This document shows positions 1-64,000 of a stretch of 64,000 nucleotides of DNA, piece after piece (position 1 is the first letter of the stretch; each line of letters starts with the position of its first letter). The notes beneath the pieces are model-generated. The model ran no database searches and was not told the origin of the DNA. It saw only the letters and a list, made by a program, of their open reading frames with translations. This DNA comes from Asticcacaulis biprosthecium C19 (GTDB taxonomy: Bacteria > Pseudomonadota > Alphaproteobacteria > Caulobacterales > Caulobacteraceae). Made by a program: the position numbers and the translations under genes. The stretch spans positions 1,363,323 to 1,427,322 of the forward strand of contig NZ_GL883077.1 of assembly GCF_000204015.1 (NCBI RefSeq). The letters are read 5' to 3'.

Positions 1-548
1 GCGGCACCGGTACCGATACGGTCATTTCGACCGTCAATTGGACCTTGGGCAGCAATGTCGAGAAGTTGACCCTGGATGGCACCGGCAATAACAACGGTGG
101 TGGCAACACGATGAATAACACCATCACCGGCAATTCGGGCCACAACATCCTGGAGGGCTTTGCGGGGGCTGACACCATCTCTGCCGGCGTGGGCGACGAC
201 ATCGTCGCTGGCGGCACCGGCAATGACAACCTCACGGGTGGTACGGGCGCCGATACCTTCTTCTTCGCCAAGACCGGGGGCGGTTCCGACCGCATCACCG
301 ATTTCGTCGCGGGCTTGGATCATATTGCCTTCAACGCGTCGGACTTCACCACCAGCCTGGCCAACACCGCCTTCACCAGCAACAGCACGGGTACGGCGGT
401 CGGCAGCAGCGGTCAGTTCATCTACAACACTACGACCAACACGCTGGTCTGGGACTCGAACGGTACTGGCAGCGGCGGCGTTACGGCCACCATCATCTTC
501 GATACGGCCGTCAACTTCACCAAGGCAGACATCCTCTTCCTTGGCTAA
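1..548 (+). CDS. RTX calcium-binding protein, C-terminal part
   Basis: The frame is open from base 3 and ends at TAA 546-548, so the true start lies outside the window. About 181 residues are visible. They hold glycine- and aspartate-rich nonapeptide-type repeats (GDDIVAGGTGND, then LTGGTGAD) that form the calcium-binding beta-roll of RTX proteins, followed by a roughly 95-residue C-terminal segment ending in DILFLG. Such proteins are exported by type I secretion through an uncleaved C-terminal signal. The function of the missing N-terminal part (adhesin, protease or other enzyme) cannot be judged here. A strong terminator follows. Confidence 0.85.
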   Translation, partial: GTGTDTVISTVNWTLGSNVEKLTLDGTGNNNGGGNTMNNTITGNSGHNILEGFAGADTISAGVGDDIVAGGTGNDNLTGGTGADTFFFAKTGGGSDRITDFVAGLDHIAFNASDFTTSLANTAFTSNSTGTAVGSSGQFIYNTTTNTLVWDSNGTGSGGVTATIIFDTAVNFTKADILFLG

Positions 549-571
549 GCAAGGTCTATCCACAAGCTGAG

Positions 572-600
572 AAAGGCCGGCGGGAAACCGCCGGCCTTTT
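572..600 (+). terminator. Rho-independent terminator after the RTX gene
   Basis: A perfect 12-bp stem (572-583 with 588-599) with a GAAA tetraloop and a T tract lies 23 bases after the RTX stop codon. This is a textbook intrinsic terminator. The minus-strand lipoprotein gene also ends towards it at 623, so it may serve both directions. Confidence 0.85.
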
Positions 601-622
601 TCTTGTGCGTTTGAGCCTGCAA

Positions 623-1207
623 TTATGCCCCAGGCGCGAGACATGGCATGGCGCTGTCGGCAACGCGTCGGGCTTCCTCGTTCTGTTGCGGGCCTGGAGC
701 AATCCTCGCCACGACACACGGCGTATCCTTAAGCGATGCGACCATCACGTAGGATGTCCATTGCTCAGGGGCATCCGCTCTTTCGGCGACTTTGTATCGC
801 ACGATCAGAGCATCTGGCGGTGTGCCGGGCTTTCCGCGCCATTCGGCCTGTTCTCCCAAGGCGCTGAAACCGCCGCCGCTGTACGCCGGGAGTTTCAAAT
901 TTTGCGACAGGCTTCCAGGTGGCTGGATTGCCAGGTTTTCGCGCCCGTCCGCCTCGATTTTCTGTAACCCAAAGCCGTCCAGTCCGGGGCAGTCCGAGGC
1001 GCGATATCCGGCCTCATCCGGTTTGGCCAGGGTGACCTTGCAGTCGGTCAGGGAGGTGTACCGCGACACGCGCTCTGTCGGCCCCGCTGACAAAACGGAC
1101 ACCGACACGGAGGCGCCCGCGGAAGCGCCTGGCGCGTCACTTGTGGGCTGAGGACCGCAGGCGCCAAGTCAGATTGGCGGCAGGAGGGCGAGGATGAGAG
1201 TTTTCAC
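623..1207 (-). pseudogene. Lipoprotein gene with in-frame stop in the signal peptide
   Basis: From GTG 1207 the frame reads a basic-hydrophobic signal segment (VKTLILALLPPI), then TGA at 1171-1169, then in the same frame the lipobox LGAC followed by GPQP and about 180 more residues to TAA 623. A single base change at the TGA would restore an ordinary lipoprotein of about 195 codons. The part after the stop also opens at GTG 1108 (161 residues), but without an export signal. The domain is not recognised; it has three cysteines in its middle and C-terminal part. It could be a recent nonsense mutation, a sequencing error or, least likely, read-through. The island begins about 150 bases upstream. 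Confidence 0.6.
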
Positions 1208-1355
1208 TTCGGCAATCCCGCTGACGTAGTTCGGGACAGCTTTGAGAAGATGGCATCAAGAAACAATGCTGACTGCGCAACTACCGAAACTCATCCGGGG
1301 ACCGTCAAGCGCGCGCCGCGCTTCTAACGAATCTATACTGTTTCAGATTTTCTCG

Positions 1356-1406
1356 AAAATGGTGCCGCTTAGGTGACTCGAACACCTGACCCCCTCATTA
1401 CGAATG
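1356..1406. repeat. attL: displaced 3' half of tRNA-Thr
   Basis: These 51 bases are identical to 9624-9674. They match the tRNA-Thr from its CCA end through the T arm and variable loop to the anticodon loop, where identity stops. This is the pattern left when a tyrosine recombinase integrates an element into a tRNA 3' half. The copy lacks the D arm and the 5' acceptor strand, so it is not a functional tRNA. Confidence 0.9.
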
Positions 1407-1535
1407 TCAGGGTTGACGCGTTCTCATTGATTTTTCTAAGTTTATTCTTGTATCACAAAGGCGCTGAAAAGCCTTTCAAAACAAAGGAATAATGATATTG
1501 TCGTTTCCGGTGGTGTCCGACTGTTTCGGGCGCTC

Positions 1536-1557
1536 TGGTATCTATGTGGTATCGGGA
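1536..1557. repeat. Candidate integrase arm-type site, left end
   Basis: Two TGGTATC motifs lie 11 bp apart, one helical turn, in a 22-bp unit that recurs with 21 of 22 identities at 9542-9563 near the other island end. An inverted GATACCAAA follows at 1567-1575. Position near both attachment sites and next to the integrase gene suits arm-type binding sites for the integrase N-terminal domain. This is inference from arrangement only. Confidence 0.55.
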
Positions 1558-1592
1558 GTTCACCCCAGATACCAAATTCAAGGGAGCGGACA

Positions 1593-2921
1593 TTGTCACT
1601 GCAAAAAGGTCGGATCAGCAAGGCGGTCGTCGACGCCATTGCTTGTCCGGATGCTGGGGAAGTCTGGTTTTGGGATGACAAGCTGAGCGGCTTTTTTGTC
1701 CGGGTGTACGCGTCTGGTCGGAAGGTCTATGCCGTCAAGTATCGCCTTGGCAAAGCGCAGCGGATTTTCACCATTGGGACGCATGGCTCGCCGTGGACGC
1801 CTGAAAAGGCGCGTGAAAAAGCTACGGCGGTCTTAAAGGATGTCGGCAACAATATCGACCCGGCGGCGGAAAAGCTGGCGGACCGTCACGCCATGACCGT
1901 GGCGGACCTGGTCAAGGAATACATCGAGCGCGGACCCCAGACGAAAGCGAACAAGCGGGCGGTGTCCTGGGCGGCGGATGAATCCTGCCTTCGTCGGCAT
2001 ATCATCCCTACGGTTGGCAAAGACGCGGCGGACCGTTTGACGAACGAAGGCGCGGCCAAGGCTATTTACGCCATACGGATGGGCAAGACGGCTGTGGTCG
2101 AGAAATCCGACAAGCCAAGGGGCAAGGCTGTCGTGACGGGCGGCGAAGCGGTCGCCAGACGGACACGCTCGGTTGCGGCGGCAATGTTCGCCTGGGGCAT
2201 CAAGCACGGTCTGGTCAAGCGAAACCCCTTCACCGGAATCGACCTGCCCGCCGCACCCGTCAAAGAGCGGTTTCTGAGCCAAGCCGAGGCGGGGGCGTTT
2301 CTGGACGCTCTGGCGGGCCTGGAAGCCGAGGGCAGTGTTGACCGTGTGTATGGCGATGCTTTGCGGCTGTTGCTGCTGACTGGGGCGCGCAAGTCGGAGA
2401 TTGCGAACCTGACATGGTCAGAGGTCGACTTTGACCGGCGGTGCCTGGTTCTGCCGCCAGAGCGCACCAAGGCGGGAGGCAAGACGGGTGAACGGCGGAT
2501 AATGCTGATGCCTGCCGCGCTCGAAATCCTGAGCCGTCGCTATAAGGCAAGGTCCGATTACGTCGGCATCGACGGCAAGCCTTTGGACTTGCCGCTTGTG
2601 TTCCCCAGTCCGCGCACCCTGAACACCACGGGCGGGCCAATCGTTGGGTTGCGGCGGATTTTCGCCAAGGCTTGCCTGGCGGCGGATATTAAGGGCGTTC
2701 GTCTGCACGACATGCGGCACAGCTTCGCATCCTTCGCTGTTGCCGGTGGTGCGAGCTTGTTCTTGGTGTCCAAGCTGTTGGGGCATTCAAATTCACGGAC
2801 TACAGAGCGTTACGCACACCTTTCAGCGGACCCGCTGCAAGAGGTGGTTAATCATATCGAACAGAAACTATTTTCCAGTCCCAAGGTCATCTCAATTTGC
2901 CCGGATAAGCAATATGGCTAA
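1593..2921 (+). CDS. int: Tyrosine recombinase / integrase
   Basis: This 442-residue site-specific recombinase has an N-terminal DUF4102-type arm-binding domain (about residues 1-95), a core-binding domain (about 100-210) and a C-terminal catalytic domain. The expected residues are present: R266 in LLTGARKSEI, K293, H372 and R375 in HDMRHSF, H398 in LLGHS and nucleophile Y407 in ERYAHLS. The start is TTG at 1593, supported by AGGGA eight bases upstream. It lies just inside the left attachment repeat and probably inserted this island into tRNA-Thr, as P4-type integrases do. The reading frame is intact, so excision may still be possible; the AlpA-like gene at 3916 could act as directionality factor. 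Confidence 0.95.
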   Translation: MSLQKGRISKAVVDAIACPDAGEVWFWDDKLSGFFVRVYASGRKVYAVKYRLGKAQRIFTIGTHGSPWTPEKAREKATAVLKDVGNNIDPAAEKLADRHAMTVADLVKEYIERGPQTKANKRAVSWAADESCLRRHIIPTVGKDAADRLTNEGAAKAIYAIRMGKTAVVEKSDKPRGKAVVTGGEAVARRTRSVAAAMFAWGIKHGLVKRNPFTGIDLPAAPVKERFLSQAEAGAFLDALAGLEAEGSVDRVYGDALRLLLLTGARKSEIANLTWSEVDFDRRCLVLPPERTKAGGKTGERRIMLMPAALEILSRRYKARSDYVGIDGKPLDLPLVFPSPRTLNTTGGPIVGLRRIFAKACLAADIKGVRLHDMRHSFASFAVAGGASLFLVSKLLGHSNSRTTERYAHLSADPLQEVVNHIEQKLFSSPKVISICPDKQYG

Positions 2922-3339
2922 AAATCAACGCCCCATTTTTACAGAAGACAATTTCGATAAAACTTGCCGTCCGGTGATTTTTCATGACGGTGCTGTTACA
3001 AAAGAATGGGCTTCTTTGTTCGGATCGTACAAAGCGTATTATGCTGACATCAGCAACAACAAAGAGGTTCTCTTATTTTTTGAGTCGAAAGGAGCCGTCG
3101 AGGGCTTTCAAGTTGGGAAAGACGTTTGCGACAGTTTCGTTAGTCACTTTGGCCCGAAGGTTTTAGCATTTTTGCAAGATTACGGTATGCCAGATGTGTT
3201 TGATAGCTCTTCTCGATTTAATATTGGTGATGGGCTAGAAGAGAACCTAGATAATGTTGAGATTAAGTCACGATATCCCATTGTCGGGTACTCAAATCAG
3301 GCGTCAATTTTTTTTGCAAAGGCAACCTCCAAGTCATAG
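2914..3339 (+). CDS. Hypothetical island protein
   Basis: The protein has 141 residues and starts at ATG 2914, inside the last codons of the integrase gene, which suggests translational coupling. No domain or catalytic motif is recognised; it is soluble, with no signal peptide or membrane segment. The gene is more AT-rich than the integrase. A longer upstream reading is possible in this frame but would lie entirely within the integrase gene, so the ATG at 2914 is preferred. It stops 16 bases before the next gene. Confidence 0.6.
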   Translation: MAKNQRPIFTEDNFDKTCRPVIFHDGAVTKEWASLFGSYKAYYADISNNKEVLLFFESKGAVEGFQVGKDVCDSFVSHFGPKVLAFLQDYGMPDVFDSSSRFNIGDGLEENLDNVEIKSRYPIVGYSNQASIFFAKATSKS

Positions 3340-3355
3340 GGGCTTTTGGCTTATT

Positions 3356-3772
3356 ATGCTTTGTAATACATTCCGTTACGCCGTTGGAAGCTTAGAATGC
3401 GCACGTGATAACAGCCTGTCGTATCCTGATGCCATCGCGTGCTTAATTGAGTTTGTTCAGATATTTTGCCGATATGAAATTCAAGCTGATTTGAATGTGG
3501 CGAGCAACGTGGCCATTGCGACAGCGGTTTCAAACGGCCCGAAGTCGCGAATGGCTCCTTGGCTAGCAGCATTTGAACCTATTGCAGTCGATATCTGTTC
3601 TCGTGACCCGAAAACGACCTTGGCAAGCCTAGTTCGCGACGCAAGAGAATGGGCGAACACCCTAGCGGGACGAAAGTTTCATCCACCTGCGACCGAAAAA
3701 GCTTTATCCAACGGTGTCCGTCGCTTGGAAGCACGTGGGTTGAAAATTCCCAATCGAGGGGGAGGGAAGTGA
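3356..3772 (+). CDS. Hypothetical island protein
   Basis: The protein has 138 residues from ATG 3356 (MLCNTFRYAVGS). It appears helical and soluble with a basic C-terminus (RRLEARGLKIPNRGGGK). No family is recognised. The frame extends further upstream into the preceding gene, but the ATG follows directly after that gene's stop. It is probably cotranscribed with the integrase and the 2914 gene. Whether it has a role in mobility or is cargo cannot be judged. Confidence 0.5.
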   Translation: MLCNTFRYAVGSLECARDNSLSYPDAIACLIEFVQIFCRYEIQADLNVASNVAIATAVSNGPKSRMAPWLAAFEPIAVDICSRDPKTTLASLVRDAREWANTLAGRKFHPPATEKALSNGVRRLEARGLKIPNRGGGK

Positions 3773-3915
3773 AGTCTTGAGCCCCCCTCTCAAAGGGATG
3801 GGAAGGGGGCGCAATGTCTTCCGGGGACTGACCGGGTGAAACCTCGCTGTATATTGGAATATCCGTTCGCGGCTGATGGCGTTTGCCTGTGCCGTGTCAT
3901 TTACGGAGACTTCCC

Positions 3916-4113
3916 ATGACAGACCTTTGGGACACGCGCAAAACAGCGCAACACCTTGGAATAGCAGAAATTACATTGCGGCGCTGGCGGCTTACTGGCG
4001 GCGGACCTGCCTATCTGAAACTTGGCCGGGCCGTTCGCTATGACCCGGCAAGCCTGGCGAACTTCCTGGCCAGTCGTGTACGTGACAACACCTCTCAAGG
4101 GGTTGGCGCATGA
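3916..4113 (+). CDS. AlpA/excisionase-like helix-turn-helix protein
   Basis: This is a small DNA-binding protein of 65 residues. WDTRKTAQHLGIAEITLRRW is the helix-turn-helix of the MerR/HTH_17 class, and YLKLGRAVRYDPASLANFL is the wing typical of AlpA and phage excisionase-like proteins. The start ATG 3916 is preceded by ACGGAGAC at 3903-3910, a good ribosome binding site. Proteins of this kind regulate island integrases or act as recombination directionality factors. The stop overlaps the next start, and a tight run of genes follows on the same strand. Confidence 0.8.
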   Translation: MTDLWDTRKTAQHLGIAEITLRRWRLTGGGPAYLKLGRAVRYDPASLANFLASRVRDNTSQGVGA

Positions 4114-4514
4114 TGGATCAGCACATCGGTAACGGGCCGTTCGGGCAAAATGAAAGGGGCTTGCGCGAACAAGCCCCCAATTCGATACCTGGACCCCATA
4201 AAGCAAAATCGAAGCCGTTTATCAAGGTGAAACGGCATGACGGCAGCGTCGCCATAGCGCGCGGACGGGAGGCGCAAACCTTAGCGCACCTGATCGAGGC
4301 CGGACCGGCGGGCGATACCTCGCTGGGCTTCTCACGGGCCAAATGGGCGCGGCGGACAAGCGGCTATGTCTTCGACCTGCGCAAGCTGGGCTTCGATATC
4401 CAGACGCACATGGAACAGGTCGAGGTCGACACGCGGGTGGCGCGGTATGTCCTGGCGGTCGACTTCGACGTTCTCGAATCCAGCGGCGTTGAGAGCCTGG
4501 GTGGTGCGTCATGA
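4110..4514 (+). CDS. Winged-helix-like hypothetical island protein
   Basis: The 134-residue product starts with ATG 4110, overlapping the AlpA-like gene by four bases. After a disordered N-terminus (residues 1-35), the rest looks like a winged-helix fold: helix EAQTLAHLIEAGP, then a basic segment ending SGYVFDLRKLGFDIQTH, a pattern common in short phage and island DNA-binding proteins. No enzymatic motif is visible. It overlaps the following 46-residue gene by ATGA, so translation is probably coupled. Function unknown; DNA binding is inferred. Confidence 0.55.
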   Translation: MMDQHIGNGPFGQNERGLREQAPNSIPGPHKAKSKPFIKVKRHDGSVAIARGREAQTLAHLIEAGPAGDTSLGFSRAKWARRTSGYVFDLRKLGFDIQTHMEQVEVDTRVARYVLAVDFDVLESSGVESLGGAS

Positions 4515-4651
4515 ACCATCATGTCAATCGGGCGATGCGGTGGCTTGCCAGCGCCATACAGTCGACGGATATCCGAGAGAAGCGGGCGGACCTTCTCACG
4601 GCCAAGCGTCACCTGGAACGCGCCATCAAAGAGACGGAGGTGCGCACATGA
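4511..4651 (+). CDS. Small 46-residue island protein
   Basis: A short gene runs from ATG 4511 to TGA 4649-4651, exactly filling the space between its neighbours with an ATGA overlap at each side. The product is basic and helical (MNHHVNRAMRWLASAIQ, then EKRADLLTAKRHLERAIKE). It is not recognised. The two four-base overlaps are the main evidence that it is translated. Confidence 0.55.
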   Translation: MNHHVNRAMRWLASAIQSTDIREKRADLLTAKRHLERAIKETEVRT

Positions 4652-4902
4652 CCGTCACGCATCGAATCGGCGCTGTTGTCGTGGGGGAGGGGGAAGAAGT
4701 TCGCCTTGCCTTTCAGACCGTCAAGGCGGGCGATGTCGTCGACCTTCGCCACTATGGCACCTTTGGCGCGGCCAAGACGTACATGGCCACGGGGAAAGGG
4801 GTCACGGTCGCGGTCGGGAAAATCGCTGACCTGATCCGGCTGTTACAGGAAGCCGAGGCCAAGGCGCACGACCTGGGTCTGCTGACCGATAGCACGGGTT
4901 AG
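4648..4902 (+). CDS. PC4-like single-stranded nucleic acid binding protein (putative)
   Basis: The protein has 84 residues from ATG 4648. The segment VVDLRHYGTFGAAKTYMATG, then KGVTVAVGKIADLIRLLQEA, resembles the PC4/YdbC fold: a strand with DLR, a turn, a (P/A)TGKGV motif and a helix. In that family it forms a single-stranded DNA-binding dimer. Phage and mobile-element PC4-like proteins are associated with replication or transcription. Its place in a run of coupled genes just before the winged-helix gene and iteron-like repeats would suit a replication role. The assignment rests on pattern only. Confidence 0.5.
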   Translation: MTVTHRIGAVVVGEGEEVRLAFQTVKAGDVVDLRHYGTFGAAKTYMATGKGVTVAVGKIADLIRLLQEAEAKAHDLGLLTDSTG

Positions 4903-4909
4903 GACGCGC

Positions 4910-5377
4910 ATGGCCAAGCACAACAAAAAGGGGCGCTCTAAAGGCGTCCCGTCCTTCGTCATGCTGAGACACGACATTCTACAGTCAGAGGCTTGGCGGG
5001 AACTTGGGGCATCGGCAAGGGTTGTCCTGATCCAGCTTATGAGCCGCTACAGAGGCCAGAATAATGGCACCCTGGGGGCATCGGTCGACGCCTTGGCGGA
5101 TGAATGCCGATTGGCGCCGAACACGGTATCGGCAGCGCTGCGGCGGCTGATCGAGGTCGGGTTCATTGAGCGAACGCGGGAGGCAAGCTTCGGATGCAAG
5201 ATGCGTCTGGCGGCGGAATATCGCCTTACCTGGATCAAATGCGACAAGACCGGCAAGGCGGAATCGAACGGGTTCAAACGGTGGCGGTCGGGCGCTTCGG
5301 AGAACTCCAACAAGTTCACCGGCAGCGATGCGGCTGAACCATCTGTGTCCGCTTTGGAAGGGAGGGCCTATGGCTAG
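4910..5377 (+). CDS. Winged-helix protein, possible replication initiator
   Basis: The 155-residue protein has a basic N-terminus, then a helical domain with ARVVLIQLMSRYRGQNNGTL and a winged helix (SVDALADECRLAPNTVSAAL, then RRLIEVGFIERTRE). This is the layout of plasmid and phage replication-related helix-turn-helix proteins. The C-terminal 40 residues look disordered. It begins seven bases after the PC4-like gene, and four repeats of C(G/A)ATTGCGACCGT start 18 bases past its stop, an initiator-plus-iteron arrangement. Alternatively it is a transcriptional regulator binding those repeats. Confidence 0.6.
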   Translation: MAKHNKKGRSKGVPSFVMLRHDILQSEAWRELGASARVVLIQLMSRYRGQNNGTLGASVDALADECRLAPNTVSAALRRLIEVGFIERTREASFGCKMRLAAEYRLTWIKCDKTGKAESNGFKRWRSGASENSNKFTGSDAAEPSVSALEGRAYG

Positions 5378-5395
5378 ATTATATATGTACCCCTT

Positions 5396-5528
5396 CGATT
5401 GCGACCGTGGCCAAGCCCTGGACCTGGTCGACGGTGGTGCCGATTGCGACCGTAGGGCTCTAAAATAGGGCGATTTAGACGGAACGGTGCCGTCAATTGC
5501 GACCGTTCACACCACCGATTGCGACCGT
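5396..5528. repeat. Iteron-like direct repeats
   Basis: Four direct copies of the 13-mer C(G/A)ATTGCGACCGT lie at 5396-5408, 5441-5453, 5494-5506 and 5516-5528, all in one orientation in the gap between two island genes. Spacings are 45, 53 and 22 bases. Such arrays are typical of replication origins or of multi-site operators. A 32-residue reading frame (5370-5468) covers the first two copies but has no other support. Confidence 0.7.
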
Positions 5529-5567
5529 GTTTTAAATTTTGGCAGCGTTTCAAAAAGGAAATCGACC

Positions 5568-6341
5568 ATGACGAAATCGAAGAAGGCGGCGGCTCAAGCC
5601 AAACCAAAGGCCTTGGATGTCGAAGAGGCTCTGGCGGAATTGTCTAAGCCTCACCAGCGGATTGTCGGGGAGCTGTCGGCCAAGGTTCATGCGAGACCGG
5701 AGAAGGTGAAGTTCTCCGCGACCGTCCAGCCTGGGGGCGGTGTCGCGGTGGCATCTGACATGGCGAACAAGGTCTTCGATGGGTTGGCGCTGTGCGATGC
5801 GCTGGGCACCAGTTCTGAGGCGTTCGGGCAGCGGTTGGTCATGCAATTGCGAGACGTTGGGTCAGAAATCAAGAATGACAACAACATGGCGGCGGGCCTG
5901 GCGGCTGGTCTGGGGTTCGTGCAAGGCGTGGCACCACAGAACGAAATCGAAGGCGCACTGGCGACACAGATGTTTGCCGTGCACTGTCTGATGATGAGTT
6001 CGGCGCGGCGCGTCGAATCGTCGGAGCGGATGGACGCCTGCAAGCTGTGGCTGGATCAGGTCAACCGGCTGGGGCGCACCTTCACGGCACAGGTCGAGGC
6101 GCTACAGAAATTGCGTGGCGGCGGTCGGCAACTGGTCGAGGTCAAGCACACCCATATTGATGCAAGGAACAGTCAGAATGTCATCGCCGATACCGTCAAG
6201 ACCGGGGGAGGGGAGCGCACCCAAAGCCCTGGTCAACCCCATGCACAAGGCTTGGAATATCAGCCGGGCACACCTGTCGAGGCGATGCTGTGCGAAGACG
6301 CGGTCGGGGAAGCCCTGCCAAGCCCCTGCGGTGCGCGGTAA
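5568..6341 (+). CDS. Hypothetical island protein, alanine-rich
   Basis: The protein has 257 residues from ATG 5568, with AAAAAGGAA at 5551-5559 as ribosome binding site. It has a lysine/alanine-rich N-terminus, a helical body (about residues 20-195) and a polar, probably disordered C-terminus. No motif, signal peptide or membrane segment is recognised. It lies directly downstream of the iteron-like repeats, and its last 100 bases overlap the start of the HGG-motif gene in another frame. Function unknown. Confidence 0.6.
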   Translation: MTKSKKAAAQAKPKALDVEEALAELSKPHQRIVGELSAKVHARPEKVKFSATVQPGGGVAVASDMANKVFDGLALCDALGTSSEAFGQRLVMQLRDVGSEIKNDNNMAAGLAAGLGFVQGVAPQNEIEGALATQMFAVHCLMMSSARRVESSERMDACKLWLDQVNRLGRTFTAQVEALQKLRGGGRQLVEVKHTHIDARNSQNVIADTVKTGGGERTQSPGQPHAQGLEYQPGTPVEAMLCEDAVGEALPSPCGAR

Positions 6342-6495
6342 GGTCAGATGCCGGATGCATGGCGGCAAGAGTCCGGGTGCCCCTCTGGGGCGCGCCAATG
6401 GGCGATACCGGCATGGCATCTATACCAAGGAATGTCAGGATGACTTGCGACGGATCAGGGAGATAATTCGCGAGTTCAACGAGTTCGGATCGTAA
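6241..6495 (+). CDS. HGGxSxG-motif protein
   Basis: The 84-residue protein starts at ATG 6241, inside the 3' end of the previous gene in a different frame. It carries a characteristic sequence: CCAKTRSGKPCQAPAVRGK, then CRMHGG, then GRANGRYRHGIYT. This cysteine-plus-HGG pattern recurs in small proteins of prophages and islands (HGGxSTG proteins) and may bind zinc or nucleic acid. The C-terminal 20 residues form a charged helix. Its role is not known. The overlap with the upstream gene suggests coupled translation. Confidence 0.7.
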   Translation: MHKAWNISRAHLSRRCCAKTRSGKPCQAPAVRGKVRCRMHGGKSPGAPLGRANGRYRHGIYTKECQDDLRRIREIIREFNEFGS

Positions 6496-6804
6496 CGGGC
6501 GGTAATCCTTAGTGGAAGGATGTTTAAGGCCGGCTATGACTACATAAACTATTCCTAGCGCACGCTTTTTGCGCGCAAAATTGGCCATATTCTATAAAGA
6601 GGTGAGTAAATCTATGTGCTTTAACAAATATTTGGCGATAATTTGTATTAAATTTTTCTCCTGGTGTCTTATTAAGTGACTAGCCATAAACTCCATGATA
6701 AACTTTTTTACACATTTACGTTTATGTATGAAAGGAGAGTGCTAATTGTTATTTGGCACTCTCCTATTCTTCTAAATCACTACAAACAAATTTGGTTTTA
6801 TGTC
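6496..6804. other. AT-rich gap with a convergent-end hairpin
   Basis: No gene is supported. GC content drops sharply from here to about 8300. A perfect 10-bp inverted repeat lies at 6733-6742 and 6756-6765; see the separate terminator entry. The rest shows no recognisable structure. Confidence 0.5.
6733..6765 (-). terminator. Hairpin after the minus-strand exported protein gene
   Basis: AGGAGAGTGC and its exact complement GCACTCTCCT form a 10-bp stem with a 13-base loop, followed on the minus strand by TTTC. It lies 39 bases past the stop of the 6805-7245 gene and probably terminates it. The T tract is short, so efficiency is uncertain. Confidence 0.5.
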
Positions 6805-7245
6805 TTAATATTTGACGCCATACCAAGGCTTATTTTTCAGATGAGCAAGTACAGCATTCTTGTTGTTTACGATTTCATTTTGGGCTTCTGTATTGTGGCA
6901 TTGGCCAACCAACAAAAGATTAATCGCAATATCGTTATTGTGAGTTCCAGGGACCTTGGAAAAGTCGGCAGCGAGGCGAGCCCAGTCGTTTTGGCGGTAC
7001 GTGAGTACGAACGCTGCAACCTTTGGGTCCTCGCTGAATGCGGCGCCCAATAGTCCAGCAAACATATACGCACCGCAATTGCCTTTATTTGCTGGATTAT
7101 CAAATAGTTTATTATCTGTCTGCGGTTCAAAAAGCCAGTCCACGTGACGCACCGGGTCAGCTGCGCAAGGCATTGCAAAAAACGCCGTTGCGAAAGCGAG
7201 GCTAACAGTGCGGCAAAGGCCCGCAACCCGAGTCGACTTTTTCAT
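6805..7245 (-). CDS. Exported hypothetical protein
   Basis: The product has 146 residues from ATG 7245. MKKSTRVAGLCRTVSLAFAT continues into FFAMPCAAD, a clear Sec signal peptide with cleavage expected after CAA. The mature part of about 115 residues has two cysteines (GNCGAY and GQCHNT) that could form a disulfide. No family is recognised. The gene stands alone on the minus strand in the AT-rich half of the island, so it is probably cargo. A start at 7272 is possible but would spoil the signal peptide. Confidence 0.65.
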   Translation of the reverse strand: MKKSTRVAGLCRTVSLAFATAFFAMPCAADPVRHVDWLFEPQTDNKLFDNPANKGNCGAYMFAGLLGAAFSEDPKVAAFVLTYRQNDWARLAADFSKVPGTHNNDIAINLLLVGQCHNTEAQNEIVNNKNAVLAHLKNKPWYGVKY

Positions 7246-7460
7246 CGAAAACAATTCCCGAAAATTTGCCACTAAGATATTTAGTTGGCGTCAAATCGGC
7301 CTTCTAAATTTCTACCTTTCGGAATGCTAGCGACTATTGAATATTCTGACGCGGCCTAAATTCCGTCATTCGGAGAATTGAACGCTAATTATTTGATTCT
7401 ACGGTCGGAAGAATCGGAATTATAATTCCGACGAAACTCAACCTCTTGTGGCCGAAATCA

Positions 7461-8246
7461 ATGAGCATAACAAAAGACGCAATGTCATGTTCACCAGCGC
7501 TGCTAGCATCAATCTCTAGAGCTATGTTAGCGAAGGGACTTACCCAAGTCGCTCTCGCTGCTTCACTGAAGCCGTCTCCATGTGAAGAAACGACGATACG
7601 AAATATGCGAAATGGCAAGCGTGTACGAGAAAAATACGTAGAAGCTGTCTGTGAGGCGTTAGATCTGCAAAGCGAATTCAAAAAGGAACTTCGCAAAAAT
7701 GCCGTAGCAGATGACAGATTTGGTGGTTATAGACTGGGGACGTTGCCTGACTATGAAGGTACTTATATTGAAATTAGGCGTAGTTTTTCGAAACCAAGTG
7801 AATTGGTTCGAACTCTCTATTTTGTAAATTGGGACCAAGCTATACGAGCGCTTTCTTTCGAGCATCTACACGAATATCAAACCGAATCGGGTATGAAGAG
7901 CTTTCAGCACACCGGCCAACTTGCAATATGCCCTTCTCATGGATACGTCTCTTTTGTCACGTTAGACAGAGGGGCTGTGCGAATAGCTACGGTTACTGGC
8001 TTACCGAATAGGGGAGCGCCGACGCAAGAAATGGCTGGTGGCTTGTTTACGCGCCGTGTTGCCAGTTACCGCCTAACTCCAGCTTTCACTTCGGTGATTC
8101 TAAAGAAAATTGATGGCGGGGTCGAGCTAACTGATCAAAAAAAGCAGATGATGGGCCGATTGAGACTTGGCGATCTAGAGTTTGAATATTGGGACAAAAG
8201 ATTAGAAAGCGTAGAAAAAGAGCTTATTTATGTGACCAAGCGTTAG
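7461..8246 (+). CDS. XRE-like helix-turn-helix regulator with C-terminal sensing domain
   Basis: The 261-residue protein starts at ATG 7461 (a TTG at 7446 is in frame). Residues 15-60 look like a lambda-repressor-type helix-turn-helix (MLAKGLTQVALAASL, then TTIRNMRNGKRVREKYVEAV). The remaining 180 residues are an unrecognised mixed alpha/beta domain (YEGTYIEIRRSF, VNWDQAIRAL, GGLFTRRVASYRL) that may sense a ligand. It is AT-rich like its surroundings. It could regulate neighbouring cargo or island functions. Its stop lies 63 bases before the membrane protein gene. Confidence 0.65.
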   Translation: MSITKDAMSCSPALLASISRAMLAKGLTQVALAASLKPSPCEETTIRNMRNGKRVREKYVEAVCEALDLQSEFKKELRKNAVADDRFGGYRLGTLPDYEGTYIEIRRSFSKPSELVRTLYFVNWDQAIRALSFEHLHEYQTESGMKSFQHTGQLAICPSHGYVSFVTLDRGAVRIATVTGLPNRGAPTQEMAGGLFTRRVASYRLTPAFTSVILKKIDGGVELTDQKKQMMGRLRLGDLEFEYWDKRLESVEKELIYVTKR

Positions 8247-8309
8247 GCGACACTCTTGCGAAAAATTAATGGATGCTGCAAGACTCGTCCGGCTCTAAGG
8301 GGAAAAATC

Positions 8310-8822
8310 ATGAGTGATGATACGTCGCCTGAGCCGAAGGGCATGACTGGTAAATATCCGAACCTTGCGGTCGCTGGCCTCATAATACTGGGCGTATTTT
8401 GGTTGACTCTTTGGATCGTCACAAATGTCCTAGACCGTCAGAATGCTGTGCTGGAACTGGATCAAGCGCCAGTAGTAACTGCGGCCGAACCAGAACCAGT
8501 CGTCCCAGCCTGGACGGCGCCGGCAATGTACTACCCAGCGTCGACACTAGAAAATATCCCGTACGGCTTCCGCTATCTCACCGAAGGCGAGTATCAATGC
8601 GGCGTCTTCAATCGATGTATTGGAGTTGAGTTTATCTCGTCCCAGTCCTGTTCAACTGGATTCAGGATTGAAGCTATTCAACTCGATGGCAGCGGTGCGA
8701 ATGTTGGCACGACTTCGAGCGCTACGGGGCTGGTCGCGGCCAACGAGCGCGCGAAGATGGTTTTGACCCTCAACACGACGGCGGCGACCACATTGCGTCT
8801 TGCGAGGGCAAGCTGCTTCTGA
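8310..8822 (+). CDS. Single-pass membrane hypothetical protein
   Basis: The protein has 170 residues from ATG 8310, with AAGGGGA upstream as ribosome binding site. Residues about 17-40 (LAVAGLIILGVFWLTLWIVT) form one membrane segment, followed by a proline-rich linker and a C-terminal domain with four cysteines (YQCGVFNRC, QSCSTGF, ASCF) likely outside the cytoplasm. No family is recognised. It follows the XRE-like gene on the same strand and may be cotranscribed with it. Confidence 0.6.
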   Translation: MSDDTSPEPKGMTGKYPNLAVAGLIILGVFWLTLWIVTNVLDRQNAVLELDQAPVVTAAEPEPVVPAWTAPAMYYPASTLENIPYGFRYLTEGEYQCGVFNRCIGVEFISSQSCSTGFRIEAIQLDGSGANVGTTSSATGLVAANERAKMVLTLNTTAATTLRLARASCF

Positions 8823-9027
8823 TTTCCGATGCTTTAGCAACCTTTCGAGGTTCCGAGGCTTGTGGCTTTTCTTCTGGGTCAGCGTTTAACTACTTTTCGT
8901 CCATCCACTTTTCGGGGAATGCCCTGTGGGCAGGGAGGGGTAAAGCCGTACACCTTGCCGGTGAGAGACCCGCCTGGGCTTCACGCAGAGATTTTTCGTC
9001 TGGCATGAAAAGCTGACTGCGCAAACC

Positions 9028-9474
9028 TTAAGATTCAGCTCTGATTTCAGCTTCCGCCGCATCGGCGGCTTGTTGGATTTTTTGTTTAAGCTTCTCGGCT
9101 GTGAGAGTTTCCAGTGCGTCGACATACGCTTCGCAGCCTTCAAGAAAAGAATCGTCATTTTCGTAACAGTCTGCCGTGTCGGTTAATTCATTTTCGATGG
9201 CGTAGGCAAAACCAGCCTCATGACCTGAACAGTCATACGTACACCAATTTGTCCCGACCTGGCCGACATAGGTCGTGTCGCTGAGTTCATGTTGCGCGTC
9301 GGACTGGGCTTCTGGTTCGAGGTCAATTTCGGCATCGGCCATGGCGTCTGCACGTGCGTCGGCGATTCTCGCTTCAAGCTTGATGCGCTTCTGTTCTGCG
9401 GATCGGTTCGAGCAAAAGCTAACAAGCGCAATGCACCCGACAATCAACAAAACGATTTTCAAGCACCCGCCCAT
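9028..9474 (-). CDS. Membrane-anchored hypothetical protein with CSGHEAG motif
   Basis: The 148-residue product starts MGGCLKIVLLIVGCIALVSF, a membrane anchor, followed by a charged alanine-rich helix (about residues 24-60) and a cysteine-containing domain with TYDCSGHEAGFAYAIENE and DSFLEGCEAYVDAL. The CSGHEAG-x-x-A pattern recurs in small uncharacterised proteins I have seen in other proteobacteria, but no function is known to me. It is the last gene before the right end of the island. The cysteine in VSFC could also act as a lipidation site. Confidence 0.6.
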   Translation of the reverse strand: MGGCLKIVLLIVGCIALVSFCSNRSAEQKRIKLEARIADARADAMADAEIDLEPEAQSDAQHELSDTTYVGQVGTNWCTYDCSGHEAGFAYAIENELTDTADCYENDDSFLEGCEAYVDALETLTAEKLKQKIQQAADAAEAEIRAES

Positions 9475-9541
9475 GTCGTCAAACCCATTGCTTGGCGGCG
9501 ACTGTAACAGAACATCGGCGAAGGGCGCAAATCTTCCGCGA

Positions 9542-9563
9542 TGGTATCTATTTGGTATCGGGA
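9542..9563. repeat. Candidate integrase arm-type site, right end
   Basis: This 22-bp unit contains two TGGTATC motifs 11 bp apart and matches 1536-1557 at 21 of 22 positions. It lies 60 bases inside the right attachment repeat, the mirror position of the left copy next to the integrase. Confidence 0.55.
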
Positions 9564-9623
9564 AACCGTTTAGACGCAGCGCCCGGCTATATCGTCACTG
9601 TAACGCTTTGTAATCTATAAAGA

Positions 9624-9674
9624 AAAATGGTGCCGCTTAGGTGACTCGAACACCTGACCCCCTCATTACGAATG
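9624..9674. repeat. attR: 51-bp repeat within intact tRNA-Thr
   Basis: These bases are identical to 1356-1406 and cover the tRNA 3' half from past the CCA end to the anticodon loop. Identity stops at 9674/9675, so strand exchange probably occurred within the anticodon region, as in many tRNA-targeting integrases. Confidence 0.9.
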
Positions 9675-9703
9675 AGGTGCTCTACCGGCTGAGCTAAAGC
9701 GGC
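9628..9703 (-). tRNA. tRNA-Thr (anticodon CGT)
   Basis: The 76-nt cloverleaf is complete on the minus strand. The acceptor stem GCCGCTT pairs with AAGCGGC, the anticodon stem CCTCA pairs with TGAGG around the loop TTCGTAA, the T arm contains TTCGAGTC, and CCA is encoded. The anticodon CGT reads the ACG codon for threonine. It is the integration site of the island, whose insertion restored the 3' half. Confidence 0.95.
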
Positions 9704-9807
9704 CCGGATCCAGGCGAGGCGAGCAAATCAGCCCCGCTAGGCAGGCAGGTGTCATTACACAGATCGCCACACCTTGCCAAGCGCTTTGTCGCGGCGGCGG
9801 GGAAGAA

Positions 9808-11355
9808 TTACTTCTTCGGCGTCTTGGCGCGCCCGCGGGCGGCTTTCGGCTTGGCGTCGTCGACGGGTTCGTCCAGGTCCTGGCCGGTTATGGCAGCGTC
9901 ATACTGGCCGACATCGTCCGGCATATGGCTGGGGTCCGTTCGCACGGAACCGCGACGTGCCGGGCCTTTGATGAAGGGCATGGACGGCACGTAGCGTGGC
10001 GGCATATCCGGAATTTCCGGCAGCCCCTTGTCGCCGCGTTCATAGCGCGGATGCGACAGAGCCGCCGTCTCGGCAAAGTTCAGGATCACATCACTCCAAT
10101 CGGCGGCCGAATAGGCGAAGGCCTTGCCTTCCGCGTCGATGTCGGACCAGTCGGCTTCGCCGCGGGCGCTTGCCGCCTTGGCGATCCATACCCGCGCCGT
10201 GTCGTAGTCGCCCAGCCCCTGCGCGCCGCGGGCAATGACGCCGCAGATACGCTTGGTCAGGTTGGCCTCGGCGCTGTCCTCCTCAAGGGCAGCCAGGGCG
10301 GCGGCGATCTCGGCCTTGGTATTGGTCAGCAGGGCGCGTTCAACCTGCAGAAGGCGGCTTTCGCGATGCTTGGCGTTGCGATCGACCAGGCCCTGAAGCC
10401 GGCGGGCGCGCTCCTTGGGCGTTTCATCCGACACCAGGTCACGATAGGCCAGCCACACCGCCGGGTGCGGCCGTGACGCCCAGGCGGCCTCGAGGACGTC
10501 CTCGGCGCGGCCGGGCTTGTTCGCCTTGGCCAGCAAGCGTGCAGCAATGATGGCCGCCGGTGTGAACTGCGGTTGCAGTTTGGCGGCGCGCTGAGCATAG
10601 TCGAGTGCCTGATCGCGCATCTGGGCGTCGTCTGACGTTTCCAGGCGCGCAGCCGAGGCCGCCATCAGTGACGCCTTGGCGCGTTCCGAGAAGATCGGCG
10701 ATATCAACTTGCGCGTCAGGGCGCCCTCGATCAGGTCCAGGGCTTCGGCCCATTCGCCGGCTTCCAGGCGGGCAGCGAACAGGGTCTCGAAGGCCCACAT
10801 GGAGGGGCGCGGCTGGTTATAGGCTTCGCCGGCCAACTTGACGGCTTCGGCCTTGTCGCCCTGCCGGGCGGCCAGTTGCATCAGGCCGCGCAGGCCGGCC
10901 AGCTTCAGTTCGGGCACGCTGACCATGGCGGAATAGGCCGTACGGGTGGCAACGGCATCGCCGGATTCCTCGGCGGCCATGGCGCCCAGGATACGGACCA
11001 GGACGGTGTTGTCGCTGAGGTCCAGCGCCTTGACGGCATGGCGGCGGGCTTCGGAGCCGTCGCCCACGGCGACCGCCATGAAGCCACGGGTAAGGGCGTC
11101 GTCACCCTGGCGGCGGCGCTGGTCGGCACGGGCGCGTTCGGCGCGTTGGGGCGAGCGCGCCAGCCACAGGGCCAAATTCCAGAAGGCGACGGCGCAAAAG
11201 GCCATGACACCGATGATGATCACGGCCGCGGTCGCCGGAATGTCGATGCGGTAGTTCATCCAGCTCAGCGAGGCCAGGCCGGGATCGCCGACCATCCCGA
11301 TGGTCAGGACGATCAGGGTGGTTATGGCCAAAAGGATCAGAAGCGAACGAATCAC
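9808..11355 (-). CDS. HemY-domain membrane protein
   Basis: The 515-residue protein has two N-terminal membrane segments (residues about 3-22 and 40-65), followed by a long TPR-like helical domain in the periplasm or cytoplasm and a basic, disordered C-terminus. The layout and NLALWLARSPQRAERARA match the HemY N-terminal family encoded beside hemC and hemD in proteobacteria. The name is historical: the biochemical role is unproven and it is not protoporphyrinogen oxidase. It overlaps the upstream HemX-like gene by four bases (ATGA), showing an operon hemC-hemD-HemX-like-HemY. Confidence 0.85.
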   Translation of the reverse strand: MIRSLLILLAITTLIVLTIGMVGDPGLASLSWMNYRIDIPATAAVIIIGVMAFCAVAFWNLALWLARSPQRAERARADQRRRQGDDALTRGFMAVAVGDGSEARRHAVKALDLSDNTVLVRILGAMAAEESGDAVATRTAYSAMVSVPELKLAGLRGLMQLAARQGDKAEAVKLAGEAYNQPRPSMWAFETLFAARLEAGEWAEALDLIEGALTRKLISPIFSERAKASLMAASAARLETSDDAQMRDQALDYAQRAAKLQPQFTPAAIIAARLLAKANKPGRAEDVLEAAWASRPHPAVWLAYRDLVSDETPKERARRLQGLVDRNAKHRESRLLQVERALLTNTKAEIAAALAALEEDSAEANLTKRICGVIARGAQGLGDYDTARVWIAKAASARGEADWSDIDAEGKAFAYSAADWSDVILNFAETAALSHPRYERGDKGLPEIPDMPPRYVPSMPFIKGPARRGSVRTDPSHMPDDVGQYDAAITGQDLDEPVDDAKPKAARGRAKTPKK

Positions 11356-12317
11356 AGAACGCCTCCGGTTTGCGGCGTGGTCGCGGTCTCGCCGCTCTGG
11401 CTGAGCCGCGCCAGGGCGGACTCGGTCAGACGGTGGATGGCGTCATCGACGCTGATCCGGGCCTGGGCCTTGTCCAGCCAAGGCTTCAGCGCGGCCAGGG
11501 CCGGCGCCGGCAGGCGGTTGAGATAGGCAACGGCGCCGCGCAGATCGCCGACGTTCAAACGCGCTTCGGCGCTGTGCAGCAGGCCTGCGGGCCCCTGGTC
11601 CTCACCGTCAGTGCGGCGAACCGAGATGTTCAACATCCGCGCCACCTGCTCCAGCAGGCCATTCTTATTGGCGGCAGAGGTGGCGGCGATATTGGCCCTG
11701 GCGGCATATTGCGGGAATTCGACGGCGAGAGAGACCTCGCTGGGGACGCCCTTTTCGGCGTGGGGACGCAGCAGGGCGATCAGGGCCGGATCGTCGACAC
11801 TGGTCTCGACCACGGCCAACTGGCTGGCAAAGGGACTGTCGCCATGGGCGGCCTGTTGCAGACCGGCGGCAGCGTTAGCCGCTGCGGCGGCCCGGGCCAG
11901 GACGCGTTGGTTGGCTTCGACCTTATCCAGCCGCGCCGACAGTTGGGCCAGGGCGTTGGGATCGGCGTAGGTGGTCGGGCCGGGGATGGCGGGGCTCGCA
12001 GGCGTCGTGTCACCCTGCTGCAGGGCCGCGATCTGGCTGCGCAGGCGGGCGATCTCCGCGTCCTTGTCGTTGACGGGCGTCTGGACGGGCGAAGACGAGG
12101 GGGCGGCTGTCTGGCCTTGGGCCAGGCGGGCCGCACCGGCGGCATCGCGCTGGCTGCTCCAGATGAAGGCCCCGACGACAGCGATCAGCATCAGCACGAA
12201 CGGGATGGCAAACAGAAGCGCGATCCGCGTTACCTTGGCGGCTTCGCGCCGGTGTTCACGCAGGGCAGCGTCGTCGGCGTCGTACGAGTCCGTCAGCGGG
12301 TCGTTGATGTCGTTCAT
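11352..12317 (-). CDS. HemX/mitofilin-like inner-membrane protein
   Basis: The product has 321 residues from ATG 12317 (MNDINDPLTD); a longer reading from 12353 has no ribosome binding site in its favour. Residues about 33-55 form a single membrane segment, followed by a coiled-coil stretch (KDAEIARLRSQIAALQQ) and a helical C-terminal domain. This is the layout of the alphaproteobacterial mitofilin/HemX-like proteins found between hemD and HemY. In mitochondria and some alphaproteobacteria this family shapes membranes and interacts with outer-membrane proteins; a role in haem synthesis is not shown. Confidence 0.75.
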   Translation of the reverse strand: MNDINDPLTDSYDADDAALREHRREAAKVTRIALLFAIPFVLMLIAVVGAFIWSSQRDAAGAARLAQGQTAAPSSSPVQTPVNDKDAEIARLRSQIAALQQGDTTPASPAIPGPTTYADPNALAQLSARLDKVEANQRVLARAAAAANAAAGLQQAAHGDSPFASQLAVVETSVDDPALIALLRPHAEKGVPSEVSLAVEFPQYAARANIAATSAANKNGLLEQVARMLNISVRRTDGEDQGPAGLLHSAEARLNVGDLRGAVAYLNRLPAPALAALKPWLDKAQARISVDDAIHRLTESALARLSQSGETATTPQTGGVL

Positions 12318-12369
12318 TATGGGCGTTCCCGGTCGGACCCAATGGCAGGCCATTTCGTCCTGTTTTTGG

Positions 12370-13092
12370 CTAGTCTATCTGTTTTAACATGGATGCTTCG
12401 TCTGGGAACGGCGAAATGCGCCGGATCAGGCGGGCCGCGTCAATATTTTTTTCGCCTTCGTTCAAAGCCTGCTCCAGTCCATGCCAGGCGCTGTCCGAGA
12501 TACACACGAAGGTGAGTTGGTCCAGCACAAAGCGGTCGCGGTGGGCCTTCAGCATGGCGGCGACGGCGCGCCCGGCCTTGGCGGAATGAACCAGGACGTA
12601 GGTCAGGCGCGCCATGTCGGCCGGATGCAGCACCGGCATGACCGGCCGCGTTTCGTAGACGGCCGCTTCACGTACCAGGAACCCAGCTTTCGCCAGGTCT
12701 CCGGCCAGGTCACCGGCGGGTTCCCTGGGCGCGGCATAGAGGAGGCGGGTGTGCTGGTCGGCAGTCTCGATGATCAGTTTCGTCAGGGCGTCGACATCGC
12801 CGTCGGCGGAGATAACGGTCTGGTAGCGGGCAGCGCGGGCCGCTTCGGCGGTGGCTTCGCCGACGCACCAGGCGGTGATCGAGCGGCGGGCGACGATGGC
12901 GCCGAAGGCCGCCAGGCCGTTGCGCGAGGTCAGGATGACGGCGTCGAAGCTGTGGGGATCAATGATGGGTTTCAGCGGTACGACCTTGAGCACCGGCGCC
13001 AGGATGGCGTCTCCGCCGAGCGCCTGGATGGCCTTCGCCGTGCTCCTGGCGCCATCAGGTGTCCGCGTGATCCAGACGACGGGTTGGGTCAT
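12370..13092 (-). CDS. hemD: Uroporphyrinogen-III synthase
   Basis: This enzyme closes hydroxymethylbilane to uroporphyrinogen III with inversion of ring D. The 240-residue length is normal. Recognisable segments are WITRTPDGARSTAKAI at the start, AVILTSRNGLAAF, AWCVGEATAEAA and a LYAAPREPAGDLA stretch in the second domain. The family is poorly conserved, so assignment also rests on its place four bases after hemC on the same strand. HemX-like and HemY follow. Confidence 0.9.
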   Translation of the reverse strand: MTQPVVWITRTPDGARSTAKAIQALGGDAILAPVLKVVPLKPIIDPHSFDAVILTSRNGLAAFGAIVARRSITAWCVGEATAEAARAARYQTVISADGDVDALTKLIIETADQHTRLLYAAPREPAGDLAGDLAKAGFLVREAAVYETRPVMPVLHPADMARLTYVLVHSAKAGRAVAAMLKAHRDRFVLDQLTFVCISDSAWHGLEQALNEGEKNIDAARLIRRISPFPDEASMLKQID

Positions 13093-13096
13093 AGGT

Positions 13097-14032
13097 TCAG
13101 CTCACGATCAGTTCAGGGCCAGCCTCGGTCTTGATCTCGTGGCCCAGCTTGAGGCCGAGATCGCGCGCCGACTGGGCCGTCGGAGCGCTCAAGCTTTCCC
13201 GCCGCTGCCAGCGCTTCGATCCGTCAGCGCTGAGTGCCTCGACGAATAATGCCAACTGGTCATTTTCCAGGGTGGCGTAGGCACCGACCGCGGTGCGACA
13301 CGAGGCTTCCAGCGCTTCCAGCGCGCCGCGTTCGGCCTGGATGCGCAGGAAGGTCGTGACGTCATGGACCTTCGCCATCCATCCAGCGCCCAGATCTTCT
13401 GTGCGGCACTGGATGGCCAGGGCGCCCTGGCCCGGCGCGCTTGCAAACAGGTCGGGATCGATATGGCTGCGGATATGGTGCGACAGGCCAAGCCGGTTCA
13501 GACCAGCCGCGGCCAGCAACAGGGCATCGCACGCGCCGGCCTGAAGTTTGGCCAGGCGGGTGTCGACATTGCCGCGTGTCATGATGACCTGCAGATCTGG
13601 CCGTTGGGCCAAAGCCTGGGCCTGGCGGCGCATACTGGCCGTGCCCAGCCTGGCGCCCTGGGGCAGGTCGGCGAGCGTTTCGTAGTTCGGCGACAGAAAC
13701 GCATCGCGCGGATCTTCGCGCACCGGAATGGCGCACAGGCTGAGACCCGGCACGTCGGCGGCGGGCATGTCTTTCAAAGAATGCACCGCCACGTCGATAT
13801 CGCCGCGCAACAGGGCGTCCTCGATCTCTTTGGTGAACAGCGCCTTGCCGCCAGCTTCGATCAACCGCCGGTCCTGGATGCGGTCGCCCTGGGTGGTGAT
13901 CACGGTCAGGGGCGCGACCTCGTCGGCGCGGGCCACGTCTTCGCCAAGGGCGGCCACGATCCGCCGCTGCACCCAGCCGCATTGGGTCAAAGCCAGTTTC
14001 GAGCCGCGGGTGCCAATCTTGAGAACAGTCAT
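13097..14032 (-). CDS. hemC: Hydroxymethylbilane synthase (porphobilinogen deaminase)
   Basis: The enzyme joins four porphobilinogen units into hydroxymethylbilane in tetrapyrrole synthesis. The 311-residue product shows IGTRGSKLALTQ at the N-terminus, VHSLKDMP with catalytic aspartate D88, RGNVDTRL, and C245 in EASCRTAVGAY, which carries the dipyrromethane cofactor. It is the first gene of the minus-strand haem cluster. The 79-bp gap to tsaD, transcribed the other way, must hold promoters for both. Confidence 0.97.
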   Translation of the reverse strand: MTVLKIGTRGSKLALTQCGWVQRRIVAALGEDVARADEVAPLTVITTQGDRIQDRRLIEAGGKALFTKEIEDALLRGDIDVAVHSLKDMPAADVPGLSLCAIPVREDPRDAFLSPNYETLADLPQGARLGTASMRRQAQALAQRPDLQVIMTRGNVDTRLAKLQAGACDALLLAAAGLNRLGLSHHIRSHIDPDLFASAPGQGALAIQCRTEDLGAGWMAKVHDVTTFLRIQAERGALEALEASCRTAVGAYATLENDQLALFVEALSADGSKRWQRRESLSAPTAQSARDLGLKLGHEIKTEAGPELIVS

Positions 14033-14111
14033 GCCACTGATCTAGCATTTTCTTTTGCCGGTTCAATGCAAAAGACTTGACGCATGGGTTAAGGGCAGCA
14101 TCTAGGGGCTT

Positions 14112-15233
14112 ATGGACCAGACCCTGACCGTATTGGGCATCGAATCGAGCTGCGATGAAACCGCTGTAGCCGTGGTGCGTCGCTCAGCCGCCGGCGTCGA
14201 AGTGTTGTCGAGCGTGATCCATTCCCAGGTGGTCAAACATGCCGAATACGGCGGGGTTGTGCCGGAAATCGCGGCGCGATCGCATGTCGAGACCATCGAC
14301 GACCTGGCGCAGCGTGCCCTGGCCGAAGCCGGTCAACCCGACATCGATGCCGTCGCCGCGACCGCCGGACCAGGCCTGATCGGCGGCGTCATGGTCGGAC
14401 TGTCGTTTGCCAAGGGGTTCGCCTTTGCCCGCGATCTGCCGCTGATCCCGGTCAACCATCTGGAAGGCCACGCCCTGTCGGCCCGACTGACTGAGGATGT
14501 GCCGTTTCCCTTCCTGTTGCTGCTCGTCTCGGGTGGCCATTGCCAGCTTCTGGCGGTTAAGGGCGTCGGCGACTATGAACGGCTGGGTACCACGATCGAC
14601 GACGCCGCCGGCGAGGCCTTTGACAAGATCGCCAAGGTGCTGGGCCTGGGCTATCCCGGCGGCCCGGCGCTGGAAAAGGCGGCCAATTCCGGCAAGGTCG
14701 AACGGTTCACCCTGCCGCGCGCCCTGCTGGGGCGCAAGGATTGCGACTTTTCGTTCTCGGGTTTGAAAACCGCGGCGGCGACGATTGCCTATGAGCACGT
14801 GAAAACTGAGCAGGACCGCAACGACCTGTGTGCATCGGTCCAGGCGGCCATCGCGCGGCAACTGGTTGAGCGCTCCGTCCGGGCGATGAAGCTGTTTCGC
14901 GAACACAATGCAGTGACGAGCCCGGCCTTCGTGGTTGCCGGCGGCGTGGCGGCCAATGCGACGGTGCGTCGTGAATTGCAGGCCCTGGCGACCGCCAACG
15001 GTTTCGGTTTCATGGCCCCGCCACTGAAATACTGCACCGACAACGCTGCCATGATTGCTCTGGCAGGCCTTGAACATTACGCCAAGCTTTGCAAGATGGG
15101 GATTGAGGACAGGGAGTCGCTGATCGTGGAGGGGCTGGCGGCGCTGGCGCGACCGCGGTGGCCGCTCGACGAGGTTCGGGCGCAGGCCGACCCGGTCCAT
15201 AAGAAGCAGGGGCGTAAGGGAGCCAAATCTTGA
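14112..15233 (+). CDS. tsaD: tRNA N6-threonylcarbamoyladenosine transferase TsaD
   Basis: TsaD transfers threonylcarbamoyl from the adenylate to A37 of ANN-decoding tRNAs with TsaB and TsaE. The 373-residue protein shows [13 protein letters not shown] at the N-terminus, the metal-binding HLEGHALSA (H116, H120), [11 protein letters not shown] and SGLKTA. AGGGG at 14104-14108 precedes ATG 14112. A TTGACG (14077) with TCTAGG (14101) could be its promoter, which would give an almost leaderless transcript. The stop overlaps the gpsA TTG start by four bases. Confidence 0.97.
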
Positions 15234-16234
15234 ACGAACGGTTCAAACGTGTGGGCGTCATCGGCGCCGGGGCGTGGGGCACAGCCCTGGCCCAGGTGGC
15301 GACCTTCGCCGGCCACAAGGTCACCTTGCAGGCGCGTGAGCCTGAGGTCATCCAAAGTATCCGCGAGGATCAGCAGAACCACATCTATCTCAAGGATGTT
15401 GAACTGTCGCCGGACATCCGGCCGACGCACGACTTTGCCGATCTCGCCGACTGCGACCTGATCCTGGCCGTGCCGCCGGCTCAGCATATGCGCGCCACGC
15501 TCAAGGCCCTGGCGCCCTACGTCAAGGATGGTTTGGCCGTTGTGCTGTGCTCGAAGGGGATCGAGCGCGGTACCGATGCCCTGATGAACGAAATTCTGAA
15601 AGAGGTCCTGCCCCAGGCGCGCGGTGCCGTGCTGGCCGGTCCCAGCTTTGCTTCCGAAGTGGCCCGCGGTCTGCCCGCCGCCGTGACCGTGGCCTGCGAC
15701 GATGCGCAACTGTGTGCGCAGATCGCCCGGACCCTGGCCGGGCCGACCTTCCGGCCCTACAAATCGACGGACATGATCGGCGCTGAGGCCGGTGGTGCCT
15801 TGAAGAACGTTCTGGCCATCGCCTGCGGCATTTCCGAAGGCAAGGGGCTGGGCCGCAACGCCCACGCTGCCTTGATCACACGCGGTTTTGCCGAAATGTC
15901 GCGCCTGGCCGTCGCCATGGGCGCGCAGTTCGAAACCATGGTCGGGTTGTGCGGCCTGGGCGACCTGGTCCTGACCTGTTCCTCGACCCAGTCGCGCAAT
16001 ATGAGTGTCGGCATGGCGCTGGGTAGGGGCATGACTCTCGAGGAAGCCCTCGCGGGCAAGGTGTCTGTGGCCGAAGGCGTACAGTCCGCGCCGGCGGCGG
16101 TTGATCTGGGGCGCAAGTTCGATGTCGAATTACCGCTGTGCGAAGCGGTCAATTCGGTGCTGCAGGGCGAGATGGATGTGCGCACGGCCATAGAGGCGCT
16201 GCTCTCGCGGCCGTTGAAGGTCGAACGGGCGTAA
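15230..16234 (+). CDS. gpsA: Glycerol-3-phosphate dehydrogenase [NAD(P)+]
   Basis: GpsA reduces dihydroxyacetone phosphate to sn-glycerol 3-phosphate for phospholipid synthesis. The 334-residue protein has the Rossmann motif [10 protein letters not shown] (residues 12-21), [11 protein letters not shown], the substrate lysine in [15 protein letters not shown], and [11 protein letters not shown]. It starts at TTG 15230, overlapping the tsaD stop, so the two are translationally coupled. The frame ends at 16234, facing a minus-strand gene. Confidence 0.97.
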
Positions 16235-16279
16235 AAGCGGTGACTTGGGGTGCCGATCTGTTACAGCCGGATCGATGCT

Positions 16280-16840
16280 CTAAGCGGATTTTTTCGCCGA
16301 ACCTCGCAGGCAAATTTCCAGAAGGCTCATCGACACGGTAAAGCCTGCCGTCAACCACAGTACCGACTGGCCGCCGATGGCGAAGTCGGCCAGGAACATG
16401 GCGAAGGCCCACATCAGCCCGTTCAGGATTTGCAGGATCGCCGTGTGGGCGCGTCCACCGGCCGGGCTGCCGGCCTTCACGTGCATCGCGGCGGCCAGGA
16501 TGGCGACGGCAAAGGCCGACAGCGCAGTGGCGGAAGCCAGGGCGATCCGCATGTCCTCGGGTGCCAGCAGCCACATACCTAAGCTGGCCAGGCCACCCAG
16601 GACCAGGATCCAGCCGGCGAAGCGCGAGGCGGTCTGAGGCGCGATGGCTCGCTTGGGCAGGACATTGCCGGCGCCGATCATTAACAGGCTGAATAGGCTG
16701 CCGGCGTATTGCGCGGCAGCGCCGGCTTCGATCAGGCCGGTCTTTTTCGCGATCGCGATGGCCAGGACCAGCCCCACGATAACCATCAGGGCGACGACGG
16801 AAAAGAGGGCGGGCTTTGCAGGTGTCGGTGCTTCGGACAT
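16280..16840 (-). CDS. SdpI-like integral membrane protein
   Basis: The 186-residue protein has about six membrane segments. MIGAGNVLPKRA after the second segment resembles the GN-(x)-LPK signature of the SdpI/YhfL family, whose Bacillus member gives immunity to the toxin SdpC. It follows an ArsR regulator by 12 bases on the same strand, the order found in sdpR-sdpI. No SdpC-like toxin is seen, so here the pair may answer to membrane stress or an exogenous toxin. The family call rests on one motif and the neighbour. Confidence 0.5.
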   Translation of the reverse strand: MSEAPTPAKPALFSVVALMVIVGLVLAIAIAKKTGLIEAGAAAQYAGSLFSLLMIGAGNVLPKRAIAPQTASRFAGWILVLGGLASLGMWLLAPEDMRIALASATALSAFAVAILAAAMHVKAGSPAGGRAHTAILQILNGLMWAFAMFLADFAIGGQSVLWLTAGFTVSMSLLEICLRGSAKKSA

Positions 16841-16852
16841 GGGGGACTCCGT

Positions 16853-17149
16853 TCAGTCAGTTGAGGATTCTGGCTTGGCTGCTGGTTGCAACTGCCAGCC
16901 AAAGGCCTGGGCGAAACCCAGCATCGCCTCTTCAAGAACCGACATTTGCAGGTGATAGATGACGCTTTGCGCCTGTTTTTCCGAAGCGATCAGGCCGGCT
17001 TCGCGCAGGACAGCGAAGTGGGCTGACATGGTCGGCTTGGAAACGGGAAAGGCTGCGGCCAGGTCTCCGGCCGACATCGGCCGTTCGCGCAGCATTTCCA
17101 GGACGCGGCGGCGGGTGGGGTCGGAGAGGGCTTTGAAAACGAGGCTCAT
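16853..17149 (-). CDS. ArsR/SdpR-type transcriptional repressor
   Basis: The 98-residue winged-helix repressor has KALSDPTRRRVLEMLRERPM, then AAFPVSKPTMSAHFAVLREA as recognition helix and GLIASEKQAQSVIYHL as wing. The metal-binding cysteine motif of ArsR (ELCVCD) is absent, and the start matches the autorepressor SdpR group. A perfect 14-bp palindrome lies eight bases upstream of the start codon and is a likely operator. It precedes the SdpI-like membrane gene in one operon. Confidence 0.85.
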   Translation of the reverse strand: MSLVFKALSDPTRRRVLEMLRERPMSAGDLAAAFPVSKPTMSAHFAVLREAGLIASEKQAQSVIYHLQMSVLEEAMLGFAQAFGWQLQPAAKPESSTD

Positions 17150-17156
17150 ATATTTG

Positions 17157-17170
17157 TATTTAGCTAAATA
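17157..17170. promoter_or_regulatory. Operator palindrome of the ArsR/SdpR-type gene
   Basis: TATTTAGCTAAATA is a perfect 14-bp palindrome eight bases upstream of the repressor start codon. Size and AT-rich sequence suit an ArsR-family autoregulatory site. Confidence 0.65.
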
Positions 17171-17282
17171 TCAAAATAGAGTCAAGCGCGAGGCTAGTCG
17201 TTTTTACAGACGCAAATGGTTTCATCAATAATTGTTGCAGTGCGGCATTTTTATGCTGACAAGCTCGATCAGGCGTGCGTTT

Positions 17283-17298
17283 ATGACAGCGCTGTCAT
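17283..17298. promoter_or_regulatory. LacI-type operator ATGACAGCGCTGTCAT
   Basis: This perfect 16-bp palindrome has the same AGCGCTGTCAT half as four sites around the gluconate-type LacI regulator at 32 kb. It lies 68 bases upstream of the start of a small exported protein. It suggests that this gene belongs to that regulon. Confidence 0.6.
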
Positions 17299-17365
17299 CG
17301 CTCCCCCGATGACGGTTTCGTTCCCAACCCGACTTTCCCAAACCCAACTTTGTGAGTGTGTCACC

Positions 17366-17725
17366 ATGTCTGTCAAAACTGTTCTCATCGGCACTGTTGC
17401 CGGTCTCGCCCTGTCGCTGTCGGCCGCCGGCGCTTTTGCCTGTTCTGAAGTCCAGGAGAAGGAAGCCGGTCACGCCGCCGCCGCCGCCGCGCGCCAGGAA
17501 CTGGGCGATGTCGCTTCGCGTCAAAGCGACCGCCTGATCAAGATCAGCTACTGCAAGGCCCAAGGCGATGCCGTGGTGATCGGCTTCACCTACAACTACA
17601 TGTCGGAAGAGGGCGCTTATGCCGTTGACGGCACAGCCAAGGTTACCGGCGATTCGGTCGAAGACCTGAGGCTGCGCCGTCCCGATCGCGTTTGGGCGTC
17701 GATCAATACCTACTACACCGAGTAG
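17366..17725 (+). CDS. Small exported hypothetical protein
   Basis: The 119-residue protein starts at ATG 17366 with a Sec signal peptide (VLIGTVAGLALSLSAAGAFA) cleaved before CSEVQ or just around it. The mature part of about 95 residues contains a helix rich in alanine and an alpha/beta region (IKISYCKAQGDAVVIGFTYN) with two cysteines that could pair. No family is recognised. A perfect AGCGCT-centred palindrome upstream suggests control by the LacI-family regulator encoded at 31177. Confidence 0.65.
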   Translation: MSVKTVLIGTVAGLALSLSAAGAFACSEVQEKEAGHAAAAAARQELGDVASRQSDRLIKISYCKAQGDAVVIGFTYNYMSEEGAYAVDGTAKVTGDSVEDLRLRRPDRVWASINTYYTE

Positions 17726-17759
17726 GCGCAAAACGGGCGGCGGTCAGGCGATCGCCGCC

Positions 17760-18143
17760 CTATCCCAATCGAACCAAACCCGGAACGGCATCAAAGACGA
17801 CATCGACCGAAGCCAGCGGCCAGTTGTTTGCCAGGCAGGTTGCCGCCAGAAGGCGATCGAATGGGTCACGGTGGTCCCAGTTCATCATGGCCGCCTTGAA
17901 GGCAATGTCCGGTGTCAGGGTGGCGACAAGGCCTTTTTGATCTTCCAACAGGTCCGGGAGATTTGTCGCGTAAGGTGCCATTTCCGGCCACTTGCCGATA
18001 CGCACTTTCTGGCCGATTTCGAAGAAACTTATCGGACTGACATAGATGGCATCGGTCGCTTCTATCGCGTCTCTCATGGCCGCGCTTAGGCCAATGCCTG
18101 TTAAGGTCCAAGCCCAGACATGGGTGTCGAGCAGCAGGGCCAT
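17760..18143 (-). CDS. vapC: PIN-domain toxin, VapC family
   Basis: The 127-residue protein has the PIN ribonuclease layout: LLLDTHVWAW at the N-terminus (first acidic residue), SFFEIGQKVRIGKW in the middle, and HRDPFDRLLAATCLANNWPL near the C-terminus with the second acidic cluster, then SVDVVF. VapC toxins cleave tRNA or rRNA under magnesium dependence. Its ATG follows immediately after the antitoxin stop codon. The set of acidic residues looks intact, so the toxin should be active. Confidence 0.9.
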   Translation of the reverse strand: MALLLDTHVWAWTLTGIGLSAAMRDAIEATDAIYVSPISFFEIGQKVRIGKWPEMAPYATNLPDLLEDQKGLVATLTPDIAFKAAMMNWDHRDPFDRLLAATCLANNWPLASVDVVFDAVPGLVRLG

Positions 18144-18371
18144 TCAGCGGCCTTCCCAGAGATCCAGGTCGGACGGGGCCATCGGCTCCAGAAAGTCTGG
18201 AACGGTTGTCACCTTATCCTTGAGAATCCCGATCTTGAACTGACCCTTGTGGATGGGAACCAGTCTGGCGACAGGCGTCCGACCCCGGGCAATCACGACT
18301 TCCTCGCCGGAAGCCGCCGCTTCTATCAGTTTCGACAACTGGGTTTTTGCGGCGTGGATGGTAACCTGCAT
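18144..18371 (-). CDS. Phd/YefM-type antitoxin
   Basis: The 75-residue protein starts MQVTIHAAKTQLSKLIEAA, followed by GEEVVIARGRTPVARLVPI, the DNA-binding fold of Phd/YefM antitoxins. The C-terminal part (DFLEPMAPSDLDLWEGR) would wrap the toxin. Stop and toxin start are adjacent. TTAGCTAA at 18388-18395 just upstream is a possible autoregulatory site. The pair forms a class II toxin-antitoxin module. Confidence 0.88.
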   Translation of the reverse strand: MQVTIHAAKTQLSKLIEAAASGEEVVIARGRTPVARLVPIHKGQFKIGILKDKVTTVPDFLEPMAPSDLDLWEGR

Positions 18372-18430
18372 GACAAGCCTCGTTTGATTAGCTAACTTAG
18401 CCGTAGCATGGACCGTTGTGAAACGCAATT

Positions 18431-20668
18431 TCAATACTGCGGGCGGAACATGGCGCCGATGACGTTCATATAGTCGTCCGTCCAGGCCTTGACGCCGCCG
18501 GGACTGGCGCCTTCCCAGCGCGGGTCGGCATGGAACGGTGCCAAGGCCTGATCGCCCTTGCCCGCTACCACCACAATCGAGGCCGTGCGCAGGCGGCTGC
18601 CTTCCGGGGCCGCCGGGCTGACCTGCGTCACCGACTTGCCGCCGGCCTGGCGGACCGCCGCGATGACCGGGCTGCGCAGTTCCAGGTGGCGGTTGCTGAG
18701 GTGGAAGACCACAACGCCGTCGTCGCTGAGCTTTGACAGATACATGGCGATGGCTTCTGCCGTCAGCAGGTGGGCGGGGACGGCGTCGGAGGTAAAGGCG
18801 TCGACCAGCAGGAGGTCGAGTTCCCCGGCCGGCAGCGGCGCCAGCGTCAGGCGCGCATCGCCGGTACGGAAGTCCACCGACCCCTTGGCGCAGTCGGAAA
18901 TGAAGGTAAAGCGTTCGGGGTTGCGCGCGATGCGCACCACTTCGGGGTCGATTTCGTAGAAGGTCAGGCGGTCGCCCGGACGGACATAGGTGGCCACCGT
19001 CCCGACGCCCAAGCCGACGGTTGCGACATCGATGGCGGGCGATCGGATCTGCTGCAGGGCAAAGCTCTGGCCGATGGCGGTGGCCGGGCCGTAATAGGTC
19101 AGTGGCTGGCATTCCTGGCCCGGCAGGCGGCGTTGGGCGCCGTGCAGGGTGGTGCCGTGGATCATTTCGCGGATGGGGCCCAGGGCCTGGTCTTCGGTGT
19201 CGGCGACACGGATGACGCCGAAGAAGTTGCGGTCGGATTCGACCAGATTGCCCGGATGGTTGAACATTTGCAGCGCGATGGCCGCCAGAACGGCGATCGT
19301 CGCCATCAGCACGCCGCGGTGGTTAAGCGCCACAAGGGTCACGATGGCCAGGGCAAACAGCAGCTTGGCGGCGTTGCTGCCGACCGCTTCCGGGAGATCG
19401 ACCATGGGCACAACCATCAGCGTCAGGGTTGCGGCGACGCCCAGGGCGAACCAGATGACGTCGCGCCGCGGCCAGGTTGTCAGTGGGTTCCCGCCCCACG
19501 GCCGGGCGGCACACGACAGCGCCAGGATCAGGATATATTCGAAAATGGTGTCGAAGATGACCGGGGCGATAAAGGCGTTGAAGCCGCCGCCAATGACGCC
19601 GCCCAGTGACAGGCACAGGTAATAGAGGGTGAGGTGGTCGGGCGCCGGCCGGGCCAGGGCCAGGCTGTCGTGACACATCCACGCTGTCAGGAAGAAGCAC
19701 AGCAGGTGCACGCCCAGATGCAGCAGGATGCTGGTGCCGTGCAGTGGCAGGAGATAGAGGCACAGGCCCAGCCCCATCGCTTGAGCCAGCAGCAGGTATT
19801 TGCGGCTGAGCACCCGGCGCGTGGCGAAGGCCAGGATGAAGGTCACCAGATAAAGCGCCAGCGGGATGACCCACAGGAAGGGGGCGGTGGCGACGTCGGT
19901 CGACAAATAGGTGGTGACGCCGATCATCAGGCTGGACGGGATGGCGGCCAGGGCCACCCATCTGGCCATGGTCAGCAGGCCCGGACGCGGGGTGACGGCA
20001 TCGTGCTCGGCGGCGGCTGTGCGGGCCTTTTGGGTGAGGCCCAGCAGGATGATCATGGCGGCCAGGACGCCGTAGCCGAGGCTCCAGCCCAGGCGTTGAT
20101 GCGTCAGTTGGGTCAGGGGCTCGACGAGGATCGGATAGGCCAGCAGCGACAGCAGGCTGCCGAGATTGGAGGCGGCATAGAGGCTGTAGGGTTCGGACGG
20201 CTTGCCGGAGGCGGGATCGAGGTCGGCGGTGCGAGAAAACCACGCCTGGACCAACGGGGCGGTGGCCGACAGGACGGCGAACGGCGCGCCGATCGACAGG
20301 GTCAGCACCCCGAGCAGCCAGATGGCGGGGTGTTCGGGATCGGGCTGGCCCAGCAGACCGGTGACGTGCAGCGGCAGGGTCAGACCGGCCAGGGCCAGCA
20401 TGATGCCGTGAACCAGGACCTGGGTTTTGAAGGCTTTAATTTTTTGCAGAAGGTGGGCGTAGCCGTAGCCGACCAGAAGTGCTGCCTGGAAGAAGGCCAT
20501 GGAGGTGTTCCACACGGCCGGCGCCCCGCCCAGCAGAGGCAGCAGCAGCTTGCCGACCATGGGCTGGACGAAGAAGACGAGGAAGGCGGAGGTGAAGACA
20601 GTGACGACGAAGAGCGCCGGTGGACGCGACAGGACGGGGAGGGGGGGCGCTGTCGCGGAACTGGGCAT
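18431..20668 (-). CDS. Fused membrane / spermidine synthase-like protein
   Basis: The 745-residue protein has roughly 12-14 membrane segments in residues 15-480, beginning with VVTVFTSAFLVFFVQPMVGK, the conserved start of fused spermidine-synthase-type membrane proteins. The C-terminal 240 residues form a Rossmann domain (VATVGLGVGTVATYV, LTFYEIDPEVVRIA, ELDLLLVDAFTSDAVPAHLL) like SpeE or other S-adenosylmethionine-type transferases. The substrate is unknown; polyamine synthesis is not shown for this fused group. It stands alone on the minus strand. Confidence 0.8.
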   Translation of the reverse strand: MPSSATAPPLPVLSRPPALFVVTVFTSAFLVFFVQPMVGKLLLPLLGGAPAVWNTSMAFFQAALLVGYGYAHLLQKIKAFKTQVLVHGIMLALAGLTLPLHVTGLLGQPDPEHPAIWLLGVLTLSIGAPFAVLSATAPLVQAWFSRTADLDPASGKPSEPYSLYAASNLGSLLSLLAYPILVEPLTQLTHQRLGWSLGYGVLAAMIILLGLTQKARTAAAEHDAVTPRPGLLTMARWVALAAIPSSLMIGVTTYLSTDVATAPFLWVIPLALYLVTFILAFATRRVLSRKYLLLAQAMGLGLCLYLLPLHGTSILLHLGVHLLCFFLTAWMCHDSLALARPAPDHLTLYYLCLSLGGVIGGGFNAFIAPVIFDTIFEYILILALSCAARPWGGNPLTTWPRRDVIWFALGVAATLTLMVVPMVDLPEAVGSNAAKLLFALAIVTLVALNHRGVLMATIAVLAAIALQMFNHPGNLVESDRNFFGVIRVADTEDQALGPIREMIHGTTLHGAQRRLPGQECQPLTYYGPATAIGQSFALQQIRSPAIDVATVGLGVGTVATYVRPGDRLTFYEIDPEVVRIARNPERFTFISDCAKGSVDFRTGDARLTLAPLPAGELDLLLVDAFTSDAVPAHLLTAEAIAMYLSKLSDDGVVVFHLSNRHLELRSPVIAAVRQAGGKSVTQVSPAAPEGSRLRTASIVVVAGKGDQALAPFHADPRWEGASPGGVKAWTDDYMNVIGAMFRPQY

Positions 20669-21002
20669 GGGAGACCTCGTGTCTGTCAGATGCGCCAGAT
20701 GTAAGGGCTTATGCTTAATAGGTGTTTATAGTGGGGGAAGGGAATGCGATTAGCCGCACGGTTGTCGAAGGATGGAAGGCGAATTATCCGTACGAGACGT
20801 ACAACTTTGTCCGCATTTGCCCACTGTCGGACATTCGCGGTGCTATCGGAAAAGTTCATTGTGTCGAGCATTCGGACGGGTGCGGTCGGGAATATCCCTC
20901 TCGTCAGCCACACGGTAATGTAAGAAATCTTTGGAATTTGAAGCTGTACAATTCGTCTCCAACGGCTTTTGGGGGAAATTGTTTTAAAGCCTCAAAAACA
21001 AC
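20669..21002. other. Gap without a supported gene
   Basis: The stretch is AT-richer than the genes to its left. A 94-codon frame from 20722 on the plus strand exists, but it has no ribosome binding site and no recognisable domain, and runs into the convergent reductase gene. I see no repeat or RNA here. Confidence 0.4.
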
Positions 21003-22097
21003 CTAAGATGTGCCCAATTGCCGCTCTCCCCATCCGGAGACATCGTGTCCACCAAAAATCATTCTGCGGATCATTGGTGATGCCAAGGAGGCGCTGAAAC
21101 CTGGCTCAATAGCGCTCACACGACTAAGTCGGCTTAATTGCTCGCTACTCAACTCAAGATCAGTGGCCGCAATATGACTGTTAATCTGCGAAAGGGTGCG
21201 GGCACCTGCCAGAGTGGATGTGACACCCGGCTGCGCCATTGCCCATGCAAGGGCAACGTGAGCAGCTGGTTGTTCCACTTCATGCGCTATCGCTTTTACG
21301 ACCTCGAGAATATCCCAATTGCGGTGAGAAAATTTGCTATCGCCAAACGGGTTAGGACCACTTAAGCGACCGGTGTCAGTCGTGTCACCGCGCTTATATT
21401 TGCCTGAGAGGAAACCTCCAGCCAGTGGGCTCCATGGCATGATGGCCATGCCCGCTTCTTTAGCGGCTGGGAAATGTTCGGCTTCTACATCGCGGGCGAC
21501 CAATGAGTATTCAACCTGCATTGCAATGGGGCCTGGTACTCCTCGCTCCGTGGCAATGGTCGCGATCTTCATCGCTAACCACGCCGGCATGTCGGACAAG
21601 GCGTAATATCTGATTTTACCGCTTCGTACGAGGTCACCTAAGGTCTGCACGACTTCCTCCGCTGGCGTCACTGCGTCCCAAATATGCATCCAATAGAGGT
21701 CAATGTAGTCAGTGCCTAAGCGCCCGAGTGACGCTTCGAGCGCACGATGGATGTTTTTGGCACCTGCACCGCCTGAGTTGGGGTTCCCACCGCCAGTATG
21801 GGGTGCCGCGAGGGGGCTGGCGGAGGCATTGAAGCCAAACTTTGTCGACAACACGATCTCGTCACGCGAGCCCGTTTCTTTGACGAACTGGCCAACAAGT
21901 ATCTCGCTACCACCGCCGGAGTAAATGTCAGCTGTGTCGACGAAATTGCCGCCTTTGGATCGATAGCTATCGAAGATTTGGCGAGACGTTGAATCGTCCG
22001 CATTCCAACCACCAGGACCGAATGTCATGGTTCCCAGCGCTAGGGGACTGACCACCAAACCTGAGCGACCAAGCGTGCGATATTTCGTGAGTGACAT
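21003..22097 (-). CDS. Aldo/keto reductase
   Basis: The 364-residue NAD(P)H-dependent oxidoreductase has the TIM-barrel motifs of the family: LGRSGLVVSPLALGTMTFG, FVDTADIYSGGGSE with aspartate and catalytic tyrosine, LSTKFGF with lysine, and LYWMHIWD with histidine. The C-terminal LAGARTLSQINSHI matches the cofactor-binding region. Substrate unknown. It is divergently transcribed from a TetR regulator, with an inverted repeat in the shared promoter. Both genes have lower GC and different codon use than their surroundings, which suggests acquisition as a unit. Confidence 0.92.
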   Translation of the reverse strand: MSLTKYRTLGRSGLVVSPLALGTMTFGPGGWNADDSTSRQIFDSYRSKGGNFVDTADIYSGGGSEILVGQFVKETGSRDEIVLSTKFGFNASASPLAAPHTGGGNPNSGGAGAKNIHRALEASLGRLGTDYIDLYWMHIWDAVTPAEEVVQTLGDLVRSGKIRYYALSDMPAWLAMKIATIATERGVPGPIAMQVEYSLVARDVEAEHFPAAKEAGMAIMPWSPLAGGFLSGKYKRGDTTDTGRLSGPNPFGDSKFSHRNWDILEVVKAIAHEVEQPAAHVALAWAMAQPGVTSTLAGARTLSQINSHIAATDLELSSEQLSRLSRVSAIEPGFSASLASPMIRRMIFGGHDVSGWGERQLGTS

Positions 22098-22107
22098 CAG
22101 TTGCTAC

Positions 22108-22129
22108 TTTCATAATGATCGTTATGAAA
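22108..22129. promoter_or_regulatory. Operator between the aldo/keto reductase and TetR genes
   Basis: TTTCATAA and TTATGAAA form an 8-bp inverted repeat around TGATCG, 11 bases upstream of the reductase start. A related half, TGATCGCTATGAAAG, recurs at 22173-22187 overlapping the regulator start. Both fit binding sites of the adjacent TetR-family repressor. Confidence 0.6.
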
Positions 22130-22180
22130 ACTGACTATCCGCCTTGTCATGGTGAGTCAAGGCGTTTATTAGTGATCGCT

Positions 22181-22810
22181 ATGAAAGTATCGACGCGCAC
22201 ACTCCGCAAGACCGGCAGGCCATCTTCGTTCAACCGCGATGTTGTGTTGGAAAGGGCCATGCATACCTTTTGGCGATATGGCTACGAGACAACTTCCATT
22301 GCTGATCTGACGGAGGCGATGGGAATCACTCCGCCCAGTCTTTACGCAGCTTTTGGGGACAAAAAGCGATTATTCCTCGAGGCAATGCGCCTGTACGCGG
22401 GCTCGCCTGAGACATTGCAGCGTGGGCTGGACGAAGCGCGCACGGCCTATGATGCGGCCAGGGACATGTTGTTGGCCTCCGCATGCGCCTTCACCGGAGA
22501 AACCACGCCGCGCGGATGTTTACTAGCCAGTTCAACGGCTAGTGTCTCAAAGGATGCTATCGATGTCCAGGAAGCGGTTGCAGAGGTTCGCCGCGATATT
22601 TTGGCCCGTCTTGCATTACGCATCAATCGCGATATCAAAAGTGGCCGTCTTCCAGAGGCCATAGATGCACATGCTTTAGCAGCCCTGGTGATATCGGTCA
22701 TCCAAGGTATGTCCGTTCTTGCGCGCGACGGTCTTGGGCGAGAGGCTCTTGAGGCGATGGTCTATACCGCGTTGGCCGCGTGGCCGACCTCGCCGCTTGG
22801 CGATACCTGA
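22181..22810 (+). CDS. TetR-family transcriptional regulator
   Basis: The 209-residue protein from ATG 22181 has an N-terminal helix-turn-helix (RAMHTFWRYGYETTSIADLT, then EAMGITPPSLYAAFGDKKRL) and a C-terminal ligand-binding domain of the type found in reductase-linked TetR proteins (TPRGCLLASS). Earlier in-frame starts exist, but they would include the operator region. It is divergent from the aldo/keto reductase and probably represses it until an electrophile or carbonyl compound binds. Confidence 0.9.
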   Translation: MKVSTRTLRKTGRPSSFNRDVVLERAMHTFWRYGYETTSIADLTEAMGITPPSLYAAFGDKKRLFLEAMRLYAGSPETLQRGLDEARTAYDAARDMLLASACAFTGETTPRGCLLASSTASVSKDAIDVQEAVAEVRRDILARLALRINRDIKSGRLPEAIDAHALAALVISVIQGMSVLARDGLGREALEAMVYTALAAWPTSPLGDT

Positions 22811-23080
22811 TGTCGTCCATGTGTAGCCTTTGCCCGGCAGGAGTGGGTTTTCTGCTCACAGGTATCGCGTATGCAGCCAGGTTGATCCGTTCTTCCGGTT
22901 TGGACGCAATCCTGACTTCGGTGAGGCAAAGCGATAGATCGGCGAGGCGCCGACGTTGTGGAGCCCGCGCGGCGTTCAGGAATACGCGAAATTTTCCTGC
23001 GAGTTAATCCTTGCAAGATCGGCCTGTCGCCATACCATGCAGTTCCCGGTCATCAATGTGCCGGATGAGGGAGCACGTCT

Positions 23081-24340
23081 ATGAAATCTGCCCATCGATT
23101 TGTCGCACAGGCCGTACTGGTCACGTCGATGCTTGCCGGCGCCGCAACCGCGCAAGCCTTGCCGCAAGCGCCTCAGGCGGTCGCGGCGCACGCCGTGTCG
23201 CCCGAACGCATGGATCGTGTCGGGCAGGTCCTGCAGAGCTATGTCGACCAGGGTCGGATCGCCGGTGCGGTGGTGCAGATCCAGCAGGACGGCCGTGAGG
23301 TCTATTCCGCTACCGTCGGATGGCGCGACAAGGACGGCAAGTCGCCGATGGCTAAGGACACCATCTTCCGCATTGCCTCCCAGTCCAAGGCCCTGACCAG
23401 CGTCGCGATCATGATGCTGAGCGAAGACGGCAAGCTGCTTCTCAGTGATCCGGTCGGTAAATACTTGCCCGAATGGTCGAAGACGACGGTTGCCGTGGCC
23501 AACCCGGACGGAGGTTACAGCGTCGTGCCGGCCAAGCGCCCCATCACTATCCGCGATCTGCTGACCCATACCTCCGGCATCTCCTACGGTTACGGGACGG
23601 GCGATCAGGCGTGGAAGGACGCCGGCATTACCGGCTGGTACTTCGCCGACCGAAAGGAGCCTGTCTCAGCGGTGGTCGCGCGTATGGCGGCGCTGCCCAT
23701 GACGGCGCAACCGGGTGAAGCCTTCGTCTATGGCTACAGCACCGATATCCTGGGCGTGATCGTCGAAAAGGTCAGCAGCAAGACGCTCGATGCCTTCCTC
23801 GCTGAGCGGCTCATTCAGCCGCTGGGCATGAAGGACACATCCTTCTACCTGCCGCGCGACAAGGCCAACAGGCTGGCGGCGGTCTATGCCGCGGGCGAGG
23901 GCGGCCTCCGCCGGGCCGACGCCTCCGGCCAGGGACACTATCTCGACGGCCCAAGGATTGCGTTTTCCGGTGGGGCGGGCCTGCTGTCGACGGCGCCGGA
24001 CTACAGCCGGTTTCTCGAAATGCTGCGCCGTGGCGGGGAACTGGACGGCCGTCGCTATCTGAGCCGGAAATCGGTGGAACTGATGACCAGCAACCATCTC
24101 AATATCCCCTACGATCCAGGCAAGGGCTTCGGGCTTGGCTTCAGCGTCCGCACGGATGTCGGCAAGGCTGGCGAACTGGGCTCGCAAGGCGAATACGGCT
24201 GGGGCGGTGCCTACCACTCGACCTACTGGGTCGATCCGGCGGAAGGGCTTACCGTTGTCTACATGACGCAACTGATGCCGGCGGGGAATATCGATGACCA
24301 TGGAAAGCTGCGGACGCTTATCTATCAGGCATTGGAATGA
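23081..24340 (+). CDS. Secreted serine hydrolase, class C beta-lactamase/esterase family
   Basis: The 419-residue protein begins with a signal peptide (VLVTSMLAGAATAQA). The catalytic S-x-x-K motif is S100-Q-S-K103 in FRIASQSKALTS, and VYGYSTDILG holds the second-motif tyrosine. GEYGWGGAYHSTYWVDP near the end fits the third motif of esterase-type members. These proteins hydrolyse esters, amides or D-amino-acid peptides and seldom true beta-lactams. It lies alone before a LacI regulator; a link to sugar-ester removal is only a guess. Confidence 0.88.
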   Translation: MKSAHRFVAQAVLVTSMLAGAATAQALPQAPQAVAAHAVSPERMDRVGQVLQSYVDQGRIAGAVVQIQQDGREVYSATVGWRDKDGKSPMAKDTIFRIASQSKALTSVAIMMLSEDGKLLLSDPVGKYLPEWSKTTVAVANPDGGYSVVPAKRPITIRDLLTHTSGISYGYGTGDQAWKDAGITGWYFADRKEPVSAVVARMAALPMTAQPGEAFVYGYSTDILGVIVEKVSSKTLDAFLAERLIQPLGMKDTSFYLPRDKANRLAAVYAAGEGGLRRADASGQGHYLDGPRIAFSGGAGLLSTAPDYSRFLEMLRRGGELDGRRYLSRKSVELMTSNHLNIPYDPGKGFGLGFSVRTDVGKAGELGSQGEYGWGGAYHSTYWVDPAEGLTVVYMTQLMPAGNIDDHGKLRTLIYQALE

Positions 24341-24532
24341 GTTATGCCTGAGGCTGCGGATGCCGGTCTTGGCAGACCGGCAGGCGGCAACGGATTGCGA
24401 CGCGATGTTACCATGGTCGTCATGACGCAAGACGTCTATATCCGGCCCACGCGTGCAGGAACCTCGGGGGTTTTCATGGCTGGCGAGTTGGTTTAAGCCG
24501 AACCGCAGGACCAGCCGGTATCGGAGACGTGT

Positions 24533-25552
24533 TTGACAAATCCTACGATCGTGGAAGTGGCCAGGCTTGCCGGCGTTTCGATTACCACGGTGTCCCGATG
24601 CCTGAATACGCCCGACAAGGTCGGCAAGAAGACTCTCGCCAAGGTGCGAAAAGTCATTCAGGACATCAATTTCAGCCCGAACGTCCTGGCCCAGAGTTTT
24701 CGCCGCGGGCGCACCAACATCATCCTGGTCGTCGTCCATGAGATCGGAAGCTGGTTATTTGCCGACATCATGGAAGGGATCCGCGCCGTCGTCGACGGGC
24801 GCTATTCGATCATCCTGACTGAGTCGCGTCCGGATGTGACGGAAAACGGCACCTTCATCGATATGCTGGTGGCCAGGCAGGTCGAAGGCGTCATCCTGCT
24901 GTGCTCGCCCCTGCCGTTCAGCCGCAAACTGATCGAACTCGCCAAGTCGAAACCCCTGCCGATCGTCATCGGTCTGGAACCGGTCAGCGACGACCTCGGT
25001 CAGTTCCCCAGCGTGCACATCGATAATCACCAGGCCGCCTACGATGCCACGCAGTATCTGATCCGCCTGGGCCACGCGGAAATCGTGTTTGTTTCCGGGC
25101 CGAAGAATTCTTACGTCACCAAGGACCGGGAACTGGGCTTCCTCGCCGCGATGCGCGACGGCGGGCTGACCGTGGACAGTGACAGGGTCATCCATTCTGA
25201 CCTCAGCGCGAATGGCGGTATCAACAGCGCTATCGAGATCCTGGCGCGTCCGTCGCGGCCGTCGGCGATTTTCTGCGCCAATGACGATGTCGCCATGGGA
25301 GTCATGAGTGTGGCCACAAAGCGGGGGCTTCGTGTGCCGGAAGACCTGTCGGTCATGGGGTTCGACGATACGCGCTACGCCGCTCTGACAAATCCGGCGC
25401 TGTCGACCGTGCTGCAGCCGGCCCGCGACATCGGCATGAAGGCGGCGCAGAAGCTGCTTCAGGCGATCGAACGTCCTGACGACGACGCCGCCAGGACGGA
25501 AATTCTGCCGCACCGTATTGTGGTTCGCGATTCCACCGCGCTCAGGCGCTGA
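24533..25552 (+). CDS. LacI-family transcriptional regulator
   Basis: The 339-residue repressor starts at TTG 24533 with CGGAG upstream at 24522-24526. Residues 4-50 form the LacI helix-turn-helix (TIVEVARLAGVSITTVSRCL), with the hinge helix NVLAQSFRRGRTN. The periplasmic-binding-like domain includes VIGLEPVSDD and FCANDDVAMGV, and DDTRYAALTNPALSTV near its end. A GTTACCAT half-site lies at 24407-24414 upstream, like the halves in the two operators at 26780 and 26878. It therefore probably controls the neighbouring reductase and GH3/GH5 genes. Confidence 0.92.
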   Translation: MTNPTIVEVARLAGVSITTVSRCLNTPDKVGKKTLAKVRKVIQDINFSPNVLAQSFRRGRTNIILVVVHEIGSWLFADIMEGIRAVVDGRYSIILTESRPDVTENGTFIDMLVARQVEGVILLCSPLPFSRKLIELAKSKPLPIVIGLEPVSDDLGQFPSVHIDNHQAAYDATQYLIRLGHAEIVFVSGPKNSYVTKDRELGFLAAMRDGGLTVDSDRVIHSDLSANGGINSAIEILARPSRPSAIFCANDDVAMGVMSVATKRGLRVPEDLSVMGFDDTRYAALTNPALSTVLQPARDIGMKAAQKLLQAIERPDDDAARTEILPHRIVVRDSTALRR

Positions 25553-25568
25553 TCCGTAGGGGCCTTGG

Positions 25569-26597
25569 TCAGGGCGAATGCCAGATGCTCACGTCGGGGC
25601 CGGCGTAAATATCAATGGCATCCAGTTCCTCGCGGCTGAAGGCCAGGTTATCCAACGCCTTCAGCGTGTCGGCCAACTGTGCGACGGTGCGCGCACCCAC
25701 CAGGGCTGACGTCACACCCGGATTGCGCAAGACCCAGGCTATGGCCATCTGCGCCAGGCTTTGACCGCGTTGACGGGCGATCTCGTTCAGCGCGCTCACC
25801 CGGCGCAGGGTGTCGGGCGTGACCCATTCCTTGCGGAACGATCCGCCTTTTGCCCCGCGGGCGTCTGCCGGGATCCCGCCCAGATATCGGTCGCTCAGCA
25901 GGCCTTGGGCGAGCGGCGAAAAGGCGATGCAGCCGGCGCCGATCACATCCAGCGTCGCCAGCAGATCGCGTTCGATCCAGCGATTCAGCATCGAATAGGA
26001 GGGCTGATGGATCAACAGGGGTACCTGCCACCACTCCAGGATTTCCGCTGCCTTGGCCGTTACCTCCGCCGAATAGGACGAAATGCCGACATACAGCGCC
26101 TTGCCTTGCTGATGCAGGCTGGCCAGCGCGCCCATGGTTTCTTCCAGCGGCGTTTCCGCATCCATGCGATGCGAATAGAAGATGTCGACATAGTCGACGC
26201 CCATCCGCTTCAGACTCTGGTCACAGGAGGCGATCAGGTATTTGCGCGAGCCACCGACATCGCCATAGGGGCCGGGCCACATGTCCCAGCCGGCCTTGGT
26301 CGAGATGATCAGTTCGTCGCGATGGCTTTTGAAGTCGCTAGCCATCACGCGACCGAACGTCTCTTCGGCCGAACCGAACGGCGGCCCATAGTTGTTGGCC
26401 AGGTCGAAATGGGTGATGCCATTATCGAACGCATGGCGAAGGATGGCGCGGCCCGTTTCATAAACGTCATCACCGCCGAAATTTTGCCAAAGCCCCAGCG
26501 AAATCGCCGGCAGCTTCAGCCCTGACCGGCCGCAGCGGCGATAGGGCATGGTGTCGTAACGCGTGGGGGCGGCGCTATAGGGAACAGGAAAGGCCAT
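25569..26597 (-). CDS. YghZ-type aldo/keto reductase (glyceraldehyde 3-phosphate reductase-like)
   Basis: The 342-residue protein from ATG 26597 closely follows the YghZ/Gpr group: YRRCGRSGLKLPAISLGLW, THFDLANNYGPPFGSAEE, LIISTKAGWDMWPGPYG, DYVDIFYSHRMD, and CIAFSPLAQGLLSDRYL. These NADPH enzymes reduce L-glyceraldehyde 3-phosphate and other aldehydes such as methylglyoxal. It is divergent from the GH3 gene with two operators between, so it may belong to the same glucan regulon. A longer start at 26795 would overlap those operators. Confidence 0.92.
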   Translation of the reverse strand: MAFPVPYSAAPTRYDTMPYRRCGRSGLKLPAISLGLWQNFGGDDVYETGRAILRHAFDNGITHFDLANNYGPPFGSAEETFGRVMASDFKSHRDELIISTKAGWDMWPGPYGDVGGSRKYLIASCDQSLKRMGVDYVDIFYSHRMDAETPLEETMGALASLHQQGKALYVGISSYSAEVTAKAAEILEWWQVPLLIHQPSYSMLNRWIERDLLATLDVIGAGCIAFSPLAQGLLSDRYLGGIPADARGAKGGSFRKEWVTPDTLRRVSALNEIARQRGQSLAQMAIAWVLRNPGVTSALVGARTVAQLADTLKALDNLAFSREELDAIDIYAGPDVSIWHSP

Positions 26598-26779
26598 GGG
26601 GTCAGCTCTCGGGGAGTGGGTTGTTGAGGTCAGCCAGGACGGTAGCGGCGACGCGGACAGTCTGATGGAAGACCGGTATCCCGCGCACCCATCCAAGGTA
26701 GAGCAGCTCGTGGGGCCATGGTCGTATCGAGCGTACACGGCAAAGCTCCGGCTGTTCCCGCGTGACCTTGTTGTAGAAA

Positions 26780-26795
26780 ATGGTAACGTTGTCAA
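26780..26795. promoter_or_regulatory. LacI-type operator ATGGTAACGTTGTCAA
   Basis: The centre CG and flanking TAACGTT are typical of LacI/GalR sites. It shares the ATGGTAAC half (inverted) with the site at 26878. It lies between the reductase and GH3 genes. Confidence 0.6.
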
Positions 26796-26877
26796 TTGGA
26801 ATGCTGTGGTCTGGGCGAAATTTTCAGAAGCTGATTAAATCGCGTTTGCTATTGGGCCTCTATCGGTGGTATCTTTT

Positions 26878-26893
26878 ATGAAAACGTTACCAT
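26878..26893. promoter_or_regulatory. LacI-type operator ATGAAAACGTTACCAT
   Basis: This imperfect palindrome centres on AACGTT and ends six bases before the GGAGG of the GH3 gene. With the 26780 site, 98 bases away, it could support looping or roadblock repression by the LacI protein at 24533. Confidence 0.6.
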
Positions 26894-26910
26894 TGCTTGG
26901 AGGATTGCCT

Positions 26911-29391
26911 GTGAAACTCGACCCGAAAATTTGCCGCAATCCCTTTGTGGTGTCATGGCTGGCCCTGATGGTCGCGGCATCCCCTGTGTGGGCCGCGACG
27001 CCCGGAAAGGCGGATCAGGCCGCCGTCCATCCGGCGAAATGGCCCGCCGCCCGGTCGCCGATCGGTCTTGATAAGGCGACCGAAGCCAAAATCACCGCCA
27101 TGCTGGCTCAGATGAGCGTCGAGCAGAAGGTGGGGCAGATCATTCAGCCGGAATGGAAGACGATCAAGCCGGAAGAGGTTATCCAATATCACATCGGCTC
27201 TATCGAAAACGGCGGCGGCGCCGTGCCTGGGGGCAACAAACACGCTACAGTCAAGGACTGGGTCGATCTGATCGAGCCGTATTACCAGGCCTCGGTCGCG
27301 CCCGGCCAGAAAGTGACCATACCGCTGATCTGGGCGTCGGATGCCGTGCATGGGCACAACAATGTCTATGGCGCCACGCTGTTTCCCCACAATATCGGCT
27401 TAGGCGCCGCCAATGATCCTGAGCTGATCCGCAGGATCGGGGAGGTGACGGCTGCCGAAGTTCGCTCGACCGGCATGGACTGGACGTTTGCGCCCACCAT
27501 CGCTGTGGCGCGCGATGACCGCTGGGGGCGCACCTATGAAAGCTATTCCGAAGATCCGCGCATTGCTTCGACATATGCGGCCGCCATGGTCGCGGGAATT
27601 CAAGGGACGGGGGCTGACTTCCTGGGCCCAAACCATGTGATTGCGACGGCGAAGCATTTTTTGGGTGATGGCTCCACGGATGGCGGTCGCGACCAGGGCG
27701 ATTCAACCGTTTCCGAAACAGACCTGGCACGCCTGCACGGAGCGCCCTATGTCGATGCCATAAATACCGGAACACAGTCCGTGATGGCGTCGTTCAACTC
27801 CTGGCAAGGCGTCAAGCTGCATGCCAATAAAGGGCTGCTGACGGGGGTCCTAAAAGGCAGGATGGGGTTCGATGGCTTTATTATGGGTGATTGGCTGGCG
27901 CACGGTCAAATCCCCGGCTGTACGAATTCGGATTGTTCCCAGGCCTTCAATGCCGGCCTGGATATCTACAACCAGCCTCAGGACTGGAAGCTGCTCTACG
28001 CCAACCTGCTGCGTGACGTGAAGAATGGGACCATTCCGATGGCCCGTCTGGACGATGCTGTCCGCCGCATCTTGCGGGTCAAGTTCCGGATGGGCGTGTT
28101 CGATCAGCCGTCGCCGGCCAACCGGCCCGCTACATTTCAGCCGATCGGCACGCCGCAGCATCGCGCCATCGCCCGCGAAGCCGTGGCAAAATCGATGGTC
28201 CTGCTAAAAAACAACGGCGTGCTGCCGCTGAAGCCCGGCGCCACGGTTTTGATCGCCGGAAACGGGGCCGACAATATTGCCATGCAGTCGGGCGGCTGGA
28301 CCCTGAGCTGGCAGGGCGCGGACAACAGCAATAATGATTTTCCCGGTGCCACCTCGATCTATGAAGGCCTGAAAGCTCAGATCGAGGCGAAGGGCGGGCA
28401 GGCTTTGTTCAGTCCCGACGCCACCGCGCCGCAAAAGCCTGACGTCGCCATTGTGGTCTTCGGTGAAACGCCCTACGCCGAATTCATGGGCGATCAGTCC
28501 GACGTCGCCCTGCACTATGGCAACACCGAATCTTTGGCCCTGCTCAAGTCTTTGAAGGCGCAAGGCATACCGGTGGTGGCTGTGCTGCTATCCGGGCGGC
28601 CGCTATACCTCAATCCGCACATCAATGCCGCCGACGCCTTTGTCGCCGCCTGGCTTCCGGGATCGGAAGGCGCAGGTGTCGCCGATGTACTGGTTGGAGA
28701 CAAAGACTTCCAGGGACGCCTTAGCTTTTCGTGGCCGAAGCGGCCCGACCAGACGCCGCTGAACGTCGGCGACGTCAATTATGATCCGCAGTTCGCCTAC
28801 GGCTTCGGTCTGAGCTACGCCCAACCGGCCCAGACGGCGCAACTGCCCGAAGTCGCCAGCACGACCAAGTACGGCGAGAAGAACGTCTATTTCAGCAAGG
28901 GTACGGTTTGGAATGGCTACGGTGTCACGCTAAGCGACAACGACAATCATCGCATGGACTATGTCGGCACCCAAACCACGCTTTACGGCACTGCGGCCCT
29001 GACGGTATCGCCGCAGGATGATGCCAGCCTGCGGGCTGTGTGGAACGGCAAGACGCAGGCCTCTCTGTCGGTTGGCGCCGAGGCGCCATCCGACATCGCG
29101 CGTGAAGCCAACGGGGCGATGGTCCTGTCCATGACCCTGCGGGTCAATGCGGCACCGACCAAAGAGGTCCGGCTAGGCGTCGGCAGCGCCTCGGTGCCGG
29201 TCACCGCGTGGCTGGCGGAGGCATCGTCCGCCTATAGGGTCTTGTCGGTACCCCTGTCGTGCTTCACGAGTCAGGACCTGTCGGCGACCCCGACCGTGAT
29301 GCAACTGACGACCGAAGGCGCGCTCGATATTTCCATTCAGGACATCCGCCTCGGCGAGACGAAGCCCGGCGCCGCTTGCCCGACGCAATAA
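26911..29391 (+). CDS. Glycoside hydrolase family 3 beta-glucosidase (ExoP-like)
   Basis: The 826-residue enzyme starts at GTG 26911, seven bases after GGAGG, giving a clean signal peptide (VVSWLALMVAASPVWA). The family 3 TIM-barrel domain has DWTFAPTIAVARDDRWGRTY and KHFLGDG; the nucleophile is D327 in GFIMGDWLAHG. The second domain has VLLKNNGVLPLKPG and VIVVFGETPYAEFMGDQSD. A further C-terminal beta-sandwich (about residues 650-826) matches the extra domain of ExoP-type exo-beta-1,3/1,4-glucanases. It probably releases glucose from beta-glucan oligosaccharides in the periplasm. GH5 follows 38 bases on. Confidence 0.93.
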   Translation: MKLDPKICRNPFVVSWLALMVAASPVWAATPGKADQAAVHPAKWPAARSPIGLDKATEAKITAMLAQMSVEQKVGQIIQPEWKTIKPEEVIQYHIGSIENGGGAVPGGNKHATVKDWVDLIEPYYQASVAPGQKVTIPLIWASDAVHGHNNVYGATLFPHNIGLGAANDPELIRRIGEVTAAEVRSTGMDWTFAPTIAVARDDRWGRTYESYSEDPRIASTYAAAMVAGIQGTGADFLGPNHVIATAKHFLGDGSTDGGRDQGDSTVSETDLARLHGAPYVDAINTGTQSVMASFNSWQGVKLHANKGLLTGVLKGRMGFDGFIMGDWLAHGQIPGCTNSDCSQAFNAGLDIYNQPQDWKLLYANLLRDVKNGTIPMARLDDAVRRILRVKFRMGVFDQPSPANRPATFQPIGTPQHRAIAREAVAKSMVLLKNNGVLPLKPGATVLIAGNGADNIAMQSGGWTLSWQGADNSNNDFPGATSIYEGLKAQIEAKGGQALFSPDATAPQKPDVAIVVFGETPYAEFMGDQSDVALHYGNTESLALLKSLKAQGIPVVAVLLSGRPLYLNPHINAADAFVAAWLPGSEGAGVADVLVGDKDFQGRLSFSWPKRPDQTPLNVGDVNYDPQFAYGFGLSYAQPAQTAQLPEVASTTKYGEKNVYFSKGTVWNGYGVTLSDNDNHRMDYVGTQTTLYGTAALTVSPQDDASLRAVWNGKTQASLSVGAEAPSDIAREANGAMVLSMTLRVNAAPTKEVRLGVGSASVPVTAWLAEASSAYRVLSVPLSCFTSQDLSATPTVMQLTTEGALDISIQDIRLGETKPGAACPTQ

Positions 29392-29429
29392 AACCCAGGA
29401 AAAGTCTGGAGGCCAAGAAAGGTTTGGAC

Positions 29430-31154
29430 ATGAAGGCGATGCTTATTCACGGCCGGCGACTCGCCTGCCTTCTTGTCGCGGTGATGTCCGCTCATGTCGC
29501 GCCAGCATTCGCGGTTGGCGCAGGCGATGCCGGCGCAGCCTTTGGTGACAGCCGTTACACGGGTGAGGCTCAGAAAATCCCCGGGACGGTCCACGCCGCC
29601 TATTATGACACCGGCGGTGAAGGTGTCGCCTATCACGACACGGACAGTCAAAATCACGGCAGCGGTGCGCTGAATCCGCTTGATGGCAGCTATCTGCACG
29701 CTTTCCGGGCCCAGGAGGGCGTCGATATCTCGTTCACGAAGTTCGAGAATCCGGGCATTGAAGTCGATGACAGTCCGTTCAACCACGTGGTCCCGCCGGT
29801 TGATCAGCTGTATGTCGGCTGGACCGAGCCCGGCGAGTGGTTCAATCTGACGGTCGATGTGGCGCACGACGGCGAATATGTCGGTGACCTGCTGTACACC
29901 TCCCAGCACGGCGGCACGATTGCGATCGACGTCAATGGCGCGCCGGCGACGGGAGATCTGACGCTGCCCGCCACGGCCGATCTGGCGGATACCGTTGCCT
30001 GGCGGCAATGGCACCATTGGGATGAAGCCAAGGGGGTGATCCGGCTCAAACTGACGGCGGGGCTGAATCGGCTGACCGTGCGGGTCCAGTCCGGTGGCGA
30101 TATGAACTTTGCGACCCTGACGTTTCGTGAGGCGGCGGCAGCGCCCGACGCCCATCAAGCCGCAGCGGCCATGGGGATGGGCTTCAATCTCGGCCAGATG
30201 TTTGACAACACTCAGCATCCGCCGACCCTGGCGGCTGCCAAACCCAAGATCGATGCCTATTACGACCGGGGCTTTCGGGTTGTCCGCATCCCGGTGACCT
30301 GGACCGAACCGGTTGGCGGTGTCGTGATCGCGGACCCCATGACTGGCAGGGTTGATCGCGGGTCCGATCGGCTCAACGCCCTGAAGGCCGTTGTCGACTA
30401 TGCCCTCAGCAAGCCAGGTCTTTATGTCGTGCTCAACGCCCACCATGAGAAGGACCTCAAGGATTTCACTCGCGCCAAGGTCCTGGAAACCCTTTGGTCC
30501 GATATCAGCGACATCTTCAGGGACCGCGACCATCGCCTGCTGTTTGAAATCCTGAACGAGCCGCATTTGAGCAACCGCGATGCCATGCCGCCCGAGCACC
30601 TGCGTCACATGACCGGTCTGGCCTATCGCCAGATTCGCAGCGACGATGTCCGGCGCATCGTGATCATTGGCGGCAACCAGTGGTTCGCCGCGGCGGAAAT
30701 GGCGCGTACCTGGCCGGACCTGGAGACCGTTGGCGGCGGCAAGGACCCTTATGTGATGGCGACATTTCATCACTATGACCCGTGGACCTTCAGTGGTGAT
30801 AACCAGGGCGACTATGCCGACCCATGGACGGCGGCGGACATTGCCCGGCCGATGCAGGCCATGGCCGATTGGGCGCAAACGGTCGGTGGCGGCATGCCTG
30901 TCTTTATCGGCGAATGGGGCGTCGGATGGCAAAGCCGCTACAAAACGATGAACTGCAACAATATCCGCCAGTGGTACGCGCAGTTTCCGCGGCATGCGGC
31001 GACGATGGCTATGCCGACAGCCGTCTGGGACGATGGCGGCTGGTTCCAGGTCTACGATCACGCCACGGACCAGTTCGGCAATAACCTGATCGATTGCATG
31101 GAGAGGGGCTGCGTCGTCGCCCCGCGCGAGCGCTTCCACCCTGACTGTCTGTGA
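29430..31154 (+). CDS. Glycoside hydrolase family 5 cellulase with N-terminal CBM6-like domain
   Basis: The 574-residue secreted protein has a signal peptide (LACLLVAVMSAHVAPAFA), a carbohydrate-binding beta-sandwich (about residues 45-235: IPGTVHAAYYDTGGEGVAYH, WFNLTVDVAHDGEY, LTVRVQSGGDMNF) and a family 5 catalytic barrel. The acid/base is E377 in LLFEILNEPH and the nucleophile E495 in VFIGEWGVGW. Expected activity is endo-beta-1,4-glucanase or a related endo-glucanase. It is cotranscribed with the GH3 beta-glucosidase and supplies its oligosaccharides. The start follows GGAGG at 29409-29413 at some distance. Confidence 0.92.
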   Translation: MKAMLIHGRRLACLLVAVMSAHVAPAFAVGAGDAGAAFGDSRYTGEAQKIPGTVHAAYYDTGGEGVAYHDTDSQNHGSGALNPLDGSYLHAFRAQEGVDISFTKFENPGIEVDDSPFNHVVPPVDQLYVGWTEPGEWFNLTVDVAHDGEYVGDLLYTSQHGGTIAIDVNGAPATGDLTLPATADLADTVAWRQWHHWDEAKGVIRLKLTAGLNRLTVRVQSGGDMNFATLTFREAAAAPDAHQAAAAMGMGFNLGQMFDNTQHPPTLAAAKPKIDAYYDRGFRVVRIPVTWTEPVGGVVIADPMTGRVDRGSDRLNALKAVVDYALSKPGLYVVLNAHHEKDLKDFTRAKVLETLWSDISDIFRDRDHRLLFEILNEPHLSNRDAMPPEHLRHMTGLAYRQIRSDDVRRIVIIGGNQWFAAAEMARTWPDLETVGGGKDPYVMATFHHYDPWTFSGDNQGDYADPWTAADIARPMQAMADWAQTVGGGMPVFIGEWGVGWQSRYKTMNCNNIRQWYAQFPRHAATMAMPTAVWDDGGWFQVYDHATDQFGNNLIDCMERGCVVAPRERFHPDCL

Positions 31155-31176
31155 AGTCCGGGGTTTACGAGCCCGC

Positions 31177-32262
31177 TCAGGCGCTTTCGCGTGCGCGCAG
31201 CTGGAAACCGAGATCGATGGTTTTGCGCGGGACGGTCTGTCCTTCGATCAGGGCCAGCAGCATGTGGGCGGACTGGACGCCGATGTCGTAGCGCGGCGTG
31301 GCGATGGTCGTTAACGATGGCACGCTGCATTCTGACATGGGCAGGTCGTTGAACCCCGCCACAGCCAGTTGGTTCGGCACCTGAATGCCGCGGCGCAGGC
31401 ATTCGAACAGAGCACCTTGAGCCAAGTCGTCGTTACAGAAGAAAACCGCATCGGTATCGGGTGCCTGTTCCAGCAGCCGGCGCAAAAGCGCCGCGCCCAG
31501 GGCGACCGAAGACTGGTCCGGAACCAGAACCTCGCGGTGCGATTCGTAGAGCCCGGCCTTGATGATGGTGTCGCGATACCCCCGGTTCCGTGCCAGGGTT
31601 CGTGGATCCAGCTGCGACGCCACAAAGGCGATTCGGCGGTGGCCCTTGGCGAGCAGGTGTTCCGTCATGGCCTGGGCGGCGGCTTCCTGCGAGAAGCCCA
31701 CGCTGTAGGTGCCTTCGCGGTCGGAAAGCTCCATCATGTGCACGATCGGAATGCCGGCCTGATCGATGAGCTGCCGGGTTGCCTCGCGATAGTTGAAGCC
31801 GGTCAGCAGCATGCCGTCGGGGGCAAAGGCCAGATAGGCGCGGACCAGCGCCTCTTCTTCTTCGGCGGAGTAGTGGTTGACCCCCATCAGCATCTGGTAG
31901 CCGTGGGCGCGAAACACCTTTTCGATGCCGGTCACGGTGTCGACAAACACCGAGTTGCTGAGCGACGGCACCAGGACGGCAATGTTCATCGACCGGTTTG
32001 ACGCCAGAGCGCTGGCAGCGCGGTTGCGGACATACCCCAGATCATCGGCGGCCTGCTGGATGCGCCGGCGAAGATCCTCGGACACCTTGTCGGGCCGACC
32101 AAAAGCGCGCGAAACCGTAATCGTCGATACGCCCACCCGTTTTGCGACGTCGTCAAGAGTCGCGCGGCCGGTGCTGGAGGCGCGGGATGCCAGTTTTGAT
32201 GCCCTGTCCAAAATGCCCGAACCTGCCCTTTGCTCGCCCCGAAAAGTCCCTTTCTCGTTCAT
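31177..32262 (-). CDS. LacI-family regulator, gluconate-operon type
   Basis: The 361-residue protein from ATG 32262 has a basic N-terminal extension of about 28 residues, then the helix-turn-helix TLDDVAKRVGVSTITVSRAF, hinge helix RAASALASNRSMNIAVLVPS, and a ligand domain (GIPIVHMMELSD, FFCNDDLAQGALFECLRRGI, GFNDLPMSECSVPSLTTIATP) like GntR of gluconate operons. Four AGCGCT-centred operators lie upstream; one is 24 bases before its start, suggesting autoregulation. The adjacent TonB receptor, gluconate kinase and GntP genes are the likely targets. Confidence 0.9.
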   Translation of the reverse strand: MNEKGTFRGEQRAGSGILDRASKLASRASSTGRATLDDVAKRVGVSTITVSRAFGRPDKVSEDLRRRIQQAADDLGYVRNRAASALASNRSMNIAVLVPSLSNSVFVDTVTGIEKVFRAHGYQMLMGVNHYSAEEEEALVRAYLAFAPDGMLLTGFNYREATRQLIDQAGIPIVHMMELSDREGTYSVGFSQEAAAQAMTEHLLAKGHRRIAFVASQLDPRTLARNRGYRDTIIKAGLYESHREVLVPDQSSVALGAALLRRLLEQAPDTDAVFFCNDDLAQGALFECLRRGIQVPNQLAVAGFNDLPMSECSVPSLTTIATPRYDIGVQSAHMLLALIEGQTVPRKTIDLGFQLRARESA

Positions 32263-32285
32263 GTACCGAATCTGTGAAAATTGCA

Positions 32286-32301
32286 ATGATAGCGCTGTCA
32301 T
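32286..32301. promoter_or_regulatory. LacI-type operator ATGATAGCGCTGTCAT
   Basis: A near-perfect 16-bp palindrome centred on AGCGCT, 23 bases before the regulator start codon. Probably autoregulatory. Confidence 0.75.
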
Positions 32302-32592
32302 TTTTGGATTCGGCAAAAATCTTATACGGTCTGCTTATTTATCGCTTGTGATTGGGATGGGTAATCCGTGAGCGGTCGCGGCGAGTTGTTGACGCTTGTT
32401 GCCATTCACGCCATGGCGCGTTTTGCATTTCGTGGTAAAAAATTAATATAATCAATTATATATGCAATTTTATAGAGCTTGCGTCGCTGTGTTTCGTCAA
32501 TGGTGTTTGGGGGCCGGGCTGCCTGTTCTCTTCTGGTTTGGTGTGCTGGGCGGGAAAATTTCGGACGACGTCGTCATTTTTCTGATCCGGGC

Positions 32593-32621
32593 TTGACAAT
32601 ATGCCGCTTTGAACTTAGCAA
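32593..32621 (+). promoter_or_regulatory. Candidate promoter for the TonB receptor gene
   Basis: TTGACA (32593-32598) is followed after 17 bases by TAGCAA, a weak -10. The first downstream operator begins 27 bases further on, where a bound repressor would block early elongation. Confidence 0.4.
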
Positions 32622-32648
32622 TAGTCTGACCGATACATGCCAGTCTAA

Positions 32649-32664
32649 ATGTTAGCGCTGTCAT
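32649..32664. promoter_or_regulatory. LacI-type operator ATGTTAGCGCTGTCAT, copy 1
   Basis: First of three evenly spaced copies ahead of the TonB receptor gene. The core TTAGCGCTGTCAT is shared by all three. Confidence 0.8.
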
Positions 32665-32736
32665 CGGCAAGAATAATGAATTGGGAATAACGCCGGGCGC
32701 CTGGTGCGAAGTCAGGACGCTCTAATTGACGGTTTT

Positions 32737-32752
32737 GTGTTAGCGCTGTCAT
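32737..32752. promoter_or_regulatory. LacI-type operator GTGTTAGCGCTGTCAT, copy 2
   Basis: Second copy, 88 bases after the first, differing only in its first base. Confidence 0.78.
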
Positions 32753-32822
32753 CGCGATCGAGGCAACTCTGGAGCATGGGTCTTGCAAGGCCTGGCCTGC
32801 GTGTGTCTTGTCAGATTGTTGA

Positions 32823-32838
32823 ATGTTAGCGCTGTCAT
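32823..32838. promoter_or_regulatory. LacI-type operator ATGTTAGCGCTGTCAT, copy 3
   Basis: Third copy, 86 bases after the second and identical to the first. It ends 27 bases before the receptor start codon and close to its ribosome binding site. Confidence 0.8.
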
Positions 32839-32865
32839 TTGCCGCTCGTGAAGGGAAAGACACGC

Positions 32866-35805
32866 ATGTTAAAGTTCAAACGCCATATCATCTGCTCGGT
32901 ATCAGCCCTTGTGCTCGGTTGCCTGGCCACCGGAGCGTCCGCTCAGGATACCGCCCCGACCACGGAAGCGCAGACGACCGAGGACGGCGCGATCATCGTG
33001 ACCGCGTCACGCATCACCACGCGCGGCTTCAAGGCGCCGACCCCGACCAGTTCGATCGGCGCGCTGGAAATCGCCAACAATGCCCAGCCGAACATCTTCA
33101 CCACAGTGGCGCAACTGCCGTCGCTCCAGGGCTCCAGCGGCGCCACCACCAACACCTTCAGCACCTCCAGCGGCCAGCAGGGCTTGAGCTCGTTCGCCCT
33201 GCGCGGCCTGGGCGTCAGCCGCACCCTGACCCTTCTGGACGGCCAGCGCGTCGTGCCGGCCAATATCGGCACCGGCGCGGCCGACATCAGCCTGTTTCCG
33301 CAACTGCTGATCAAGCGGGTGGACGTGGTCAATGGCGGCGCCTCGGCCTCCTGGGGTTCCGATGCCGTTGGCGGCGTGATCAACTTCGTCACCGACACCC
33401 GCTTCAAGGGTTTCAAGGCCAATATCTCCCTGGGTGAGACCACCTATGGCGACGACAAGACCGGCGTGGTCCAGATGGCCTACGGTACGTCATTCCTGGA
33501 TGATCGCCTGCACACGGCCGTCGCGCTGGAATATCACCGCGAAGAAGGCGTTGGTCCTGGCGATTTCGGCGAGAAGGCTGCCAATGGCCGTGACTGGTAC
33601 CGCTCCTCGACCCTGGTCAATACGGGCCAGACCAATAACGGTTCGCCGCAGTTCCAGTACAAGGATCATGCCCAGTCCTACACCTATTCGAAGTACGGCC
33701 TGATTACCGCCGGTCCGCTGCAGGGAACGGCCTTCGACGCTAACGGCAATCCGTATCAGTTCGGTTACGGCAACAACGGTGCCGGTGGGGCCGCCGGCGT
33801 GCCGCTGAAAGACGCGGCCGGTACGGTATCCGGTTGTTTTACCGGCTTCTGCATCGGCGGTGACACGTCGGCCAATGTCGGCGTCGGGGCCACGCTTCAG
33901 TCGGGCATTATCCGCACCAACTTCTACAATCGCACCTCGTTCGACCTGAACGACGACAGCGAGATCTATTTCACCATCAACCTGGCCAAGGTCGACACCC
34001 ACAACCAGCCGAATCCGGGCACCACCCAGGCCGGCCTGACGGTCCAGTGCGCCAACCCCTATGTGCCGAACTCGATCAAGCAGGCGTGCACGGACAACAA
34101 CATTACCAGTTTCCGCTTCGGGACGGTGACACCGTGGCTGCCCAACATCCGCGTCAATACCGAGCGCAAGCAGGAGCGCTTTGTCGTCGGGTCCAACGGC
34201 AAGTTCGGCCTGTTCGGTACCGACTGGAACTATGATGCCTACTACCAGCACGGCAAGGAAACCTCGGACATCAAGGTCCACAACCTGCTGCTGAAGGCAC
34301 GCTTCACGGCGGCCATCAACGCCACGACCATCGGCGGCGTCATTGTCTGCGCCGATCCCGTGGCCCGCGCCAATGGTTGTGTGCCGGTCAATGTCATCGG
34401 CAATCAGACGCCCAGCGCCTCGGCCCTGGCCTATCTTCAACCGGCCGTCGGTGCCTACCAGCACACCATCCAGACCCAGGATGTCGCCAGCCTGAGCTTC
34501 TCGGGTGAGCCCTTCTCGCTGTGGGCCGGTCCGGTCTCGATGGCGTTTGGCGCGGAATACCGCCGCGAAGCCTACCGTGCGGTGGCCGATCCCTACGGTA
34601 ACGGCACCAGCACCCCGTACAGCCCCGACTACCCGGCCGATCCGCTCCTGAGCACCGGTGGTGGCAACTTCTACGCCGGCAACTACCGCAACGGCCGCGG
34701 CAGCTATACGGTGGCCGAAGCCTTCCTGGAATTCAACGTCCCGCTGCTCAACAGCGAACAACTGGGGGCCGTCAACCTGAACACCGCCGGCCGCGCTACC
34801 AACTACAGCACTTCCGGTGCCGTCGAAGCCTGGAAGGTCGGCCTGACCTGGGATACGCCGCTGGACGGCATCCGTGTTCGTACCGTCCGGTCGCAGGACG
34901 TGCGGGCGCCGAACCTGAACGACTTGTTCGGGCCGATCGTCTCGACCAACCTGCCGAACTTCACCAACCCGTTCACCAACTCGACCCTCACCGTGTCGCA
35001 GAACCAGGGTTCCAACCCGGGGCTCGTTCCGGAAATCGCGCAGAACTTCTCGTTCGGCCTGGTCCTGAACAATCCGATGTGGTTCCCGGGCTTCAGCGCC
35101 TCGGTGGATTACTACAGCATCGAGATGAAAGACGCGATCGCAGGTGGTCCTAACGCCACCCAACTGGTGCAGTACTGCTTCGACGGTTCGGTGCCCTCGG
35201 CCTGTAACGCCTTCAACCTGTCGGGTGCCAACCCCTATGTGAACGTCGGCAACATCAATGCGGCCTCGATCGAGACCAGCGGTGTCGACTACGAGTTCAG
35301 CTATCAGCGTTCCAAGCCGTTTGGTCTGCCGGGTAACCTGGTCCTGCGCGGCCTGGCGACCAATGTCCGCGACTTCACCACCATTCCGGGCCTGCCAGGT
35401 ACGGTTGCGTCCCAGACCGCCGGCCAGAACTCCGGTGCGACTCCCGACTGGAAGGTGCTGTTCGTTCAGACCTGGTCGACGGAGAAGTTCAGCCTCCTGA
35501 TCCAGGAGCGCTGGTTCAGCGACGGCGTCATCGGCAACCAGTATGTCGTCTGTACCTCGGCCTGTCCCGCGTCTACCGGCAACCGTCCAACCCTGGACAA
35601 CAACACGATGAAGGGTATGACCTATATCGACATCGGCGGCACCTACAATGTCCGTCCGGGCGTCCAGGCCTACTTCAAGATCGACAATCTGTTGAATGCC
35701 GATCCCGAACCTTCGCCCCAGACCAATACCGGCCTGGACGTGAACCCCGCGCTCTATGACACGCTCGGCCGCTTCTATCGCGTCGGCGTCCGCTTCAACT
35801 ACTAA
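32866..35805 (+). CDS. TonB-dependent outer-membrane receptor (aldonate locus)
   Basis: The 979-residue receptor starts at ATG 32866 with AAGGGA upstream. It has a signal peptide ending ATGASAQD, a plug domain (IIVTASRITTRGF, FALRGLGVSRTLTLLDGQRV, VDVVNGGASASWGSDAVGGV) and a 22-strand-type barrel ending in the aromatic residues VGVRFNY. Such receptors import oligosaccharides or other large ligands using TonB energy. Position behind three operators and in front of gluconate genes suggests that it takes up an oligosaccharide that yields gluconate or its lactone. Confidence 0.93.
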   Translation: MLKFKRHIICSVSALVLGCLATGASAQDTAPTTEAQTTEDGAIIVTASRITTRGFKAPTPTSSIGALEIANNAQPNIFTTVAQLPSLQGSSGATTNTFSTSSGQQGLSSFALRGLGVSRTLTLLDGQRVVPANIGTGAADISLFPQLLIKRVDVVNGGASASWGSDAVGGVINFVTDTRFKGFKANISLGETTYGDDKTGVVQMAYGTSFLDDRLHTAVALEYHREEGVGPGDFGEKAANGRDWYRSSTLVNTGQTNNGSPQFQYKDHAQSYTYSKYGLITAGPLQGTAFDANGNPYQFGYGNNGAGGAAGVPLKDAAGTVSGCFTGFCIGGDTSANVGVGATLQSGIIRTNFYNRTSFDLNDDSEIYFTINLAKVDTHNQPNPGTTQAGLTVQCANPYVPNSIKQACTDNNITSFRFGTVTPWLPNIRVNTERKQERFVVGSNGKFGLFGTDWNYDAYYQHGKETSDIKVHNLLLKARFTAAINATTIGGVIVCADPVARANGCVPVNVIGNQTPSASALAYLQPAVGAYQHTIQTQDVASLSFSGEPFSLWAGPVSMAFGAEYRREAYRAVADPYGNGTSTPYSPDYPADPLLSTGGGNFYAGNYRNGRGSYTVAEAFLEFNVPLLNSEQLGAVNLNTAGRATNYSTSGAVEAWKVGLTWDTPLDGIRVRTVRSQDVRAPNLNDLFGPIVSTNLPNFTNPFTNSTLTVSQNQGSNPGLVPEIAQNFSFGLVLNNPMWFPGFSASVDYYSIEMKDAIAGGPNATQLVQYCFDGSVPSACNAFNLSGANPYVNVGNINAASIETSGVDYEFSYQRSKPFGLPGNLVLRGLATNVRDFTTIPGLPGTVASQTAGQNSGATPDWKVLFVQTWSTEKFSLLIQERWFSDGVIGNQYVVCTSACPASTGNRPTLDNNTMKGMTYIDIGGTYNVRPGVQAYFKIDNLLNADPEPSPQTNTGLDVNPALYDTLGRFYRVGVRFNY

Positions 35806-35821
35806 AGGCCTGTCGCAAACG

Positions 35822-35871
35822 TTCGGCTCAGCCTTCACGGCGAGCCGGACGGTTCTCCAAACAGTCTTTAG
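35822..35871. repeat. Short relative of the 41925 palindromic element
   Basis: TTCGGCTCAGCCT and CAAACAGTCT occur here in the same order as at the right end of the element at 41925-42064, with a different centre containing its own hairpin (GTTCGGCTC with GAGCCGGAC). It may be a truncated copy and may also act as a terminator after the TonB receptor gene. Confidence 0.4.
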
Positions 35872-36044
35872 GCTTGTACCCCGGATATCCGCTGTCCCTG
35901 GTGGCGGATATACCTGACTTGGCCCGGCGCAAGGATGAAGCTTGCCGTGATGTCCGGGCCGCATGCTTCCAGATCAAAGCCCATCTCCCGAGCGCCCGCT
36001 GGAAGCATGTTCTCTTTTTTCGTTCCCGTTACCGAGGCAGGACT

Positions 36045-36590
36045 TTGACTTTTTCGGCCACAGCCATCGTCATCATGGGTATCAGCGGCTGCGGCAAGTC
36101 TACGCTGGGGGCAGGGCTCGCCGAGGCGACGGGTTACCGCTTCGTCGAAGGCGACGATCTTCACCCCGCCGAAAACATCGCCAAGATGTCGGCTGGCATC
36201 GCCCTGAGTGACGATGATCGCTGGCCGTGGCTCGAGCGGATCGCCGAGGTCCTAAGCTCCGCGAAGGCAGGGGACGGCTGCATCGTATCCTGTTCCGCCC
36301 TGCGCTATGCCTACCGGCATCTGTTGAGAACGCGGTCACCCGAGGGGCTTCTGTTCGTCTTTCCGCACCTGCCGACTGACATTGTCCGCGCCCGTCTGCG
36401 CGATCGACCCAACCATTACATGCCGCCCAGCCTGATCGACAGCCAGGTGGCAACCTTGGAACTGCCCAGGCCGGACGAGCCTGTCCTGACCATCAACGGT
36501 GCCGCGGACCCGTCGCGGTGCGTCGACCTGGTGATGAGCTTTCTGTCGACTCCCCAAATCTCCCCGCGACATTCACTTACCCACATCTGA
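36045..36590 (+). CDS. gntK: Gluconate kinase
   Basis: GntK phosphorylates gluconate to 6-phosphogluconate, entering the Entner-Doudoroff or pentose phosphate path. The 181-residue product has the Walker A loop MGISGCGKSTLG, FVEGDDLHPAENIAKMSAG with the conserved GD-LHP motif, DDDRWPWL, and SCSALRYAYRHLLR. The start is TTG 36045 with GAGGCAGG upstream; earlier in-frame codons give an unlikely N-terminus. It is placed between the TonB receptor and the fused beta-helix/gluconolactonase gene, 16 bases before the latter. Confidence 0.93.
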   Translation: MTFSATAIVIMGISGCGKSTLGAGLAEATGYRFVEGDDLHPAENIAKMSAGIALSDDDRWPWLERIAEVLSSAKAGDGCIVSCSALRYAYRHLLRTRSPEGLLFVFPHLPTDIVRARLRDRPNHYMPPSLIDSQVATLELPRPDEPVLTINGAADPSRCVDLVMSFLSTPQISPRHSLTHI

Positions 36591-36606
36591 CCGAAGGCCT
36601 GACCCA

Positions 36607-39600
36607 ATGGCACGCAAAACCCTGATGATCGCCGCCAGTCTGGCGGCCCTGGCTTTGAGTATCCCGGCCTGGGCGCAGGAGGGGCGGGGGTCCGTCTACC
36701 TGACCGCGCCCAACGACCGGCTGGCCATAACGGTCAAGGGCGTGGGCGACGGCAAGGCCGACGACACCGCCGAGATCCAGGCCGCCATCGATGCCGCGGC
36801 GAAATCGGGCGCCGGCGGCATGGTCTGGCTGCCGTCCGGCCGCTATCGCATTACCAAGAGCCTGGTCATCCCGCCGGCCGTTCGCCTGTTCGGCGTCGGC
36901 CCAACGCGGCCCGTGTTGCTGCTGGCCGACCGTACCCCGGGCTTCGACCAGGGGGTGGCGACCATGGTGATCTTTAGTGGTTCCGATCAGTACAACACCG
37001 GACCGGTGCCCGTGCCGGTTCCGTCGGCGCGCCCGTACAGCGCTATTGTCCGCGACGCCAATTCCGGCACCTTCTATTCCGCCCTGTCCAATATCGATTT
37101 CGAGATGGGTAAGGGCAATCCCGCCGCGGCCGGGGTGCGCATGCGCCTGGCCCAGCACGCCTTCCTCAGCCACATCGACTTCCGCCTCGACTCGGGTTTC
37201 GCCGGCATCTACCAGGCCGGCAATGTCGTCGAGGACGTGCATTTCTATGGTGGCCGCTACGGCATCGTCACCGAAAAGACTTCGCCCGCCTGGCAGTTCA
37301 CCCTGATCGACTCGACCTTCGACGGCCAGCGCGAGGCGGCGATCCGCGAGCATGAGGTCGATCTGACCCTGATCAACATCTCCATCAAGAACACGCCCGT
37401 CGGCATCGATATCGACCGCGGCTACAGCGACAGCCTGTGGGGCAAGGACGTCCGCTTCGAGAATGTCTCGAAGGCCGCCGTGGTGATCAGCAATGAAAGC
37501 AGCCCCTTCACCCAGATCGGCTTTGACAATGCCGTGGCCACCGGCACGCCGGTGTTTGCGCGCTTTCGCGACACAGGGCGGACGCTGAAGGCGCCGGGCG
37601 CCAATTATCGCGTCAGGGCGTTCAATTACGGCCTGAAGATTGAGGGCCTGGGCCAGATCGGCCAGTTCGACACCAACTATCAGACCGAGGCCTTGGCGCA
37701 GATGCCGAAATGGGGCGGCAATGTCCTGCCGGCCCTGCCGCCGGTGGCTCAATGGGTCGACGTCCGGACGCAAGGCGTGGTCGGTGACGGCGTCGCCGAC
37801 GACACGGTTACCCTGCAAAAAGCCATCGACACCCACCGGGTGATCTATCTGCCAATGGGTCACTACCGGGTCAGCGACACTCTGCGCCTGCGCAGCGATA
37901 CGGTCCTGATCGCCTTGCACCCCAGCCTGACCCAGATCACCCTGACCGAAGAGACGCCGGCCTATCAGGGCGTTGGCAGCGCCAAGGCGCTGATCGAAAG
38001 CGCCAGCGGCGGCAACGCCATCATCACCGGGTTGGGACTGTTCACCGGTGGGGTCAATCCGCGCGCCACGGCGCTGTTGTGGAAGGCCGGCGAACGCTCG
38101 CTGGTGGAGGACATCCGCATTCATGGCGGCCACGGCACGTTTCTGCCCGATGGCAAGCGCGTCGACTTTTCCGATCCGAAGTTCCGCATGGACGGCCAGC
38201 ATCCCGGCATCTGGGTGACCGACGGCGGCGGCGGCTACTTCGTCGGCAACTGGACGCCCAATACCATGTCCGACACCGGCTTCTATGTCAGCAACACCAA
38301 GACGCCCGGCCATGTCTACGAACTATCGGCCGAGCACCATCATCGCCATGAGATCGTGCTGGACGGCGTTGAAAACTGGGAGTTCCTGTCCCCCCAGACC
38401 GAGCAGGAGGTCATCGACGGCCTGGAATCGATGTCGCTGGAAGTGCGCAACTCCAAGAACATCCTGTTCGCCAACTACCACGCCTATCGCGTCACCCGCA
38501 GCCTGAAGCCGGCGACCACGGCGGTGAAGCTGTACAATGTCGAGAATATCCGCTTCCGTAATATGTCCGTGAATGCCGAGAGCGGCTACGCCACCTGCGA
38601 TACCAATGGCTGCGGCACCTATCTGCGCGCCAGCAAGTTTCCGTTTGAGAACGCTATTACCGACATGACGAACAAGCTGGAGCTTCGCGAGCGCCAGTTC
38701 GCTGTTCTGGACGTGACCTCCACCCCGCCTGCGGTACCGACCACACCCGTGCCGGCCGGTCTGGAAGCGGCAAGGGTCGAAAAGCTGGAAGGCGACTTCT
38801 ATTCGATCAGCGGCGGCGCCGTCGACGCCAAGGGCAATCTCTACTTCGTCGACAAACACTTCCACCGCATCTACCGCTGGTCCAAGGCGCGCGGCCTGGA
38901 GGTCGTCAGCGACGAGCCTCTCGATCCCGTCAACCTGGCCGTCGATAAATCCGGACACCTGATGGTGCTGTCGTCTGACGGACCCGAGGCTTCGGTCTAC
39001 AGCTTCGATCCGTGGACGGCGACGGCCCCGATCACCCGCATCGCCCCGACGCTGGTGTCAGCACGCACCGATGCCGTGGTCGCCCTGCCGGGCAATCTGT
39101 GGAACAACGGCGAATTCCGCGACCAGCTCGACCCGAAGACCTATGAGTTCACCACCCTGGCACAGATGTTCGCCCGCGACGTCGCCGTGCCCAAGACGCA
39201 CGAATATGTCTCGCCCGACGGCAGCCTGGTCCTGCCCGCCTTTCGCGTCTACAAACAGGGCAAGACCAACTTCCAGGGCTGGCGCTGGTCTGACTCGCTG
39301 GAAACCTATGGCTTCGTCACCGCCAAGGTCGGCGACCGGGTAACGGTCAGCAACGGCTCGGAGCAGCGCATCTACAGCGGGTTGGTCGGACCGGGTGGCA
39401 GCATCACTGACGTCAAGGCCCTGACCGATCGCGGCGGTGAAAGCGTTGCCGTCGACGCCAAGGGGCGGTTGTTCGTCGCCAACGGACAGATCTTCGTCTA
39501 TGACGCCGCAGGCAAAGCTTTGGGACGGATCGATACGCCGGAGCGCCCCTTGCAGCTTATCTTCGGTGGCGAGAACCAGGAAACCCTGTTCATCCTGACG

Positions 39601-39639
39601 CACCACAGCCTGTACAGCCTCAGTGTAAAGGGCTTCTGA
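36607..39639 (+). CDS. Secreted double beta-helix (GH55/pectate-lyase-3-like) fused to SMP-30/gluconolactonase domain
   Basis: The 1010-residue protein has a signal peptide (LAALALSIPAWAQ) and three parts. Residues 30-370 form a right-handed beta-helix opening with VGDGKADDTAEIQAAID. Residues 380-700 form a second, opening with VGDGVADDTVTLQKAID. This tandem arrangement is that of GH55 exo-beta-1,3-glucanases. Residues 715-1010 look like an SMP-30/gluconolactonase propeller (AVDAKGNLYFVDKHFHRIY, GESVAVDAKGRLFVANG, IFGGENQETLFILT). I infer periplasmic or surface release of a sugar unit coupled to lactone opening. It sits between gntK and the gluconate permease, overlapping the latter by one base. 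Confidence 0.75.
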   Translation: MARKTLMIAASLAALALSIPAWAQEGRGSVYLTAPNDRLAITVKGVGDGKADDTAEIQAAIDAAAKSGAGGMVWLPSGRYRITKSLVIPPAVRLFGVGPTRPVLLLADRTPGFDQGVATMVIFSGSDQYNTGPVPVPVPSARPYSAIVRDANSGTFYSALSNIDFEMGKGNPAAAGVRMRLAQHAFLSHIDFRLDSGFAGIYQAGNVVEDVHFYGGRYGIVTEKTSPAWQFTLIDSTFDGQREAAIREHEVDLTLINISIKNTPVGIDIDRGYSDSLWGKDVRFENVSKAAVVISNESSPFTQIGFDNAVATGTPVFARFRDTGRTLKAPGANYRVRAFNYGLKIEGLGQIGQFDTNYQTEALAQMPKWGGNVLPALPPVAQWVDVRTQGVVGDGVADDTVTLQKAIDTHRVIYLPMGHYRVSDTLRLRSDTVLIALHPSLTQITLTEETPAYQGVGSAKALIESASGGNAIITGLGLFTGGVNPRATALLWKAGERSLVEDIRIHGGHGTFLPDGKRVDFSDPKFRMDGQHPGIWVTDGGGGYFVGNWTPNTMSDTGFYVSNTKTPGHVYELSAEHHHRHEIVLDGVENWEFLSPQTEQEVIDGLESMSLEVRNSKNILFANYHAYRVTRSLKPATTAVKLYNVENIRFRNMSVNAESGYATCDTNGCGTYLRASKFPFENAITDMTNKLELRERQFAVLDVTSTPPAVPTTPVPAGLEAARVEKLEGDFYSISGGAVDAKGNLYFVDKHFHRIYRWSKARGLEVVSDEPLDPVNLAVDKSGHLMVLSSDGPEASVYSFDPWTATAPITRIAPTLVSARTDAVVALPGNLWNNGEFRDQLDPKTYEFTTLAQMFARDVAVPKTHEYVSPDGSLVLPAFRVYKQGKTNFQGWRWSDSLETYGFVTAKVGDRVTVSNGSEQRIYSGLVGPGGSITDVKALTDRGGESVAVDAKGRLFVANGQIFVYDAAGKALGRIDTPERPLQLIFGGENQETLFILTHHSLYSLSVKGF

Positions 39640-40979
39640 TGGCGTTTCTGTCTGCGGAGACGACCGCGCTGGTCATTGTGCTGATCGCGGTCCTGTCGCT
39701 TGTTGCCATGATCGCCTGGGTGAAGGTTCAGCCTCTGCTGGCCTTTGTCATAGCCTCGATCCTGGCCGCCCTGCTGCTGCAAATGCCGCTCGAGAAGATC
39801 GCCAAGTCGATTGAGACCGGCATTGGCAGCATGATCGGGTCTTTGGCCGTGCTGCTGGCCCTGGGCGCCATTTTCGGCAAAATCGTCGCCGACAGCGGCG
39901 CGGCGAAAAAGATTTCGATCGTTCTGATCAAGGCGTTCGGCGACAAGCGCATCGCGATCGCGCTGTGCCTGACCGGTTTTATTGTCGGCATCCCGCTGTT
40001 CTATAATGTTGGCTTCGTTCTGCTGGTGCCGTTGATCTTTTCGGTGGCGCGTCAGTCGGGCAAACCGATCGTCTATCTGGCGCTGCCGGTCATGGCCGGG
40101 CTGTCGATCTCGCATGGCTTTCTGCCGCCGCATCCTTCGCCAGCCGCCATCGTGCCGATGTTCGGCGCCGATATGGGCCTGACTTTAATTTATGGCCTGA
40201 TCGTCGGCATCCCCACGGCTCTGGTCGCCGGGCCGGTCTTTGCCTTGACTGCCAAGCACATTGTCGCCAATCCGCCCAAGCTGTTCGTGGCCGAAGAGGT
40301 GGCGGACGACAAGTTACCGTCGGCGGCCAACTGCTTCCTGACCGCGCTCTTGCCGGTGATTCTGCTCAGCGCCTTTACCTTGCTGGGCTATGCCGAAGGC
40401 CTGGACGCCCAGACGAAGTCGCTGGTCGCCTTCCTCGGCAATCCGATGATTGTCATGCTGGTGTCGGTGGTGGTGGCCCTGGTGACGCTTGGCCTCGGGC
40501 GCGGCATGCCGCTCAATGACCTGATGACCGGTTCGGGTACGGCGCTGCGCGAAATCGCCCCGATCCTGCTGATCATCGCCGGTGCGGGTGCGTTGAAACA
40601 GATCTTCGTCGACGGCGGTGTCAATGAGCAGCTTGGGCTGATGCTTAAAAGCCTTCCGGTACCGCCGCTGGTGCTGGGCTGGCTGATCGCCGGCGTCATT
40701 CGTCTGGCCCTGGGTTCCGCGACCGTGGCAGGTCTGACGGCCGCAGGACTGGTCGCGCCTCTGGTGGCGGCCAGTGGGGTGGATCCCAATCTGATGGTGC
40801 TGGCCATCGGCGCCGGAAGTCTGATGTTCAGCCACGTTAATGACTCGGGCTTTTGGATGTTCAAGGAGTATTTCGGGCTGTCCGTGAAGGACACGCTTCG
40901 CTCCTGGACCCTGATGGAAGGGCTGGTCGGCATATGTGGCTTGGGCTTTACACTGTTGCTGAGCCGGTTCGTGGCTTAA
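39639..40979 (+). CDS. Gluconate:H+ symporter, GntP family
   Basis: The 446-residue permease has about 12-14 membrane segments. Family features are LLALGAIFGKIVADSGAAKK, FIVGIPLFYNVGFVLLVPL, GLSISHGFLPPHPSP and FSHVNDSGFWMFKEYFGLS near the C-terminus. GntP proteins import gluconate and related aldonates across the inner membrane. Its ATG overlaps the last base of the fused enzyme stop, so both are coupled. With gntK it completes uptake and activation of gluconate made in the periplasm. Confidence 0.95.
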   Translation: MAFLSAETTALVIVLIAVLSLVAMIAWVKVQPLLAFVIASILAALLLQMPLEKIAKSIETGIGSMIGSLAVLLALGAIFGKIVADSGAAKKISIVLIKAFGDKRIAIALCLTGFIVGIPLFYNVGFVLLVPLIFSVARQSGKPIVYLALPVMAGLSISHGFLPPHPSPAAIVPMFGADMGLTLIYGLIVGIPTALVAGPVFALTAKHIVANPPKLFVAEEVADDKLPSAANCFLTALLPVILLSAFTLLGYAEGLDAQTKSLVAFLGNPMIVMLVSVVVALVTLGLGRGMPLNDLMTGSGTALREIAPILLIIAGAGALKQIFVDGGVNEQLGLMLKSLPVPPLVLGWLIAGVIRLALGSATVAGLTAAGLVAPLVAASGVDPNLMVLAIGAGSLMFSHVNDSGFWMFKEYFGLSVKDTLRSWTLMEGLVGICGLGFTLLLSRFVA

Positions 40980-41155
40980 ACCCTGATTCGCGATAACCTC
41001 GCCAGCAGCCACCACGCCGCGATGGCCGGCAGAAAGGTGATGGCGACAAGCCAGAATGGCGTGCCGAACGACAATAGGACCGTCGCCAGAATCTGCCATA
41101 CGGCCAGGACGCCGACGGTCAGCAGGATGAGGACGAGGAAGCGCTTGAAGCTCAT
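40976..41155 (-). CDS. Small membrane protein
   Basis: The 59-residue product from ATG 41155 consists mainly of two membrane segments (FLVLILLTVGVLAVWQILA and LVAITFLPAIAAWWLLA) with basic ends. No family is recognised. Its stop overlaps that of the gntP-type gene on the other strand, and its start lies four bases after the creatininase-family stop, so it is probably cotranscribed with that gene. Confidence 0.5.
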   Translation of the reverse strand: MSFKRFLVLILLTVGVLAVWQILATVLLSFGTPFWLVAITFLPAIAAWWLLARLSRIRV

Positions 41156-41159
41156 GCGC

Positions 41160-41897
41160 CTATTCTGCGTCGAACTTGGCGATGTCGTCAATCAGGCCGG
41201 CCACCGCGGCGTCGATAATCTTCTGGCCGTCCTCGACCGTGGCCAGCGACGAATCCGAGCCGATGCGGCCGTCGGTAAACCGGGCGCGGTAATCCAGGGC
41301 GTCGCGGATCGGGCCGTTCGGTGCGACCTGCGGCTCCATGGTGTGGGATTTCACACGGTCAGGATAGGCCGCAAAGGTCACCGCGATCTCCGAGGGGGTG
41401 GCGTGGGTGCCGTGGCCGGTCGGGTACAGCTTGGCGCACAGGCGCGAAATGCCCGGCAGGTCCCACCAGTTGCGCAGCTTCAGGATAAACGGACAGGGCT
41501 CGGCGGCGTAGGAATAGTCGGAATAGATCTCGGAAAAGGCGGCTTCGATGGTGGCGACATTACCGCCGTGGCCGTTGAGGAAATAGATCCGGTCGAAGCC
41601 GTGGCGCGCCAGGGAATTCACCCAGTCCGAAATTGCCGCCATAAAGGTCGAGGGGCGCAGGGAGATCGTGCCGGAAAAGGACAGGTGGTGCTGGGCCATG
41701 CCGATATTAAAGGTCGGCGCGATCAAGAGGTCGCCTGATTTTTCCGCGGCATGGGCGATGATTTCCGGGCAAAGCCAGTCTGTACCCAGCAAGCCCATGG
41801 GGCCGTGCTGTTCGTTGGAACCGATGGGGATGATGACGGTCCGCGACGACTTCAGGCGTTCGTCGATTTCGGGCCAGGTGGAAAATGCCAGCAGCAT
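41160..41897 (-). CDS. Creatininase-family amidohydrolase
   Basis: The 245-residue enzyme from ATG 41897 has GGAG seven bases upstream. GSNEQHGPMGLLGTD holds the metal-binding E-x-H and aspartate, LNGHGGNVATIEAA the next histidine, and GTHATPSEIAVT a further acidic residue. The family includes creatininase, MftE and formamide hydrolases; the substrate here cannot be named. A small membrane protein gene follows. It faces the aldonate operon and may or may not be related to it. Confidence 0.88.
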   Translation of the reverse strand: MLLAFSTWPEIDERLKSSRTVIIPIGSNEQHGPMGLLGTDWLCPEIIAHAAEKSGDLLIAPTFNIGMAQHHLSFSGTISLRPSTFMAAISDWVNSLARHGFDRIYFLNGHGGNVATIEAAFSEIYSDYSYAAEPCPFILKLRNWWDLPGISRLCAKLYPTGHGTHATPSEIAVTFAAYPDRVKSHTMEPQVAPNGPIRDALDYRARFTDGRIGSDSSLATVEDGQKIIDAAVAGLIDDIAKFDAE

Positions 41898-42208
41898 AAG
41901 AATACTCCGTCGCAATCTGCGTCGAGACTGTTCGTAAATGGGTGATGCTGGCCTGCAAAGGGCCGTTTTCTGCGCTTCCGGTGCTCACGTACAAAAAGTA
42001 CGCTCCGCTCCGGTTCTCGAAACCGACCCTTTTCGGCTCAGCCTGACCCATTTTCAAACAGTCTCTTAAGCGTTCCCACTTCTTGGCGCCATCTTTTTCG
42101 CATTGGTCTTATGGACTTAGGATTCGCGTTTCCCTAAGGTCCCGCCAACGAAAACCCCCTTGGTTCCTTTGGGGCCAGAACGGGGGAATGCAGAGGACGA
42201 CGACCATC
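41898..42208. other. Gap containing a palindromic intergenic element
   Basis: The gap holds the 140-bp inverted-repeat element 41925-42064 (separate entry) and then about 140 bases of acs upstream region without clear motifs. No gene is supported. Confidence 0.5.
41925..42064. repeat. 140-bp palindromic intergenic element
   Basis: The ends are inverted: AGACTGTTCGTAAATGGGT at 41925-41943 matches the complement of 42046-42064 at 17 of 19 positions. The interior contains further palindromes (GTAC-AAAAA-GTAC; GGTTCTCGAAACC). This looks like a REP/MITE-type mobile hairpin of the kind scattered between alphaproteobacterial genes. A shorter relative lies at 35822-35871. Confidence 0.6.
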
Positions 42209-44149
42209 ATGCCAGATCATTTTTTCCGCGTTCCCGGCGACTTCATCCGCCCCGGCACCCTGACCGCCGGTGGCCTTCAGGCCCAGCGCGACAGGTTTGC
42301 CGCCGATCCGGAACATTACTGGCGAGGCCTTGGCGATTCCCTGGACTGGATTCACGAATATTCGCAGGTCAAGGACGTCTCCTTTGACCGGGCCGACTTC
42401 CGCATCCGCTGGTTCTACGACGGCGTGCTCAACGTCTCGGCCAACTGCATCGACCGCCACCTGCGCACCCGCGCCGACCAGACTGCCATCATCTTCGAAG
42501 GCGACGATCCCGGTGTGTCGCAACACATCACCTACGCCCAGCTTTCGGAAGCGGTCAACAAACGCGCCAACCTGCTCAAGGCTCATGGCGTCAAGAAGGG
42601 CGACCGGGTCACCATCTACATGCCGATGGTGCCGGAAGCCGCCTACTTCATGCTGGCCTGCGCCCGGGTCGGCGCCGTCCATTCGGTGGTGTTTGGCGGT
42701 TTCTCGCCCGACAGCATCGCCGGCCGGATTCTGGACTGTCAGTCGGACATCGTCATCACCGCCAATGAAGGCCTGCGCGGCGGCAAGACCATTCCGCTGA
42801 AGGCCAATGTCGACCTCGCCCTGTTGCAATGCCCCAATGTCCGCCATGTCCTGGTGGTCGAACACACGCCGGCGCACTACCTGACCCATGACGGCCGCGA
42901 CATCAGTGTCCCCAAGGCCTTGGAAAGCATGTCGGCCGACTGCCCGCCCGAGCCGATGAACGCCGAAGATCCCTTGTTCATCCTCTATACCTCGGGCTCG
43001 ACGGGCAAGCCCAAGGGCGTGTTGCACACCACGGCCGGCTATCTCGCCTGGGCAGCCTATACCCACCAGACGGTGTTCGATTATCAGGATGGCGACGTCT
43101 ACTGGTGCACCGCCGATATAGGTTGGGTCACAGGCCATTCCTATGTTCTGTATGGGCCGCTGGCCAATGGCGGCACCACCCTGATGTTCGAAGGCGTGCC
43201 CAACTACCCGACCGTCAGCCGGTTCTGGCAAGTGATCGACAAGCACCAGGTCAATATCTTCTACACCGCCCCGACGGCGATCCGCGCCCTGATGCGCGAC
43301 GGTGAGGCGCCGGTAAAGGCGTCATCACGTGCCTCTCTGCGTCTGCTAGGTTCGGTCGGTGAGCCGATCAATCCGGAAGCCTGGCTGTGGTACCACAAGG
43401 TGGTCGGCGACAGCCGCTGCCCGATCGTCGATACGTGGTGGCAGACCGAAACCGGTGGCATTCTGATCTCGCCGGTGCCGGGCGCCACCCCGCTGAAACC
43501 CGGTTCGGCCACCCAGCCCCTCCCTGGCGTCCAGCCCTGCCTGGTCGATGCCGAAGGCAAGGTGCTGGACGGCGCTACCGAAGGCAATCTGTGCCTGACA
43601 GACTCGTGGCCGGGCCAGATGCGCACCGTGTTCGGCGACCATGCCCGTTTCCTGGAAACCTATTTCTCGACCTATCCCGGCATGTACTTCACCGGTGACG
43701 GATGCCGCCGCGATGAGGACGGTTATTACTGGATCACCGGACGGGTCGATGACGTGCTGAACGTCTCGGGGCACCGGCTGGGCACGGCCGAGGTCGAAAG
43801 CGCCCTGGTCGCCCACAGCGACGTCACCGAGGCTGCCGTCGTCGGCTATCCGCACGATATCAAGGGCCAGGGCATCTGGTGCTACGTCACCCTGAAGCAG
43901 GGCGTCGAAGGCACAGACGCGCTGAAGGTCGAACTGCGCAACTGGGTGCGCCAGGAGATCGGGCCGATCGCCTCGCCGGACGTCATCCAGTTCGCGCCAG
44001 GCCTGCCCAAGACGCGGTCGGGCAAGATCATGCGCCGCATCCTGCGCAAGATCGCCGAGGGTGATACTTCGAACCTGGGCGACATCTCGACCCTGGCCGA
44101 TCCGTCGGTGGTGGCGGACCTGATCGAGGGCGCCAAGGGGCTGGGATAG
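42209..44149 (+). CDS. acs: Acetyl-CoA synthetase
   Basis: Acs activates acetate to acetyl-CoA through acetyl-AMP. The 646-residue protein has the full family pattern: [33 protein letters not shown] for ATP binding, [44 protein letters not shown] and [17 protein letters not shown], whose SGK lysine is the usual acetylation site. ATG 42209 with AGAGGA upstream is chosen; ATG 42188 in frame adds seven residues. It is a single gene. Confidence 0.97.
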
Positions 44150-44268
44150 GCTTACGTTTCCCTTATGGTGCCTTATATTTCTCTTATTGTGTAAGCGCGG
44201 AATGCCGTGTCCGTCCTTATCTCCATGCGCCTATACTGATGGGCTAATCACCCATCAGGAGGACCGTC

Positions 44269-44805
44269 ATGGACAAGCCGCGCGACGACGCCAACTACCC
44301 TACTTCCACCGGTAATGCCCCGGATTTGTTCGGTGAGAAAGCCGGCCAGAGCCAGTCGGCTGCCGAGCAGGGCCAGACCCCGGGCGGCATGAACCCGTTC
44401 CAGAGTGGCAGTGCTTTTGCCAGCACGGCTGGCCTGACTGCCAATCTGTCCGTCCAGGGCGGCACGGCACGTGACGCCTCTGCCGCCGGGGATCCGACCT
44501 TCGCGACTGAGGTCCAGAACAATGCCGCTGAGGTCGTCGCCGACGACGCCGGTAGCGTCACCCAGGCACCGGACGATGGCGATAACGTGAATTCCGATCC
44601 TTCGGAACCTAACGCTGTCGACGCCGTCACCTACGAGGGTAAGAAGGTGTTTTCGCCGCATGAACTGAACCAGGCCGGCGAGGACAAGGAATATTTTCAT
44701 CCCGACAAGGACCACAAATTCGATGCCCCTAAGGACGCGAACGACCACGCGCTGACTCCGGACATTGAAGTCAAACCGGATAACACAGTCGGTCGGGTAG
44801 GCTAG
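44269..44805 (+). CDS. Acidic, largely disordered hypothetical protein
   Basis: The 178-residue protein is rich in Asp, Glu, Asn, Ser and Gly, with no signal peptide, membrane segment or recognised domain. AGGAGG at 44256-44261 gives a very strong ribosome binding site. A short repeated theme occurs near the C-terminus (KEYFHPDKDHKFDAPKDAND). It may be an intrinsically disordered stress-related protein, but that is only inferred from composition. A hairpin follows. Confidence 0.6.
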   Translation: MDKPRDDANYPTSTGNAPDLFGEKAGQSQSAAEQGQTPGGMNPFQSGSAFASTAGLTANLSVQGGTARDASAAGDPTFATEVQNNAAEVVADDAGSVTQAPDDGDNVNSDPSEPNAVDAVTYEGKKVFSPHELNQAGEDKEYFHPDKDHKFDAPKDANDHALTPDIEVKPDNTVGRVG

Positions 44806-44829
44806 CCGTATACATCGAAACCGATTAGA

Positions 44830-44853
44830 AGCCGGGAGGTCAACCTTCCGGCT
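44830..44853 (+). terminator. Hairpin after the acidic protein gene
   Basis: AGCCGGGAGG and CCTTCCGGCT form a 10-bp stem with one G-T pair and a TCAA loop, 25 bases past the stop. The T tract is weak (CTTGT), so termination is likely but not certain. Confidence 0.45.
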
Positions 44854-44859
44854 CTTGTC

Positions 44860-45366
44860 ATGCTCAATCCCAACTCACCCCTTGCAAAACTGATGACTGC
44901 GCCGGTCCGGTCGGGCCTTGTCACTTGGATCGGTTTGCGGCCCCAGCGTCAGGCGCCGATCGAGGTGGTGGAGGCGGCGCGTCTGACCACAACGCAGGGG
45001 CTGGTCGGTGACCGCTATTCCGGCCGCAGCGGTAGCCGTCATGTCACCCTGATCCAGGCGGAGCACCTGACGGCGATTGCGGCCTATCTTGGCCTGGACG
45101 CTGTCGCACCGGAGCTGATGAGGCGCAACATCGTGGTGTCAGCGCTGAACCTGCTGGCCTTGAAGGAACAGCGTTTCCGGCTTGGTTCCGCCTTGCTGGA
45201 AATGACAGGAGAATGTCATCCCTGTTCCCGAATGGAGGAAACGTTCGGGCCCGGCGGCTACAATGCGGTCCGCGGCCACGGCGGTATCACTGCGCGGGTA
45301 TTGGAAGACGGCGAGGTCCGCGTGGGCGACGCCGTCCTGCCTCAGGGCCAGTCGGACCGGGCATAG
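44860..45366 (+). CDS. MOSC-domain protein
   Basis: The 168-residue protein is a small MOSC domain: TTTQGLVGDRYSGRSGSRHVT at the start of the fold, RRNIVVSALNLLAL, and GECHPCSRMEE with the conserved cysteine that could carry sulfur or bind molybdenum cofactor. MOSC proteins deliver sulfur or act as amidoxime reductase-like factors. The C-terminal 25 bases overlap the convergent GST gene. Activity is unknown; a molybdenum-related role is inferred from the family, and a moeB-like gene is present at 51007. Confidence 0.85.
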   Translation: MLNPNSPLAKLMTAPVRSGLVTWIGLRPQRQAPIEVVEAARLTTTQGLVGDRYSGRSGSRHVTLIQAEHLTAIAAYLGLDAVAPELMRRNIVVSALNLLALKEQRFRLGSALLEMTGECHPCSRMEETFGPGGYNAVRGHGGITARVLEDGEVRVGDAVLPQGQSDRA

Positions 45367-45962
45367 GTGCGGAAGGCCGGTCGCTGCATCAGCCGGTCAT
45401 AATAGGCGCGGACCTGAGGCAGGTCGGCATGCGCCAACGGTGTTGCGACCCAACGATGGACCGCCAGACCGATGGCGATGTCCGACAGGCGAAACTGCGG
45501 ACCTGAGACGTAGCCGCCCGTCTTGGTCAACTGACCTGCGAGGATGGCCATGACCCGGTTCCATGCCGTGACGGAGGCTTCGATCCGTCCGGAATCGTCA
45601 TAGCCAGGCGCACGCCGTGCCAGGGCCAGGAAGGCATAGACCCAGGCGGCGTTGAGATCGGTCGCCTGCCAGTCCAGCCACTGATCGACATGGGCGCGTG
45701 CCACGGGTTCGGAAGGGTAGAGCTGCGGCCCATGGCGGTTGGCGAGATAGCGGATAATGGTGTTGGATTCCCACAGGGTGACGTCGCCATCGATCAGCAC
45801 CGGAATCTGACCGTTAGGGTTCAACGCCAGGAATTCCGCCGTATCGACGGGCCGAAAACCGACACCCCAGTCCTCGCGGTCATAGGCGAGATTCAGTTCG
45901 TCGCACGTCCACAGCACCTTGCGGACATTGAGCGAGGAGGGGCGGCCCAGGATGCGGAGCAT
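45342..45962 (-). CDS. Glutathione S-transferase family protein
   Basis: The 206-residue protein has an N-terminal thioredoxin-like domain (ILGRPSSLNVRKVLWTCDEL, NPNGQIPVLIDGDVTLWESN with the cis-proline and glutathione-binding E-S) and a helical C-terminal domain (YVSGPQFRLSDIAIGLAVHR with the N-capping SD motif). The substrate is unknown. The 3' end overlaps the MOSC gene on the other strand by 25 bases. The DUF1905 gene lies three bases upstream on the same strand. Confidence 0.9.
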   Translation of the reverse strand: MLRILGRPSSLNVRKVLWTCDELNLAYDREDWGVGFRPVDTAEFLALNPNGQIPVLIDGDVTLWESNTIIRYLANRHGPQLYPSEPVARAHVDQWLDWQATDLNAAWVYAFLALARRAPGYDDSGRIEASVTAWNRVMAILAGQLTKTGGYVSGPQFRLSDIAIGLAVHRWVATPLAHADLPQVRAYYDRLMQRPAFRTYARSDWP

Positions 45963-45965
45963 GTT

Positions 45966-46262
45966 TCAGCCTTTCACAGTGAGTTCGACGATGGTGTCGT
46001 CGCCGTCATGCAGGTTTTCCGCCTTGCGGACGGCGGCCTTGATCGGGAGCAAATAGCTGCCCGACGCTTTTTCCGGAAACAGGGACGTGTTCCAGGTTGT
46101 AGCGCCGATGCGGGCATTGACCGCGACCGAGCCCCAGGCGCGGCGGTCGGCGATCTGGCACTTGATCTCGAAAGCAATATCGCCGGGCAGGGTGACGAAG
46201 ACCCACGACGCCGGGGCCTCGCCCTTCCAGCGCCACAGCTTGCCGGAGAAACTATAGCTCAC
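45966..46262 (-). CDS. DUF1905-domain protein
   Basis: The 98-residue product matches the compact beta-barrel of DUF1905: LWRWKGEAPASWVFVTLP, AWGSVAVNARIGATTWNTSL, YLLPIKAAVRKAENL, then a VELTV strand. Function unknown. The start GTG 46262 follows GGAGAGG and overlaps the preceding glycosylase stop by 11 bases; an ATG at 46292 would give 10 more residues and a longer overlap. It sits between a DNA glycosylase and a GST gene in one operon. Confidence 0.8.
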   Translation of the reverse strand: MSYSFSGKLWRWKGEAPASWVFVTLPGDIAFEIKCQIADRRAWGSVAVNARIGATTWNTSLFPEKASGSYLLPIKAAVRKAENLHDGDDTIVELTVKG

Positions 46263-46881
46263 GACTGGCCTCTCCACGCTTGACGGCGCCATACCACGCC
46301 CAGAGCAAATGCGAGGCTACGGAACGATAGGGCGACCAGATCCTGGCGCGTTCGGCGCTGTATTTTTCATCGGGCCGGGCGTCCCGTTGGTCGAGCCAGC
46401 CCAAGGCCTCACGCAGCGCAATGTCGCCGACCGGGAAGAGGTCAAGACGGCCTTCCGAGAACATCAGATAGACCTCGGCGGTCCAGCGGCCGACCCCTTT
46501 CAGCGCCAGCAGTTTGTCGGCAGCGGCCTCGATATCGAGGTGCGTCAGGCTTTCGGTGTCGAAGACGCCGCCATGGATGGCTTCGGCCAGGGCGCGGGCA
46601 TAGGCGATCTTGGGGCGTGACAGCCCATAGCCGCGCAGAAGATCCACGTCGTGGGCCAGCAGGGCCTGGGGGCTGACCTCAGTCAGACCGGCGTGCAAAC
46701 GGCCGACAATTGTGTCGGCGGCCTTGACCGACAACTGCTGTTCGACGATCAGGCGCAGCAGGGCTGGGAAGCCACTTTCGCGCAGGCGGTACTGAATATG
46801 GCCGAACCGCTCGGTCAGCGGTTTCAGTTTCGGATCGGCCTCAGCGAGGTGGGCCAGATGAGCGGGATCTAGCGGCGTCAT
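46252..46881 (-). CDS. DNA-3-methyladenine glycosylase II-like (AlkA/HhH-GPD)
   Basis: The 209-residue base-excision repair enzyme has the HhH-GPD fold: RLIVEQQLSVKAADTIVGRL, the hairpin LLALKGVGRWTAEVYLMFSE, and catalytic aspartate in LFPVGDIALREAL. It lacks the N-terminal domain of E. coli AlkA, as is usual for the shorter AlkA/Mag1 group, and would remove alkylated purines. It is the first gene of a minus-strand operon with DUF1905 and GST genes. The N-terminal MTPLDPAHLAHL is a usual start. Confidence 0.9.
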   Translation of the reverse strand: MTPLDPAHLAHLAEADPKLKPLTERFGHIQYRLRESGFPALLRLIVEQQLSVKAADTIVGRLHAGLTEVSPQALLAHDVDLLRGYGLSRPKIAYARALAEAIHGGVFDTESLTHLDIEAAADKLLALKGVGRWTAEVYLMFSEGRLDLFPVGDIALREALGWLDQRDARPDEKYSAERARIWSPYRSVASHLLWAWYGAVKRGEASREL

Positions 46882-46931
46882 GGTCGCGATGTATCACCGG
46901 ATTCGCCGGTTTCTGGCAGCAGGTTAAGAGA

Positions 46932-47069
46932 TTGGAACCGCGAATGAACGCCAATAAACGCCAATGTTCATTTTCACCATGACACTGTTGGTTGGCCGGG
47001 GAGGCTAATGTTGATGACTGCCTTTGGCGCTCTCTATTCGCGTTTATTGGCGTTCATTCGCGGTTCCAA
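46932..47069. repeat. 138-bp element with perfect 30-bp inverted ends
   Basis: The 30 bases at 46932-46961 are the exact complement of 47040-47069 (outer end TTGGAACCGCGAATGAACGC), with 78 bases between. There is no coding sequence and no clear target duplication. The size and perfect ends suit a MITE or a REP-type element. Within each arm AACGCCAATAAACGCC is a short tandem theme. It fills the gap between the AlkA-like and pseudo-trypsin genes. Confidence 0.75.
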
Positions 47070-47073
47070 AAAC

Positions 47074-47895
47074 CTACGACTTGATGCAGCCCACTTGCGC
47101 GACGCGGTATTCACGCCGCAGCGTATCCGAGACGATGCCGTAATTGGCCTTAGTGATCACCGCCTCGCTGTCGAAGTCCGGCTTCATCGCCGTGACGCTG
47201 GTCAGTTTGGCCAGGGTTTCCGGCGTCGAGGTATAGATCCGGCCACGGCGCGGCTTTTCCTTGATGGTGACGGCGATGACCTTCGAATTGTCGTCAAGCA
47301 CCGGAGCGCCCGCCAACTGGTTCAAATCACCGCGAATGCCGCGTGTCCGGCCGGCCTGGGCCCACGCCATCACGGTTTCCGCGCGCTCACCGCGCTTGGC
47401 CCGCTTCAGGCTGACCGTGCCGATATAGCGCGCCGTGGCCTCGCCCGGCAGGTCGGAGGGGTAGCCGGGCATGAAGCCGCGCACACCGGGTTTGATGGTC
47501 ATCGGATCTGTTGGCGTCAGGGCACGGCCGGCGCCCTGGGTCATACCGATGACATAGCCATCGAGGCCTTTGACCGTGCGCACCGTGAAGGGTACGCCGA
47601 GATTGCCGCCGATGTTCAGGAAGGGGTGGGGGCAGCCGGCGACGCTGTCACGGGCCATGATCCATTCGCCCGACGCCGCGACGGCAAAGGCCGTGCCGGT
47701 CATGACGCGTTGATCGTCCCGCGGCAGGTTAATGATCGAACCTGCGGAGAAGGGGGTAAAAGTGGCGAACAGCGACATTTCACCAACGCCCGGTGGCGGT
47801 GGCGCCTCCGGCAGGGCGGAGTTCTCATGCCACACGCCGGGAACGATCACCAGGACCGCAATCGCCGCTGCGTAAAGGAGCCAGTCGGCCTTCAT
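47074..47895 (-). CDS. Trypsin-like domain protein with lost catalytic residues
   Basis: The 273-residue protein has an N-terminal membrane anchor (WLLYAAAIAVLVIVPGVW) and a chymotrypsin-like domain. GTAFAVAASGEWIMARDSVA carries D83 where the histidine of ARH is expected, and LNQLAGAPVLDDNSKV carries A195 where the GDSGAP serine is expected. It is thus probably a non-catalytic, periplasmic pseudo-protease or a binding protein. It is followed in sequence on the minus strand by nothing close, and is preceded by the DUF350 gene at a distance of three bases, so both form an operon. Confidence 0.7.
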   Translation of the reverse strand: MKADWLLYAAAIAVLVIVPGVWHENSALPEAPPPPGVGEMSLFATFTPFSAGSIINLPRDDQRVMTGTAFAVAASGEWIMARDSVAGCPHPFLNIGGNLGVPFTVRTVKGLDGYVIGMTQGAGRALTPTDPMTIKPGVRGFMPGYPSDLPGEATARYIGTVSLKRAKRGERAETVMAWAQAGRTRGIRGDLNQLAGAPVLDDNSKVIAVTIKEKPRRGRIYTSTPETLAKLTSVTAMKPDFDSEAVITKANYGIVSDTLRREYRVAQVGCIKS

Positions 47896-47898
47896 GGG

Positions 47899-48357
47899 TC
47901 AGACAGAGATGGCAGCAGCGAGGACCAGGGCGGCGGCCAGTTTGGCCGCCACCAGCAGCACCGCGGCGGAGGTTTCGCCTTCGTTGATGCGGTTGGGCAG
48001 GCCGGCCAGCATGAAGTCGACCAGGCGGAAGACGAACAACTGCAGCACGATGGTGGCGCCGCCCCAGAGCAGGATTTCGCGCCATGACGTTGCGGCGGCC
48101 AGGGAGGCCGCCAGCGGAATGGCCAGGCCGATGATGACGCCGCCATAGGCGACCGCCGCGGCGGAATTACCCTCGCGGATCTGTTGAATTTCCTTATAGG
48201 GCGTAAGGACCGAATAGATGAAGGCGCCGAGGAACAGCATCAGCAGGGTCAGGCCGGCATGGGCCAGGGTGGTTGGAAATCCTTCGGCAAAAGCCTGGAT
48301 CTCGGGCCGCAGAATCTCGGGCGACAGGAAATCAAGATTGAACGAGTCGGTTGTCAT
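47899..48357 (-). CDS. DUF350 membrane protein
   Basis: The 152-residue protein from ATG 48357 has about four membrane segments (TLAHAGLTLLMLFLGAFIYS, AAVAYGGVIIGLAIPLAASL, EILLWGGATIVLQLFVFRLV, AAVLLVAAKLAAALVLAA), the duplicated pattern of DUF350/UPF0719. AGGGGA precedes the start. Function is not established; members are often found with proteins of envelope stress. It is the first gene of an operon with the pseudo-trypsin at 47074. Confidence 0.75.
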   Translation of the reverse strand: MTTDSFNLDFLSPEILRPEIQAFAEGFPTTLAHAGLTLLMLFLGAFIYSVLTPYKEIQQIREGNSAAAVAYGGVIIGLAIPLAASLAAATSWREILLWGGATIVLQLFVFRLVDFMLAGLPNRINEGETSAAVLLVAAKLAAALVLAAAISV

Positions 48358-48494
48358 ACTGTCCCCTACTTTCTGTACACCCCGCCGGGCGCTCATTCAT
48401 GGGATATTGTCCCTGCAAGATCAAGTCCAACAATAAACCGCTGTGGACAATATTACTGTTGCAACCAAAAAAGGCCAAAAAAATGCAAGGGTTC

Positions 48495-49733
48495 TCAGTC
48501 GACCATGCCAGCAGCGAGATGTGCGAACGGCAGGCTTTCGACGTGGTCGCTGTCCTCGTTTGGCGCATTTTGGGCTTCTCTGCGTAAAACGGATGCGCGC
48601 TTCTTTTCGCTGTCGGATTTGAGCTGGCCGCAGGCCGCCAGGATGTCGCGCCCGCGCGGGGTGCGGATCGGCGAGGCATAGCCGGCCTTGTTCAGGATGG
48701 CGGCGAAGGTCTCGATCGCCGTCCAGTCCGAGCACTGGTAGTCTGTGCCGGGCCACGGATTGAACGGGATCAGATTAATCTTGGCCGGGATGCCCTTGAG
48801 CAGCTTGATCAGGGCGCGGGCCTCGGCCGGGCTGTCGTTGACGCCCTTCAACATGACATATTCGAAGGTGACGCGGCGGGCATTGGACAGGCCGGGATAG
48901 GCACGGATGCCGGCCATCAGGGCTTCGATATTATACTTCTTGTTGAGGGGAACAATCTCGTCGCGCAGGGTGTCGTTGGTGGCGTGCAGCGATATGGCCA
49001 GCATGGCTGCGGTCCGGTTACCCAGGGCTTCCAGCTCTGGCACCACGCCTGAAGTCGAAACGGTGATGCGGCGGCGCGACAGGGCGATGCCTTCGTTGTC
49101 GGAGATGATGTCGATGGCGTCGGCGACATTGTCGAGATTGTACAGGGGTTCGCCCATGCCCATGAAGACGATGTTGGATAGCTGGCGGTCTTCCTTGGGC
49201 GACGGCCATTCGCCCAGATCGTCGCGGGCCACCTGGACCTGGGCGACGATTTCCGCCGCGGTCAGGTTGCGCACCAGCTTTTGCGTGCCGGTGTGGCAGA
49301 AGGTACAGTTCAGGGTGCAACCGACCTGGCTGGAGACGCACAGGGCGCCGGCGCGGCCGACGCTGGGGATGAAGACGCTTTCGACCTCGATGCCCGGTCC
49401 CATGCGGATCAGGTATTTGCGCGTGCCGTCGCGCGAAATCTGACGTTCGACGATTTCCGGGCGGGCCAGGGTGAAGCGGTCCGCGAACAGGGCGCGCTGA
49501 TCTTTGGCGATGTCGGTCATCAGATCGAAGTCGGTGACGCCGTAATGATGGATCCAGCGCCAGATCTGCTGCATCCGCATCTTGGCCTTGCGCTCTTCGA
49601 CCACGCCGGATTCCAGCAGGGCGCGCACCAGGCCATCCCGGGTCAGGCCGGTGATGTTGACGAGCACGGGCTGGGTCGCAGGTTTCGAAGACAGGTCGAG
49701 CGTATGGGCCAAGATATGCGGCTTTCGGGACAA
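48495..49733 (-). CDS. rlmN: 23S rRNA (adenine2503-C2)-methyltransferase RlmN
   Basis: This radical SAM enzyme methylates C2 of A2503 in 23S rRNA and A37 in some tRNAs. The 412-residue protein has the CxxxCxxC cluster C139-TLN-C143-TF-C146, [32 protein letters not shown] and the second catalytic cysteine in DILAACGQL. The C-terminal 45 residues extend beyond the usual end and are polar. It is a single minus-strand gene. Confidence 0.97.
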
Positions 49734-49782
49734 TTTTTCAGGAAGAGGCGAGCCTATACATCAAACCCGCCGCAAAGTCCAA

Positions 49783-50442
49783 TCAGCGGCCGATGTAGCG
49801 TTCCGGGCGGTGGAAGCCCAGCATGACGCCGCTCATGGCCGCAGCCGACAGCAGCGACAGGCCGACCTGCTGCCAGTTCAGCACCAGGATGGAGACCGAC
49901 AGGATCAGGGCATCGCACAGCATCTGGGTCTTGCCGGCATTGATTCCCTTGGTTTTTTGTAGATACAGCGCCAGCACGCCGGTGCCGCCGGCGCCGGCGC
50001 TGTGCCGCGCCAGGGCGAGTATCCCCATGCCGATAATCGTGCCGCCGAACAGGGCGGCGAAGATGGGATTGACGTCGCTCAGGGTGAACATCAGCGGTGC
50101 GATGCTGGCCAGGGCCATAATGACCAGGTTGACGATGACGGTCTTGACCATGAAGCGCCTGCCCATGGCCGGCCAGGCAAACAGGAAGAAGGGAATGTTG
50201 ATCAACATGAACAGCACGCCCACCGGTAGCGGCACGACATAGGAGACCAGCAGCGCGATGCCGGCGACGCCGCCGGTCACCAGGCCGGCCGACTTCAGGA
50301 AGATGATGCCCAGCACCACAAAGGAACAGCCGATGGCAAAGGCGTAGATGTCCTCGATGACGGTGTGTTTGACGGCGGGGTACAGCGCGTCGGCGCCGTC
50401 TTTATCCAAGGCCGGTTTGACTGTCGTGCTGGCTGAAAGCAT
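49783..50442 (-). CDS. YitT-family membrane protein
   Basis: The 219-residue product from ATG 50442 has about six membrane segments, with the YitT/DUF161 pattern: FAIGCSFVVLGIIFLKSAGL, GGVAGIALLVSYVV, VLFMLINIPFFLFAW, and FGGTIIGMGILALARHSAGA. Function is unknown; some members are thought to be transporters. A longer GTG start at 50517 adds 25 unlikely residues. Confidence 0.8.
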   Translation of the reverse strand: MLSASTTVKPALDKDGADALYPAVKHTVIEDIYAFAIGCSFVVLGIIFLKSAGLVTGGVAGIALLVSYVVPLPVGVLFMLINIPFFLFAWPAMGRRFMVKTVIVNLVIMALASIAPLMFTLSDVNPIFAALFGGTIIGMGILALARHSAGAGGTGVLALYLQKTKGINAGKTQMLCDALILSVSILVLNWQQVGLSLLSAAAMSGVMLGFHRPERYIGR

Positions 50443-50533
50443 GCGGAACTCGTCGAAATAAGACGTGTCCAGCCCTGTCACTGCGCAGATGCTTGCGCTT
50501 GAAACCATTCTTGCCACAAAGGACAGCGACCGT

Positions 50534-50944
50534 CTATTCGTCTTTCAGCGTTTTGAGGTAGGCGATCAGGTTGTGGCGCACCTTCGGGTCGTTGAACATC
50601 ATCGGCATGTCGGTGCCGGTATAGACGTGCTGCGGTCCGGACAGAAACTTGTCGAGGCGTTTTTCGCTCCATTTGTGGCCCCTGCGGTAGCCTTTCTGCA
50701 AGGCGGGCGAGTAAGTAAAGCCTTCGACGGATCCGACCCGACGGCCGACGACACCGAACAGGGGCGGGCCAGTGTCGAGCAGCATGTGGGCGCTGTCGTC
50801 GTGGCAAAGGCCGCAAGCCTTGAAATAGAGCTGGGCGCCGGCCTGAAGGTCAGCCGCGGCATCCGGCTCTGCGGCGCCAGGCGCCATGGCGGCGGCCGGA
50901 GAGGCGGCCAGGAGGACGGTGCCGAGTAGCAATATCATCTTCAT
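50534..50944 (-). CDS. Periplasmic c-type cytochrome
   Basis: The 136-residue protein from ATG 50944 has a signal peptide (MILLLGTVLLAASPAAA) and a class I cytochrome c domain: haem site C44-GL-C47-H48 in FKACGLCHDDS, GPPLFGVVGRRVG, and methionine ligand in GTDMPMMFNDPKV. It resembles cytochrome c2/c552 of alphaproteobacteria and should carry electrons in the periplasm. It is a single gene before the moeB-like gene. Confidence 0.93.
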   Translation of the reverse strand: MKMILLLGTVLLAASPAAAMAPGAAEPDAAADLQAGAQLYFKACGLCHDDSAHMLLDTGPPLFGVVGRRVGSVEGFTYSPALQKGYRRGHKWSEKRLDKFLSGPQHVYTGTDMPMMFNDPKVRHNLIAYLKTLKDE

Positions 50945-51006
50945 CGAACTCTCCATCACAATTGACGGAGGATGACGCAAGACGGTGTGCGGCGCCTTGA
51001 TTCAAA

Positions 51007-51750
51007 TCAAGCGCGGCAGATGGGACAGTCCGGATCGGCCGCCAGACCGACGATCCGGCTTTGCAGGGTCAGCCCGTCGAAGATCATCAGCCGCCCAGCC
51101 AGGTTTTCGCCAGCGCCGGTGATCAGCTTGACGGTCTCTAACGCCGCCAGGGTGCCCAAGACGCCGGCCAGGGCGCCGACGACGCCGACCCGTTCGCAGG
51201 TCTCGGCATCGGGAGGGACGTCCGGCACCAGGCACTGGTAACAGGGACGCCCCTTGAAGACGGCCAGTTGCCCGCTCCACCGGCCAATCGCCGCCGAGAC
51301 CAGCGGTTTGCCCAGCGCGTGACATACCCGGTTGATCAACAGCCGGGTTGGGAAGTTATCGCAGCCGTCCAGAACGATATCATAGCCGCTCAGGACCTCG
51401 GCGACATTGTCGTCGTTCAGGCGCAGGCCATGGACCTGACAGTCGCAGTGCGGATTGATGTCGTTCAGTCGCGACTTGGCGGTTTGCGCTTTCGAGGCCC
51501 CGATCTCGCCTGTGCCGTACAGGATCTGGCGCTGGAGATTGCTCAGGCTGATGGTGTCGTCGTCGATCAGGCCCAGCGTCCCGACGCCGGCCGCGGCCAG
51601 ATACAGCGCGGCCGGCGATCCGATCCCGCCCATGCCGATCAGGGCGACCTTTGCGGCCTTGAGCTTCATCTGGCCCTGGCCGCCGATTTCCTTCAGCACC
51701 AGATGGCGGGCATAGCGGTCGATTTCGTCGTCGGAGAGCATGGTGTTCAT
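51007..51750 (-). CDS. moeB: MoeB/ThiF-type adenylyltransferase
   Basis: The 247-residue E1-like enzyme from ATG 51750 has LIGMGGIGSPAALYLAAAGV for ATP binding, DDDTISLSNLQRQILY, DGCDNFPTRLLIN, and zinc cysteines in CYQCLVP and CPICRA. It adenylates the C-terminal glycine of MoaD or ThiS for sulfur transfer; no rhodanese domain is attached. The MoeB/ThiF choice is not certain from sequence alone. It is divergent from the YoaK-family gene. A longer start at 51942 runs through the divergent gene region. Confidence 0.85.
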   Translation of the reverse strand: MNTMLSDDEIDRYARHLVLKEIGGQGQMKLKAAKVALIGMGGIGSPAALYLAAAGVGTLGLIDDDTISLSNLQRQILYGTGEIGASKAQTAKSRLNDINPHCDCQVHGLRLNDDNVAEVLSGYDIVLDGCDNFPTRLLINRVCHALGKPLVSAAIGRWSGQLAVFKGRPCYQCLVPDVPPDAETCERVGVVGALAGVLGTLAALETVKLITGAGENLAGRLMIFDGLTLQSRIVGLAADPDCPICRA

Positions 51751-51844
51751 ATAACCAGCGCCTTTGCCATGCGCCAGTCTTTCCACCTTGTTTACTCTGG
51801 GTTTACCCTGGCGGCCGAAACTGGTGCCTTCCGGGACGATTCGC

Positions 51845-52585
51845 ATGAAGACTGCCCTTCGCCAGCTAAGCGCATCGCACCGCACCGAACAGGCCGATAC
51901 CCGCCTGGGTGTGGTGCTGGCTTTTGTCGCAGGCGCGGTCAATGCCGGCGGGTTCCTGGCGGTCGGCGCCTATACCTCGCACATGACCGGCATGGTGGCT
52001 TCGATCACCGACCTGGTCGTCGTCGATCAGTGGCGAACCGCCGTGGCCATCATCCCCCACATCCTCGCTTTCTTTGCCGGATCGGTGCTGTCGGCGGTAC
52101 TGATCAACTGGGCGCGGCTGAAACACCTGGCCAGCGAGTTTGCCCTGCCACTGATGGCGGAAGCCTGTCTGCTGATCGTCTTCGGGCTTCTGGCGGCGAC
52201 CGGTCTGGCGGCTGGGCTGAATGGGCTATACGGCCTGATCGCCCTGCTGTGCCTGATCATGGGGCTGCAGAACGGGCTGATCACCAAAATTTCTCATGCC
52301 GAGATCCGAACCACCCACATGACCGGGGTTATCACCGACCTGGGGATAGAAACCGGCCGCTTTTTGTTCGGCAAGGTCAGCCATGCCGACACGCGCTTCA
52401 GTGCGGTCAAATTGCGTCGTTTGGTGCTGTTACTGGTCGGATTTGTCATCGGCGGGCTGGCGGGCGCGGCGGCCTTCAGCTGGATCGGATTTGTCGCCGT
52501 CCTGCCTCTTGCCGCGCTTCTGGCCGCCATGGCGCTGTTGCCGATTGCTGACGACTTGAAGCGCATGTTCTCAAAGCATCGGTGA
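51845..52585 (+). CDS. YoaK/DUF1275 membrane protein
   Basis: The 246-residue protein from ATG 51845 has about six membrane segments. FVAGAVNAGGFLAVGAYTSH followed by MTG is the signature of the DUF1275 family, and ALLCLIMGLQNGLITKISHA with THMTGVITDLGIE its second half. Function is unknown; transport is suspected. It is divergent from the moeB-like gene and convergent with a TonB receptor gene beyond a strong hairpin terminator. Confidence 0.88.
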   Translation: MKTALRQLSASHRTEQADTRLGVVLAFVAGAVNAGGFLAVGAYTSHMTGMVASITDLVVVDQWRTAVAIIPHILAFFAGSVLSAVLINWARLKHLASEFALPLMAEACLLIVFGLLAATGLAAGLNGLYGLIALLCLIMGLQNGLITKISHAEIRTTHMTGVITDLGIETGRFLFGKVSHADTRFSAVKLRRLVLLLVGFVIGGLAGAAAFSWIGFVAVLPLAALLAAMALLPIADDLKRMFSKHR

Positions 52586-52613
52586 CGGCATGCCGCATAG
52601 GCCAGACTGAAAA

Positions 52614-52648
52614 GTACGGGCTTTGCGCCGATGACGCAAAGCCCGTAC
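52614..52648 (-). terminator. Strong hairpin terminator between convergent genes
   Basis: GTACGGGCTTTGCG and its exact complement form a 14-bp stem with a seven-base loop. On the minus strand it is followed by TTTTC, so it terminates the TonB receptor gene that ends at 52673; it may also stop the YoaK-family transcript from the other side. Confidence 0.8.
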
Positions 52649-52672
52649 CCGGATATCCAAGCTCGGTACGGA

Positions 52673-55432
52673 TCAGAAATCGAAGCGTAAGCCCACGCTG
52701 ATACGGCGGCCCGATAATTCGTACATGGTCGGGAAGGACGGGTCCATGGTGTAGCCCGTGGTGACTGCGTCGGTCATGTTGATGCCCTTGAGGCTGACCT
52801 GGGCACGGTCGCTCAGACGGTAGGAGAGCGAAATGTCCAGTTGGCCGTAACCGTCCCGGTAGATCGGATACATTTCGTAGCCGATGCCTTCGACATACTT
52901 GTCCTTGTAGTTATAGGAGGCGCGCGCGTCGAAACGGTCGTTCTCGTAGTACAGGGTGATGTTGTAGGTGTTGTCGGCCAGGCCGATCGGAGCAGTCGGG
53001 ATGCCCAGGGTCGAGGACCCGGTCAGCGAGCTGTCCAGCAGGGTGTAGTTGGCATTGATGCCGAAGCCCTGCAGGCGTTCATGCAGCAGGCCGAACGGTA
53101 CGACGGCGACCAGTTCGAGACCGCTGACGTCATAGGAGCCTTCGGCATTCACCGGCTGGTAGACATCGAACTCATAGACACCGTCGATCGTGCCGTTGGC
53201 ATTGTACTTGGTCACGTTCGGAACGGTGCCGGTGAGGGTGCTGCGGACCACGCCCTCAATCGTCTTCGAGAAGTAGGACGCCGCCAGCAAACCGCCTTCC
53301 GGCAGGTACTTTTCGATGCCGATTTCCCACTGCCTGGCGTAGGTCGGCTTCAGGTCCGGATTGCCGTCGGTGAAGCGGAACGAGTTCCAGCTCGCTGTGC
53401 GCTTGTAGGCCAGGTCGGTCAGGGCCGGGCGCATCAGGGTTTCCGAAGCGGCACCGCGCAGGACCAGATTGTCCATCAGGTCGGCAGTAAAGTTCAGGCT
53501 GGGGAGCAGCTTCTGGTAGGTGCCTTCCTTGGACACTGGCGCCGGGGTGTAGCCGGTGGTGCCGTTGGGGTTCTGGACCTGGTGGTAGCCGGCCGAGTTG
53601 ACGGTGGTGTCGACATAGCGGGCGCCGGCATTGATGGCCACCGGAACCGAGCCGAGGTCGAAGGCGAAATCCGCCATGGCATAGACGGTCGTGACCTTTT
53701 CGTCGACCTTGTAATACTGGCTGACATCGAACGGCGTGTAGAAGCCGGCATAGCGGAAGGTCCTGCGGGCATAGTCGTTGGACACCTGCTGCCAGTCCAG
53801 ATCGCTGACGGTGTAGTCACCACCCGGCACGATGTCGCCGATCCATTGCAACTCGCTGTTGGCCAGGGTGCGGGTGTTCAGCCACGCCGTGCTGCCGGCG
53901 GTCGGGCCCTGGATGTTCAGCGCGCCGTACTGACGCTCCTTGCTCTTGTCCGTGTAGCGCAGACCGAACTGAAGGGTTTGCAGGGCCGGGAAGCTGCTCA
54001 GGCCGAAGAAGCGAGTGTAGTCGACCTGGGCGGCCGCCTTGTCGTCGGTGACGCTTTCCAGGTTGGTTTCGTAGGCCTCGAACAGATACTTGCTGGAGGC
54101 GTTGTACATGTCGATCGAGGCCGGATTGGCGCTCTTGACGGTTTCACCGCCCTTGTCCGTCCAGCGGGTTCGCGACGGGGCATAGGCGACGTGCTTGAGA
54201 TTGGCGTAGTCCGAGGTCTTTTCGGCGCCGGAGTAGCCGGCCAAGGCACGCAGTTTCCAGCCGTCCCCGCGCCAGTTTAATTCGCCACCGAACTGGGCGT
54301 AGTCGGTCTCGTTGATGCGTTCCTTGCTCAGGAACTCATGCTGGGTCGCGGTGTAGGAGACGTCGCGCAGCACGACCATGCCGTAGTCGGCCAGGGTCGT
54401 CTTGTCGTAGGCGTGAATGGTCTCGAAGGTGCTGCGGCTGGAGGCCGAATAGGCGGCGATGTCGTATTCGTCCTCGGTCGAGTCATAGCTGCCGACCATG
54501 GCGTCGAAGGCCAGGTTGAAGTCCGACGATGGCTTGTACTGCAGCGCCACCGTGGCGCCCCACTTATCCTGTTCATTCAGGTAAACGCGGTCGCCGACCT
54601 TGTCCTGGAAGATGATGCGGCCGGTCTCGTTGCGGTCGGTGCGGCTCTTGACGACAACGCCGGCATCGCGCGCCAGGACGTCGGCGGCCTGGGTGCCACG
54701 TGCGCCGGAGGCTTCCAGGAACCGGAAGGCCGGACGGAAGTTTATGCCGGAGTTGGCGTCGGTGCGGTTGGTGCGCTTCGTGGTCGCAAACGACACCAGG
54801 GCGCCCCAGTCGCCCCAGGTGTTGCTGGCCAGGAAGGACATACGCGGGTCCGTCTCGCCGGAGATCGAGTTATGGGCACCTTCGAACGCGGCGACCAGTT
54901 TGCGGCCCTTGTAGTCGAACGGACGGGCGGTGGTGATATCTACCGAACCAGCGATGCCGCCTTCTTCGTCGGCGGCCGTCGGCGACTTGTGTACCGTGAC
55001 CTGCTGGATGATTTCGGAGGCGAACATGTCGAATTCGACGTCACGGCCGCCGCTGCCCGATGCGGTGGCCAGGTCGTTAATCGAAACATGCGTGAATTCG
55101 GCCGGCAGACCGCGAACCATGACCCGTGTACCCAGGCCCTTGTTGCGTTCGATGGTCACGCCCGGCATGCGCTGGAGCGCTTCGGCCAGGTTCTGTTCCG
55201 GGAAGTCGACGACGTCGGTGGCGACGATCGAGTCGGAGAAGCCCGTCGTCTTGCGCTTGATGTCGACGGCCTTTTCCAGGCTGCGGCGGTAGCTGCCGGT
55301 CACGACCACCACCTGGCCTTCATCGCCGGAGTCCGCGACGGCCAGCTGAGCGGCATCCTGCGCGAAGGCGCAGACCGGTGACAGGGTCGTTGCCACGGCT
55401 ATGGCGGTGGTGCAAAGGAAACGGTACTTCAT
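52673..55432 (-). CDS. TonB-dependent outer-membrane receptor
   Basis: The 919-residue receptor from ATG 55432 has a signal peptide (FLCTTAIAVATTLSPVCAFA), a plug (VVVTGSYRRSLEKAVDIKRK, LQRMPGVTIERNKGLGTRV, VTVHKSPTAADEEGGIAGSV) and a barrel ending in aromatic residues (VGLRFDF). The plug type is found in receptors for oligosaccharides and other organic ligands. It lies 152 bases downstream of a secreted PHP phosphoesterase gene on the same strand, so the two may handle one substrate. Confidence 0.93.
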   Translation of the reverse strand: MKYRFLCTTAIAVATTLSPVCAFAQDAAQLAVADSGDEGQVVVVTGSYRRSLEKAVDIKRKTTGFSDSIVATDVVDFPEQNLAEALQRMPGVTIERNKGLGTRVMVRGLPAEFTHVSINDLATASGSGGRDVEFDMFASEIIQQVTVHKSPTAADEEGGIAGSVDITTARPFDYKGRKLVAAFEGAHNSISGETDPRMSFLASNTWGDWGALVSFATTKRTNRTDANSGINFRPAFRFLEASGARGTQAADVLARDAGVVVKSRTDRNETGRIIFQDKVGDRVYLNEQDKWGATVALQYKPSSDFNLAFDAMVGSYDSTEDEYDIAAYSASSRSTFETIHAYDKTTLADYGMVVLRDVSYTATQHEFLSKERINETDYAQFGGELNWRGDGWKLRALAGYSGAEKTSDYANLKHVAYAPSRTRWTDKGGETVKSANPASIDMYNASSKYLFEAYETNLESVTDDKAAAQVDYTRFFGLSSFPALQTLQFGLRYTDKSKERQYGALNIQGPTAGSTAWLNTRTLANSELQWIGDIVPGGDYTVSDLDWQQVSNDYARRTFRYAGFYTPFDVSQYYKVDEKVTTVYAMADFAFDLGSVPVAINAGARYVDTTVNSAGYHQVQNPNGTTGYTPAPVSKEGTYQKLLPSLNFTADLMDNLVLRGAASETLMRPALTDLAYKRTASWNSFRFTDGNPDLKPTYARQWEIGIEKYLPEGGLLAASYFSKTIEGVVRSTLTGTVPNVTKYNANGTIDGVYEFDVYQPVNAEGSYDVSGLELVAVVPFGLLHERLQGFGINANYTLLDSSLTGSSTLGIPTAPIGLADNTYNITLYYENDRFDARASYNYKDKYVEGIGYEMYPIYRDGYGQLDISLSYRLSDRAQVSLKGINMTDAVTTGYTMDPSFPTMYELSGRRISVGLRFDF

Positions 55433-55584
55433 ATTAGGCCCCAAGGTTAAGTCCTACCGGTGACGGACACCGATATTCGTCGGTGCTCCGACGCATGGGA
55501 GCGCTGCCTATCGAGGGCGGATGACAGCTTGATGAAGGATTTCCGACGATATGGTTGCACGAAAGACCAAAGCCGAAGGTGGTA

Positions 55585-56952
55585 CTAATTTGTCTCGATA
55601 AAGATCGGATTGGAATAGAACCACAGGTCGGGCCACGGGTCTTCACCCAGGGGGTCGGCAACGGGCTCCAGCTCGTCTGTTGCCGTGCCGCGCAGGCGGA
55701 CATAGCTGTCGTGCCCGACGGTGAAGGTGTAGCTGAGGGTGATGACCTCGCCTTCGCGCTGCCAGTCGGCGGGGGTAAATCGCCTGACGATGTGGGTGGA
55801 CGGATTGTGGTCGCGGGCTTGCCCGGATACGGCGCCCATGATCAGGTCGACGCGCTTCACTTCAGGCCGGTTGCCATTGGGATTGGGAACATCCGGGTCG
55901 CGCAGCCGGACGCTGATCGTGACCGTTTCGCCGACCCTGACCTGTGCAGCGTCACCCAGACCCGCCCCGTTGATGTCGACGTCCAGTTCGCTGATCAGAT
56001 CGCCGGTTGCCACGAACATCCGGCCGCGGCGGATAGCGTCGAGCACATCCGCTGGATCGTGCCGCGCCAGCACCCAGGTCTTGGCGTACTGCCCTGGCCA
56101 GAAGTCCTCGCCGCCGTCGGCCACGTTGCGGTGCGAGTCCGAGGTCGCGGTAATCCAGAAGCGGCGCCCTTCGCCCAGCAGTCCGTCCCAGGCGCCGCCC
56201 AGGCGTGCCGTCATGGTATCGAACCCGCCGTAGGTCGGCGAATGGACGTAATAACCGCGCTTGCGCAGGGTGTCGGGGCTGGCACCCTTTTTCAGTGATG
56301 TACCCTGATGGCCCGGCGCGCCTTCCATGCCGACGGCAATATCCCAGGCGGTGTCGTTCCAGCGCCGCAGGGATGCCGGCGAATGCCGCCCGTAACCGTC
56401 AGGACTTGGCGCTCCGCGCGACGGATGATTGGCAATAACCAGCGGCCGGGGCGTCAGGTCGTTCATCTCTTCCAACATGGCGATCATGCGCTCGGGATCA
56501 TCCCGGGCGGGGTCGCGGGTCTCGTACGCGGCATAGGCGCTTTCCAGGCGGCGCAGGGTGCCGGCTTCGGTGGAATCGATGGGCATGATCAGGCTGGAAT
56601 GGTCACCGCCGGGTGTATCGAGTTCCATGCCGAAGAACTGGATAACCTGCGGAACGGCGGCACGTGCTTCCACCAGTTCGGGGTAGGTCTGCTCATATCG
56701 CAGTTTCGACAGCCCTTCGCCGCCGTGATCGATCATGACGACCCAGCTCAGGCCATATTGATGCGCTTTGCGGGCATTTTCCGGCAGGGTGTAGATGCCA
56801 TCCTGGCCCAGGACATAGACTCCATCCACGCTCTTGCCGGAATAGCGGCTGTGGACGTGATGATCGCCGGCCAGCCACTGCCGCGGCGTTTCGGCCGGCG
56901 CCAGCGAGGGCAGGGGCGCAAGCATCAGGGCAAGAAGGATATCAAAGGCCAT
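55585..56952 (-). CDS. Secreted PHP/CehA-McbA-type phosphoesterase
   Basis: The 455-residue protein has a short signal peptide (LLALMLAPLPSLAPA) and the metal-dependent PHP fold: GDHHVHSRYSGKS, VVMIDHGGEG, ANHPSR, and TATSDSHRN, all with metal-binding histidines and aspartates. A C-terminal beta-sandwich follows (VRVGETVTISVRLRDPD). Family members hydrolyse phosphodiesters or carbamate-type esters. Together with the TonB receptor downstream it suggests use of an organic phosphoester. Confidence 0.85.
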   Translation of the reverse strand: MAFDILLALMLAPLPSLAPAETPRQWLAGDHHVHSRYSGKSVDGVYVLGQDGIYTLPENARKAHQYGLSWVVMIDHGGEGLSKLRYEQTYPELVEARAAVPQVIQFFGMELDTPGGDHSSLIMPIDSTEAGTLRRLESAYAAYETRDPARDDPERMIAMLEEMNDLTPRPLVIANHPSRGAPSPDGYGRHSPASLRRWNDTAWDIAVGMEGAPGHQGTSLKKGASPDTLRKRGYYVHSPTYGGFDTMTARLGGAWDGLLGEGRRFWITATSDSHRNVADGGEDFWPGQYAKTWVLARHDPADVLDAIRRGRMFVATGDLISELDVDINGAGLGDAAQVRVGETVTISVRLRDPDVPNPNGNRPEVKRVDLIMGAVSGQARDHNPSTHIVRRFTPADWQREGEVITLSYTFTVGHDSYVRLRGTATDELEPVADPLGEDPWPDLWFYSNPIFIETN

Positions 56953-57068
56953 GGGACGGATTCCGAATGTAGAAACCGGTCCATAGACGATGGTCTTGAC
57001 AGATATGTAACAGCCCGGCTTGTCGCTGGCCCTTGCAACCGGGCGGCAAAACCGCCAAGTAAACGGCT

Positions 57069-57632
57069 ATGCCCAACTTGAATCATTCCGAGTCGAATTT
57101 TCCCAACTGGCACGGTACCACCATCGTCGCCGTGCGCCAAAACGGCAAAACCGTCATCGCCGGCGATGGCCAGGTCTCCATGGGCGCGACCATCGTCAAG
57201 GGTGGCGCTCGCAAGGTTCGCGCGCTGGCCGGCGGCAAGGTCATCACCGGCTTTGCCGGCGCCACGGCCGACGCCTTCACGCTGCTGGAGCGGCTGGAAG
57301 CCAAGCTGGAGCTGTTTCCGGATCAACTGGCGCGGGCCTGCGTCGACCTGGCCAAGGACTGGCGCACCGATCGCTATCTGCGCCGGCTGGAGGCCATGCT
57401 GCTGGTCGCCGACCGCAACCACATCTTGACCCTGACCGGGGTCGGCGATGTGCTCGAACCGGAAGACGGCGTTGCGGCTATCGGTTCAGGCGGCGTCTAC
57501 GCCCTGTCAGCGGCGCGCGCCCTGATGGAGTATGAACCCGATGCCGAGGTCATTGCCCGTAAGGCGATGAAGATCGCCGCCAGCATCTGCGTCTACACCA
57601 ATGACCATCTGACACTCGAGACCCTGTCGTGA
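57069..57632 (+). CDS. hslV: ATP-dependent protease subunit HslV
   Basis: HslV is the proteolytic dodecamer of the HslUV chaperone-protease. The 187-residue protein has a 16-residue leader, then the N-terminal threonine nucleophile T17 in [23 protein letters not shown] and [16 protein letters not shown]. The partner hslU lies 880 bases on, separated by a membrane protein gene, a GNAT remnant and an inverted-repeat element. TTGACA at 56996-57001 could be part of a promoter, but no heat-shock -10 is clear. Confidence 0.97.
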
Positions 57633-58003
57633 CGGCGCGCGTGACCATCGACCAGGCGATCCAGAAGGCGCGGATGACCGTCCATATGCCGGCGACCTGC
57701 ATCATGTTCGCCGCCTGGGGCCAGGCGCTTATCCTCGTGCCCTCGGGTCAGCTGCCGCAGGTGTTTCTGTTCATGTCGATGGCGGTCGCCGTCTCTGGCT
57801 GGCCGCTGGCCTGGCTGTACCGGGCCTGGATGACACCGCGCTGGAAGCTGTGGGCCTATGCCGGCGCCGGCAATGTCCAGCAGATGAAGGACGCCGCCAT
57901 AGTGGCCAAGGTGATCGGCCCGGATGGTGGCTTTTCCGAAAAGTCGGAGATCTGCTCCAAGGAGATGCGCGCGCAGATCCTCCGGCTGGAAGGGCGGGCA
58001 TAA
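57629..58003 (+). CDS. Small membrane protein after hslV
   Basis: The 124-residue protein starts with GTG 57629, overlapping the hslV stop by four bases. Two hydrophobic segments occur ([17 protein letters not shown] and [20 protein letters not shown]), then a soluble charged C-terminus. No family is recognised. Coupling to hslV suggests coexpression with the protease. Confidence 0.6.
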
Positions 58004-58007
58004 GGTT

Positions 58008-58249
58008 GTGCTGACGCTTCGCGCCTTGAGCACGGTAAGTTACAGCTTTCGCCGCCTGACTCCGGACGACCTCGACCTGGTCAATGGCTGGATCGCGGCG
58101 CCGCACGTGGCGCAGTGGCGGTTGTCACCGATCCGCATCCAACAAATGCACCCGCGATCCGGGCTTACGAAAAGGCCAGCTTCATCCCATATGTTGAAGG
58201 CAATCATCCGCAATGGGGCCGCAGCCTGTTGATGGCCTGCACCCGCTGA
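58008..58249 (+). pseudogene. GNAT acetyltransferase remnant with internal deletion
   Basis: From GTG 58008 the frame encodes the start of a GNAT/AacA-type acetyltransferase (YSFRRLTPDDLDLVNGWIAA, then HVAQWRL). The C-terminal end of such a protein (AIRAYEKASFIPYVEG, then RSLLMACTR and TGA 58247-58249) follows almost at once in a different frame. About 100 central residues, including the acetyl-CoA-binding motif, are missing, so the gene is decayed. It lies between the membrane protein gene and the inverted-repeat element. Confidence 0.75.
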
Positions 58250-58269
58250 TACGACTGAAACCTAGGAAA

Positions 58270-58450
58270 GGGTTGTCCACAGATAAGCCAGATAAGCCAG
58301 ATGGGCGGAGCCTTTCCGCACAACCTGCGCTCTATTCAGCGGTTCGCCTGACGCGCAACGCGCGTCGATAAATTAAGCCCGAGACCCGGCCCGGATTTGA
58401 CGCGGGATACGCTATCCATCTGGCTTATCTGGCTTATCTGTGGACAACCC
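58270..58450. repeat. 181-bp element with perfect 35-bp inverted ends
   Basis: Bases 58270-58304 are the exact complement of 58416-58450. Each arm contains TTGTCCACA (58273-58281), one base from the DnaA-box consensus, followed by AGATAAGCC twice in tandem. The 111 bases between the arms have no gene. The element ends 61 bases before the hslU start. It could be a mobile hairpin, a protein-binding array, or both. Confidence 0.75.
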
Positions 58451-58511
58451 CTTTTCAAACCCGAAGACCCAAACGCGCTTCGCGCAGAACGCCCACAGAC
58501 CGACTGACATC

Positions 58512-59810
58512 ATGACCACATTTTCTCCCCGTGAAATCGTCTCCGAACTGGACCGCCACATCATCGGCCATAACGACGCCAAGAAGGCCGTCGCCGTTGC
58601 CCTGCGCAACCGCTGGCGCCGTAAGGCCACCGATGCCTCGATCCGCGACGAGATCACGCCCAAGAACATCCTGATGATCGGGCCCACGGGCGTCGGCAAG
58701 ACCGAGATCGCGCGCCGTCTGGCCAAACTGGCCCAGGCGCCGTTCATCAAGGTCGAGGCGACCAAGTTTACCGAGGTCGGCTATGTCGGCCGCGACGTCG
58801 ACCAGATCGTCCGCGACCTGGTCGAGGCCGCCATGTTGATGATCAAGGACAAGAACCGCGCCGGTGTTCGCGCCAAGGCCGAGGCCGCCGCCGAAGAACG
58901 GCTGATCGACGCCCTGGTCGGCAACACAGCCGGCCAGGCGACGCGCGACAGCTTCCGCAAGAAGCTGCGCAACAACGAACTGGACGACAAGGAGGTCGAG
59001 TTGCAGCTGACCGAGACGGGATCGCCGATCGGCATGATCGAGATCCCCGGCCAGGCGGGCAACAATTTCAATTTGGGTGACATGCTGTCCAAGGCCATGG
59101 GCGGCCGCAAGAAAACCGTCAAGACTTCGGTCAAGGCGGCCTGGCCGACCCTGATCGCCGAAGAGTCCGACAGGCTGCTGGACCAGGAAGCCGTCGCTTC
59201 GGAAGCGCTGAGCCTCGCCGAGAACGAAGGCATCGTGTTTCTGGATGAAATCGACAAGGTGGCGTCGCGCTCGGAACGCGGCGGCGCCGATGTGTCGCGC
59301 GAAGGCGTCCAGCGCGACCTGCTGCCGCTGATCGAAGGCACGACGGTGTCGACCAAGTACGGGCCGGTCAAGACCGACCACATCCTGTTCATTGCCTCGG
59401 GCGCCTTCCACGTCGCCAAGCCGTCGGACCTGTTGCCGGAACTGCAGGGGCGCCTGCCGATCCGGGTGGAGCTGAAGGCGCTGACCCAGGACGATTTCCG
59501 CCGCATTCTGAGCGAGCCGGAAGCCAATCTGATCAAGCAGAACCAGGCTTTGATGAAAACCGAGGGCGTGACTCTCGAGTTCGACGATGGCGCCATTGCC
59601 GAAATGGCGGCGGCCGCGGCTTCGGTCAATGCCAAGGTCGAGAACATCGGCGCACGCCGGCTGCACACCGTCATCGAAAAGGTGATGGAGGAGTTGTCCT
59701 ACGCCGCGTCCGACATGGCCGGCCAGACGGTGCTGATCGACGCCGACTACGTCAAGCGCCGCCTGGGTGACATCGCCACGGACGCCGATCTGAGCCGGTA
59801 TATTCTGTAA
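58512..59810 (+). CDS. hslU: ATP-dependent protease ATPase subunit HslU
   Basis: HslU is the AAA+ unfoldase that feeds HslV. The 432-residue protein starts at ATG 58512 ([20 protein letters not shown]), matching the family; a GTG at 58440 would run through the inverted-repeat arm. Walker A is [10 protein letters not shown], Walker B is [10 protein letters not shown], and [18 protein letters not shown] holds the arginine of sensor 2. The C-terminal residues LSRYIL insert into HslV to activate it. Confidence 0.97.
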
Positions 59811-60128
59811 TCAGCTTCCGGGAGTCGGGTTCTTCGGGGCGGGGTCCTTCGGGAAGTTCTTGTCGAAGTTGCGGGCATAGTCGTCGAAGTGGGCCTCGAA
59901 CATCTTGCGGCACTGGTCGACGAAATAGTCCGCGGCTTCGGCCTTCTTGGCGGCAAACTCAGCCTCCGAAGGCGCCATCTTGGCCCAGACCCAGGCATGA
60001 TAGCGCGCCGCCGCTTCGTTCAGCGACACGCTCACATTGATCGGCGGTGTCGTCGCCAGATGGCTGTTGGCCGTGGCGATAAAGCTGTTGAAACGGGCTT
60101 CAAAGCCGGGATCGATATGCTGGGTCAT
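59811..60128 (-). CDS. DUF3144-family protein, copy 1
   Basis: The 105-residue protein follows DUF3144: RFNSFIATANSHLATTPPIN, VSLNEAAARYHAWVWAKMA, then AADYFVDQCRKMFEAHFDDY and a proline-rich end. The family is helical and cytoplasmic, with unknown function. It ends right at the hslU stop. A second copy lies at 60810-61100, with the tyrosine phosphatase and an RTX remnant between. Confidence 0.75.
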   Translation of the reverse strand: MTQHIDPGFEARFNSFIATANSHLATTPPINVSVSLNEAAARYHAWVWAKMAPSEAEFAAKKAEAADYFVDQCRKMFEAHFDDYARNFDKNFPKDPAPKNPTPGS

Positions 60129-60167
60129 GCGAACGCTTTCGTTTAGACGCGAACCGCACCCATAGCA

Positions 60168-60315
60168 TCAGACCACGTAACCGTTCCAGTCGATCACACT
60201 CAAACCCGTGATGCCCAGCACCAGGATCGTCCCGCCAGCATGGGTACGGGTTGCGCCGTCGACGCCGTCTGATACATCGCTGAAACTGTCGCCGTTCTGG
60301 AGTTGATCGCGCCTC
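60168..60315 (-). pseudogene. RTX-type C-terminal remnant
   Basis: On the minus strand about 49 codons ending at TGA 60170-60168 read NGDSFSDVSDGVDGATRTHA, then GGTILVLGITGLSVIDWNGY. This matches the C-terminal end of RTX/serralysin-type proteins. No start and no upstream repeats remain. It is a gene fragment between the phosphatase and the first DUF3144 gene. Confidence 0.55.
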
Positions 60316-60354
60316 TTGCAGTATGCGGGGCCCCTAAACGATTGCTGTCGGTCC

Positions 60355-60813
60355 CTATATCAGCTTGGCCAGCAAGGCGTCGCTGGCCGTGTCGCACAGC
60401 CGGTAGACGGCCTCGAAGTCGCGCGCGCCGCCGTAATAGGGATCCGGCACGTCCTTGTTCAGCCCCAGCGCTTCTTCAAGATAGAGGGCGACCTTTGCCT
60501 TCGAGCCCGGCGGCTGCATCTTTGTCAAATGGCGGACATTATCGCGGTCCAGGCCCAGGATCAGGTCATAGTGGTCGAAGTCGTGCGTCTTGATCTGACG
60601 GGCGCACTGGCCCGAAATGTCCATACCGAAGCGGGCGGCGACAGCGATGGAACGGTGGTCGGGCGCCTCGCCGGCGTGCCAGCCGCCGCAACCGGCGGAG
60701 TCGATGTCAAAGCGGTGGTCCAGGCGCTTTTCGCGCACCTTATAGCGCAGGACGCCCTCGGCCAGGGGGGAGCGGCAGATATTGCCAAGGCAGACAAACA
60801 GAATGGCGGTCAT
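60355..60813 (-). CDS. Low-molecular-weight protein tyrosine phosphatase
   Basis: The 152-residue enzyme has the P-loop VCLGNICRSPLAEG with nucleophile C8 and R14, and the acid DP motif in VPDPYYGGARDFEAVY. It dephosphorylates phosphotyrosine, and in bacteria often acts with tyrosine kinases of polysaccharide export; none is visible here. Its ATG overlaps the stop of the DUF3144 gene at 60810 by four bases (ATGA), so the two are coupled. Confidence 0.95.
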   Translation of the reverse strand: MTAILFVCLGNICRSPLAEGVLRYKVREKRLDHRFDIDSAGCGGWHAGEAPDHRSIAVAARFGMDISGQCARQIKTHDFDHYDLILGLDRDNVRHLTKMQPPGSKAKVALYLEEALGLNKDVPDPYYGGARDFEAVYRLCDTASDALLAKLI

Positions 60814-61100
60814 GGGGTCGGTTTCATATAGCGGTCGAAATTGGCTTGGTAGTCATCGAAATGGTCTTCCAGCATCATGTGGAATTGATTGACGAAGTAA
60901 TGAATCGCCTCATCGCGATGTTCTGCCATCTCAGCTGCGTCCCGGCAAAGCGTGGCGTTTAGCCAGGTGCTGAAACGGGCATTGGCGTACATCATGGACG
61001 CACTGACAACGCTGACCTCAGCTTCCTTCATCTGGGCGTTTGACAGATGGATATGCGCGTCCGCGCGGTCGAAAAAAGCCTGATCGGGTTCTGGTTTCAT
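60810..61100 (-). CDS. DUF3144-family protein, copy 2
   Basis: The 96-residue protein from ATG 61100 shares the layout of copy 1: FFDRADAHIHLSNAQMKEAE, VSASMMYANARFSTWLNA, then EAIHYFVNQFHMMLEDHFDD and Y. The shared motif YFV(N/D)Q, then HFDDY, marks them as paralogues. It overlaps the phosphatase gene by four bases and is read first, so it may be functionally tied to it. Function unknown. Confidence 0.75.
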   Translation of the reverse strand: MKPEPDQAFFDRADAHIHLSNAQMKEAEVSVVSASMMYANARFSTWLNATLCRDAAEMAEHRDEAIHYFVNQFHMMLEDHFDDYQANFDRYMKPTP

Positions 61101-61212
61101 CGTGCCTCTCCGCTGGAAGCCCGAACTTAGCGGGCGGTTGATATTACAACAACCGTTGAAATTGCGCCGAGGCCGGGGTAGGGTTGGGCAACTCACAAAA
61201 GGGCAGGGAACC

Positions 61213-62340
61213 ATGATCCGTATAATCGCCGCCGCCGCACTGATCCTGGCCAGCCCTGTCGCAGCCGAACCGATCGTCGCCATACCTGCCGAGCAGGCGC
61301 AACTCGACGCCCTGAAACAGCCAGAGGACTGGTTCATCGCCCATCTGAAAGGTCCGCGCGAGGTCTCCGATCGCGTGGCGTTGGACGCACGGCTGCAGTG
61401 GGTGCTGGAAAACGTAACGCGCCCGGCTTCGGTGCCGGCGGTCCAGGCATACCTTCGCAATACCTACGCTACGCCGGAAGGCCGCGCCGCCACTCGGACG
61501 GCGCTGGACCGTTACTGGGCGCTGCGCACCGCACCAGGGCCGCAGATGGCGACCGAGGACCGCACCGTACCCGGCCGCGACGGCAATGCCATTCCCATCC
61601 GCATCTACCGCCCGGACGGTGTGGCCAAAGACGCGCCGGTGATCGTCTATTACCACGGCGGCGGCTTTATGTTCGGCAGCATCGAGGCCTTCGACCCATC
61701 GGTGCGGATGATCGCCGCCGAGGCGAAGGCGATTGTGGTTTCGGTCGGCTATCGCCTGGCGCCGGAACATCCTTACCCCGCCGCCTGGAACGATGCCGAG
61801 GACGCCTATGACTGGGTCGCGGCCAACCGGTTGAGCGGTGGTCAGATCGGCCTGGCCGGCGACAGCGCCGGCGGTACCCTGGCGATCGCGACGGCCTTGC
61901 GGGCGCGTGACGCGAAGAAGCCGATGGCAGTGGGGTTACTGCTGTTCTATCCCGGCGTTGATCGGGTCAATGATTATGCGTCGATGAAGACACTGGGTTC
62001 AGGTTACGGCCTCGATGCCGACAATCTGAAATACCTGGCCGATCAGGTCTACCCCGAAGGTGTTGCGACGACCTCGGCGGATACTTCGCCGATGCAGGCC
62101 GATCTGTGCGGTTTGCCCGCGGTCCGTGTTGTTACCGCGGGCTTCGATCCGCTGAAGGACTCCCAAGCCGCCTTCGCGGCGCACCTGTCGGCCGAGACCA
62201 AATGCAAACTCGACGCCTCTCACGTCCGATATGGGACCTTGATCCACGCCTTTTTGCAGACCACCCTGTACGTGCCGGATGCCGATGCGGCGGCCCGAAG
62301 CGAAGCCGCGCAGTTCGGCCGGCACCTTCGGTCGAACTAG
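61213..62340 (+). CDS. Exported alpha/beta hydrolase, hormone-sensitive lipase family
   Basis: The 375-residue esterase from ATG 61213 has a signal peptide (IIAAAALILASPVAAEP), the oxyanion motif YYHGGGFMFGS, the nucleophile elbow GLAGDSAGGTLA, and GFDPLKDSQAAFAAHL with the acid, with the histidine in LIHAFLQT. These enzymes hydrolyse short acyl esters. An upstream in-frame start at 61102 would spoil the signal peptide. It is a single gene. Confidence 0.93.
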   Translation: MIRIIAAAALILASPVAAEPIVAIPAEQAQLDALKQPEDWFIAHLKGPREVSDRVALDARLQWVLENVTRPASVPAVQAYLRNTYATPEGRAATRTALDRYWALRTAPGPQMATEDRTVPGRDGNAIPIRIYRPDGVAKDAPVIVYYHGGGFMFGSIEAFDPSVRMIAAEAKAIVVSVGYRLAPEHPYPAAWNDAEDAYDWVAANRLSGGQIGLAGDSAGGTLAIATALRARDAKKPMAVGLLLFYPGVDRVNDYASMKTLGSGYGLDADNLKYLADQVYPEGVATTSADTSPMQADLCGLPAVRVVTAGFDPLKDSQAAFAAHLSAETKCKLDASHVRYGTLIHAFLQTTLYVPDADAAARSEAAQFGRHLRSN

Positions 62341-62401
62341 GCTTGCCGCATCGGGGAATCGTGCGTAAATGCGCTGAGAACATCCCGTGAACGGTGCCGT
62401 C

Positions 62402-62752
62402 ATGTCCCAGCCCCTGCCTGAGCTTGAAGCCTTTGTCGACCGGCTAAAGGCCATTTCCGACCGCTATCAGCGAGTCTATGACGTCGATCGCAGCGGCGAT
62501 TGGCACCTGATCAAGGTCCAGGAGGAGATGGGCGAACTGACCCAGGCCTATCTGGCCATGACCGGCCGGTCGCGCCGCAGCGTCGACGGCGCCCGGCACG
62601 ACGTGGCGATGGAGATGGCCGATGTTATCTGCATGGTGCTGCTGATGGCGCGGTCCGAAGGCATCGACCTGAATGCCGCCATCACTGAGAAGTGGCTGAA
62701 GTGGGAGCAGGTCATGGCCGATGAGGGCGCCCCGGAACTGATCCGGGCATGA
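62402..62752 (+). CDS. MazG-like nucleotide pyrophosphohydrolase
   Basis: The 116-residue helical protein has the metal-binding EExxE of all-alpha NTP-PPases (LIKVQEEMGELTQAYLAM) and the second motif EMADVICMVLLMA. Length and layout fit single-domain MazG-like or HisE-like enzymes that cleave nucleoside triphosphates to monophosphates. ATG 62402 is chosen over GTG 62387. It overlaps the following GNAT gene by four bases. Confidence 0.88.
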   Translation: MSQPLPELEAFVDRLKAISDRYQRVYDVDRSGDWHLIKVQEEMGELTQAYLAMTGRSRRSVDGARHDVAMEMADVICMVLLMARSEGIDLNAAITEKWLKWEQVMADEGAPELIRA

Positions 62753-63264
62753 CGGAGCTGACGACGGCGCGGCTGCGCCTGACGCCGATGACGGTGGCCG
62801 ATTTCGAAGATCTGTGCCGGCTGTGGCGCGATCCGGCCTTTACGCGTCAGATCGGCTTGCCGTTCATGCTGCCGGAGACGGTGTGGCTGCGTTTATTGCG
62901 CGATATCGGCCACTGGCAAATCATGGGTGTCGGCAACTGGGCGATCCGCCGGCGCGAGGACGACGCCTGGCTGGGTACGGTAGGGATTTTCGATTACCGC
63001 CGCGACTTGGTACCGGCCTTTGGGGCTCTGGAGGTCGGCTGGGGGCTGGTTCCCGCGTTTCACGGTCAGGGCTATGCGTTCGAAGCCGTGACGGAGGCCC
63101 TGCGTTACGCTGACGACGATTTGCGGCTGCCACGGACGACCTGCATGATCGCGCCGGACAATGCGGCGTCGTTCCGGCTGGCGGCCAAGGTTGGCTTCAC
63201 ACCGTGGGTAGAGGGGGACCTGCGCGGCGAAAAGATCCAACTGCTGGAGCGGTTTTGTAAGTAA
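62749..63264 (+). CDS. GNAT acetyltransferase, RimJ/RimL type
   Basis: The 171-residue protein has the RimL-type pattern: TTARLRLTPMTVADFEDLCR, WLGTVGIFDYRRD, VGWGLVPAFHGQGYAFEA (acetyl-CoA binding, with the QGYA loop), and IAPDNAASFRLAAKVGFTP. It would acetylate an amino terminus or small amine. The ATG overlaps the MazG-like stop (ATGA), so the two are one operon. Confidence 0.92.
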   Translation: MTELTTARLRLTPMTVADFEDLCRLWRDPAFTRQIGLPFMLPETVWLRLLRDIGHWQIMGVGNWAIRRREDDAWLGTVGIFDYRRDLVPAFGALEVGWGLVPAFHGQGYAFEAVTEALRYADDDLRLPRTTCMIAPDNAASFRLAAKVGFTPWVEGDLRGEKIQLLERFCK

Positions 63265-63435
63265 GAAGTTTTACCACGGAAAGCACGGAAACGCCGCCTT
63301 TGGCGGCGGCACGGAAAAGCACTGAAATCCTGCGCTCACCCGCGCGAAGCGCCTTCCTCCCGTAATCACTGCGAATGGGCGCTTCGCGAATATTGACGGT
63401 TTCGTCCTTGCGCAAATTGTTCTACTCACCCGTCA
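63265..63435. repeat. Intergenic palindromic repeats
   Basis: The gap contains CACGGAAA-type tandem motifs, a GC hairpin (CGCCGCC with GGCGGCG) and an 11-bp inverted repeat CGCGAAGCGCC (63343-63353) with GGCGCTTCGCG (63378-63388). It resembles common REP-type intergenic sequence. It may also stop transcription of the GNAT gene. Confidence 0.45.
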
Positions 63436-64000
63436 TGGCCGCACCCGATCCTGCACTGATTTCCGCCCTGTTCGAGCGCTTCGAAGAGGACAAACCCGAC
63501 CCGCGCACAGAACTCGATTTCGTCAATCCTTACACCCTGCTGGTCGCCGTGGTGCTGTCGGCCCAGACCACCGATAAAGCCGTCAACAAGGCCACAGCCC
63601 CGGTATTCCAAATCGCCGATAATCCCGCCGCTATGGCAGCTCTGGGCGAAGACGGCCTCACCCCCATGCTGGCCTCGCTGAACCTGTTCCGGACAAAGTC
63701 GCGCAATGTCATCCGGCTCAGCCAGATTCTGATCGACCAGTATGGCGGCCAAATCCCGCTGACTCGCGACGAACTTGTGGCGCTGCCTGGCGTCGGCAAC
63801 AAGACCGCCAGCGTGGTGCTCAACGAACTGGACATCCAGCCGGCGATCGCCGTCGACACGCACGTCTTTCGTGTTTCTCACCGGCTGGGCCTGGTCGATG
63901 CCACCGCCAAGACCCCGGACAAGGTCGAACAGCAGCTGATGCAGGTCATTCCGCGAAAATGGTTGACCCGCGCCCATCACTGGCTAATCCTGCATGGGCG
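63436..64000 (+). CDS. nth: Endonuclease III (partial)
   Basis: Nth is a DNA glycosylase/AP lyase for oxidised pyrimidines. The gene opens at ATG 63436 and runs off the window end after 188 codons. Seen are the N-terminal helices, LLVAVVLSAQTTDKAVNKAT, the helix-hairpin-helix LVALPGVGNKTASVVL with catalytic lysine, and AIAVDTHVFRVSHRLG with the aspartate. The C-terminal four-cysteine iron-sulfur loop lies beyond the window. Confidence 0.96.

Follow-up and report, generated by a model that had tools for sequence, protein, structure and literature searches.

The window, by which we mean the whole 64,000-nucleotide stretch of Asticcacaulis biprosthecium C19 DNA that was analysed, contains a gene for a 1010-residue fusion protein (FUS) that lies between genes for a gluconokinase and a gluconate permease (Table 1). 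Sixteen bases separate the gntK stop from the FUS start, the FUS stop overlaps the GntP start by one base (TGATG), and a TonB receptor gene precedes gntK; coordinates and profile matches confirm this arrangement, as an earlier note made from the sequence had described it. The gntK open reading frame as called begins too early, with its conserved part starting at ORF residue 65, and the true start probably lies inside it, near 36046-36066. Candidate operator sites of the GntR type lie ahead of the receptor gene and at the 5' end of gntR. The sequence TGTTAGCGCTNNCA occurs at six places genome-wide, three of them directly ahead of the receptor gene, compared with none for the backwards control. 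According to PMC5902321, TAGCGCT forms the end of the Pseudomonas aeruginosa GntR operator. A GntR-type site is also found 25-40 bases ahead of the FUS ORF of A. solisilvae.

Table 1 Features of the fusion-protein locus, in window coordinates
Feature	Coordinates	Strand	Remark
GH3 beta-glucosidase-type protein	26866..29391	+	possible upstream partner
GH5 cellulase-family protein	29259..31154	+	possible upstream partner
GntR, LacI-type gluconate repressor	31177..32316	-	NF052440, 500.6 bits vs cut-off 400
Candidate GntR-type site TGATAGCGCTGTCAT, 5' end of gntR	32287..32301	+	sequence match
Candidate GntR-type operator TGTTAGCGCTGTCAT, copy 1	32650..32664	+	sequence match
Candidate GntR-type operator TGTTAGCGCTGTCAT, copy 2	32738..32752	+	sequence match
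Candidate GntR-type operator TGTTAGCGCTGTCAT, copy 3	32824..32838	+	sequence match
TonB-dependent receptor	32839..35805	+	possible ATG start at 32866
GntK gluconokinase ORF	35874..36590	+	TIGR01313, 163 bits vs cut-off 114
FUS fusion protein, 1010 aa	36607..39639	+	double beta-helix (GH55-like) followed by a propeller (SGL fold)
Beta-helix A, residues about 28-370	36688..37716	+	includes Q183 (codon 37153-37155), 85/85 rows
Beta-helix B, residues about 371-705	37717..38721	+	includes E576 at codon 38332-38334 and E599 at codon 38401-38403, each in 85/85 rows
SGL-fold propeller, residues about 723-1010	38773..39636	+	usual metal-binding Glu absent
Propeller loop, residues 881-894	39247..39288	+	G885 and R893, 85/85
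GntP gluconate permease	39639..40979	+	TIGR00791, 473 bits vs cut-off 293

We find that PF12708 matches FUS in two stretches (E 8.5e-37), that the SGL family PF08450 matches it at E 5.8e-11 (42.9 bits against a cut-off of 26.3), and that the AlphaFold model of the whole protein has a pTM of 0.92 and a mean pLDDT of 91.6, while the N-terminus, read by eye, resembles a secretion signal. Domain search and structure prediction both bear out the helix-helix-propeller order, and with the open reading frame they uphold the earlier description of an exported-looking protein of two beta-helices and an SMP-30-type propeller. A chance fusion or frame artefact is ruled out: 62 of the 67 match rows in 299 family genomes span nearly the whole protein (five are partial; at most two candidates were scored per genome), and all 78 loci drawn from the best 80 of at least 393 relatives carry FUS nearly full-length. 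A phage tail spike is likewise ruled out, since the PHROGs matches cover only short stretches by the helix starts (46-89, 383-483 and similar; best E 4.9e-13) and the tail spike 2vbm (E 1.1e-7) falls well below GH55 proteins in the fold search.

The two beta-helices most closely resemble those of GH55. The best four Foldseek chains for the FUS model all belong to this family (5m5z, E 1.6e-28; 3eqn, 1.6e-25; 8jhh twice), with TM-scores by target of 0.58-0.68, and GH55 is also best in sequence-based matching. Residues were paired by HMM alignment to MnLam55A, the numbering of which agrees with PMC10637969 and in which E614 is the general acid. E599 of FUS aligns with this acid, E576-H577 with E591-H592, D539 with D557, and W536 with W554, so that fold search, sequence matches and HMM alignment all substantiate the GH55-type double beta-helix claimed earlier. 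In the 85-row family alignment, E576, H577, E599 and Q183 are invariant, and D539 is Asp in only 68 rows. No counterpart of W552 was found in the HMM alignment, where it falls in a gap, nor of Y617, as position 602 is never Tyr in the 85 rows (Val in 52, Ala in 29, others in 4). The GH55 water relay, which we take to be Gln Q172, Ser S203 and Glu/Thr E140/T149 in PcLam55A numbering, was placed using this numbering and an alignment with 3eqn/5m5z, giving Q183 (85/85) and S153 (75/85); no clear FUS match to S203 emerges from that alignment. We read FUS as a divergent GH55-type hydrolase.

In fold comparison the propeller matches gluconolactonase 3dr2 (E 7.5e-12), and the earlier assignment of this domain as a gluconolactonase is supported as regards SGL fold and PF08450 and not supported as regards the metal site, which had been named beforehand as its test. 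Taking the SMP30 metal ligands to be Glu/Asn/Asp, we find no Glu at 734 or 735, the positions proposed by two alignments, in any of the 85 rows. The second Asn corresponds by hhalign to position 901, which is Asn in 12 of 85 rows, and by MAFFT to position 923, which is Tyr or Phe in all 58 rows compared; the position of the catalytic Asp is an invariant Glu, E945, by MAFFT and a gap by hhalign, and the site assignments thus vary with the alignment used. Stand-alone SGL control proteins (12 of 14 SGL neighbours were taken into their alignment) retain E98, N197 and N252 in 12/12 and D308 in at least 11/12. A canonical lactonase is therefore not supported, with the Glu ligand absent and the second Asn mostly absent. 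In an altered site, E945 may replace the metal-site Asp, as the MAFFT alignment suggests but hhalign does not. For loop 881-894, folding the isolated propeller (58 rows) gives a pLDDT below 50, whereas the model of the complete protein (85 rows) gives block means of 81 and 89, a difference in confidence that suggests the loop is perhaps packed on the beta-helices. Overall, the propeller seems to be a lactonase fold reused beside a glycosidase after loss of the usual metal site. A PDB profile search with the propeller alone returned mostly designed Pizza propellers and is uninformative on function.

The domain order is common, with at least 393 relatives, and we found neither a characterisation of FUS nor a description of such a TonB-gluconate locus in the open-access literature; common occurrence and prior characterisation had been named together as weighing against the earlier reading, and the first alone was found. 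Three of four plasmid records of the family say only 'glycosyl hydrolase family 28-related protein'. The 78 loci from the best 80 relatives come from Asticcacaulis, Caulobacter, sphingomonads and Oxalobacteraceae, and eight end early at contig edges. They contain 114 members, of which 105 have a length of 930-1120 and 84 remain after removal at ≥92% identity; these 84 and the window protein make up the 85-row alignment, and 58 of its rows were used for the MAFFT propeller comparison and for folding the propeller alone. Within this same best-80 sample, as raw counts, a TonB receptor lies near FUS in 68/78 loci and GntK in 63/78. GntP is nearby in 48 of these 78 loci, and GntP or a sugar-acid-type MFS carrier in 56; 15 have no GntK nearby, 22 no importer, and three neither. 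The MFS carrier of Caulobacterales loci is nearest to the galactonate-transporter subfamily, below its cut-off. Within Asticcacaulis, GntP exceeds its cut-off in 10/10 fusion genomes versus 2/15 others (Fisher p 2e-5, ignoring relatedness). The coupling of FUS to gluconate uptake and phosphorylation that had been proposed for the window is thus conserved across loci; in the window it is accompanied by a regulator of the GntR type and sequences resembling its operators.

We tentatively propose, at somewhat below an even chance, that FUS hydrolyses an aldonate-ended glucoside and releases gluconate, that the propeller shapes the substrate site, and that the locus serves GntR-controlled, TonB-dependent gluconate uptake. 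GntR would control the uptake locus, the end product of which would be gluconate or a close aldonate. The glucoside would cross the outer membrane through the TonB receptor, and the double helix would cut its beta-glucosidic bond in the periplasm by the predicted inverting mechanism of GH55, with E599 as the acid and water activated via E576/Q183. Gluconate would be one product, imported by GntP, or by the MFS carrier in Caulobacterales loci, and phosphorylated by GntK. The propeller would be a module shaping the aldonate-side subsite, as suggested by the missing metal site together with the conserved loop that may lean on the helices. Against this proposal stand the loss of W552 and Y617, the lack of a clear match to S203, the incomplete conservation of D539 and the loci that lack GntK or an importer. 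A further reading, which we consider unlikely, is that FUS is a new kind of glycosidase in which the propeller, having lost the usual metal site, completes the GH55 active-site rift and recognises the aldonate end. Its substrates would be beta-glucosides with an aldonate end, products of fungal oxidative enzymes, and it would cleave them to yield gluconate and a sugar; together with the TonB receptor, the sugar-acid importer and GntK it would make up an unnamed class of utilisation locus for oxidised oligosaccharides in sphingomonads, Caulobacteraceae and Oxalobacteraceae.

A glucose-oxidation route would fit nearly as well as an oxidised-glucan substrate. FUS would then be an ordinary GH55-type beta-1,3-glucanase, and periplasmic dehydrogenases (PQQ-dependent or Gfo/Idh type) would convert the released glucose to gluconolactone and gluconate for GntP and GntK, with no need for an oxidised substrate; we judge this somewhat unlikely. 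The window does carry GH3 and GH5 genes upstream, and, at a line of 300 bits chosen in this analysis (only 2/25 Asticcacaulis genomes exceed the curated cut-off), a PQQ dehydrogenase is found in 7/10 Asticcacaulis genomes with the fusion but 2/15 without it (p 0.009); when the genomes are divided by GntP instead, the counts are 9/12 for GntP-positive and 0/13 for GntP-negative ones (p 1e-4), both tests ignoring relatedness. Three fusion genomes (G094, G119, G149) nevertheless lack such a match, and the copy encoded in the window genome scores 440 bits, below the glucose/quinate cut-off of 833. Near FUS in the best-80 sample, 13/78 loci encode Gfo/Idh oxidoreductases, and lactonases distinct from FUS occur in 14/78 (SGL) and 4/78 (PF10282), consistent with this route, while the altered GH55 residues argue against a plain glucan.

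The scheme of the earlier note, in which an oxidised oligosaccharide is trimmed by the helices before the propeller opens its lactone, would now require an unusual active site formed by E945 together with further polar residues that never vary, and is quite unlikely. Its SGL fold and the surrounding gluconate pathway genes speak for it, as do 11 residues conserved in 85/85 rows (N834, E836, D839, R880, R893, N916, R942, N959, R980, Q983 and H999), and in the MAFFT comparison with stand-alone SGL proteins the invariant D871 pairs with their first Asn just as E945 pairs with their catalytic Asp; hhalign backs neither pairing, the Glu ligand is missing and the second Asn mostly so, as described above, and the separate SGL proteins of the best-80 loci keep the canonical residues in the 12 rows read. 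It is less probable still that the double helix, rather than hydrolysing glucan, has a different sugar acid as its substrate or serves as a scaffold for binding, with GntK and GntP handling an aldonate other than gluconate. The missing W552/Y617, the galactonate-transporter affinity of the Caulobacterales carrier and a GH67 alpha-glucuronidase near FUS in 5/78 loci of the best-80 sample would be consistent with this, but the acid pair and Q183 are invariant, the window GntK and GntP exceed gluconate-subfamily cut-offs, and the regulator exceeds that for P. aeruginosa-type GntR.

When cellulose and glucans are oxidised by fungi and other microbes, sugars with an acid end are left over, and some organism must consume them. 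A widespread, apparently exported FUS in a conserved gluconate-uptake gene set suggests a bacterial route for sugars with an acid end; if our preferred reading of FUS as a hydrolase of aldonate-ended glucosides is true, this would be an overlooked hydrolytic route in hundreds of bacteria, and one enzyme assay would give a large family a name. Like the GH55 exo/endo-beta-1,3-glucanases (PcLam55A 3eqn, CtLam55 5m5z, MnLam55A 8jhh, SacteLam55A 4pew), FUS has two beta-helices and, by alignment, retains the general acid, its partner Glu-His, a putative water-relay Gln and the Trp/Asp of the WVTD stretch; unlike them, it lacks equivalents of W552 and Y617 and has a C-terminal SGL-type propeller and a gluconate-uptake locus. 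With SMP-30/gluconolactonases (XC5397 3dr2, 3e5z, human SMP30) it shares the propeller fold and an above-cut-off Pfam SGL match, but not the metal Glu or, mostly, the second Asn, and the Asp becomes Glu945 or a gap depending on alignment. The gntR-gntK-gntP operon of Pseudomonas and Escherichia coli has the same GntP, GntK, GntR-type regulator and TAGCGCT-containing sites, whereas the FUS locus has in addition a glycosidase-like protein that seems to be exported and a TonB receptor, and its pathway therefore probably starts from an oligosaccharide. In another known pathway, cellobionic acid is used through cellobionic acid phosphorylase, which leads to gluconate and gluconokinase. That route shares with the proposed FUS pathway the passage from an aldonate-ended sugar through gluconate to gluconokinase, but it employs a phosphorylase where the FUS locus would employ a hydrolase.

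The arrangement reported for the window, a 1010-residue fusion protein (FUS) of two GH55-like beta-helices and an SGL-type (SMP-30/gluconolactonase) propeller set among gluconate genes, is confirmed, and we find that the gluconate coupling extends far outside the window. FUS is single-copy in the source genome (5.41 Mb, 98% complete); its gene overlaps that of GntP by one base (TGATG), and the profile scores of GntP, GntK and the LacI-type regulator exceed curated gluconate-family cut-offs.

Features of the FUS locus and GntR-type sites in the window
Feature	Position	Strand
GntR-like palindrome TGACAGCGCTGTCA, within small ORF	17283-17298	
GH3	26866-29391	+
GH5	29259-31154	+
LacI-type regulator (gntR)	31177-32316	-
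Three predicted operators	32650-32838	
TonB-dependent receptor	32839-35805	+
GntK	35874-36590	+
FUS	36607-39639	+
GntP	39639-40979	+
Creatininase-type	41160-41915	-

Three copies of TGTTAGCGCTGTCAT, 88 and 86 bases apart, precede the receptor gene, with a variant at gntR; at up to 3 mismatches the window holds 8 matches (two places counted on both strands and one, at 50785, unrelated) against 1.11 expected, and 0 of 100 shuffles had as many. The pattern TGTTAGCGCTNNCA occurs at 6 places in the genome, 3 of them ahead of the receptor gene, and read backwards at none. Exact matches recur at Asticcacaulis loci L037, L038, L039 and L040 (3, 2, 2 and 1, respectively), and at A. solisilvae L044 one site lies 25-40 bases ahead of the FUS ORF and two lie ahead of GntK. 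PMC5902321 describes P. aeruginosa GntR as binding AC-N1-AAG-N1-TAGCGCT, repressing gntR and gntP, and responding to gluconate and 6-phosphogluconate; we infer that GntR binds the predicted window sites. Operator spacing, also 86-88 bases in L037, L038 and L039, could permit looping. Other GntR-like sites occur at L120 and L121, one between a LacI gene and a fumarylacetoacetase-like gene and one ahead of a FadR-like gene (names by eye).

Neighbours were counted in 78 loci, from the best 80 of at least 393 FUS relatives in the named-genome scan, with HMMs built from clustered neighbours and flanks of up to 10 kb, identities coming from one scanned member per cluster or from likeness to window genes. 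A TonB receptor is present in 68/78, GntK in 63 and a FadR-type regulator in 47. As importer, 48 loci have GntP and 8 have an MFS carrier (56 with either), and 44 combine an importer with GntK. A separate SGL protein (14), a Gfo/Idh oxidoreductase (13) and a PF10282 lactonase (4) also occur. At Caulobacterales loci this MFS carrier, closest to a galactonate-transporter subfamily though below its cut-off (one scanned), takes the place of GntP, suggesting that the locus requires a sugar-acid importer; but within these flanks, shortened by contig ends at 8/78 loci, no importer was found in 22 and no GntK in 15, and L042, L076 and L110 have neither. The MFS carrier accompanies FUS and a LacI regulator at Caulobacterales L041, L053, L054, L056, L058, L059, L096 and L112. 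Sphingomonas L085, L092, L098 and L102 have no GntP and a Gfo/Idh oxidoreductase near FUS, as well as a PF10282 lactonase by cluster (one of four scanned).

FUS occurs in 41/299 family-sample, 7/299 order-sample and 3/398 phylum-sample genomes, samples that overlap and include the source genome. The loci read include Asticcacaulis, the source of the nearest relatives among the matches listed and in a quick tree, Caulobacter, Sphingomonas, Sphingobium, Novosphingobium, Altererythrobacter, Duganella, Massilia, Pseudoduganella and Herbaspirillum. Four plasmid records carry FUS (NZ_AP029026.1, NZ_CP155749.1, NZ_CP081002.1 and NZ_CP110112.1), annotated as 'glycosyl hydrolase family 28-related protein' in three and not at all in the fourth; by mobility type, one is conjugative and the remaining three are non-mobilizable. 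Two-copy loci are L041, L053, L086, L099, L104 and L111. In the tree the two copies fall into separate clades, each common to Caulobacter and sphingomonads (Sphingobium), i.e., they are old paralogues; since both keep the acid residues, their substrates may differ.

Both folds named in the earlier note are borne out by modelling. The whole AlphaFold model, from an 85-row family alignment, has mean pLDDT 91.6 and pTM 0.92, and Foldseek against the PDB places GH55 enzymes at the top (5m5z, 1.6e-28; 3eqn, 1.6e-25; 8jhh, 3.9e-17), with gluconolactonase XC5397 (3dr2) fifth at 1e-9 and SacteLam55A (4pew) eighth at 7.9e-9. Folded alone (58 rows), the propeller reaches pLDDT 88.8 and matches 3dr2 (7.5e-12, TM 0.57). 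Loop 881-894, containing invariant G885 and R893, falls below pLDDT 50 in the propeller-alone model, whereas the full-length model has it within stretches of mean pLDDT 81 and 89, a sign that it may pack on the helices, although the smaller alignment may contribute.

The same note had the propeller opening a lactone; in two alignments its usual metal site does not appear intact. In 12 stand-alone SGL proteins from neighbouring loci, E98, N197 and N252 (12/12) and D308 (at least 11/12) are conserved, which, as in SMP30, we take to be metal-site residues. By hhalign (probability 92.9) Glu falls at FUS 734, the first Asn near 864, the second at 901 and Asp in a gap; by MAFFT, in two modes, they fall at 735, 871, 923 and 945. 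Residue 734 is I/L/A and 735 A/G/S in the 85 rows, 901 is Asn in 12/85, and 923 is Y/F in 58 rows, so that, by both alignments, Glu is missing and the second Asn absent from most rows. E945 and D871, conserved in every one of the 85 rows, might form an altered site, D871 only perhaps: its MAFFT pairing is doubtful because it sits in an SPDG turn that hhalign matches to an SGL-protein turn. Many further polar propeller residues are invariant, which argues that the propeller is under selection for something.

For the beta-helices, PMC10637969, whose numbering matches the chain in our profile alignment, assigns MnLam55A an acid E614, helper Y617, relay E140, S203, Q172 and E591, and subsite -1 E140, W552, D557, E591 and H592. 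E614 aligns with FUS E599, E591-H592 with E576-H577, W554 with W536, D557 with D539 and Y617 with V602; W552 lies opposite a gap. E576, H577, E599 and Q183 are kept in 85/85 rows, W536 in 81, S153 in 75 and D539 in 68; roles of Q183 and S153 are presumed from a 3eqn/5m5z alignment and PcLam55A numbering. With the acid machinery kept and two landmark residues not, FUS is, as judged from these alignments, a divergent GH55-type enzyme.

We tentatively favour FUS as an aldonate-releasing GH55-type hydrolase. Among 25 Asticcacaulis genomes, 10 have FUS and 12 a GntP over cut-off; GntP is in 10/10 FUS genomes vs 2/15 others (Fisher p 2e-5, kinship ignored). A plain glucanase feeding glucose oxidation is somewhat less likely, and its main support is a PQQ dehydrogenase, found in 17/25 at E 0.001 or better and in 2/25 over the curated cut-off. 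Above 300 bits, a line drawn after the list was seen, it follows GntP closely (9/12 vs 0/13 without) and also FUS (7/10 vs 2/15). The link with GntP hints that Asticcacaulis may oxidise glucose to gluconate in the periplasm; three FUS Asticcacaulis genomes with no match above that line speak against the glucanase reading. The source genome's match lies at L115 (C3, about 805177-807204). That FUS is a lactonase we consider improbable, and a function of some other kind more so. No account of this fusion was found in the open-access papers searched. Compared with known systems, the FUS propeller lacks the usual Glu that all 12 stand-alone SGL proteins have, and FUS, though without counterparts of MnLam55A Y617 and W552, shares with that enzyme those of acid E614 and E591-H592.
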